DNA from: Fragilaria crotonensis
Lineage: Eukaryota > Bacillariophyta > Fragilariophyceae > Fragilariales > Fragilariaceae
Length of the DNA stretch: 42,259 nt
Assembly: GCA_022925895.1 (NCBI GenBank)
Contig: JAKSYS010000551.1
Location: 1-42,259 of the forward strand
Reading direction: 5' to 3'
The notes under the pieces: generated by a model
What the model saw: only the letters and a program-made list of their open reading frames with translations
What the model was told of the DNA's origin: nothing
Databases searched by the model: none
Shown here: positions 1-42,259 of the stretch, piece after piece
How the letters are laid out: the number at the start of each line of letters is the position of its first letter
Numbering within the stretch: position 1 is the first letter of the stretch
Translations under genes and position numbers: made by a program

Positions 1-269
1 TCTCACTGTTTCGCATCCATGATGCAAGACGGAACATGGCGATCACGAACTATTGTTTAAATCATAAGCGGTACGCGAGTCTCAACTGATTTGAGTCCAA
101 CGACGTGACAACATATTCTGCGCCGTCGTCGTTTTGTACTGGCGGTTGGCGGTACTACAGTTCGAGTAATGAAAAAGACTCGAGACTCGAGAGACGACCA
201 ACGCCTTGGTGATGGCAGTCACACAAAAACGGCAGATCAGAGAACGACGCAATCACGAAGGTGTGCGAC
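1..269. other. 5' flank of the aminotransferase gene
   Basis: I see no gene here. The stretch lies directly upstream of the aminotransferase ATG and presumably contains its promoter and 5' leader. I could not identify a TATA box or other named element with any confidence. Confidence 0.4.
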
Positions 270-1427
270 ATGATGCGTTCCTTTCTCGTTCGTCGAAGTT
301 GCAGTAGCAACTCATTGTCACATCAACGATGCAGCATATCGTCCTTGGGATTGACAATTACAAAAACTAACGATGAGAGTCGCTTTGAGAAGAAACCTGC
401 CAAGGAAGAATTGAAATTCGGAACCACCTTTTCCGATCACATGCTTACGATTGCGTACCAGAAGGGTGCTTGGCAGACGCCTCATATTCGTCCCTATGAA
501 AATTTATCCATTTCTCCAGCTGCGACATCGTTTCATTATGGCCTTTCGTGCTTTGAAGGGATGAAAGCCTACAAAACTAGTGGGAATACAATTCGACTCT
601 TCCGACCAGACAAGAATATGGAGCGTTTGAAGAATTCAATGGAGCGATTGCAAATGCCTGGATATGATTTTGATCCAAATGAGCTCATTCATCTCCTCAA
701 ACAATTGCTCCAGCTGGATCAACGATGGATTCCAGAAGGAGATGGGTATTCGTTATACATTCGCCCAACTGTCATTGCTACCCATCCATTCCTAGGCCTC
801 GCCGCTCCAACCGAACTCCTCTTGTACGTTATTACCTGTCCTGTTGGACCATACTATCCTAGTGGCTTCAAGCCCATTTCCTTATTGGCGACTCCGGACT
901 ACGTTCGTGCCTGGCCGGGTGGCACGGGTAGCAACAAGGTGGGAGGCAATTACGCACCCACCATGAAACCACAAGCCGAGGCGGTCCGACAGGGATATTC
1001 TCAAGTCTTGTGGCTCTTTGGTGACACTCATGAGGTTACGGAAGTGGGCAGTATGAATGTATTCTTTGTTCTGTTGAATGATGAGAACGAACCAGTCCTA
1101 GTGACGCCGCCTCTGACGCGGGGAGATATACTGCCTGGTGTCTCGAGGGATTCCATCCTAGTCTTGGCGCAGTCCATGGGATTGAAAGTGGAAGAACGAT
1201 TTCCAACCATGCAAGAATTGCTAGATGCCAGTCAATCCAATACTTTGATTGAAGCATTTGGTGCCGGAACTGCGGCAGTTGTGACGCCCATTGAACGAAT
1301 TCACTATCAGGGATCAAACATTGACATCCCAGCCACGGGCTCGTGGACGCAACGATTTTGGGACGAGTTGACCGGGATTCAATCGGGACGAATTGAGGGT
1401 CCCGAAGGATGGAGTGTTGTGGTGTAG
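270..1427 (+). CDS. branched-chain amino acid aminotransferase, probably mitochondrial
   Basis: This intact 385-residue protein is a fold-type IV PLP aminotransferase of the BCAT family, which interconverts leucine, isoleucine and valine with their 2-oxo acids using glutamate/2-oxoglutarate. The frame is open from a GTG at 261, but the first ATG is at 270 (a second follows at 273). Residues 1 to about 30 are Arg/Ser-rich with almost no acidic residues (MMRSFLVRRSC...), as expected for a mitochondrial presequence. Family landmarks follow in order: FHYGLSCFEGMKAYK near 88-102, YIRPT near 163, the Schiff-base lysine K223 in SNKVGGNYAP, EVTEVGSMNVFF with the Glu that contacts the pyridine nitrogen, TPPLTRGDILPGVSR, and FGAGTAAVVTPI. 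Length is normal for the family and there is no intron. It converges on the gene ending at 1543, leaving 115 bp between stop codons. The family call is firm; the mitochondrial location is inferred from the leader. Confidence 0.95.
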   Translation: MMRSFLVRRSCSSNSLSHQRCSISSLGLTITKTNDESRFEKKPAKEELKFGTTFSDHMLTIAYQKGAWQTPHIRPYENLSISPAATSFHYGLSCFEGMKAYKTSGNTIRLFRPDKNMERLKNSMERLQMPGYDFDPNELIHLLKQLLQLDQRWIPEGDGYSLYIRPTVIATHPFLGLAAPTELLLYVITCPVGPYYPSGFKPISLLATPDYVRAWPGGTGSNKVGGNYAPTMKPQAEAVRQGYSQVLWLFGDTHEVTEVGSMNVFFVLLNDENEPVLVTPPLTRGDILPGVSRDSILVLAQSMGLKVEERFPTMQELLDASQSNTLIEAFGAGTAAVVTPIERIHYQGSNIDIPATGSWTQRFWDELTGIQSGRIEGPEGWSVVV

Positions 1428-1469
1428 TAGTAAATAGACGTTTGTGGTTGGAGTCACTCCTTTTAGAAA

Positions 1470-1475
1470 AATAAA
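1470..1475 (+). terminator. possible polyadenylation signal AATAAA
   Basis: An AATAAA hexamer lies 43 bp after the aminotransferase stop codon, inside the short gap between two convergent genes. Position and sequence fit a cleavage/polyadenylation signal, although diatoms do not depend strictly on this hexamer. Confidence 0.35.
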
Positions 1476-1542
1476 TGTATAAAAACAGCGGCGATTGCTT
1501 TCCACTCCGTCATGGTAGAGATATCCTTGTCACCATTCCTCT

Positions 1543-3246
1543 TCATGTTGCAACACCTGATTTCACTGGCAGGCTTTCACTTAACTCTAAATCGTGCTGT
1601 TCCACGGGTGTGTACGCCGCCGACGAGGCTGTAAATGACCTAGTTACCTCCATTTCTTCTCCTCGCAATTCCACCTCGTTGCGGCCTTCTTCATCATCGT
1701 CATTTTCGTCTTCCTCGCCTTCCAGCAATGGCAATATTTCAGAATCTCCAGGTCTCCAGAGGTATGTGACACCGGCGATCATGACGAAATAATCCAATTC
1801 CATGAGATTGGATGCAATCCAAGACAACACTGTATCATCCTTGTTGTGATCCAACACTTCAATTTTCACCATGATGAGATATACGGCAGCAACGCCAACG
1901 ACAACTGCCACCAAGGTGCGGAAGTGACGATATCGCACCAAACTTCGACTGGAACAGTAGTTCAGTTCCAAATATTGCAAAGTCTTGGCGAGAGTCGCCG
2001 CAATGTAAATGGCGTACAAAATGTCAATCCCCAAAATGCACAGACTCGCAGCAGTCTCACCAGCCAACAAGTCGATCGCCTCCGATCTGATACTAGTATC
2101 ATCAAAGTGACTGAAATTCTCAAGAGTGGCGATCAATTCCAAATTAAGAATCTTGACGACAGTGCTCAGAATAAAGTATGAACCACCCAAAACGACCATA
2201 CGAATGTAGTGTTGTTTCATGGACACTGCCGACACGGATGCTGGTGACGCCACGACACCCCATCCCACAAGCATGACCAAGAGTTCGGGTGAGGGCGTGT
2301 TTCGAAACATCCGGGAGAATGGTCAGGTACACTAGAGCGTTGGCCTGAGTTCCGCGTATATTCAGAGATAAAAATCCAGGGATCGCACCACAGATTCCAT
2401 CCAACCCAATCCAATGGTTAGTATGATGCCACGTTCCACAAACAATTGGCGACGACCTTGACGGCATGGTGGTGTTATGGTCCGAGGCCAAACAGTATCC
2501 CAAACCCCACCAGGCCGCAACAATCAAGAGAGAATAGGCGACCAGCATGAGGAAATAAAACTCATCGTTCCAATCAAATTGGCTGGCAAATATCCCGCTT
2601 TTGATCGAAAGGCATACGATCCTCCACTTCCACCAGTCTACCATTAACATTGCAGTTGGCCATGATCAAAATATATTTTCCACTCCCGGATGTGGCGGAA
2701 TATCAAATACTGGATTCTTAAGAATTTGCTTGGACACGAGATCTGGTGGACCTGGAATGTCAGTGATCGCATTTGTCCTTGAAATGTGTTTCGATCCACA
2801 ATCAAACGGTCTACTGGTCCATCACAAAGTCCCATCTCCAAGTGATCCTCGGTACAGCAAAAGAGCAACTCACCATTTCCATTTTCCCCAATTCCCAACT
2901 TGGTCCAATCGCATCCTCCTGGACGCGATTGTGTTGGTGCAGTGTTGATACAATCTTGTGGTTCGTAGAACAAGACAACATCCACAACGGACGCATTCGC
3001 GGCTCCAGTCCACCAGGATGAGTAGGGGGTCGAAAATTCAAGAGATTTCAAATCGACCAATCCTGGAGGTTCCACATATCCCGACGCGAAGTGGACCAAG
3101 AATGGCATTGGCTCCAGGAATCCGGAGTAGACGCGTCGATCGGCAGAGACAAAGACATTGGAATCGTGATTATACTCTGCGTAGTAGTAATGAAGTACCA
3201 ACAACAATAGAAGACGGTTGAGGACGTCGGATATGGACAGGAACAT
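1543..3246 (-). CDS. GOST-type seven-transmembrane protein (GPR107/TMEM87-like), frame broken several times
   Basis: The ATG at 3246 starts a hydrophobic signal peptide and a lumenal domain containing paired cysteines. This frame is clean to about 2771. The C-terminal part, about 2283 down to 1543, is also clean. It holds VMLVGWGVV, several hydrophobic segments, YRHFRTLV, the late-helix motif TYLWRPGD and an acidic tail (EEDENDDDEEG). This order (signal peptide, lumenal domain, seven helices ending in a LWRP-like motif) is that of Golgi/endosomal GOST proteins. Between these parts the family sequence remains readable only by changing frame about six times: near 2770, 2620, 2560, 2470, 2350 and 2283. 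Readable pieces include KYILIMANCNVNGRL, AGYLPANLIG, FYFLMLVAYSLL, VERGIILTIGLGWMESVV and SKHALTRTL. The shifts are single-base, so introns do not explain them. It may be a recent pseudogene or a locally misassembled functional gene. Family call good; coding status unresolved. Confidence 0.72.
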
Positions 3247-3912
3247 GGTGGTTACAGGTTCTGATCGAGGATATTATAATACTACTCCAAGTGTTGCAAG
3301 TTCTAACGTGGTTCCGTCCTCCAGACTTGAGACGCAAAGTGCATGCAAAATGAAAATGGGAATGGAGTGGCGACTAATGACAATGAGAGCATGTGTGTAA
3401 TAATGCATGCAATTCTCAGTCGAGGTTTTGGTCGTTGAAAGCGAGTGTACTGCGGATTTCTGGATTTTTGGTAGTAGTAGAACTTGGTATGTTTTCGTAC
3501 AGTTGTAATCCGAGTACTCCAGTACACCACTCTACTACTAGAGAGCAGAAGCAGAAACATGGTTGCGATATTTGAGGCAACACAATGTATGCATAGGTCT
3601 ACTGTACTACTCTAGAGATACCCACCTACCTGTACTTGGAATTTGGTGATTGCTTCTGTAGGTACAGTGTATGTATATATGTGAGGTACAGTACAATTGT
3701 ACGGAGTACACTACTTGCCTTTTCGTGACGCGTGACGCACTCGCAGATACCTCCTGCCAACAACGGACCAATACTCTCGCAACATGTGTAACGTGTTGAA
3801 GAACACAAGTATCGAGTATCGATATGACCGACGACGGCTTCAGTCTAGAGAAACGTTAGCTAAACTTCTCGTTTCCACGACAAATACTCCAGTACTCAGT
3901 ACCATACTGGTC
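3247..3912. other. intergenic, no gene recognised
   Basis: This is AT-rich DNA with many GTAC and AGTACT-type short palindromic words and no convincing open frame. It lies between the 5' end of the GOST gene and the pogo-like transposon, and should contain the GOST promoter. Confidence 0.5.
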
Positions 3913-3914
3913 TA

Positions 3915-3939
3915 CCGTAAAACTCTCTGGTTAAGACCC
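3915..3939 (+). repeat. left terminal inverted repeat of the pogo-like element
   Basis: It is the exact reverse complement of 7003-7027 over 25 bp, with TA immediately outside at 3913-3914. Confidence 0.9.
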
Positions 3940-4373
3940 CTCGTAGGATAAGACCCACTCCCTCCAAAAAGGGATGTTTTCCGTACATGTGCATGCCAAT
4001 CCAGTAGTACTTCGTTCTAACTAGAATGGACAACACGACCGAAAAGAGGACAAAAAGGGCTTCAATTCCATATACAACACTTATATAATCAGACGACGTT
4101 ACGAATGATTTCTATACGAAGATATAGGTGAATCACAATGATTTTGACGGATTCCTATGGGTGCCAACAGACATTTTTGGCCAAAACAAACCATGCGTGC
4201 TTGCACACACAATTTTCAATGGATCAAACACGACCCCATAGAAATTTGTTGAAGCATTTTGCAATTGCTGTGCCACAAAACAACGCTGTCGCAAGCAATC
4301 AAAAGTGACATGAGAGCAACAACCCCTGCCTCTGCTTTCTGTTGTCTGTTCATTTGTTGATGAGTCACTCACC

Positions 4374-4899
4374 ATGTCCATGTCACCATCCGCAGGAAGA
4401 AACGCAAGCACCAGGGCCAACAGTCCACCAATACATCCGTGCGGTGTCACGGTTGAGATTGTTGGTACTGGGAGGAGTGATCGTGGACGCTCCTGCGAGA
4501 ACATGATGTTTGTGGTACGGTGTTGCAGGAAGACTCCGTTGTGCGGATACGCCACATGCAGATCATTGGTGATACAGGAAAGAGGAATCCGCGCTTGCTG
4601 TCTATTGGATTAGTGACGGAATTGATCGCTGTCGTGTTGGATTTCTTCCGCGTCACCTCATGAAGCAGTGGCAACTGTATGATGGGCGTATTGCACAAGT
4701 GGTAGATGTATACGAAGGGTCTGAAAGCCCTACAAAACGACGCAAGAACGTTCGAAATTGCGGTTGCTGTGAGGCTGTTCTTATTGACAGTCGTGACGAG
4801 GAGGTGCAACCGGTAGTAGTGACAACCGAGCACCTGCAGCGAGAAGAACGACAGTTCTGCAGCAAACAAGCAACAGAAACAACAAGAGTGACAAACTAG
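4374..4899 (+). CDS. unrecognised second gene of the pogo-like element, about 175 codons, frame broken
   Basis: An ATG at 4374 in a good context (CACCATG) opens a frame containing VTVEIVGTGRSDRGRSCEN. Coherent protein then continues only after two single-base frame changes: near 4505, into VLQEDSVVRIRHMQIIGDTG, and near 4578, into ESALAVYWISDGIDRCRVGFL. The last frame runs without a stop through QLYDGRIAQVVDVYEG, SESPTKRRKNVRNCGCC and a basic C-terminus to TAG at 4897-4899. The pieces join into one plausible globular protein with a Cys/Lys-rich end, and the opposite strand offers only weak frames. I do not recognise the family and infer no function. It lies inside the transposon, pointing toward the transposase gene, with about 460 bp between the left inverted repeat and its ATG. 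It could be an accessory transposon protein or a captured host gene. Confidence 0.5.
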
Positions 4900-4915
4900 C
4901 TAACATGTTAATTAT

Positions 4916-4987
4916 GGTACGTACTGAGAGCTCCGAGTTGTGATGTTGTTACGTACTGAGAGAGGGCTCCGAGTCGTGATGTTGTTG
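4916..4987. repeat. degenerate tandem pair of about 35 bp between convergent transposon genes
   Basis: Two copies of a unit containing ACGTACTGAGAG and CTCCGAG(T)TGTGATGTTGTT follow each other. They fill the 98-bp gap between the stop of the plus-strand gene (4899) and the stop of the transposase (4998). The location suggests a shared termination region, but this is inference. Confidence 0.6.
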
Positions 4988-4997
4988 ATCTTGTTGC

Positions 4998-6859
4998 TCA
5001 CTCCTGCCTGTTTGCGTGCTGGACTTCTTGCAGAAGTTGAACAAGTTGCAACGTGTCAGGCAGTGGCGGAAAAGATTCTGATGTGATGTGAGAATTAGTA
5101 CCGGCGATGATGATATTCTTGTTTAATGTCCCATTGTTTGTCTCGCCAAGAATGTGCCCATGGATGTGCGGTTGGTTGTCTTCATGATGGTAAGAAAGGA
5201 GGGGCTCGAATGATTTCGTCTCGTCATCGCTGCTATTATTGTACTCATGATCACCACTCCCATCATCCTCATCGTTAGCCTGTTGCTGCTGGAAAGGATT
5301 GTCGTTTCGGTTTCTGAAGGTGTCGTCGTTAACTTCCTGCTCGTCGGCGGTGGCGTGCTGCTCTTCCTCCTGCTGCTGGTTGTGCGCTTGCTGGTTGCCT
5401 CCATGGTAAGAAAGAGGCTCCGAATGATTTCTCAGCATCTCGTCATCATCACTGGCATCGTCATCGTTCTCATCGACTCTCATCATCGCTGTTAACCTGC
5501 TGCTCCACAGGACAGTTGATTCCGTTTCTGACAAAGGTGTTGACTTCGTCGTCGTCGGCTGCATGCTCGTCCTCCTGACGCTGGTCGGCTGCATGCTCTT
5601 CCTCCTGCACTGAAGGATAATAGCTGTACGTTCCATGACGCCATGCATTCCTTACCATCTGTGCAGGTAAGTCACGACAAGAAGTCGAACACCATTCAGC
5701 GATGTGTTTTCTGGTCGGTGGATCGATTTTCCCTTGGTGTAAACCAGTACTAATCATCCATTCCTCCCACAGTTTGCGCAATCTGGATTTGAATGGTTTA
5801 TTAACGCCAACATCAACCGGTTGGCACAGAGAAGTGCAACCACCAGGAATGTGTTCGACCTCAACACCCAAATCCTCGATTGCGTTTACAGTCGATTTCA
5901 TCATGTGACAGCGGTAAGAGTCAAGCAACAGCAGCGGAACAATTCCAGGAGGTGCCTGGTCTACGTACGGCTTCAAGATTCTCTCGATCCATAAATGCAT
6001 CACTCTTTCATCCATCCATGCATTGCCTTGGCATGCGTACACTATGTCATCTGGATAAGTGACGAATTCGTTTTCAATGCGACCATTTGGAGCTCCTTTA
6101 AAAACAAGTAATGGGGTAAGTACGACCGCTTGCAGACACTGTCATGGCACATGTTACCCTCTTTGTGTCGCTTGTTGACTTTCGAATGTGAATTGTTCGC
6201 TGTCCCGCTAACTCAAGCGTACTCTTCGCATTGAATGTAAATGGAACAGGTGTTTGATCCATATTAAGGATAAAATCTTCATGACGGTTGCTCTGTATAA
6301 GTTTTGGACGGATTGTTCGCACGTAATCTTGAGCCAAACCTGCAGTCTCGGATGGGGATCGCTGGCTTTCATGTGTTCCCATCCTGTGGACGAGACTGTG
6401 TTTTCTGATCCACCTCCGTACACTTTGATACCTTGCCCGGCTTGATTTTCGTTGGAACTCCGCCATCAATCGAGAAGCTTGAATGACGACAGTAGAAATA
6501 GAAACCGCAAACCCTTGTTCTCTTAGTTCAAAGATGAATTTGAGTAGATCATTTTCAATTGGCGCTAGGACTGAAGTAGGACCCTTAGCTGTACTCTTTG
6601 CCTTTGAGTTGCCGTGTTCCATCATGGTCCTTGAAATTGTCGACCATTCTCTGTACTGTTTCGGAATTATGTTGAGTGCTCGACATGCGGCCCTGATAGA
6701 TTCACCTGCCTCTACGCGCCTTCTCACATTCCTAACGATTGCAAGCCTCTCAAAGTTTGCGAAACGCCTCCTTCTGCTGCTGTTACTAAGAGTAGGGTAG
6801 TAGTCCCATCCATTATGGACAAGAACGATGTCAACAAACAAAACTGTGAACGAACGCAA
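4998..6859 (-). pseudogene. pogo/Tigger-type DDE transposase, two frameshifts
   Basis: The N-terminal section (about 6790-6640) is a CENP-B/Psq-like helix-turn-helix with FANFERLAIVRNVRRRVEAG and SIRAACRALNI. A second DNA-binding region follows (SVRRWIRKHSL), then the catalytic core. The first catalytic Asp is in FILNMDQTPVPF, the second in LLLLDSYRCHMM, and the third in TSLCQPVDVGVNKPFK. The core is split by a one-base shift near 6112: the frame stops just before a segment reading LLVFKGAPNGRIENEF in the next frame. A second shift near 5477 separates the core from an acidic, Gln/Asp-rich tail with two related blocks (DDDEMLRNHSEPLSYHGGNQ and a diverged copy). The true start is uncertain: the longest frame begins at a non-ATG codon at 6859, and an ATG at 6813 would need one further shift. 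All three catalytic residues survive. It would cut and paste the surrounding element in the nucleus. Confidence 0.85.
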
Positions 6860-7002
6860 CAGTCACGTTTCACAAACGCGCGCCAAATAACAAGTAGGTA
6901 AAAAGACTTTTTTATGGCGCACATTTGGACGGAATCTTGCTCTTGGTTTACGTAGGTTAAGACCCACCCCGCAAAAAAAGTGTCAAAACCCGCACAATTC
7001 CT

Positions 7003-7027
7003 GGGTCTTAACCAGAGAGTTTTACGG
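7003..7027 (-). repeat. right terminal inverted repeat of the pogo-like element
   Basis: It is the exact reverse complement of 3915-3939, followed by TA at 7028-7029. Confidence 0.9.
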
Positions 7028-7029
7028 TA

Positions 7030-7519
7030 GTTCAAGTGTTCCAGTACTTTACAACCGGTAGTCTTCACTCCAGTAGTTAGTTCTCAGTATTCAGTATTCA
7101 GTATTCAGTATTCAGTATTCAGTACTCAGTACAGCTTCCGACAAGCCCGCGAACGCGTAGAACTGTGAATCAATCTCGCCAAAAAACTTAGCTGCGATCC
7201 GCGATACCCAACGCTATCTGAGCTCGATAGTACAAGTAAGACCTCCTCCATCCAACAGAGAGGACGGATTTTGTTCACGGGAAATCCGGATACGCATCTC
7301 AGACCTCAGAACTCAGGCTGGTAATCTGGAAACGTGTTTGACATGGCCGAACCCCGAAATTTCAGATTTCAGCCGCCTTCCCAGCCGTTCTCGCGGAACA
7401 AACTTTCAAGTCGGCGTTCCAGGACCTTCATGGCACGAATAAACAAGTCGTGGCCCGTTTTTGCCATCATCTAAATCATGAAAAAACCGGATATATCCTA
7501 CTCCTTTTTAAATTTGCTT
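7030..7519. other. intergenic spacer between transposons
   Basis: I recognise no gene. It contains the 7-bp tandem repeat listed separately. Near 7349-7440 a short stretch, starting CGAAATTTCAGATTTCAG after an ATG-containing leader, resembles 23637-23720 on the same strand. I take both as fragments of one dispersed repeat. Confidence 0.5.
7085..7131. repeat. tandem repeat of AGTATTC (7-bp unit)
   Basis: About five to six consecutive copies of a 7-bp unit (CAGTATT) end in two variant copies (CAGTACT, CAGTACA). It is a short minisatellite, not a CRISPR array, since there are no spacers. Confidence 0.9.
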
Positions 7520-7541
7520 TGTGCGTGCGTGTGTGTGTGTG
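7520..7541. repeat. (GT)n microsatellite at the 3' end of retroelement copy 1
   Basis: A GT/GC-GT run directly abuts the sequence TTGGGTGCTATG that marks the 3' end of the retroelement (which reads on the minus strand, so this is an (AC)n tail or target). Confidence 0.9.
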
Positions 7542-7737
7542 TTGGGTGCTATGTATGTTACGTGTAGCTAGACTAAACTAGGGATGTGTGTATGAATGGG
7601 CCGGTACAACAGTGCCGTAGGCATTGCGTAGCGGTGCGCCAGTGCTATACATCCGGAAAGCTAGAATCCGGGGCTTGCTCCTTGGGGAGACGTCGTTCGG
7701 CAGCGGGATCGGCGGCAGGGGCGATGGGGCATATCAG

Positions 7738-10532
7738 TTACATGCGGTAGAGGCCGAGGCCCGCTCCGCAGTCCCATATCGGGGAGGAGGGGGTTCGGCG
7801 CATCGGGTTGCGATCGGCGCGGAGGCAGCGGCTCGCGGAGCGAACCAGGGCGATCGCGAGGCGCGATCGTACGAAGCCACACACTTCGGAGTACGATCGC
7901 TTCCATTTGGAAGCCAGGCTGGAGGCCAGCCGCCGCGAAGCGGCGGTTGCCTCCACGCCTTGCATTCCGTCCACTGAGAGACGAGGAGTGAAGGTACGGC
8001 GTCGCGCAATGCAGAGCGCGCCGTACGCCTTCTTCTCCTTCTCGTGACGCAGGAGGACCTTCTCCGGGGAGGTGTTGCGATTCGATGGGGCATCCGTGTC
8101 GGTGACGCGGACATCGAAGATCGCCGTGGTGCCTCGGGTCCAGAAGCCGTGGACAGCGATGTCGCCGCGGAGTTCTGGGGTGGGTTCGGTGCGGTTGGCG
8201 CCCGCCGCCTGCACGTCCTGACTCGTTCGGATGAGGGTTCGTCAGAGACTGTGGAGGGTGTGCGCCTGTCCGCAGAGCTGTCCCCACGTCGCCACGAGGT
8301 CGTTGTGGCGGTGGAGGATCAGGCCCCTTTGCGACAGGACATGGCGTGCTCCGTCGTGAAGCGTTCGCCGCATCCGTCGCATCGGGGCGGGAGAGATGTA
8401 GGCGGCAGGCCTAAGCGGAGGCGGACGCCGTCTCGGAACTCCTCGGCCGAGAGGTCGGAGCCGTTGAGAAGGCTCGGCAGGGTGGAGAGCCAGGCCCCGG
8501 TCGCCGCCGACCGTACGATGCGTCGCTTCTCCAGGGTCGCGAGCTCGCGAGTATCGCGTCAGGCGGCTCGCGTGAACGCGACCGACTCGCCTTCGCCGCG
8601 AGGCGACCTCTGGAAGCGTCACGCCTGTGCTCCGTAGCACAGAGCCTGTCGCCTGTCACGAGGACCCCTGGAGGAGGTCGTGCTCTCCTTCGACGCCGCG
8701 AAGCAGAACTCGCCTGTGGTCGTCGGGTCCGGGATGCCCAAGCCGCCCAGTCGCGTCGGGAGAGCGAGGAGAGGGCGGAGTTTGGCAACCTCCTCGACCG
8801 TGGTGTCGAGGAGAGCCGGCAGGAAGACAGTCGCGATGGCAGCCTCCAGCGGTGCGAAGGCGGGCGCGATGTCTGGCGTCACGCGCTGGAGGTACTGCCA
8901 CTCCGCCTGGAGTGACTGCGACAGACCGGCGTAGGCGGTCTGTGGGTACCTCCTCGCCGCCGCCGCGAGGCTGTGGACCCCCTCGATCCATTGCTGGACT
9001 TGGGGGTCCACCCATGCCGCCTCGGCGGCGCCCGATCCCACGAAGCCGCCCAGGTAGCGGTGCCCTTCCTCGTGTCGGAAGTTGAACTCCGCGAGGACGC
9101 GAGGGCAGGTGGCGGGGTCGCGAGCGGGACGATGAGGATCGACTTGTCCGGCTCGGGAAGTAGCCTGCGCGGCCCAAGGTCGAGAGGCGCTGAGCCTCGG
9201 CGATGCCGTCGACAGGGCCTGCCATGGCCGCGTCGTCCGCGTACCATGGCTGGGCGACCGTGGGGACGCGCTCGGAGGTCTCGGCGAGCGGCGTCAGCGC
9301 GAGTCCGTAGAGCACCATGGAGAGGGTCGCCTTGCGTGACCCCCTCTCGCGAGAGGATGATCTCGCAATCTCCCCCGCGCCGTCGCAGGAGGAGTTGGGC
9401 GGAGTGCCGGTAGCAGTTGAAGCTGAACCGTGCCCCGTTGGCCCACCGGTGGCGCACGGTCCACAGCATGGCCTTGCGGCCGAGCTCGTTGAAGCCGTTG
9501 GTCGCGTCGACCAGGAGAACGGCTGTGGCCTCCGCCGAGGAGATGCCCACGTCGTCGGCGATGGCCGCGAAGGCCTCGTCCAGCGTCATGTCAGCAAGGG
9601 GGACGGGGGGCAGCTCAGCCATTGGTGGCTCGGGAGCTTGCGTGAGGGGGTCGTCGTCGGCCTGCGAGTCAGGTGGTGGTGCAGGGATCAACGAGGGGTC
9701 GGTGAAGACGTCACGCACGGCGTGTACGGCGCCTTCGATGCCGGCCTGGAGGCCGGCACACAGGTTGTAGTTGCCGCATGCGGCGGTAGCCTGTGAGCCA
9801 ATGGCCTTGAGCAGGCATTTGGCCCACAGGCGACGGTACACCTCGCCGATACCAACCGGGCGGGTGCCAGGTTGCTTGTCGAGAGCAACCAGGCGATTCG
9901 CCATCACGGCACGGTAGGCTGCCCAAGGCGGCGAGGTGTTGGCGAGCCAGTTGGTCCAGGCCGCCATCTCCTCTCGGAGCGCCTCGGACTCGCGTCCGAA
10001 GCGTAGCAGCCAGTTGGCGAGGTCGACGGCGTCGGTGCCGCCGGGGCCGGCGGCGCCGGCTAGCCGTGAGGAGATAGCCTCCACGTCGTCCTGTGTGATG
10101 CACACAGGGACGGGGGCAGGGAGATCGGGATAGGGCTCGAAAGCCCCATCAGCGTCGCCCACGGAGGTCGGGTCGCGGAGGGCAGGGTGCTTCTCTTGAA
10201 GCACCTGCCAGACTGGTCGGCCTGCCTTCGAGCAGAGGTCGTCAGGCTGGCGGACGCCGCCGCCGGAGCGGTCGGTGAGTGTTCGCACGGCCGAGCGAAG
10301 TCTGCCGGAGAGGACGCGTGCGTTGAAGGACGAGCGCGCGCCTCTTCGTCGGGTGGACGGGAGGAGGGTTGCGAGTGGACTTCCCCTCAGCGTCGTCGAC
10401 CAAGGCCTTGAAGTGGCCTTGGTCCCACAAGTCCATTCGTTGCGCGAGGCGCAAGCGAATGTCCTTGGCTCGACGAACCCCTGGTGTCGTCTGCAACACT
10501 GTTGCGACAAACACCAGGGCGCTCAATTCCAC
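7738..10532 (-). pseudogene. retroelement copy 1: reverse transcriptase - zinc knuckle - restriction-like endonuclease, frameshifted
   Basis: The polyprotein begins in one frame (ALVFVATVLQTTPGVRRAKD, about 10520) and passes to the main frame near 10340. Recognisable reverse transcriptase blocks are TRPVGIGEVYRRLWAKC, AVLLVDATNGFNELGRKA with the first catalytic Asp, LSREGVTQGDPL, and WYADDAAMAG with the catalytic Asp pair (about 9230-9245). The frame changes just after the GDPL block, so no single frame carries all motifs. The zinc knuckle RRMRRTLHDGARHVLSQRG region near 8340-8400 is damaged compared with copy 2 (CDGCGERFTTEHAMSC). The endonuclease frame (8214-7738) is clean: RGDIAVHGFW, AIFDVRVTDTDA and EKEKKA form a PD-(D/E)xK-like pattern, followed by SYSEVCGFVRSRLAIALVR. 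It would act by target-primed reverse transcription. Confidence 0.85.
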
Positions 10533-10833
10533 GGCGTTCGCGTACGCCCCGGAACTCGGAGGTGAGGATGGCAGAAGCGCCTCCCCACTCTACCAGCGGG
10601 GGCCTGGTAGCGTGTGGTGGCAATCTGTGCCATCCTCCTCCATCGGCGCTGCCAGAGCGCGTCATCGGAAGTCGCCATGGAGATGCGTCCCGTCGTTGTC
10701 GTGGACGTGGTCTCCTAGGCGTCATCAGAAGGCGATCTGCCGCGGTTACGAAGTAGCCGGGCAGATCGGCCCCCGCGTCCGGCGTTACTGCGGGCCGGGG
10801 CGCCTCTGGATCTTCCGTGCAGTGGCGTTGGCC

Positions 10834-11607
10834 CTATTGGCCGCTGCCACTGTCACGGGGACAAGCAGGAATCGGGTCCTCGCCAGCGTTGGCGGCCGTC
10901 TCTGTATCCGTCGGGGCGGTCTGGGAGGGGTCGTCATTGTCGTCGTCGGGCGTCGGAGCGGGGGTCCGATCCAGTGGCTCCGGGGTCATGCCGACGTCAC
11001 CGTCGACGTCGATCGTCGATGCGGATGGTTGTCGGGTTGTCTGGGAAGGCGCTGGGGGGATCTCGGGCGCGGTCGGAACGGCAGCTGGTGGGGCGGATTC
11101 GATTGCTGGGGTGGGCTCTGTGGTCGCAGGTGCGCTGGGACTGGTGAAGAAGCATCGTAGTGTCGTGGTGTTCGGCGGTGGCAGCGGCGCTCGCTTGTTC
11201 TGGCAGTTGCTGAAGCAGCTGCACGAAGTGCAGCGCTTGTTCGCAACTCGACAGGGACAAGCCTGTGAGCGAGCTGTCGGCCGTGCCAGGGCACAGGTCG
11301 ACGATCTCGAGCAGTCGCAACAGCGCTGAAGGACTTGTCGCTGTCGACGCAACGGCGGTTCGCGAGTGGAACCATCGTCGTCATCGACGTGCGAGTCGTC
11401 ATGCAACGGCTGCGGACGGACAGAGGACGGACGCTCGCGCGTTGTACCGTGGGGTACGAGCGCGCTACGCGTCGAGGAGTTTTGAATTTCCTGGCGCGCG
11501 GTTGGCGACATGAGGCGACGATGACCGACACCGTCGATCATCGCCGTTACAGCTCTGTTTGCTGTCGTTCCTCGGGCGTTGCCCCTCGCGGCACCATTCA
11601 CACTCAT
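10834..11607 (-). CDS. retroelement copy 1: N-terminal frame with CXC-like cysteine domain
   Basis: From the ATG at 11607 (the longest frame starts 15 bp earlier at a TTG) a 257-residue protein runs to TAG at 10834. Its middle has dense cysteines: CCDCSRSSTC, then SQACPCRVANKRCTSCSCF and SNCQNK. The spacing (CxC, CxC, CxxCxC, then C near Asn-Lys) resembles the zinc-binding CXC domain of tesmin/TSO1/MSL2-type DNA-binding proteins. The C-terminal half is a Pro/Thr/Asp-rich linker (e.g. SAPPAAVPTAPEIPPAPSQT). Both copies keep a stop at the same place in this frame, so it may be a separate ORF1 rather than the N-terminus of the polymerase. The likely role is nucleic-acid binding, perhaps in target choice; this is inferred from the domain. 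Confidence 0.6.
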   Translation of the reverse strand: MSVNGAARGNARGTTANRAVTAMIDGVGHRRLMSPTARQEIQNSSTRSALVPHGTTRERPSSVRPQPLHDDSHVDDDDGSTREPPLRRQRQVLQRCCDCSRSSTCALARPTARSQACPCRVANKRCTSCSCFSNCQNKRAPLPPPNTTTLRCFFTSPSAPATTEPTPAIESAPPAAVPTAPEIPPAPSQTTRQPSASTIDVDGDVGMTPEPLDRTPAPTPDDDNDDPSQTAPTDTETAANAGEDPIPACPRDSGSGQ

Positions 11608-11624
11608 GACACTGCACAGCAAAG

Positions 11625-11647
11625 TGTGGTGTGTGTGTGTGTGTGTG
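11625..11647. repeat. (GT)n microsatellite at the junction of the two retroelement copies
   Basis: TGTGG followed by a GT run separates the 5' end of copy 1 from the 3' end of copy 2. The same TGTGG(TG)n sequence lies at the 5' end of copy 2 (15754 onward), so both copies have matching 5' flanks. Confidence 0.9.
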
Positions 11648-11843
11648 TTGGGTGCTATGTATGTTACGTGTAGCTAGACTAAACTAGGGATGTGTGTATG
11701 AATGGGCCGGTACAACAGTGCCGTAGGCATTGCGTAGCGGTGCGCCAGTGCTATACATCCGGAAAGCTAGAATCCGGGGCTTGCTCCTTGGGGAGACGTC
11801 GTTCGGCAGCGGGATCGGCGGCAGGGGCGATGGGGCATATCAG

Positions 11844-14611
11844 TTACATGCGGTAGAGGCCGAGGCCCGCTCCGCAGTCCCATATCGGGGAGGGGGTTCG
11901 GCGCATCGGGTTGCGATCGGCGCGGAGGCAGCGGCTCGCGGAGCGAACCAGGGCGATCGCGAGGCGCGATCGTACGAAGCCACACACTTCGGAGTACGAT
12001 CGCTTCCATTTGGAAGCCAGGCTGGAGGCCAGCCGCCGCGAAGCGGCGGTTGCCTCCACGCCTTGCATTCCGTCCACTGAGAAGACGAGGGGAGTGAAGG
12101 TTCGGCGTCGCGCAATGCAGAGCGCGCCGTACTTCGCCTTCTTCTCCTTCTCATGACGCAGGAGGACCTTCTCCGGAGGTGTTGCGATTCGATGGGGCAT
12201 CCGTGTCGGTGACGCGGACATCGAAGATCGCCGTGGTGCCTCGGGTCCAGAAGCCGTGGACAGCGATGTCGCCGCGGAGTTCTGGGGTGGGCTCGGTGCG
12301 GTTGGCGCCCGCCGCCTGCACGTCCTGACTCGTTCGGATGAGGGTTCGTCAGAGACTGTGGAGGGTGTGCGCCTGCCGCAGCTGTCCCCACGTCGCCACG
12401 AGGTCGTTGTGGCGGTGGAGGATCAGGCCGCCTTTGCGACAGGACATGGCGTGCTCCGTCGTGAAGCGTTCGCCGCATCCGTCGCATCGGGGCGGGAGAG
12501 ATGTGGCGGCAGGCCTAAGCGGAGGCGGACGCCGTCTCGGAACTCCTCGGCCGAGAGGTCGGAGCCGTTGAGAAGGCTCGGCAGGGTGGAGAGCCAGGCC
12601 CTGTCGCCGCCGACCGTACGATGCGTCGCTTCTCCAGGGTCGCGAGCTCGCGAGGATCGCGTCCAGGCGGCTCGCGTGAACGCGACCGACTCGCCTTCGC
12701 CGCGAGGCGACCTCTGGAAGCGTCACGCCTGTGCTCCGTAGCACAGAGCCTGTCGCCTGTCACGGGGACCCCTGGAGGAGGGTCGTGCTCTCCTTCGACG
12801 CCGCGAAGCAGAACTCGCCTGTGGTCGTCGGGTCTGGGATGCCCAGCCTCCCAGTCGCGTTGGGAGAGCGAGGAGCGGCGGAGTTTGCTACCTCCTCGAC
12901 CGTGGTGTCGAGGAGGCCGGCAGGAAGACAGTCGCGATGGCAGCCTCCAGCGGTGCGAAGGCGGGCGCGATGTCTGGCGTCACGCGCTGGAGGTACTGCC
13001 ACTCCGCCTGGAGTGACTGCGACAGACCGGCGTAGGCGGTCTGTGGATACCTCCTCGCCGCCGCCGCGAGGCAGTGGACGCCCTCGATCCATTGCTGGAC
13101 TTGGGGTCCACCCATGCCTCGGCGGCGCCCGATCCCACGAAGCCGCCCAGGTAGCGGTGCCCTTCCTCGTGTCGGAAGTTGAATCCGCGAGGACGCGAGG
13201 GCAGTGGCGGGGTCGCGAGCGGGACGATGAGGATCGACTTGTCCGGCTCGGGGAAGTAGCCCCTGCGCGGCCCAAGGTCGAGAAGTAGGCGCTGAGCCTC
13301 GGCGATGCCTTCGACAGAGCCTGCCATGGCCGCGTCGTCCGCGTACCATGGCTGGGCGACCGTGGGGACGCGCGCTCGGAGGGTCTCGGCGAGCGGCGTC
13401 AGCGCGAGTCCGTAGAGCACCATGGAGAGGGGTCGCCTTGCGTGACCCCCTCGCGAGAGGATGATCTCGCAATCTCCCCGCGCCGTCGCAGGAGGAGTTG
13501 GGCCGAGTGCCGGTAGCAGTTGAAGCTGAACCGTGCCCCGTTGGCCCACCGGTGGCGCGGTCCACAGCATGGCCTTGCGGCCGAGCTCGTTGAAGCCGTT
13601 GGTCGCGTCGACCAGGAGAACGGCTGTGGCCTCCGCCGAGGAGATGCCCACGTCGTCGGCGATGGCCGCGAAGGCCTCGTCCAGCGTCATGTCGGCAAGG
13701 GGACGGGGGCAGCTCAGCCATTGGTGGCTCGGGAGCTTGCGTGAGGGTCGTCGTCGGCCTGCGAGTCAGGTGGCGGTGCAGGGATCAACGAGGGTCGGTG
13801 AAGACGTCACGCACGGCGTGTACGGCGCCTTCGATGCCGGCCTGGAGGCCGGCACACAGGTTGAGGTTGCCGCATGCGGCGGTAGCCTGTGAGCCAATGG
13901 CCTTGAGCAGGCATTTGGCCCACAGGCGACGGTACACCTCGCCGATACCAACCGGGCGGGTGCCAGGTTGCTTGTCGAGAGCAACCAGGCGATTCGCCAT
14001 CACGGCACGGTAGGCTGCCCAAGGCGGCGAGGTGTTGGCGAGCCAGTTGGTCCAGGCCGCCATCTCCTCTCGGAGCGCCTCGGACTCGCGTCCGAAGCGT
14101 AGCAGCCAGTTGGCGAGGTCGACGGCGTCGGTGCCGCCGGGGCCGGCGGCGCCGGCTAGCCGTGAGGAGATAGCCTCCACGTCGTCCTGTGTGATGCACA
14201 CAGGGACGGGGGCTGGGAGATCGGGGTAGGGCTCGAAAGCCCCATCAGCGTCGCCCACGGAGGCCGGGTCGCGGAGGGCAGGGTGCTTCTCTTGAAGCAC
14301 CTGCCAGACTGGTCGGCCTGCCTTCGAGCAGAGGTCGTCAGGCTGGCGGACGCCGCCGCCGGAGCGGTCGGTGAGTGTTCGCACGGCCGAGCGAAGTCTG
14401 CCGGAGAGGACGCGTGCATTGAAGGAGCGAGCGCGCGCCTCTTCGTCGGGTGGGCGGGAGGTGGGTTGCAGTGGACTTCCCCCTCGGCGTCGTCGACCAA
14501 GGCCTTGAAGTGGCCTTGGTCCCACAAGTCCATTCGTTGCGCGAGGCGCAAGCGAATGTCCTTGGCGCGACGAACCCCTGGTGTCGTCTGCAACACGGTT
14601 GCGACGAACAC
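11844..14611 (-). pseudogene. retroelement copy 2: reverse transcriptase - zinc knuckle - endonuclease, frameshifted
   Basis: The domain order is the same as in copy 1, but the breaks lie in different places. One frame (13785-14732) carries the region up to VYRRLWAKCLLKAIG and ends after FTDPR. A second (12980-13690) carries LLVDATNGFNELGRKA and, after an internal out-of-frame stretch over the GDPL block, LYGLALTPLAE, WYADDAAMAG (about 13331-13347) and LGPRRGYFPEPDKSILIVPL. The zinc knuckle frame (12349-12744) is better preserved here: CDGCGERFTTEHAMSCRKGG followed by LILHRHNDLVATWGQL. The endonuclease frame (11844-12221) carries EKVLLRHEKEKKAKYGAL and SVDGMQGVEA, but its front part, with the RGD and FDVRV motifs, is separated by a 2-base loss near 12175. 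It is probably inactive as assembled. Confidence 0.82.
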
Positions 14612-15032
14612 CAGGGGCGCTCCAGTTCCACGGCGTTCGCGTACGCCCCGGAACTCGGAGGTGAGGATGGCAAGAAGCGCCTCCCCACTCTACCAGCGGG
14701 GCCTGGTAGCGTGTGGTGGCAATCTGTGCCATCCTCCTCCATCGGCGCTGCCAGAGCGCGTCATCGGAGAAGTCGCCATGGAGATGCGTCCCGTCGTTGT
14801 CGTGGACGTGGTCTCCTAAGGCGTCATCAGAAGGCGATCTGCCGCGGTTACGAAGTAGCCGGGCAGATCGGCCCCGTCCGGCGTTACTGCCGGCCGGGGT
14901 CGCCTCTGGATCTTCCCGTGCAGTGGCGTTGGCCTATTGGCCGCTGCCACTGTCACGGGGACAAGCAGGAATCGGGTCCTCGCCAGCGTTGGCGGCCGTC
15001 TCTGTATCCGTCGGGGCGGTCTGGGAGGGTCG

Positions 15033-15704
15033 TCATTGTCGTCGTCGGGCGTCGGGCGGGGTCCGATCCAGTGGCTCCGGGGTCATGCCGACGTCACCGT
15101 CGACGTCGATCGTCGATGCGGATGGTTGTCGGGTTGTCTGGGAAGGCGCTGGGGGGATCTCGGGCGCGGTCGGAACGGCAGCTGGTGGGGCGGATTCGAT
15201 TGCTGGGGTGGGCTCTGTGGTCGCAGGTGCGCTGGGACTGGTGAAGAAGCATCGTAGTGTCGTGGTGTTCGGCGGTGGCAGCGGCGCTCGCTTGTTCTGG
15301 CAGTTGCTGAAGCAGCTGCACGAAGTGCAGCGCTTGTTCGCAACTCGACAGGGACAAGCCTGTGAGCGAGCTGTCGGCCGTGCCAGGGCACAGGTCGACG
15401 ATCTCGAGCAGTCGCAACAGCGCTGAAGGACTTGTCGCTGTCGACGCAACGGCGGTTCGCGAGTGGAACCATCGTCGTCATCGACGTGCGAGTCGTCATG
15501 CAACGGCTGCGGACGGACAGAGGACGGACGCTCGCGCGTTGTACCGTGGGGTACGAGCGCGCTACGCGTCGAGGAGTTTTGAATTTCCTGGCGCGCGGTT
15601 GGCGACATGAGGCGACGATGACCGACACCGTCGATCATCGCCGTTACAGCTCTGTTTGCTGTCGTTCCTCGGGCGTTGCCCCTCGCGGCACCATTCACAC
15701 TCAT
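15033..15704 (-). CDS. retroelement copy 2: N-terminal frame with CXC-like cysteine domain
   Basis: It starts at the ATG at 15704 and matches the copy 1 protein through the whole cysteine-rich domain and most of the Pro/Thr-rich linker. Near 15055 an indel relative to copy 1 shifts the frame, and it ends early (RTPPDARRRQ). Interpretation is as for copy 1: a CXC-like zinc-binding module at the 5' end of the element. Confidence 0.6.
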   Translation of the reverse strand: MSVNGAARGNARGTTANRAVTAMIDGVGHRRLMSPTARQEIQNSSTRSALVPHGTTRERPSSVRPQPLHDDSHVDDDDGSTREPPLRRQRQVLQRCCDCSRSSTCALARPTARSQACPCRVANKRCTSCSCFSNCQNKRAPLPPPNTTTLRCFFTSPSAPATTEPTPAIESAPPAAVPTAPEIPPAPSQTTRQPSASTIDVDGDVGMTPEPLDRTPPDARRRQ

Positions 15705-15753
15705 GACACTGCACAGCAAAGTTCTCGTCGGCTTGACTTGACGACAACTCCAA

Positions 15754-15756
15754 TGT

Positions 15757-15814
<58 letters not shown>
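15754..15814. repeat. (GT)n microsatellite, about 60 bp, at the 5' end of retroelement copy 2
   Basis: A long uninterrupted GT run starts with TGTGG and ends in TGTTTGTTACGG. Apparent open frames through it (His-Thr repeats on the minus strand) are artefacts. Confidence 0.95.
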
Positions 15815-15818
<4 letters not shown>

Positions 15819-16068
15819 TTACGGAGTATGACCACTCTGGGGTACTGTTGTACTGTTACGTGGATTACATGTACTACAGGTCTACAGTACATAAATCGAC
15901 GGTAATTTATGTTGAAACGACGGTGTCTTACGTTACTGAATTACAATACTGTACGAATTCAAAGTTACTGGATGGAATGCTCATTGAATTTGCTGTGAAC
16001 AGGTTGCTCGACATATGCTACTGTAAAACACCAGTATGTATCATACTCCGATCAGTTGTGAGGAACCC
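15815..16068. other. short intergenic spacer
   Basis: AT-rich host sequence between the microsatellite and the piggyBac-type element. I see no gene. Confidence 0.5.
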
Positions 16069-16132
16069 ACTAGTGTCTAGCCTCCCGGAGCGATGGGGTT
16101 AATTAACCCCATCAAATGCCTTAATTAACCCC
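16069..16132 (+). repeat. left end of the piggyBac-type element: 20-bp inverted repeat plus TTAATTAA palindromes
   Basis: The outer repeat at 16069-16088 is followed by a perfect 16-bp palindrome at 16095-16110 and a second, half-preserved TTAATTAACCCC at 16121-16132. Confidence 0.85.
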
Positions 16133-16255
16133 ATCCATTTTTTTCGAGTATGCGTGGGCAAAATACTGAGCCCTACTCAAAAATGGAGTTGACCATGACG
16201 GTCAATACGATGATGTTCACACTAATGAAAGATGAATGTAACATTGACACTATGC

Positions 16256-18554
16256 TTAAAAGTCATCAAGGTGTGCATGGTTACGAGCAATGTGGTCCAA
16301 AAAGCACCGTTTTCCATTTTTCGTTGCACAAAGGAATACCACTTTTTCATTATCATTGCAGTCGCTACATTGCCAAGTCGTCTTCTTTTGGCACTCTTTA
16401 CATCGACCTTGGTACCTAAAGCTTGTCTTCTCACCATGAGCATTCTTGAGTCTCTTAACAGGAGTTAAATGGGTGAGGACACCCGCGCGTGCACATCCAT
16501 TTTCCACGGCCCTGATGCATACCTCTTGATATGACGTCCCATTCGGTGATGACCTCGGTCGTCGGGTTCCTTGTCCCCGAGAGTCGTAGCTATTGTCAAT
16601 CAATTCCTCTGCAAGGATTGAGTAAAATTCCTTTTGTAGACACTTCCTTTGGTTTCCTGCTGGCATTCTTGAAAGCATTGTAGACCAGCCATGTATCGAC
16701 AACAATCATGGCAAAGATAGATAGATTCACCCGAACGGACCAATCTTTCGTTTCAATCTTCTTCTCGATTCGGAGATCATCTTGACGATATCGATTGTGC
16801 CTGTCGATAGCACCACAAGTTGTATAATAAAGTTCGGCAATTTGAGGTTGCTTAATTGTCATCGTGATCTTCTCTGGAGGTGCGTTCGGATCTTGGCTCA
16901 CTTGCCGCCAGCGGCAGCGAGTATAAGGTGTTCCCTCCGATAGTGACCCTGCCGTCGCAATGAAGTACCTGCGTTCCCGATCCATCCACACAAACGCAGC
17001 CATAGCGGATCAACTCGTCCGCGGGATCCGAAGCGAGCGAAATCACCACGTTGATGGGTTCGACACTCGTGAGGTACGTTTTCGGAAAACCCTTTGTGGC
17101 TGTCTTGACAACGCCAATGAAACGAAGGCCATTCCGATAAAGCTCTTTCGCAGCACCGACCGAAGCAAAGTAAGAGTCTGCGCCAAACAATTCGATTAGA
17201 ACCAAACCAAGGTGATACGACACTTTTCAAAACTTGTGTACCGTGCAACAGACTTGATTCATTTGGTTCATCATCGTTGTTGTCATCCTCACCAACGAGG
17301 TCAATTCCCTTGACCAACTTCAAACGCAGCATGACTCCGCTGCGACCACATGCAGCGTTCTGGATTTCGCAGCCGTTCTCGGGCTTGCGATCGATTGCAA
17401 CGTATTGTGGGAGGCCTTGGTTGATCCAATGGCCTCCCTGCCCATACCAACGACTCATGGACTCATCGACACATATAGTGTCGGACGGAGAAAAGAAATT
17501 CGCTCTGTGATCATTGAAGTTGGCAACAAAGTCGTCCACCAACTTCCATCTGTACTGTTCTGTGGATTCGTTGTCAGCTCGTTGAGGAGGTTGCTTGCTC
17601 CACCTAACCGCGCGAAATAGAACATCGAATCTATGCTTGGACATTCCGGTGAGACCGAAGTGAGGTGCAGGTCGATACTTCATTGGTGCCACAGAACTCC
17701 ACAAACTCGCCCTGGAAGTAAATTCAAATGACGTCGTTAGTATCAGGATTCCAAAGAATTTAAGCATTTCCGAGCTGTTCGTTTGTATTCAGTCCCCACT
17801 TCGACAGTTCAGCGTTAGTCAAATCGACCATAGTGATGAGCTGCTTTGGAGGGAACATGAGAAGGAAAAATCAGCGCACTCATACCGTTTATCGCTGCCG
17901 AGTTTGTTGCTCCTGGAAACATGACCTCTCAATAACATTCCTCACACTCCACTGACGAGGTGGTACAACTCCATTCAATGGCAGTTCAGTGCTAGATGCC
18001 CTACGCCATTCAACATAGTGAACAATAGCAACAGGCCTCCGGCGGTCTTCTTGATCTGCTTGTGCTCGCGGCGCTGCAATTGTTGCTGTGGTATCAGCAG
18101 TAGTAGCTCCTACCCTCTCACACATCTCATCCGGCTCCTCATCTGAAGAACTCTGAAGTACATCACGCATTTCTTGAGTGCTCACTCCGGCATTTGAAGG
18201 TGCTCCGACCTCAATCGCTTCATTAGCAGGTTCGACGTTTCCAGTCCCGAGTGCAGTCACGGGTTCATTGTTCTCATCTCTCGTTGACTCTGCCTCAGCC
18301 AACTTGACCCCTCTGGAATTCAACTGGCACCTCTTTATAGTCCCACCACCAAGCTCGTAATCTGCGGTGATTAGAGTCGCGGGCCGCTTGCCGTTGCTCG
18401 ATGGAGCTGCATCAACTGAAACGACAGTCCCGTTAACGAACTTCGTTTTGGTGTTGGCTCCGTATCGCCGGTGGCACTCAGCCAGAGCTGTTACATGGTG
18501 AGCTTTTGCCTGCACCCTTGCTCCAATCACATAACGAGGATCCTTTCTGGCCAT
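16256..18554 (-). pseudogene. piggyBac-family transposase, several frameshifts
   Basis: The first ATG at 18554 opens an N-terminal region (ARKDPRYVIGARVQAKAHH; TTKF/NGTVVSVD; acidic Ser/Asp stretch) clean to about 17910. From there the family sequence is readable through frame changes near 17908, 17850, 17774, 17222, 17000 and 16625. Readable landmarks are PPKQLITMVDLTNAELSKWG, MLKFFGILILTTSFEF, CVDESMSRWYGQGG (first catalytic Asp), LIELFGADSYFASVGAAKEL (second Asp), FVWMDRERRYFIAT (third Asp) and CGAIDRHNRYRQDDLR. The C-terminus is the usual Cys/His zinc domain: CKECQKKTTWQCSDC, then FLCATKNGKRCFLDHIARNH. All catalytic acids survive; the frame does not. Several breaks are next to base runs, so sequencing or assembly error is possible. 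Confidence 0.85.
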
Positions 18555-18812
18555 TTTGAGCTCAGTTGCTGATGATCTGACGGAGGTGCAGCACTTCAAA
18601 GTTCATGGGCGAGCGACACCAAAAAACGACTAAAATTTGTAGGTGAAAAATTATAGTGTCCGAATATTTTTAATAACTCAACAACAACAATGATTGAGCA
18701 TGCCCCTATTTACGGCATGCCATCTACATGTGTTACGAGGAGATAGGCCAATCTTGGAGCCCAACGGAGGTTGTCAGAGAATAGGAGAAGCATATCCGAG
18801 GTTGGCAAATAC

Positions 18813-18869
18813 GGGGTTAATTAACCCCATTTGGGGTTAATTAACCCCGCCGGGAGGCTAGACACTAGT
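18813..18869 (-). repeat. right end of the piggyBac-type element: two TTAATTAA palindromes plus 20-bp inverted repeat
   Basis: Two perfect 16-bp palindromes (18813-18828, 18833-18848) are followed directly by the outer repeat, which is the exact reverse complement of the left one. Confidence 0.85.
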
Positions 18870-19195
18870 TGTATCTTAAAATCTTCGCCTGTGCAATCTT
18901 GTCCAACCAATGTACATTTGTGCATACAGATTCTTTTCTTTCTTGTACATCCGTTCAAGAGGAGTTCGTCAAGTCAACTGTCAACTATTGTACTCTGAGC
19001 TCTGAGTACTTCAAGTACCGTCTATCCTTGGTAGCCTGATTCTACTCACGAGTATGAGTACTATTTTGGAACAAATTTGATGAGGATCCACTTCCAGGAA
19101 GGCTTCGTGAACATCACAGCTTTTGTCCCACAATTCGACTTTGCACTGCACAACTCCGAAGACCTCTACCAACTTGTCGGGAAGATATTCACATC
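18870..19195. other. upstream region of membrane-protein paralogue 1
   Basis: No gene. The last 120 bp resemble the region before paralogue 2: CCACTTCCAGGAAG, and an identical run CAACTTGTCGGGAAGATATT just before each ATG. The promoter and leader were therefore duplicated with the gene. Confidence 0.6.
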
Positions 19196-20506
19196 ATGAC
19201 CGTCAGGGAACCGCCGGGCGAGGGGGGGGGCAAGACCGAATCCTCTCCGAGTAACTCGTCGCAACCTTCTGAAAACCAGGAATCATCAGCTACAGCGACA
19301 AGTACCGTGATAGACACTACCTTCACATCCAAGGCCATCCGCTCAAAGGGAGAAGCATCAACGAATGATCCTGGTACGGTACCAGTTATCTCATCGACGT
19401 CGAAGAAGGCATCATTGGACAAAGACAGCAAGAAGGAATGCAGCAAGTTGCAGCATGCCTCTATCACAAGGCCTTTCGCACCCACCATGCTCGCAAGCGC
19501 TCCAATTGAGCCTTCTTTGTTGGACCGCGATCTTGCTTCGAAAAAGAAGCGACGAAACACTCACGTTGGTGGTTCCATACCTGGGGCAATTCCGGTATTC
19601 CCGAAGGAAAACACGCCTCCTACGTCTGCCCATGACGTTCGCGACGAGACGTCCTTTACACTCGCTGAAAACAACATGGCCACGCAAAACGAGATTCACA
19701 TTCCGCATGCCTTTTCCGTCGACGATGCTCACTGCTACGCAGAAGCGGTCGTCACAAAGGATGTTGAAAATGGCGATCCCCCCACGAAAACAGAACCGCC
19801 CAAACGCTGGTCCCCTGCCATGCGTTATGGTATTATTGCTGCAGTACTGGTAGTCATTGCTCTGATTGTGATACTTGTGGTAGTGTTCGCAGTTAAGCCG
19901 TCTGGATCCAAATCACAATTTGTTCAGTATCAAGTCGCTTGGTCTGCCAGTCTGCCCCCAAACTTCTCCCCATCTACTGTCATCAGCGACCTCGAGCTAA
20001 CATGCCAAGCCGGTGGAATTCTGAAATCACCAGTCATCACTTCCCTGATTGACGAGCGCCCCCTCTGTCCCGCCGAAAGCGATTCTACGATTCTATGCAC
20101 ACAAACTCCATTTCAACAGGCGGACAGTGTTGTGGTAGTTGATGCCTTAATATCATTCCAATGCCACGGAGCATCGCCCGACCAGCTTGTTGGACAGGCG
20201 ACACTCTTTGACACTACCATTACCTACTCCGGCGGTACTTTCGGCAACGTGTATTTCGCCACCCATTTAATGGTTCTCCAGGCTGTGGACGCCCAGACAG
20301 GAACTCCTGATTCCGACAGTCAATGTTCGGATGATTTGTTGATTGTCCCGAATCCATCGGATCCATCCAACTCCACCAGTCTCCTGTTTTGTGGCAGTGG
20401 TGTCAGTTGTATTAGTGATGGCGTCAATGCCTGTGTGCTTGCATTGGAAGGGAGATCTGAAGTTCAACGCGCTCCTGTCAACAGCAAGCACATTCAAAAT
20501 GAGTAG
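19196..20506 (+). CDS. single-pass membrane protein with eight-cysteine ectodomain, paralogue 1
   Basis: This intact 436-residue protein is of no family I recognise. Residues 1 to about 205 are Ser/Thr/Pro-rich and probably disordered. They end in a conserved juxtamembrane block (EIHIPHAFSVDDAHCYAEAV) and a basic PPKRWSPAMR stop. One hydrophobic segment follows at about 210-232 (IIAAVLVVIALIVILVVVF). The last 200 residues hold eight cysteines, also present in paralogues 2 and 3 (in LTC, PLC, ILC, FQC, SQC, LFC, VSC, NAC), and sequons such as NST. No signal peptide is visible, so a cytosolic N-terminus and outside C-terminus are likely. A run of nine G at 19222-19230 in codons 9-12 is prone to slippage. 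It might be a cell-surface or endomembrane protein; no function can be given. Confidence 0.85.
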   Translation: MTVREPPGEGGGKTESSPSNSSQPSENQESSATATSTVIDTTFTSKAIRSKGEASTNDPGTVPVISSTSKKASLDKDSKKECSKLQHASITRPFAPTMLASAPIEPSLLDRDLASKKKRRNTHVGGSIPGAIPVFPKENTPPTSAHDVRDETSFTLAENNMATQNEIHIPHAFSVDDAHCYAEAVVTKDVENGDPPTKTEPPKRWSPAMRYGIIAAVLVVIALIVILVVVFAVKPSGSKSQFVQYQVAWSASLPPNFSPSTVISDLELTCQAGGILKSPVITSLIDERPLCPAESDSTILCTQTPFQQADSVVVVDALISFQCHGASPDQLVGQATLFDTTITYSGGTFGNVYFATHLMVLQAVDAQTGTPDSDSQCSDDLLIVPNPSDPSNSTSLLFCGSGVSCISDGVNACVLALEGRSEVQRAPVNSKHIQNE

Positions 20507-21357
20507 GTTCCGACACCTTTTTGAAATATACGGCGGTTGAAATCGAAGTCCTCTACGGTAGTACTAGATTTTATTGTTACAAATAGACTCTGTTGGCGGT
20601 CCTTTGTCGTCTTGTAGGATACCTTAGCTATCTTCAGCCATGCTTTCTCAACACCTCGTGAGCGTCCTCGTATTCGTCGCACTGGAACACCAAGAAGCAT
20701 CGGCTCGGTTTCGTTCGTCGTTATATCCCCTTTTCGCAGAATGTTACGTTGCAGCCCTACAGAGCACCATCCATACATCCATACCCTGTGCACCGACTTG
20801 GGCACATCGTACACCTTTTCGACGGCAAACTGCCAATATATATCTAACACTTTTATACCTGTCGTGCCCGCTTGCGAATTTCGTTGTGTGGCTGCTGATG
20901 GTAGTCTTTTGCAGCCGACCACCATAGGGCAGCCACAGGTGTCGCACGCAGATTATAATCGATATGCCGATGAATACAAATCAAAATCAAATGACTAGTG
21001 TGGTTGCGTTATTGGCCAAGTATACATGCAAGGATGCATGGTTGCATTATCGGATTTATCCTAGCAACTCTTTTCAATGTGCTAATGATGCATCAGTTTT
21101 GAGCCACTCTCAACGATTACTATAGCACACAAGCACAATCACTTGGGAGAGTTGACCCTGCTGAAGGCCATGGATGCTGAAAATCCATCAAGAATAGTAT
21201 CTGAAGTATGCTTTGAAGATTTGTGGAGGTCACTTGGTGTCACAAGATCTGTAGAGTGTGGTATGAAAGGTGTGTAGATACATTGGCAATGACAATGTCA
21301 ATGATGGCAAACTTCTGACCAGAAGCGCAGCAAGAGGGCATCAAATAATAAAACCTA
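20507..21357. other. 3' flank of paralogue 1 and spacer
   Basis: About 20580-20990 resembles the 3' flank of paralogue 3 (about 26540-26940). Shared landmarks include ACTGGAACACCAAGAAGCATC versus CTGGAACGACACGAAGCATC and CACATCGTACACC versus CACATTGTACAAT. It is therefore part of the duplicated segment. The remainder shows no gene. Confidence 0.55.
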
Positions 21358-21515
21358 TCCGATTAGGTTTCACCAATTTGACGTCAGCACGTACCAATCA
21401 GGATGCTCTCAGTATGTTACTGTCTTACTGTAGTACTGTATGTCAGTACGTTGAACGTGAAGACATCAGTACTGTGACGTGGGCGCTGACGTCAAATTGG
21501 TGAAACCTAATCGGA
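21358..21515. mobile_element. MITE-like element, 158 bp with 31-bp inverted repeats
   Basis: The 31-bp segment at 21358-21388 (beginning TCCGATTAGGTTTCACC) is repeated as an exact reverse complement at 21485-21515. The 96-bp interior has no open frame. Size and structure fit a miniature inverted-repeat transposable element. I could not find a clear target duplication, so the superfamily is open. Confidence 0.8.
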
Positions 21516-21858
21516 CCCACACAGCTCCATACCAGCTCACTGATAAATTGGCTTGTTTAACATTTTTACAGACAGAATGCATCATTCTGGGCACAAATAA
21601 CAGGAGTGCATTCACACACATTGAGAAGAAAATGTAAATCTCCTTGGCTGAAAGACATGTGCCAGTGAACTTACGGTTGTTTTCACTAAAATCAGAAGCA
21701 AGTGTCATGGCTCAGATTATGAGTTCCTTCTTTATTGATGGAAATATGGTGCCAAAAATAATCATTGATTTGCTCATGATGACATGACGATGCAGCAGAT
21801 GATGCATGTAAAGAAGACAAGGACCGTGCCTGTCACAGTTTATGTCATGATGTTGCTG

Positions 21859-22735
21859 GAGTCAATTCAATAGAAGCCAGCAAAGACGAGGTGGTTGTTG
21901 TGCTTGCAATCAACAACTGCGGTGCTCTTGCAATTGTGTTTCCCACAACGCGCGAAGAATGCGAAAACGCAGCTCAAGGGTTCTCCACCATCAGCAAAGG
22001 GGATTGCATTTTAAATCGCTGTTTTAGATGGGAACATTCTTGAAATTTATACACCACCAAGGAAGCAAGGTAGAAACGTACGTTCTTTCTTCTCTGGTCA
22101 TTATCAGATGCACGAGGATGTTAATGCTTGCGATCACAATTGTCTTCCTGTTCCTTTAAGTGAATGGACCGGTGTAATGGGCAATAGAGAAGCAGCAACT
22201 TTGAAACGGTTAATTGAATCCATGCTGCCGCAATTTTTGCACCATCGGTGATGATTGTTCTTACACTCCGATGGAGCATGCATCTTGTTCCTATGAACAG
22301 GTAAAAAGCTAGCAAATACCCAACGTCCTTAGTACAATAACTTCAATTGTTTTGCTTCACAGCTATGAAGAATACATATTGAGATGATTGCATTAGTTGG
22401 ACTTAGTATTGTGGTGAAAAAGGGGATTGCTATCATGATCACCATGTGTCAATCAAGATGTCAAGAGTGTAGCACTTCATGGTCATAATTGCCAGGCTAC
22501 ATACTAACACTTGCGTCAACGAGCGTTTGCTTGGCAGAGTCAAGCCTTTCAACATCAAGAGGCACAGTCGTACAGGTTACTCCAGCAAATGTTGTATTTG
22601 ACCAACACGACATGGCTAGTTTGCACGACACTGCTGCCACAGAAGAGTTCCGTGAAATGGAGTTAGCATTTCATAACCATAATCTAGTATCCACCAGTGA
22701 ATGGTGTCAATCATTGAGAGTTTACAGTTGACATG
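21859..22735 (+). pseudogene. decayed PIF/Harbinger-like (DDE_Tnp_4) transposase
   Basis: In shifting plus-strand frames a HARBI1-type transposase can be read. The order is EASKDEVVVVLAINNCGALA (21877 onward), VLDGNILEIYTPPRK followed by NVRSFFSGHYQMHEDVNACD (22021-22140), TLKRLIESMLPQFL (about 22200), IGDDCSYTPMEH (about 22245), and MSRV-stop-HFMVIIARLHTNTCVNERLL (about 22456-22530). This order matches the family's catalytic core and its C-terminal R-x-HFM-x-ARLHN-x-CxNERL region. At least three frameshifts and an in-frame TAG make it non-functional. A GTAAAA...CACAG stretch at about 22300-22363 might be an old intron. The family assignment comes from residual motifs and needs a profile search. 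Confidence 0.6.
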
Positions 22736-22739
22736 TCCT

Positions 22740-24172
22740 TGCTCAATCATCATAATGTGGCTGAAAAGGTAACAAGTGTTAGTAGTGAGTAAAACAAATA
22801 AGTAATGCTGATGGTATTGTACACTGGGGATTGGAATTGCAGTACGACCTTCTTAACTTCTTTGCTTGATAAAAAATGTGAATATAAAAGGGACTCTTCT
22901 TTCGTATTTACGCTTGTTGTTGGTACCGCTAAGGGTCTTTTTGCAATAAGTTTATAAGGGCTCACCTTTGCTATCATGGTATCGTACCCTGCTGGCTGGG
23001 TACTATTGAAATTGCAGTATTATCTTGGCTTCTTGCTTGATAACAAATGTGAAGATGAAAGGGGCTCTTCTTTCATTTTTACACTTGTTATTGGCACTAA
23101 GGGTCCTCTTGCAATAAGTTTATCAAGGTTCACCTAGCTAGGTTGCTCTTTGCTTCCGCCATCAACTTTTGCAACTCCCTAGTGTCACCTAATGCTTTTG
23201 TAACTTCCAGGTAAGCGTGGCTGGAAGTTGTAATTCTTCTGAGTAGCTTGCAAAGTCAACTTCCTACTGTCTTGCGCTTCCTACTGTCTTGCGAAGCCTC
23301 AGACAGACGCTTTCTTTACATTTCCTCGCCCTGTTCTTGTTTGATTTCCAACAAAAAAAGTTTGCGATTGCCATTGCTTCTTGACTTCATACAAGAAGCT
23401 GACAACTTGTCCATCATCAGAGCGCGGACGGTAGATGTTGACCTTCCATCCTTGCTGATTGTTGAACCTATAGGGAAATCGCATCCCTTCGGTCGACAAA
23501 AATTGGGCAAATTTCGGTGAACTGGTGAAGAAAAATCTAATAGAGGTTTCCATTGACAGGACTCAGAACCGGTTCTGAGTCAAAGGTACAACATGGATGA
23601 TCCTCGCTCATGTAGCAAAGATTGAACTTGCCGCGACATGACGGACAACGAAATTTCAGATTTCAGTCGCCCTTCGTCGCCCCAAGACCCAAGATCGGCG
23701 CGTATGGGCAAGTCGTGGCTGGTGGCATGCAACCTAATATATCATATACGAATACGTATATACTATATGCTAAAATCTTCGCATCACAGCATCAAGCTTT
23801 CCGGAATTGTATCCAGATAATGTGACACTTATGTGCATACGCAATGCAACTTCCGGTCCTTGGTAGACCAGATAATGTGGTTCCATGGAAAAATGCCGTG
23901 TTCTCCTAAAGCAGACCTACTTGAAACTTCAAATACAATATTCCCCACCCACGGGCCACGGTATGCTTCTACGCATTGTAGAATCAGGGGGAGTACGAGT
24001 AGTATCTTAACACGTTCAAATGTGACTGACGTTCCACTTCCAGGAAGACTTACGCGATCTTCACAGCTTTCGTCGCATTTCACAGTACTCGAATTATCCC
24101 ACAATTCGAATTGCACTGAGCAACTCCAAGTTACCAGATCATCTACCAACTTGTCGGGAAGATATTCACATC
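22740..24172. other. spacer and upstream region of paralogue 2
   Basis: It holds the duplication at 22836-23144 and a short copy (23637-23720) of the repeat also seen near 7349. The 160 bp before the paralogue 2 ATG are homologous to the paralogue 1 upstream region. Short frames here look like chance. Confidence 0.5.
22836..23144. repeat. diverged tandem duplication, unit about 165-180 bp
   Basis: Two non-coding copies (about 22840-22970 and 23010-23144) share, in order, GAATTGCAGTA-type DNA, CTTCTTTGCTTGATAA, ATGTGAA, GGACTCTTCTTTC, TTGTTGTTGG, CTAAGGGTC and GCAATAAGTTTAT. They differ by scattered substitutions and a few indels. Confidence 0.8.
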
Positions 24173-25471
24173 ATGACGGTCAGAGAACCGCCGAGTCAAG
24201 GGGGTAATACCGCACCCTCGCCGACTGGCTCGTCGCATCCTTCTTTAAACCAGGAAACATCGACTACAGCAACGAGTACCACGAGAGACAGTGCCTTCGC
24301 ATCCACGACGACTCGATCAAAGGGACAAGCATCAACTAATGATCCTGGTGCAACGCCAGTTATCCCATCCACGTCTATGAAGGCATCGTTGGACGAAAAC
24401 ACCAAGAAGGAATACAGCAAGTTACAGCATGCATCTGCTACAAGGCCTTTCGCGCCCAGCGCGTTCGCGAGCATTCCAAACGAGCCGGACCGCGATCTCG
24501 CTTCCAAAAGGCAGGCAAGAAACCCCGAAGTTGATGATTCCGTACCTGGAGCTATTCCGGTATTCCCCAAGGAAAACACGAATCCTTCCTCTCGTCGTGA
24601 AGATCTTGATCAGACGTCCTTCACCGTCGCTGACAACAACATGGCCACGCAAAGCGAGATTCACATTCCGCATGCCTTTTCCGTCGACGATGCTCACTGC
24701 TACGCAGAAGCGGTCGTCACAAATGATGTTGAAAATGGCGATGCCCCCACGGAAACAGAACCTCCCAAACGCTGGTCCCCTGCCAAGCGTTATGGTATTA
24801 TTGCTGCAGTACTGGTAGTCATTGCTCTGATTGTGACACTTGTGGTAGTGTTCGCAGTTAAGCCGTCTGGAGCCAAGTCACAATTTGTTCAGTATCAAGT
24901 CGCTTGGTCTGCCAGTCTGTCCCCTAACTTCTCCCCATCTACTGTCATCAGCGACCTCGAGTTAACATGCCAAGCCAGCGGAACTTTAAAATCACCAGTC
25001 ATCACTTCCCTGATTGGCGAGCGCCCCGTCTGCCCCGCCACAAGCGATTCTACAATTCTATGCACACAAACTCCATTTCAACAGACGGACAGTGTTGTGG
25101 TAGTTGATGCCTTAATATCATTCCAATGCCACGGAACATCGCCCGACCAGCTTGTTGGACAGGCGACACTCTTTGACACTACCATTACCTACTCCGGTGG
25201 TACTTTCGGTTTTGAGTACGGCGCCTCCCAGTTGATGGTGCTCCAGACTATTGACGCCAAGACAGGAACTCCCGTTTCGGATAGTCAATGTTCGGATATG
25301 AAATTGATTTTCCCTAATCCTTCGGATCCAACTAACTCCACCAGCCTACTGATTTGCGGCAGTTACGACACCTGTGTTAGTGATGGCGTCAATGAGTGTG
25401 AAATTTTTTTGCAATTGAGATCTGAAGTGCAGCGTTCTCCTGTCAACAGCATTCACATTCAAGATGAGTAG
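24173..25471 (+). CDS. single-pass membrane protein with eight-cysteine ectodomain, paralogue 2
   Basis: This intact 432-residue paralogue of the 19196-20506 product has the same plan. A Ser/Thr/Pro-rich N-terminus is followed by the conserved block EIHIPHAFSVDDAHCYAEAV, a basic PPKRWSPAKR motif and one membrane segment (IIAAVLVVIALIVTLVVVF). The ectodomain of about 200 residues has all eight cysteines at matching positions. The central third, from the juxtamembrane block to TLFDTTITYSGGTFG, is nearly identical to paralogue 1 at the nucleotide level. The N-terminal 140 and last 90 residues diverge strongly. The nine-G run of paralogue 1 is absent (CAAGGGGGTAAT). Function unknown. Confidence 0.85.
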   Translation: MTVREPPSQGGNTAPSPTGSSHPSLNQETSTTATSTTRDSAFASTTTRSKGQASTNDPGATPVIPSTSMKASLDENTKKEYSKLQHASATRPFAPSAFASIPNEPDRDLASKRQARNPEVDDSVPGAIPVFPKENTNPSSRREDLDQTSFTVADNNMATQSEIHIPHAFSVDDAHCYAEAVVTNDVENGDAPTETEPPKRWSPAKRYGIIAAVLVVIALIVTLVVVFAVKPSGAKSQFVQYQVAWSASLSPNFSPSTVISDLELTCQASGTLKSPVITSLIGERPVCPATSDSTILCTQTPFQQTDSVVVVDALISFQCHGTSPDQLVGQATLFDTTITYSGGTFGFEYGASQLMVLQTIDAKTGTPVSDSQCSDMKLIFPNPSDPTNSTSLLICGSYDTCVSDGVNECEIFLQLRSEVQRSPVNSIHIQDE

Positions 25472-25972
25472 AGGTACCTATTTGGAAGGTTGAAATTAAG
25501 TATTCTATAGACTGTCCTGTATGCGTTTTTGCTGTTTTCTCTGAGTGTCAACGTGGTCCTCCCTCATATAGAATCTCTACTTGTCATTTGTCTTTTCGTA
25601 GTATTGTACTGCTTTCGGAGCAACTGCAGTTGTGCGTTCTCAACGGTACGTGCATGCCACAGCGATCAGGATGGAACGTCATGCATGATTTCCTTTTTAT
25701 CGGTCATGCGGGACCGACAATAAGTATAGTGATCATCAAATGATATATGCTCTTTCGATCATAAAAGGTTGGGGTGCAATGATATCCCTCCCAATTATTC
25801 GCCAAACAGCCAATCTTCCCATCATCACTCCTCTGTCTACTGGCTCAACATCACTGCCATCTTGGATGCCTGTAGAGATCTACAATTAGCGACAGTACCT
25901 TCTCACCATTCATGGCCAGTCCAAAAGTCATTGGCCACACAGGTGCCCCTTTAGCATGATCATGCAAGTTGA
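25472..25972. other. spacer between paralogues 2 and 3
   Basis: No gene recognised. The first 60 bp after the paralogue 2 stop align loosely with the 3' flanks of paralogues 1 and 3 (ACCTATTT/TTCGAAAGG...TTGAAAT). I could not find the missing N-terminal and membrane-segment coding sequence of paralogue 3 here. Confidence 0.45.
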
Positions 25973-26491
25973 ATTACTGTCATCGGCGACCTCGAGGTTA
26001 CTTGCCAAGCCGGTGGCATTCTGAAGTCACCAGATACCACATCCTCGTTTGGCGTGAGCCCCTTCTGTCTCGCTGAAAACTATTCTACAATTCGATGCAG
26101 ACAACGTCCAGCACGACAGCCTGACAGTGACTTCGTGGTGGATTCTTTAACTACGTTCGATTGCCATGGAACGACCCCCGATCAGCTTGTTGCACAGGCC
26201 ACACTTTTTGACACGACCATTTCCGCCCCCGTTGGTTCTTTCGGTGATGTGTACTACGCCTCCCAGATAGTGATTCTCCAGTCTGGAAGTGCCGAATCGG
26301 ACAGTAAATGTTCGGATCAGTTGTTGATTCTCCCGAATCCTACTGATCCAACCAACTCCACCAGTTTCGTTGTTTGCGGCAGTGATGGCAGTTGTGTCAG
26401 TGATGGCGTCAATGCGTGTGACGTTTTCTTGGAAAGGAGATCTGATGTGCAGCGTGCTCCTTTGAAAAGCAACCTAATTCATGATGAGTAG
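25973..26491 (+). pseudogene. 5'-truncated paralogue 3 of the eight-cysteine membrane protein
   Basis: Homology begins abruptly at TVIGDLEVTCQAGGILKSP, corresponding to the start of the ectodomain, just after an in-frame TGA at 25971. From there to TAG at 26491 the frame is open, about 172 codons. It keeps all eight cysteines and the ending DVQRAPLKSNLIHDE. The N-terminal region, juxtamembrane block and membrane segment are missing. It is most simply a truncated duplicate. A role as a secreted ectodomain from an unseen upstream exon is possible but unsupported. Confidence 0.7.
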
Positions 26492-27055
26492 ATACACCTA
26501 TTCGAAAGGAGGCAACGTTGGAATCTAAGTCCTCTAGACTCTATTTGTGACACATGGACTGAACTGACGGTCCTCACTGCGTCTAAACTCTCTAGTTGTC
26601 TTTCAATAGTTGGGCACGACCGCGGTCATGCCTTGCTCAATGTCAAATGCCAAAGCAATCATCGGATATTGCTAGTGAGGCCACTGGCGACGATTCCGTG
26701 CTGGAACGACACGAAGCATCCACACGATTGCCGCATCACACAATACCGACATGTTCGGAGAGTGTTTTTATGCTGCATCACAGAGAATCATCCATGATTA
26801 GCACCGAGTGGACACATTGTACAATTTTTGTTTATAGCAAACTTCCATTAAGTCTAACGCATGCAAGAAAGGCACAGGTACCGCACGCAGAAGGAAAGCG
26901 ACATCATAATGGATATGTACAACTAGCATGGCTACCCCCTAGGAGTCCATAAGGATTTACGAGTGTGATCGGGTGTCTGTTCATCTATAGAGGCGGAAAA
27001 ACGCAATTGCGCGTGTGCATACTTTTCGAGATTATCCTACTATTATAGCCACAAT
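26492..27055. other. 3' flank of paralogue 3, no gene
   Basis: It is homologous to the 3' flank of paralogue 1 (about 20580-20990). An open frame of 118 codons at 26596-26952 has no counterpart frame in that homologous flank, so I do not call it. Confidence 0.5.
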
Positions 27056-28215
27056 TTACGACGTGCTGCCTATCAAAGTCCACGTCTTTTTAAAGTCTTC
27101 CGTCTCAATAACCAACTGCCCATGAGAAAAGCCAGGATTGTTGGGCTTGAACCGGAGAATAAAGTCCGTTGCTTCCTTGGAACTGATGGATCCCTCCTTG
27201 GGAGTGATGGTCCAATCGGCCACATTGGTTTCGGGTGTAAAGGCTGCTCGAAAGTCGGCAAATCCCATGAATTCGTTCTTGAGACTAAACTCGTGCACGA
27301 CCGCAGCACCTCCGACGCGTGCATGGAGTTCCACCACGCCCTCCACTTGTGGACCAGCCGTGACGGGACCAAAGGCCTCGTCCAAATCAAATTCCTGCAT
27401 GTTACGAAGAGTCGCGTGAGATCAGCGACAAAAAAATATACATGATTGTTTCATGACAATGGAATAATGCAATAATCTCATTGCGTCTTACCTGATTTCG
27501 TTCCACACCAAACTTGGCCAGAGTACGCCAATCGGCTTCACCTGCCGATTGGACCCTGTCGAATGTTTCCGTCATGGCACGATGGGCATTTTTAGATTTC
27601 AGAATTTCTTGTTGATTGGCCCAATTCTCCAATTGTTGCGCCCTCGACTTTTCAACTCCTTGATCAATGAGTTTTTCAGCATATCCAGTGGATTTTCCCC
27701 AAGCATTCTTGGCACTCATGGTTTTGGATTTGGCAAACGTGGGGGAAACATCATTTCCGAATTTCTCCAAACCCTAGTGTGTCCGAGTCGGGGAGTTGCG
27801 ACAAAAGTGTATGTGAGACGACTGTTTTTCCATGGTAAATGATGATAAAATAAAACACAAAAAGCAGTTCCCCTTTTTCACGACCACTCACCTTTTTGCC
27901 ATCTCCAGCGACACCCATTTGTCCATCACCACCATCGAATTCATCGAATTCGACATAGGTACTCCAATCTCCTGGTCCCATACGATCCACCTTTTCTTTT
28001 TCCAAATCAGTTGCCTCCTTGGTAGATCCTTCAATATCAGGATTGTCAGTGACAGAATACAAGTCCTTGCTCAAATCATCCAAGTATCCATAGAGTGTCG
28101 TTGCAGTAGTAGTAGCGGAACTGGTGGTGGTACTGCGACTGTTGATGGCAACTGTAAAGGCAGTCACATCATTGACGCTGCGTGCCAGAACGAGAAGAGC
28201 AATGCCAAACTTCAT
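27056..28215 (-). CDS. three-exon, probably plastid-targeted protein of unknown function
   Basis: The minus-strand exons are 27892-28215, 27492-27773 and 27056-27394, giving 314 residues. Introns are 118 bp (donor AAG|GTGAGT, acceptor CTAG|GGT) and 97 bp (donor CAG|GTAAGA, acceptor GCAG|GAA). Both fall between codons, and the joins read GDGKK-GLEKFG and ERNQ-EFDLDE. The N-terminus MKFGIALLVLARSVNDVTAF is a short signal peptide ending in an Ala-Phe pair, followed by a Ser/Thr-rich, non-acidic stretch. This is the bipartite (ASAF-type) plastid presequence of diatoms. The mature part begins near LYGYLDDLSKDLY, has an acidic middle (STYVEFDEFDGGDGQ) and a helical, polar second exon. The third exon looks like a beta-rich domain (VVELHARVGGAAVVHEFSLK). 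Gene structure is confident; I do not recognise the family. Confidence 0.85.
27395..27491 (-). other. intron 2 of the plastid-targeted gene
   Basis: 97 bp, GTAAGA...GCAG, phase 0. The flanking exons are open in different frames, which only this splice reconciles. Confidence 0.85.
27774..27891 (-). other. intron 1 of the plastid-targeted gene
   Basis: 118 bp, GTGAGT...CTAG, phase 0. Confidence 0.85.
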
Positions 28216-28996
28216 GATTTTGGGATTTTACACAAGAGATAGAGGAAGGAAGGAAGGAAGTGATGAATCGAAAGAACTATTCAGTTCGATCAAGATGTAC
28301 TTTGAATGTGAAAAGGATATGGATATGATGTTGCTTGCCAGCAGGCACCAGGTGTATTTCCTTGTTCCTTCACTCTGAGAACTCTTCCACCCTCTGTCCA
28401 CAACAAGATGGAAGTATCTATACGAAATCATTATATCACGTTTCATATAATAGAAAGATCTCCAAAGAGAATACAAAAAGAATTAACGAAGAGGACACGA
28501 TGACGTTGCTTGACACACAGAGTTCTCATCCCCTTCGACGTGAGCATGCACCTTGAATCCTGAACCTTAACAAATATCTCCCGTTTCAGAATACGAGTTG
28601 TCCCAAAACTATGACCGATGACGTCGCTTTCCGGAATGATTGGTTCGTAATGGCGATTCATTCGAAATTACGTCAGCATTACCCCAACGCATGCCAAGTG
28701 GCGGGACTCAGACTCTCGGTCCCTGTCCGTGTACATAAAGTACGACAGTGCACTGAACGTTCGGAGTATCATACACATGCAATTCTGCCAAACCGGCCAG
28801 AGCCACATCACATTCAAATGCACCGAAACGAGGCCACATTTCTTCCCAACACATACATAGGTCGTACACATAAAATTTTGTGCCCAGCGTCGACGACCAA
28901 CAATTGTGCTCATAAATTGTTAAATTCGGTTGGTTGCATCACACCAGTCACGACCCAGAACATTCACCCACGACAAATATAGTGCCATATCCCATC
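28216..28996. other. divergent intergenic region
   Basis: It separates two divergently transcribed genes and should hold both promoters. A (GGAA)n run of four units lies at about 28244-28259, close to the plastid-protein start. I see no gene. Confidence 0.5.
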
Positions 28997-29551
28997 ATGC
29001 CTCTGCTTGCTCATTCCACAATGACCCTCCCATCCATCGTCACCACCGCCTCTACCGGTAGTAGCAGTGCGACTAGCAGTGCGACAAGCACTGCTGCTGT
29101 TACTACGAATGTTCCTTCAAGCAGCATGACGTTGACCACCTCAACGGCATCATCGTCGTCCTTGTCCATGACGATGAAACGAAAACACACGCTGATGGGT
29201 TGTCAAAAATTTGTGGGTGCACCCTTGACTCGAGATCAAGCTCGAGCCAAGATGGAGTCATCCCCACATTTCAAACAATTGGCCATTGAATCACAAGGAT
29301 GGACCCTTTCCTCCTTGTTTGGAAGTTCGAACAGCAGCACCAACAGCAACAGTAATCGACGATCCACAAGAATGTTAATGACAACATCGACGACAACGTG
29401 TGAAGGAGGTGGTGGAGCTGTTGCCGGTAGTAATCATGAGGAATCCATGTCGTTGGAATTGATTGATCGTGCCGTGGCATTGGATTATGGCAGTCGACTT
29501 CGAGCGTGTCTGTTGCAAACCGAAAAAGTCAAGCACTCGACTCCGTATTGA
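28997..29551 (+). CDS. small protein with FVGxPxxRxQA...LDYGxRLRxCL motif, member 1
   Basis: The frame can be extended upstream from a TTG, but the first ATG is at 28997, giving 184 residues (MPLLAHSTM...). Residues 1 to about 55 are Ser/Thr/Ala-rich and low-complexity. The conserved core starts GCQKFVGAPLTRDQARAKME and continues SSPHFKQLAIES. After a Ser/Asn/Arg-rich insert it ends in LIDRAVALDYGSRLRACLLQ. The same core occurs in the 33405-33740 product on the opposite strand. Conservation in two otherwise unlike proteins makes this a real gene. I do not recognise the family; there is no signal peptide or membrane segment. Confidence 0.75.
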   Translation: MPLLAHSTMTLPSIVTTASTGSSSATSSATSTAAVTTNVPSSSMTLTTSTASSSSLSMTMKRKHTLMGCQKFVGAPLTRDQARAKMESSPHFKQLAIESQGWTLSSLFGSSNSSTNSNSNRRSTRMLMTTSTTTCEGGGGAVAGSNHEESMSLELIDRAVALDYGSRLRACLLQTEKVKHSTPY

Positions 29552-30317
29552 CCAAAATTATTCGTGTCGCGTTCATGATGAGATTATATTGATGATTGGC
29601 TGAGGAGAGAGAATGATCAAGAAATTATAGAATAGAAGTTTTGAAGAAGAGATCTGAATGAAAGAAATGTAATAGAGATAGATGTGACAGTGATACCGTG
29701 CCGTGTTCTATTTATCTGTCTCGTGAAGTGGTCGGTGCCGGATCATGCCGTTGTTGTCGTTTCCCCGAATAGCAAGTCGCGGTGCCCTCCGCTGGTGTTT
29801 CGGCTGCAAGGACTTGTACCGTAGGTTCTTGTACAACGTACTCGTACTGGAATACAAGTACTGGTACTACCAGAATATGCTGGAAATTGGGTATTTTCGT
29901 CTTGTGCCCTGTAGACTTCAAAAAAACCACAAAACGGGAAGACATCTGCTCACGAAACATCTGAAAATCGAATTCTATTCGAATGCCACTTTCCGCCGAC
30001 CATCAGCACAACGCAGTGTTCAGTCCTCCAGTACACCGGTACTACTGTACGGCAGTCCCACGGAAGCGTCCGGAATGATATGGAGGCATGGGCGTAGGAT
30101 TTGGTATCTTTTTTACACATGTCCGTGAGATTGTGACGCTTGGTGGGAGTCGTGCGGATCCTGATGGATACATCTTTTTTGGATACCACGACGAGGTGCA
30201 AATTCCGCAGTACAATCTACTTCCAATTCTACGTGTTAACTCATATGGATCGTACTTTAACTTTTTTGGTTCCGTTGAATTCAGTGCAAGTAGCAGAAAC
30301 ACAATACGAATTGTAAA
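29552..30317. other. intergenic, promoter side of the repeat-protein gene
   Basis: It contains short GTAC/AGTAC-rich words (about 29815-29880) like other spacers here. Overlapping frames of 60-127 codons on both strands show no conserved features. No gene called. Confidence 0.45.
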
Positions 30318-32759
30318 ATGAGACCCTTCTCGTTTGGACTTGTATTGCTGGCATGGTTGGGAGTCGTCTCCCATGCTGCTCTGTCGTCGTCTGTAACAAC
30401 AACTAAATCAGCAGCAGTAGCAGCAAGTGATGATGATTTTGACGGTCTTGAAATCGATTTCAGTTGCACATTGAGTCACAGTAGCAATTCGGATGATTGC
30501 TGGAAGAACGCTGGATGCGTTTGGTGTCAAGGAGCACCTCTTCATGGGATCTGTGTATCTCAGGGACAAGCCGATGCACTCATTCGGAAACTTCCGGGTG
30601 TGGAGTGTTCACCTGAGACTCAGCAGCATTCAGAAACAACGACAACAACGACATTGATTGCCGCAGAATTCGCACCGTATGATCCTGTCTGTCTCGCGGC
30701 CGGAATGAATGCAGATGGTAATGACGAAGCTCAGGAACAATGCGATTCGACACTTGACGCGAATGGTAATCCATGTGTCTGGTGCGACGGTGCGGGCGTT
30801 TTTGGGCTTTGTTTGAATCAAGATCAAGCCAAAACTGCCGGACCCTACCTATCCTGTGATTCAATGATTACAGAACATTTTGTTCCTGATCCTTCGGATC
30901 CTGCAGTCTACAAGCTTACCACCACCAGGCATCATGATGATGCTGTCAAAGAAATCTGGAACAATCCTTTGGATCCATCGTGTGTTGAGGCAGCTTGGAA
31001 TGCCGACGATGCAGAAGCAACCTGCCATGCAACTGTCGACCAAGAAGGAACTCCTTGCGTCTGGTGTTCCTTGCCTGGTGAACCTGCTGGTGTCTGTCTC
31101 AATGCGGATCAATCTGCTGCGGCTGGACAGTATCTTTCCTGTAATTCTCATTTGATTCAAGAGTCAAACATAATGAAACAGATAATGTCTCCCTACGATA
31201 TCTCTTGTGCCATTGTTGGATACACCTCGTCTGCCGATGACGCGAAAGCGAACTGTGTCTCCAGCAAGGATATGGGTGGCGATGCTTGTGTTTGGTGCAC
31301 TGTCCAAGAATATCAGGATGAGTCTGGTGTCTGCTTGAATCAAGATCAATCCAACGCTGCCCACCAGTGGCTCATGTGCACTGACCCTGCAGCAGTTGTC
31401 AAACAAGAAGCCCATGCGTCAATTCATGGGTCCCCGTACGATGTCACGTGCGCCTTGGCTGGATTTACTGCTGGTGCAGATGGAGAATCTGTTTGTGGTT
31501 CCACTGTGGATCAAGAAGGAATTCCTTGTGAATGGTGCCCTTCCGGAGGTATTTGCCTCACTCACGACCAAAGTAATATTGCCGAGCAAGTCGGTATGCG
31601 ATGTGGTATCTCCGCAGAAACTCTTGAAGATGATCCTTACGACATTACCTGCGCAATCGCTGGGTACACTGCTGGTGATGATGGTGAGACAGTCTGCAAG
31701 GCCACTCAAGATGAGGATGGAGACATGTGCGTGTGGTGCTCGTTCGGAGGTCAGGGTCTGTGCTTGACCGAGGAGCAATCCCAGATTGCGCAGCAATTGA
31801 GTCTCGACTGCGACGCAGGCCAACCAAAGATGGCGTTTGAGCCGTTGGAAAGCGTCGCTTTCCCCGTAGCTAGCTCTCAGTTCGATCTTTCTTGTGTGTT
31901 GGCCGGCGTTACTGCTGGACCAGACGCAGAGCATGCCTGCTTGTCCTCCTTCGAACAAAGCGGAGGCGCATGCATTTGGTGCCCTGTGGGTGGTTTGTGT
32001 TTGACCGACAATCAAGTTGGCATTGCACACCAAGCTGGGGTCAAATGTTTCGAAGAAGAAGAAGAAGTTCAAGTTCAAGATAATCCGCTGGATGTCACTT
32101 GCGCCATGGCAGCCTTCCACGCCGGATCGGACGCCGAGGAAGTATGCAAATCAACCAAGGACATGGATGGTGATGACTGTGTTTGGTGCACTTTAGCCTC
32201 GAAGGGTGTGTGCTTGACCGATTATCAAGCCAGTGTGGCTAGCAAGATGCAGATCGATTGTGAGGAGAAGACTCCGATTGCAATTGATGCCAGTATTCCA
32301 CTTGTCGATGCAATTGTTTCAGGTTCTCCCTATGATGTTACGTGCGTCTTGGCTGGCTATACCGCTGGTGCGGATGGAGAATCTGTTTGTGGTTCCACTG
32401 TCGACCAAGACGGAGATGCATGTGTTTGGTGCTCTGCCGGAGGTCTTTGCCTCACTCACGACCAAGTTGATTTTGCCGAGCAAGCCGGCGTCCAATGTGG
32501 TTCCACTGCAGATATTCTGGAAGACGATCCTTATGACATTACCTGCGCAATCGCTGGGTACACCGCTGGTGATGATGGTGAGACAGTCTGCAAGGCCACT
32601 CAAGATGAGGACGGAGACACGTGTGTTTGGTGCTCGTTCGGAGGTCAGGGTCTGTGCTTGACCGAGGAGCAATCTCAGATTGCGCAGCAATTGAGTCTCA
32701 ACTGCGATGCTTCATCGAATTCTCGTTTCTCCCTGCGTTCCGCGGCGATTGAAGAGTAA
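30318..32759 (+). CDS. secreted protein of ten six-cysteine repeats (PSI-like)
   Basis: This intact 813-residue protein has no intron. It starts MRPFSFGLVLLAWLGVVSHA, a clear signal peptide. From about residue 48 to 797 it is built of ten units of roughly 53-63 residues, often joined by short variable linkers. A typical unit reads D-x-x-C-A-x-A-G-x-T-A-G-x-D, then C, then D-x-x-G-x-x-CVWC, then G-x-CL-T-x-x-Q, then a final C, giving six cysteines per unit. Unit 1 is the most diverged (CWKNAGCVWCQGAPLHGIC). The CxWC-G-xC core resembles PSI (plexin-semaphorin-integrin) cysteine knots; this is a resemblance, not an assignment. Units 5-6 and 9-10 are nearly identical pairs about 0.9 kb apart, pointing to recent internal duplication. 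There is no membrane anchor, so the product is probably secreted or retained in the secretory pathway or cell wall. Confidence 0.88.
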   Translation: MRPFSFGLVLLAWLGVVSHAALSSSVTTTKSAAVAASDDDFDGLEIDFSCTLSHSSNSDDCWKNAGCVWCQGAPLHGICVSQGQADALIRKLPGVECSPETQQHSETTTTTTLIAAEFAPYDPVCLAAGMNADGNDEAQEQCDSTLDANGNPCVWCDGAGVFGLCLNQDQAKTAGPYLSCDSMITEHFVPDPSDPAVYKLTTTRHHDDAVKEIWNNPLDPSCVEAAWNADDAEATCHATVDQEGTPCVWCSLPGEPAGVCLNADQSAAAGQYLSCNSHLIQESNIMKQIMSPYDISCAIVGYTSSADDAKANCVSSKDMGGDACVWCTVQEYQDESGVCLNQDQSNAAHQWLMCTDPAAVVKQEAHASIHGSPYDVTCALAGFTAGADGESVCGSTVDQEGIPCEWCPSGGICLTHDQSNIAEQVGMRCGISAETLEDDPYDITCAIAGYTAGDDGETVCKATQDEDGDMCVWCSFGGQGLCLTEEQSQIAQQLSLDCDAGQPKMAFEPLESVAFPVASSQFDLSCVLAGVTAGPDAEHACLSSFEQSGGACIWCPVGGLCLTDNQVGIAHQAGVKCFEEEEEVQVQDNPLDVTCAMAAFHAGSDAEEVCKSTKDMDGDDCVWCTLASKGVCLTDYQASVASKMQIDCEEKTPIAIDASIPLVDAIVSGSPYDVTCVLAGYTAGADGESVCGSTVDQDGDACVWCSAGGLCLTHDQVDFAEQAGVQCGSTADILEDDPYDITCAIAGYTAGDDGETVCKATQDEDGDTCVWCSFGGQGLCLTEEQSQIAQQLSLNCDASSNSRFSLRSAAIEE

Positions 32760-33404
32760 CAAGCACGAAACACATGCGGACTTTTTCAATACGTACTTTA
32801 ACACAGTATTAGTTGAACTTGCATACATTATTCTGCAGAAGAATGTGAATGCATTGCCTACAGGTATATAAGGCGAACAGTAGTAAAAGTGTCTTGTTTC
32901 CCTCTTCTGGTCTCGCAAGAGTAGACATGGTTGGCACGTACATTAATCACTTTCCTTTTGCAAGCATCAGCTATATCAGGCAAAATTCTAGTAAACGTTT
33001 CTTTAAACCCACATAGGGCCTCGTTAGATTGTAGATGATGTTCCCGCTTGGATTGCGCCTGCATTATTTGTATCAGGTAAACTCTAGAAGTACTTTTATC
33101 CCATCTCTCGTCTCACAACATTGCCTTTTGTTTCCCTACCTATTCGACACCTGGAGTACACATACGTATCAATCTGATCGTTCTGGCAAAAAAAACAGAG
33201 ACAAGTAAAATACAATTGGAATTGAAGATGATATCAATTGAGGCTACTTCTTAATCGATGAATAGTACTACCTAGCTGGTGTGCAGGGACTCGAAAGTCG
33301 TCAATGTACAAAAATGTGATTCTGGAAATGAAGCTTGTGCTGAAACCGCACTCCTCCTTGTTGTCCATGATACTTCTCCATCACATGTTGTGGTTGATAC
33401 TGCT
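32760..33404. other. intergenic between convergent genes
   Basis: No convincing gene. It lies between the 3' ends of the repeat-protein gene (+) and the small family member 2 (-). Confidence 0.5.
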
Positions 33405-33740
33405 TCAGTTGTTGTTGTTACTGTTGCGACCATTCGTTTCCGACGGATGAAAATGGCCGGCCGCAAGACAATTTCGAAGTCTCATGCCATAATCCAATTG
33501 GACGGCATTCTGAACGACATCGTCTTGTTCGTGCGATCCACCAAAACGTTGGACGGCATCGGCAAACTGTGGACTGCGTTCCATCTTCGCCAATGCCTGT
33601 TCTCGTGAAATGGGTTGTCCCACAAATAGAGAACAATTTTCAATAGTGTGTGGAGTGTTCCGACGAGCAATGGGAGGTTCATCATTGTTGTTGTTGTATT
33701 TGTTGGTGTGGTATGCCATTGTTGAAATCGTGTACGGCAT
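33405..33740 (-). CDS. small protein with FVGxPxxRxQA...LDYGxRLRxCL motif, member 2
   Basis: A 111-residue protein starts at ATG 33740 (MPYTISTMAYHTNKYNNNND). The core CSLFVGQPISREQALAKMER, then SPQFADAVQRFGG, then VVQNAVQLDYGMRLRNCLAA, matches the 28997-29551 product. It lacks that protein's Ser/Thr-rich N-terminus and the internal insert. It ends in an Asn-rich tail (NGRNSNNNN) encoded by a GTT-repeat run on the plus strand. The two relatives face each other across the 813-residue gene. Function unknown. Confidence 0.7.
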   Translation of the reverse strand: MPYTISTMAYHTNKYNNNNDEPPIARRNTPHTIENCSLFVGQPISREQALAKMERSPQFADAVQRFGGSHEQDDVVQNAVQLDYGMRLRNCLAAGHFHPSETNGRNSNNNN

Positions 33741-33754
33741 TGTGAAATGATGGA

Positions 33755-33825
33755 TTGATTAATTGATGGATTTGATGGCTTGATTTGATGGCTTGATTGA
33801 TGGATGGGGTGAATGGCTTGATGTG
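33755..33825. repeat. degenerate GATGG/TTGAT tandem repeat
   Basis: Imperfect repeats of TTGATGG and TTGATTT-type units lie just upstream of family member 2. Confidence 0.7.
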
Positions 33826-36510
33826 TGCCGTCTTCAGCCAGAACAAAATGAAATGTGTGTCATTCGCTATGTAACTAAACATACATTCTACTAGTACTTC
33901 GTTGCAAAGGTTTTCATAGTATGTACTTTCAGTACACCTTGTACGAGCAGTAGTACTATAGATCATACGAGGTTATGAATTGCAATCCTTGATGGCTTCA
34001 AGCTGTCCGCGAGGGCTGCTTGCGACAGAAGTCGAAAGCCGTGGACGAGAATCATAACCATTGGCTGAAAAGCAGATGACGCTGAGGGATTCGAAGCAAT
34101 GAATACTTATATATATACATGATTGTATATACGTCATCCGGATGTTCCTACGTCACGGTATCCTGCTTTTTTCGGAACTCAATGAAGGACAGATAGACAG
34201 ACAAATGATTAGGGACTGCGCGGTACGGTCATTCAGGACTGGTGCACGGTGCACGGTGACTTGAAATGGGATTGACATTCCACAGCACGATGTATAAAAC
34301 TGGTACGATACTAATGTAACACGGATAACCACACTTCACGCTTTACATCCCTCACCCCCCACCCAACTGTCTTTTTACAAATCCGATTTCTTTTCATCTC
34401 TCAGCGACTGTTCATGAGCAAGGAAAATCCAGCTTATGGCACAGGACAGGGCTCAAATGTCAAAGTCAGCTTCATTGGGAGAACTCATGATGAGGGTCGA
34501 TGGGTCAAAATTAAAAAGTGACTGAAGTGTTCCATGTCCTTTACCAATGTCAACCATACGTCGACTATTTCACTGAGGGGACAAGACAGGTGGCTTTCCC
34601 AAGCACAGATCATAGTATAGGGAAGGAAACAATCTAAACAATGCTGGAAATGTACTTTTATTCCACTAACAAGAGGCATACCGAGCACTGTTGAAAAAAA
34701 GAACTACTAGTAGCAACAATGACAAGAAGAGTTGGGCATCCTCCTGGCGGCACCATTGAAAATGAGAATGAGTCCCCCCATAAGAACCAGAGGGTAGAGC
34801 ATGGCTGCTGCTACTAGTTGTTTACTGTGGTTGTATTCATTAGAAATTCCAGAGACATAGTATCAGCTCTTCAAACCAACAAGGGACCATTGCAATGGAC
34901 AAAAAAGGAGCCTATTAGTATGGAGCACCTTTTTATTCAGGAAGCCTGATGGCTTGAATGCTTTCCCCACCCAAACCAGTAAATTCATACACACGTCACA
35001 TACAACTTAACAACAAAAAGCAGCTATATTATCAAATATAATGACAAATGTGGCAGCTATCGTAGTTGATGTCCGTGTTCGCAAGAAACGCAGTGGATTG
35101 GCTGCGACGAAGCACGACATGTACAGAACATATCCTTTCGCGGCGGCAAGTGCGACAACATTGACGAAGGTCTGTTTGAAACATTTTCAATGAACTTGGA
35201 GCTATATGCTTTCATTGGGCATTTGTATGACATATCAATTTTTTAAGAGCATTCTCTATCATGATGGGGTACACTTGATTTTTTCTCAGTTTTTTGGAAA
35301 AAGCATTCTCTATGTTGGGGGTACATTTGGTCATTGCACGTTCCACGGGGTCATCGTATATATTTCTCGTACAAACAAGATGCATATCTGCCATACAGTA
35401 CAACAGCTTTTGGACTCAAGTACAACAACATTTCTGCCATCCTTCATTCCACACATATCCTTGCCCTTCTTTGCACTTCACCTTTCTTTGTCATGTTGTC
35501 CATTTTTCACCATTCCCATCACCTTTCTTTTCCTTGCCATGTCCTCTATCTCCATGGCAAACAAGGACGAATTGAGAATGATGGTACATGTTGGTTGGTT
35601 TGTCGATTTGACAAGAACTCAAAGATGATGACCATCACAACAGTTATAACAGTATAAAACTAGCCAGTATGCCAGTAGTAGATAGGTATACAATAGAGAA
35701 TGCCTACTTTTTTAATTTTGTTGCAAGTGTACATAATATACCCCGCCGGGGGGGGGGGGTCAGATTTTGTTGTACCCCCCCACCATAGAGAATGCCGCTC
35801 TAAGTGCCTTGATGCTGTAGTGCTTCATCCATACAATTCTACTGCATGTGGTAGAAAAGGCAATCCAAGGAACTACCAAAATGGACCACTTTCACCAGAT
35901 GTCTGACTTGCCTGTGCCATTTGGTGGTTTGGAGCTGAATCTACATACGACATTATGACAACCGATGGAATCAGTGACACTCATACAAGAAGCAGCTACT
36001 GCTGGTATGTTGTGGATCTCGTCATGTACCGGATTTTTCAAGCCACTCAAGCATTTGACCCCGTCTTGTCCACTTATTTTATCGAGATAATGGCACAATG
36101 GCTGCTGAACAATCTTGCGAGCTGTGTAATTCTGTTCACATAGTCAGAGTTCTTAGGGCACAAGAAAGAAGTCTTAGGAAGGAGAGCAGACCAGCAACAA
36201 GGCTTGCTGGCTTCTAAGGAAAACAGAGGTTCTTGTTTGTTGCCATAATTCCTCAAACCAACAATGCACAGCAATAGTAGGAACAAAATCTTTCTCATTT
36301 CCTGAGTCAATGCAGACTTGCTTGTTCACTCATCAATGGCGGTGTTACTACTGCTGATCCATTGGCATTGGTTTCATCTTGTTATTCTTGTTATTTGTCA
36401 GCAGAAGCTATTCATGTTGGCATACCCTCCAGCGTTGTCAAGAACATGATGATGGTGGGTATTAAAAGGAAACATCGGTACTGGCTACTTGGCCACCAAC
36501 TCACCGTCCT
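33826..36510. other. long gene-poor stretch, repeat-derived
   Basis: I could not support any gene in this 2.7 kb. It contains a homopolymer of twelve G at 35748-35759 and a short repeated word (ATAGAGAATGCC at about 35693 and 35784). A diverged direct repeat around GCATTCTCTAT lies at 35250 and 35304. Plus-strand frames at 35206-35657 overlap in all three phases with no dominant one, which suggests a decayed element rather than a gene. Confidence 0.45.
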
Positions 36511-36792
36511 ACAGTCATGATACTCTACCTCTTCTACTGCCCAGCAGCTACTAAGTTCCTTTGATGCAAACTCACAGCGGCAGCAGTGTCCGGAGTTCCC
36601 AATTCCACCTATTGATGATGTCATTGGACACTTGCTTACAAACGTCATTATACAGTCATGATACTCTACCTCTTCTACTGCCCAGCAGCTACTAAGTTCC
36701 TTTGATGCAAACTCACAGCGGCAGCAGTGTCCGGAGTTCCCAATTCCACCTATTGATGATGTCATTGGACACTTGCTTACAAACGTCATTAT
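36511..36792. repeat. perfect tandem duplication, 141-bp unit
   Basis: 36511-36651 is repeated without visible change at 36652-36792 (both begin ACAGTCATGATACTCTACC and end AACGTCATTAT). The unit is 141 bp, a multiple of three, so a minus-strand frame (36412-36879) passes through both copies. This is not evidence that it is translated. Confidence 0.92.
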
Positions 36793-37797
36793 ATTGTCCA
36801 TTGACATGACTGAGACATTCTTTGGAATCACAAACATCAGCCAAATCATGACATCCCCACAAAGTTTGGATTGCAACATCGATGCATATCTTATTCATTT
36901 CAAGCCATCAAATTATACTGATGGTAATGTTACAATGAGGCATGCAAGAATCAGCAATCTTTTGCAGAAGTCTACACAAAGAGAAGTGAAGGAACAGTCC
37001 CAGTAAGGACCAATCAAGTCAAGTGAGTTCAGATTAGCGCTATTTCACTTCATTTCTTTCACTTTAAGATTAAGCTCAGCACAGGTAGGAAAATGATACT
37101 TTATCACCAGGTAATACAAGTACTTTTGAGTCCCTACTAGTTTGTCGAGCCCTTATTCAATATGCCAGAGCAGTATGAATACTAATACTTTAGGTTTCAA
37201 TACTCCTCGCCACCCAGGATTGTGCACCTTCCAAAAATAGAACACCAACAAATCCCTCATATAATTACTACGCTGCTGAATCCTGCATTCCGGCTTTCCT
37301 TGTTGAAGGCGGAGGAAGAAGTTGAAGCAATACCATCAGTTCCTGCCTGGTCCTGCAACAAGAAGGAGGACACCAACAAGAACAATTCTTGATTGCCATG
37401 ATGTGCGTTTGCAAAATCCATTCAACAAGAAGGCAAGCAAGTGCAGTTTTTTTGGGCAAAACCGGGGGGTTGACTACCAAAAATCCAAGTCAAATCACGA
37501 GTCGATTAGTTCGAGCACTTGGAACCTTGGATGAAACTCATTTTTTGATTGGACACCGCCTATATCATATATATGCAGTATTATATGTCATACAACAGCA
37601 CTCTGGCTCGCGCAACCCCACTTGTACTGGTACACTGTACAATGAATCCGACGAGTATGCGTACCCTTGGAGTGGCAGGCAGTGTGGGAAGTGGGAATGC
37701 ACTCATACGCACCACCACAACCTAATTCGAATATCGTAAAATCAAATGTACTCCCAGACAAAGGCCAAACCTCCAACACGCGCCGCTGACGATAACG
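36793..37797. other. spacer upstream of the triple glycosyltransferase gene
   Basis: A plus-strand frame to 37006 (containing ETFFGITNISQIMTSPQSLD) looks protein-like but has no beginning I can define; it may be the end of a decayed gene. TATATCATATATATGCAGTA at about 37561-37580 is a TATA-like stretch 220 bp before the ATG at 37798. Confidence 0.4.
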
Positions 37798-40700
37798 ATG
37801 CAAGCACAAAACACGATCCTTCCAAAAGGCATCAGGAGAATGGTGTTGCTGATCGTGCCTCTGGGAATCCTGATCATTGTTCAAATAATACTCCAAGTCA
37901 AAGAGAACCCTGGTAACTTGATTGCACAGAAGCTGAAAGAAGTAAAAACCAGAGCGGTTCTCCTTCCGAATAAAACTGGTGACACTGGTGCAGATGGAAA
38001 TCCTGACATTATTCCCGACGGCATTGATTACTTTTGTTTGTTGTGGGAGGAACCGACCATCGATATTGACATTGATGCGTGGTGGACGCACCATCCCGAG
38101 TTTGTGATAGACATTCAGAATACAACGCACCAGTGCTTCCGCAAGGAAAGGTCGCCCGAGAAGCTGCAATTATTCCAAAGATTGTACCACAATCAGTTCC
38201 GCTCGGGATGTGACAATTTGTGGAAACGCCCATTGAGGAGTGCTGGTTGGGGTTCTGACTTTAATGGCTTGGGCGAGGGTGTGTTGGAAGCTCTTTCGTT
38301 GCAGAGACCGATGCTTGTTGTTCCAGCCGCATGGTTCCCCAAGGACCGGGGATGGCTGTATGCAGTGAGGGAGGATGGGTCGTCGGCAACGTGTGCCTCG
38401 AAGGACTTTGAATGCTACTTCCTCCCCATCATCAACGCAACTTGTATGAATGGTCAATCCTTTGTGGACCTTGATACCGACGGATACGATGGCGAGCCTT
38501 ACGGTATATATCATAGGAACAGTTCGTTTACATGGGCTTACCAGTACCTGGCGCGCGGTCAAAGTTGGCTTCGGAGGGAGGTTGTTGACTTTGTGATGAA
38601 GGATTGGCCGCGGTTCCCCCCAAACGAAACATGCACGGTCATACACGTGCGTCGGGGCGATTTGATTATCGAACCTGAAAATCCATCCGCCCGGGCATAT
38701 CATGCTATATCGGAGTACCTCGATCTTCTTCCGGTGGAGCGTCGTGGAGCTGGGTCAAATTTCCTGTTATTGACTGACGATGCCAATGCCATTGACGAAG
38801 CGAGGTTGCTGCATCCTGACTTGAACTGGCATTTTTTTAATCGCACTCGAAACAAGGGTCCCAACATGGAATATGGCAAGCATAACGTGGCAGCGACACC
38901 CAAGGATGATGTTGTTGTGATTATGGGAACGTTCGAGTTGATCAAGCGATGTGACGCGATGGTGACGGGTCGAAGTGGGTTCGCTGGGCTGCTTCGCGAT
39001 CAAATTGTGGAGGCGTGGAGGGAACAGGGGCACGAAGTGTTTCTTGCGTTGCTTGAAGAGAGCTTTAAAAGTGATGAGGAACGTCGGAAATCGGGACAAG
39101 TGATAGCACAGAAGTTGGAAGAAGCGAGAGCCAACGCGGGTCTCCTTCCGAATCAAACTGGTGACACTGGTGCACCAGATGGAAAACCTGACATTATTCC
39201 CGACGGCATCGATTACTTTTGCTTATTGTGGGAGGAACCGACCATCGATATCGACATTGACGCATGGTGGACGCACCATCCCGAGTTTGTGACGGACATT
39301 CAGAATACAACGCACCAGTGCTTCCGCAAGGAAAGGTCACCCGAGAAGGTTGAATTGTTCCGAAGATTGTACCACAATCAGTTCCGCTCGGGATGTGACA
39401 ATCCGTGGAAACGCCCGTTAAGGAGTGCTGGTTGGGGTTCTGACTTTAATGGCTTGGGCGAGGGTGTGTTGGAAGCTCTTTCGTTGCAGAGGCCTATGCT
39501 TCCTGTTCCAGCCGCATGGTTCCCTAAGGGCCGGGGATGGCTGTATGCAGTGAGAGAGGATGGGTCGTCGGCAACGTGTGCCTCCAAGGACTTTGAATGC
39601 TACTTCCTCCCGATCATCAACTCAACTTGTATGAATGGTCGATCCTTTGTGGACCTTGATACCGACGGATACGATGGCGAGCCCTACGGTGTATATCATA
39701 GCAACCGTTCGTTTACATGGGCATACCAGTACCTTGCGCGTGGGCAAAGTTGGCTTCGCAGAGAGGTTGTTGACTTTGTGATGAAGGAATGGCCGCGGTT
39801 CCCCCCAAACGAAACATGCACGGTCATACATGTGCGTCGGGGCGATCTTATCATCGAACCTGAAAATCCATCCGCTCGGGCATATCATGCTATATCGGAG
39901 TACCTGGATCTTCTTCCGGTGGAGCGTCGTGGAGCTGGGTCAAATTTCTTGTTATTGACTGACGATGCCAATGCCATTGACGAAGCGAGGTTGCTGCATC
40001 CCGACCTGAACTGGCATTATTTCAATCGCACACGAAACAAGGGTCCCAACATGGAGTATGGCAAGCATAACGTGGCAGCGACACCCAAGGATGACGTTGT
40101 CGTGATAATGGGAAGTTTCGATTTAATCAAGCGATGTGACGCGATGGTGACGGGTCGAAGTGGGTTCGCTGGGCTGCTTCGCGATCAAATTGTGGAGGCG
40201 TGGAGGGAACAGGGGCACGAAGTGTTTCTTGCGTTGCTTGAAGAGAGCTTTAAAAGTGAAGAGGAACGTCGGAAATCGGGACAAGTGATAGCACAGAAGT
40301 TGGAAGAAGCGAGAGCCAAGGCGGGTCTCCTTCCGAATAAAACTGTTGACACTGGTGCACCAGATGGAAAACCTGACATTATTCCAGACGGCATCGATTA
40401 CTTTTGTTTATTGTGGGAGGAACCGACCATCGACATTGACATTGACGCATGGTGGACGCACCATCCCGAGTTTGTGATAGACATTCAGAATACAACACAT
40501 CAGTGTTTCCGCAAGGAAAGTTCGCCCGAGAAGCTGCAATTATTCCAACGATTGTACCATAATCAGTTCCGCTCGGGATGTGAAAATTTGTGGAAACGCC
40601 CGTTAAGAAGTGCTGGTTGGGGTTCTGACTTTAATGGCTTGGGCGAGGGTGTGTTGGAAGCTCTTTCGTTGCAAAGGCCGATGCTTGCTGTTCCAGCCGC

Positions 40701-41538
40701 ATGGTTCCCCAAGGGTCGGGGATGGCTGTATGCAGTGAGGGAGGATGGGTCCTCGGCAACGTGTGCCTCCAAGGACTTTGAATGCTACTTCCTCCCGATC
40801 ATCAACGCACCTTGTTTGAATGGTCAATCCTTTGTGGACCTTGATACCGACGGATACGATGGCGAGCCTTACGGTATATATCATAGCAACAGTTCATTTA
40901 CATGGGCATACCAGTACCTTGCGCGTGGGCAAAGTTGGCTTCGCAGAGAGGTTGTTGACTTTGTGGTCAAGCAATGGCCGCGATTCCCCCCAAACGAAAC
41001 ATGCACCGTTATACATGTGCGTCGGGGCGATTTGATTATCGAACCTGAAAATCCATCCGCTCGGGCATATCATGCTATATCGGAGTACCTGGATCTCCTT
41101 CCGGTGGAGCGTCGTGTAGCTGGGTCGAATTTCTTGTTAGTGACTGACGACGCAAATGCTATTGACGAAGCGAGGCTGCTGCATCCCGACCTGAACTGGC
41201 ATTATTTCAATCGCACACGATACAAGGGTCCCAACATGGAGTATGGCAAGCATAACGTGGCAGCGTCACCCAAGGATGACGTTGTTGTGATAATGGGAAC
41301 GTTCGAGTTAATCAAGAGATGTGACGCGATGGTGACTGGTCGAAGTGGGTTTGCTGGGCTGCTTCGCGATCAAATTGTGGATGCGTGGAGGGAACAAGGG
41401 CACGAAGTGTTTCTTGCGTTGCTTGAAGAGAGCTATAAAAGCGATGAGGAACGTCGGAAATCTGGGCAATTGATAGCACAGAAGTTGGAAGAGGCAAGAG
41501 CCAAGGCGGGTCTCCCTCTCAATAGATATTTGGTTTGA
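37798..41538 (+). CDS. type II membrane protein with three tandem fucosyltransferase-like (GT23-type) domains
   Basis: This 1246-residue protein is uninterrupted and intronless. Residues 1-13 are short and basic; about 14-34 form a signal anchor (MVLLIVPLGILIIVQIILQV), as in Golgi glycosyltransferases. Three nearly identical units follow at about 42-435, 436-830 and 831-1225. A 21-residue start of a fourth unit (IAQKLEEARAKAGLPLNRYL) ends at the stop. Each unit has DIPDGIDYFCLLWEEP-like sequence, RSAGWGSDFNGLGEGVLEAL and FTWAYQYLARGQSWLRREVV. Each then carries the nucleotide-sugar motif TVIHVRRGD (HVRRGD at 283, 678 and 1073), FLLLTDDANAIDEARLL and DAMVTGRSGFAGLLRDQIV. This order matches alpha-1,6-fucosyltransferase (FUT8-like) and related GDP-fucose enzymes. 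Many sequons (NTT, NSS, NET, NRT) suggest glycosylation in the lumen. Acceptor and activity are unknown; all three units keep the motif. Confidence 0.85.
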   Translation: MQAQNTILPKGIRRMVLLIVPLGILIIVQIILQVKENPGNLIAQKLKEVKTRAVLLPNKTGDTGADGNPDIIPDGIDYFCLLWEEPTIDIDIDAWWTHHPEFVIDIQNTTHQCFRKERSPEKLQLFQRLYHNQFRSGCDNLWKRPLRSAGWGSDFNGLGEGVLEALSLQRPMLVVPAAWFPKDRGWLYAVREDGSSATCASKDFECYFLPIINATCMNGQSFVDLDTDGYDGEPYGIYHRNSSFTWAYQYLARGQSWLRREVVDFVMKDWPRFPPNETCTVIHVRRGDLIIEPENPSARAYHAISEYLDLLPVERRGAGSNFLLLTDDANAIDEARLLHPDLNWHFFNRTRNKGPNMEYGKHNVAATPKDDVVVIMGTFELIKRCDAMVTGRSGFAGLLRDQIVEAWREQGHEVFLALLEESFKSDEERRKSGQVIAQKLEEARANAGLLPNQTGDTGAPDGKPDIIPDGIDYFCLLWEEPTIDIDIDAWWTHHPEFVTDIQNTTHQCFRKERSPEKVELFRRLYHNQFRSGCDNPWKRPLRSAGWGSDFNGLGEGVLEALSLQRPMLPVPAAWFPKGRGWLYAVREDGSSATCASKDFECYFLPIINSTCMNGRSFVDLDTDGYDGEPYGVYHSNRSFTWAYQYLARGQSWLRREVVDFVMKEWPRFPPNETCTVIHVRRGDLIIEPENPSARAYHAISEYLDLLPVERRGAGSNFLLLTDDANAIDEARLLHPDLNWHYFNRTRNKGPNMEYGKHNVAATPKDDVVVIMGSFDLIKRCDAMVTGRSGFAGLLRDQIVEAWREQGHEVFLALLEESFKSEEERRKSGQVIAQKLEEARAKAGLLPNKTVDTGAPDGKPDIIPDGIDYFCLLWEEPTIDIDIDAWWTHHPEFVIDIQNTTHQCFRKESSPEKLQLFQRLYHNQFRSGCENLWKRPLRSAGWGSDFNGLGEGVLEALSLQRPMLAVPAAWFPKGRGWLYAVREDGSSATCASKDFECYFLPIINAPCLNGQSFVDLDTDGYDGEPYGIYHSNSSFTWAYQYLARGQSWLRREVVDFVVKQWPRFPPNETCTVIHVRRGDLIIEPENPSARAYHAISEYLDLLPVERRVAGSNFLLVTDDANAIDEARLLHPDLNWHYFNRTRYKGPNMEYGKHNVAASPKDDVVVIMGTFELIKRCDAMVTGRSGFAGLLRDQIVDAWREQGHEVFLALLEESYKSDEERRKSGQLIAQKLEEARAKAGLPLNRYLV

Positions 41539-42259
41539 TGGGTGCGATAATCTCCGTGTCACGGTTTCTGATGCGTGACAACCAACCCTGCGAACTCTCG
41601 TGCCTGTCCTGTCTGTTTTTCCTATATAGACAGCCTAGTTGTTTTTGTATCTACTAATTACGTTGGTTTGCATCTGATGGTCGGGAGGCCAATTGCTCAT
41701 CAACATGAACGGAATATCTGATGCATAACGTGTTGTCCCTGTTCGTCATTCCGAAGGAGGAATCGATTTGACCGTCGTGACCACAAAAAGTGTAGATACT
41801 CCGAAACCAGCATGAACCGAGTACGGGTGGTGGTGTGGTTCGTTACCGTTGCATGCTGGGGCTGTGAGTGCAAGGGTATAAAACGAACAATCATGACAAA
41901 GAGTATGGCTCTAATCATGAGGAAACAATCTCCGTCTCTGAGTGTATGTCGAATTCGGCTTGGGAGGCAGGCAGGCAGGCAGGCAGGCAGCATGAAAAAG
42001 TGGCCACTCAGGACTAAATGCAAGGTCGTTCACGTTGCTGGAACGAACTACACCTTGATATACTCATATCTCGAATACAGATTGGTGTCGGAAAATCTGT
42101 CCTTCTTTGCCAAGAGATGCTCTTGAACGAATCTCATTCTCAATATATATCAATATAATGAAGAATCTTGTCCATGAAAATAAGGGTTTTCAACTTGAGA
42201 GACTTGGCTTCTTCTGAAGAAGTCTGATGCGTAGTATTCGCTCGGATGGTTTTGCACAC
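41539..42259. other. 3' flank of the glycosyltransferase gene, no gene recognised
   Basis: It contains a (GGCA)n microsatellite at about 41969-41990. Overlapping frames of about 105 codons on both strands (41812-42126 and 41700-42023) span this microsatellite and show no family features. I do not call either. Confidence 0.5.

What the first reader, a model, noticed from the sequence alone, without database searches (positions are those of the whole stretch)
7520..15814. Tandem non-LTR retroelements with (GT/AC)n at every boundary
Two same-orientation copies have (GT)n at the outer left end, at the junction and at the outer right end, and both 5' ends meet the same TGTGG(TG)n sequence. This is what repeated insertion into an AC microsatellite would give. 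Microsatellite-specific non-LTR elements are known in insects, but those use a different endonuclease type; here the endonuclease is of the restriction-like class.
Basis: partly seen in the sequence, partly recalled or inferred. Interest (0 to 1): 0.75.

Follow-up and report, generated by a model that had tools for sequence, protein, structure and literature searches.

The report
Retroelements stacked inside another repeat's AC tract
The window holds two copies of a mobile genetic element that, in this probably diatom genome, is found in the AC-repeat stretch carried inside another scattered repeat and often stacks up there in rows, a new variant of a known way for such elements to choose a landing site.

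Summary
In detail: two same-strand ~4.1 kb non-LTR elements lie at 7542-15757, and the window's only three (GT/AC)n runs of 6 units or more sit at their left end, junction and right end. Genome-wide the finding changes shape. The AC tract is not a free microsatellite but the internal (CA)n of a short dispersed repeat, here called X. X or its variant X' lies to the right at 21 of 22 loci. To the left it lies at 14 of 14 loci that begin with a complete 5' end, and 6 of 9 that begin with a truncated copy. Forty empty X sites were measured. Element and X mostly have separate histories. Six of 15 loci with full copies are arrays (16 of 25 copies); in 5 of 6, neighbours fall in different clades, so arrays grew mainly by repeated insertion. 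The endonuclease is restriction-like by a relaxed motif; the ORF is under purifying selection. Whether AC alone or X is read stays open.

The parts
7494..7528 (-). Right half of host repeat X (CACGCACAAAG + CAAATTTAAAAAGGAGTAGGATA on the - strand)
   Evidence: 23-bp X right end at 7494-7516; 84 places in the genome with up to 3 mismatches, 0 for the reversed control; same sequence at empty X sites
7529..7542 (.). (GT)7 tract, 3' outer boundary of the array
7542..11628 (-). Element copy 1 (3' end TTGGGTGCTATG at 7542; frames broken by many indels)
7741..8343 (-). Copy 1: C-terminal segment with the restriction-like endonuclease (residues 1119-1323 of P0001)
   Evidence: tblastn 90% identity; motif seen in the uninterrupted relative P0001
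9092..10675 (-). Copy 1: reverse transcriptase region (residues 332-868 of P0001), frame broken
   Evidence: tblastn 75% identity; RVT_1 below cut-off in P0001
11629..11648 (.). (GT)10 tract at the junction of the two copies
11648..15757 (-). Element copy 2 (5' end CACATTGGAG at 15757), frames broken
11847..13121 (-). Copy 2: end of the reverse transcriptase, knuckle and endonuclease region (residues 893-1323), frame broken
   Evidence: tblastn 61% identity with stops inside
15758..15815 (.). (GT)29 tract, 5' outer boundary
15816..16073 (-). Left half of host repeat X (CTAGTGGGTTCC ... CATACTCCGTAACA on the - strand)
   Evidence: 45 matches, 40 of 233 candidates scored; left anchor at 542 places; 99.5-100% identical to X left of C14, C15 and C328

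Best explanation
[quoted passage not shown] It is found, in fixed orientation, in the (CA)n tract inside a dispersed repeat, X. Proposed mechanism, inferred from known relatives: the enzyme nicks the (TG)n strand, the exposed end pairs with CA at the RNA 3' end and primes reverse transcription, and the CACA 5' end helps the new cDNA rejoin the tract. Shown here: location, orientation, empty sites, 5' truncation with a constant 3' end, mixed arrays, coding constraint. Inferred: the strand nicked, priming, the order of insertions. The statement leaves open whether AC alone or X is recognised.
For: Right outer flank is X or X' at 21 of 22 loci; left at 14 of 14 loci beginning with a complete 5' end and 6 of 9 beginning with a truncated copy. 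Forty empty X sites measured, median 34 bp between anchors. Truncated copies inside X, two of them about 16-20 bp (C764, C106) and a weaker 16-bp remnant (C229); longer ones at C526 and C702. X and element are uncoupled in 9 of 10 chosen pairs: 5 of the 6 close element pairs (97.7-98.7%) have X left only 91.2-93.0% alike, and 4 pairs with X left 99.5-100% have elements 90.1-94.0% alike. In 5 of 6 arrays no mates form a group; labels over all six cluster no more than shuffles (10 changes, shuffled mean 10.8, as low in 66 of 200). CCHC-RHN-E-RGD-x15-D plus KKDKY in the uninterrupted ORF; relaxed pattern in 0 of 2000 shuffles. dN/dS 0.155, 0.240 and 0.238 for three ORF pairs. No APE domain at E<=1.
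Against: The strict published endonuclease pattern is not met: RGD for R/KPD, and spacers of 8, 23 and 15 for 9-10, 9-21 and 12-14; I relaxed it after seeing the sequence. RVT_1 stays below Pfam's cut-off (17.5 against 29.6 bits), and the PDB profile search lost the weak R2 match. Three truncated copies (C125, C285, C446) lack X on the left; C285 has only an X'-like remnant on the right; the left joins at C702 and C229 lie a few bases before the tract. One close pair (C231b/C433) is coupled: elements 98.6%, X left 98.4%. The window's own pair clusters with C488, so local duplication is not excluded there. By identity, C15b is nearest to its mate C15a (96.8%) and C14a to C14c (97.1%). Copies show mosaic similarity, and assembly noise is possible. 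The structure model is useless (pLDDT 39.8).
Confidence: 0.85

Rival explanations
1. General AC-microsatellite specificity (a sub-question of the best explanation): the enzyme reads (CA)n alone, and X is hit only because X supplies nearly all long AC tracts in this genome.
For: Of 58 matches to the two (AC)>=11 edge patterns, six matches at three loci are neither X nor element-adjacent (C765 compound tract, C851:118906, C218:234750; and coordinates). Insertions lie at the tract and not elsewhere in X, apart from C702 and C229, whose left joins lie a few bases before it.
Against: 44 of 100 listed (AC)>=6 tracts lie outside X without an element. X' was hit at C673 and C441 although neighbouring X' units at C673 carry only short, interrupted CGCA/CACA tracts; the original tract of the hit unit is unknown.
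Confidence: 0.5
2. Composite element: X left, the coding unit and X right are one mobile unit with an internal (CA)n, and empty X copies are deletion derivatives.
For: X flanks nearly all copies; one close pair, C231b/C433, is alike in both.
Against: X and element identities are uncoupled in 9 of 10 chosen pairs. Truncated copies begin in or just before X's tract and keep X left. At C673 the element sits within a tandem run of X' units. X left anchors number 542 against 32 matches to the element 3' end.
Confidence: 0.04
3. Arrays arose by unequal crossing-over or segmental duplication of one inserted copy, not by repeated insertion.
For: The window's two copies are 98.7% identical and cluster with C488; C14a-C14c and C15a-C15b are nearest by identity for one partner. 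C328/C372 and C526/C43:90086 share flanks and look duplicated.
Against: In the other 5 arrays no mates form one group, and well-supported branches alone force at least 2 to 3 changes of label for each.
Confidence: 0.12
4. AC is only a 3' tail added to each copy, with insertion at unrelated sites.
For: Copies carry CA after CACCCAA.
Against: AC lies on both sides, beyond it lies the same repeat on both sides, and empty sites contain the tract.
Confidence: 0.01

Closest known systems
Togen families of fish (Kojima and Jurka 2015, PMC4640811; passages)
   Same: (TG)n-specific non-LTR elements, treated there among families related to NeSL, a restriction-like clade
   Different: Fish hosts; the paper calls their position unresolved, and the passages I saw do not state their endonuclease, confinement to one dispersed repeat, or arrays. 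Sequence kinship could not be tested here.
Tandem R1 arrays of Drosophila (PMC2718515; passages)
   Same: Arrays formed by further insertions into a retained copy of the target at the 5' end
   Different: Target is 28S rDNA; R1 carries an APE-type endonuclease (recalled).
MoTeR / FoTeR telomeric elements and SLACS/CRE (PMC12857005; section 16 and passages)
   Same: CCHC-RHD/N-E-RxD-D/E restriction-like domain; MoTeRs insert into a short tandem repeat
   Different: Target is telomeric (MoTeR, FoTeR) or the spliced-leader gene (SLACS, CRE; recalled); spacer lengths differ; no telomere motif was noticed by eye in the flanks printed here.
Waldo / Mino of the R1 clade (recalled; listing gave no description)
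   Same: AC-type microsatellite targets (recalled)
   Different: APE-type endonuclease (recalled), not found here at E<=1.

Membership tests
Restriction-like-endonuclease (RLE) non-LTR retrotransposons | C-terminal CCHC knuckle followed by RHD/N, E, R/KxD, D/E and KX2KY | tested here: met
   Met in relaxed form only: residues 1108-1198 and KKDKY at 1225 of P0001; 0 of 2000 shuffles. Strict published spacing and R/KPD not met.
Restriction-like-endonuclease (RLE) non-LTR retrotransposons | Reverse transcriptase domain | tested here: inconclusive
   RVT_1 E=0.0036 on the RT segment, below the curated cut-off; 7 of 10 members at E<=0.1; PDB best match R2 at E=0.2, absent with the profile. Motifs VLLVDATNGF, GVTQGDPLS, YADD named by eye, from recall.
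Restriction-like-endonuclease (RLE) non-LTR retrotransposons | Single ORF, no LTRs, no terminal inverted repeats, constant 3' end with 5' truncation | tested here: met
   Uninterrupted ORF over the whole element in 2 of 25 full copies; no inverted repeats of 60 bp or more in 7400-15900, direct repeats only between the two copies; truncated copies.
Restriction-like-endonuclease (RLE) non-LTR retrotransposons | No APE-type endonuclease | tested here: met
   No such Pfam match at E<=1 over 1323 residues.
Togen | Insertion into (TG)n | tested here: met
   the tract lies inside X
Togen | RT kinship with Togen/NeSL | not testable with these tools
   No reference sequences on hand; no relatives in viral contigs or genome contigs (18 pattern hits, none confirmed).
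R1-clade AC-specific elements (Waldo, Mino) | APE-type endonuclease (recalled) | tested here: not met
   restriction-like motif instead
CRE/MoTeR telomere-targeted elements | Insertion into telomeric repeats or spliced-leader genes | tested here: not met
   Flanks are X repeats, some far from contig ends, e.g. C14:44820-61382 of 118,927 bp
Composite X-element unit | X and coding unit share one history | tested here: not met
   9 of 10 chosen pairs uncoupled, 1 coupled

The most novel reading that the evidence does not exclude
The element recognises repeat X itself, not just AC: a retrotransposon lineage that specialises on another mobile repeat, tracking X and X' as separate subfamilies. Its N-terminal Cys-rich segment (resembling the MSL2 CXC domain only at E=1.7, not significant) would take part in reading the dinucleotide tract, and the tract is a renewable landing pad on which different lineages pile up.
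Probability: 0.35. Interest if true: 0.6.

Novelty: new variant of a known kind. Interest (0 to 1): 0.43.

Why it matters
It shows how a selfish element can use a self-renewing target. The AC tract travels on another repeat, insertion does not destroy it, and the result is arrays that keep samples of several element lineages side by side. It offers a natural system (empty and filled X sites, two uninterrupted ORFs, very short 5' truncations) to test whether restriction-like endonucleases can read a simple dinucleotide tract or need flanking context.

Tried and rejected
Composite-element model: rejected because 9 of 10 chosen X/element pairs are uncoupled; one (C231b/C433) is coupled. AC as a mere 3' tail: rejected by empty sites. 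Arrays by duplication: disfavoured for 5 of 6 arrays, not for the window's. Pfam on eight of the window's broken ORF pieces found nothing at E<=0.01. Relatives in viral contigs and genome contigs: none confirmed. Profile search against PDB gave only two weak, unrelated hits. Structure of the window's endonuclease segment: pLDDT 39.8, not used. tblastn found only this family, but scored 35 of 113 candidates. Target-site duplications of X: none obvious by eye in the rows printed, so X stays unclassified. Literature: diatom + non-LTR retrotransposon + microsatellite + target gave one paper (listing); the dinucleotide-repeat/tandem-array search gave seven papers, none about this by title or abstract start (listing). 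I make no claim that the family is absent from print.

Counting notes. C229 (16 bp, one mismatch to the 3' end) was taken as an element remnant on sight of its flank. C106 begins with a 16-bp copy and is counted as truncated. C328/C372 and C526/C43:90086 share flanks and are not independent. C636 lacks the 3' end and has no right flank to count. In one search one of 20 fetched tracts (L084) was flagged X by my loose rule; its flanks match those of L098 and I count it as non-X. In one search classes come from coordinates, the list of X places was cut to the range needed, and I added one (C207); only 20 of the 44 'other' tracts were fetched. Of the (AC)>=11 tracts, 12 doubtful stretches were fetched, the rest assigned by coordinates. 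Searches had reversed-pattern controls of 17, 9, 49 and 95 matches; for AC edge patterns the reverse is simply the other edge of such tracts.
Full report
On the + strand the window shows (GT)n at 7529-7542, 11629-11648 and 15758-15815, and these are the only AC/GT runs of six or more units in 42,259 bp. Between them lie two head-to-tail copies on the - strand, 98.7% identical at aligned bases with 47 gap openings. Both are broken by many small indels; eight ORF pieces from them match nothing in Pfam at E<=0.01.

The genome (62.1 Mb, 881 contigs; window = contig C505) has 62 matches of the 16-bp 3' end with up to 2 mismatches, 24 of them exact, against 17 for the reversed control. DNA searches found 32 matches to the 3' part and 27 to the 5' part. 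I fetched these loci and extracted 27 segments, 25 of them over 3.9 kb, at 15 loci. Two of the 25 (C106 and the third copy at C15) have an uninterrupted ORF over the whole element, 1,306 and 1,304 codons from the first ATG. Comparing them gives dN 0.050, dS 0.322, ratio 0.155; each against a third, shorter ORF (C43) gives 0.240 and 0.238. The protein has been under selection.

The protein. The reverse transcriptase is divergent: RVT_1 at E=0.0036 for that segment, below Pfam's cut-off. The endonuclease is recognised by motif: C-x2-C-x7-H-x3-C-x8-RHN-x21-E-x23-RGD-x15-D, then KKDKY. Published descriptions give C[X1-3]C[X7-8]H[X3-4]C[X9-10]RHD/N.X19-33.E.X9-21.R/KPD.X12-14.D/E (PMC12857005, section 16) and KX2KY as holding the catalytic lysine (PMC5678591, passages). 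FoTeR and MoTeR themselves have RAD there. The element departs in three spacers and in RGD, so the strict pattern fails. My relaxed pattern, set after seeing the sequence, occurs in 0 of 2000 shuffles of the protein. No APE domain was found at E<=1.

The flanks. Reading outward past the AC tract gives the same sequence at locus after locus: on the left ...CAGAGTGGTCATACTCCGTAACA(CA)n, on the right (CA)n...CAAATTTAAAAAGGAGTAGGATA. These are the two halves of a short dispersed repeat, X. Of 22 right outer flanks, 21 are X or the variant X' (C558 has a shortened X end); the exception, C285, has only a remnant. Fourteen of 14 loci that begin with a complete element 5' end have X on the left. Of 9 loci that begin with a 5'-truncated copy, 6 do (C526, C43:90086, C764, C702, C229, C106) and 3 do not (C125, C285, C446). 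C328/C372 and C526/C43:90086 share flanks on both sides and are not independent. Where X is present, its orientation relative to the element is the same. At C702 and C229 the left join lies a few bases before the tract.

X exists without the element. The right end occurs at 84 places with up to 3 mismatches against 0 for the reversed control, and the left anchor at 542, control 0 (first 100 listed). In 40 fetched stretches the right end was printed 41 times, and 40 empty sites were measured, with a median of 34 bp between the anchors, non-CA letters included.

X and element mostly move independently. I compared 10 chosen pairs of loci. Of the 6 close element pairs, 5 have X left halves 91.2-93.0% alike (for example C505b and C488: elements 98.4%, X left 93.0%; C15a and C43: 98.7% and 92.6%). 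The sixth, C231b and C433, is alike in both (98.6% and 98.4%). Conversely, 4 pairs with X left 99.5-100% alike have elements 90.1-94.0% alike (C505 and C328: 100% and 90.1%). In C673 the element lies within a tandem run of X' units. This argues for nesting, not one composite unit.

AC or X? Of 58 matches to the two (AC)>=11 edge patterns, six matches at three loci are neither X nor element-adjacent (for 12 fetched stretches, coordinates for the rest), so long AC tracts in this genome are almost all X. For (AC)>=6 the count is 160. Of the first 100 listed, 16 are element-adjacent, 40 X and 44 other. No element end lies at those 44, and 20 of 20 fetched hold none. So either tract length or X context restricts insertion. 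The X' insertions, where neighbouring X' tracts are short and interrupted, favour context, but the original tract at the hit unit is unknown. I leave this open.

Arrays. Six of 15 loci hold arrays of two to four full copies (16 of the 25). In a maximum-likelihood tree the mates of C14, C15, C851, C558 and C231 do not form one group in any of the five. Adjacent C14 copies alternate between two clades, so C14a/C14c and C14b/C14d are the closer pairs there. Label clustering over all six arrays equals shuffled labels (10 changes; mean 10.8; as low in 66 of 200). By plain identity C15b's nearest copy is its mate C15a, at 96.8%, just above C231a at 96.7%. The window's pair groups with the single copy C488. 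Repeated insertion by different lineages is therefore the best account of arrays generally; for the window pair local duplication remains possible. Similarity is somewhat mosaic, so recombination or assembly error has blurred some copies. The same mode of array growth is published for R1 elements, which insert into the target duplication of earlier copies (PMC2718515, passages).

Comparison with the known. PMC4640811 (passages) says that most elements with a restriction-like endonuclease target repetitive sequences such as ribosomal genes and microsatellites, that some HERO families are microsatellite-specific, and that Togen families of fish, handled among NeSL-related families with unresolved position, are (TG)n-specific. 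What is different here is the confinement to a tract inside one dispersed repeat, the X and X' variants, and the mixed arrays. Clade membership could not be tested: no references were on hand and no relatives were confirmed.

Host. The genome has 19 matches to the silicon transporter family, 18 over the cut-off; the control rang in 1 of 14 genomes, below the cut-off. That this points to a diatom is recalled knowledge.

Noticed in passing
genome G000, X left anchor (542 places, first 100 listed): Among the listed places, X left anchors often recur about 145-150 bp apart on the same strand, suggesting tandem units; X has a sharp 3' end (GGATA), variable 5' ends and no obvious target duplication, and is unclassified.
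   Followed up: partly
C764:115736-115752, C106:32445-32460, C229:43372-43387: Extremely short 5'-truncated copies, about 16-20 bp of the element 3' end, in X; C229 is the weakest (one mismatch). X left and the element 3' end share the letters CGTAACA, which may guide such joins.
   Followed up: partly
C15 near 113.98 kb and C851 near 8.60 kb (junctions of second and third copies): Both upstream copies end in the same 3' variant with a very short CACAC junction, followed by sister copies (C15c, C851c), although the upstream bodies differ; could be recombination or a transcript begun in the upstream copy.
   Followed up: no
7543-15757: Element G+C is 66.5% against 46.7% for the rest of the window.
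   Followed up: no
P0001 residues about 111-155 (C106 copy): N-terminal Cys-rich segment whose only Pfam match is MSL2-CXC at E=1.7, not significant.
   Followed up: partly
window 5473-6859 and 16901-17767: Transposase-like ORFs on both sides: DDE_1 and HTH_Tnp_1 matches, and a DDE_Tnp_1_7 match (piggyBac-like, recalled), all over Pfam's cut-offs.
   Followed up: partly
window 36510-36793: Perfect 141-bp tandem duplication, possibly an assembly artefact or a very recent event.
   Followed up: no
window 37798-41538: One 1246-aa ORF that by eye consists of about three near-identical repeats of roughly 400 residues or more, with no Pfam match over its cut-off.
   Followed up: no
window 19196-20506 and 24173-25471: Two ORFs 5 kb apart that look alike by eye, apparently a tandem gene duplication; no Pfam match at E<=0.01.
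   Followed up: no
G000:C97:29749-33762: Three silicon transporter matches in one 1456-codon open frame.
   Followed up: no
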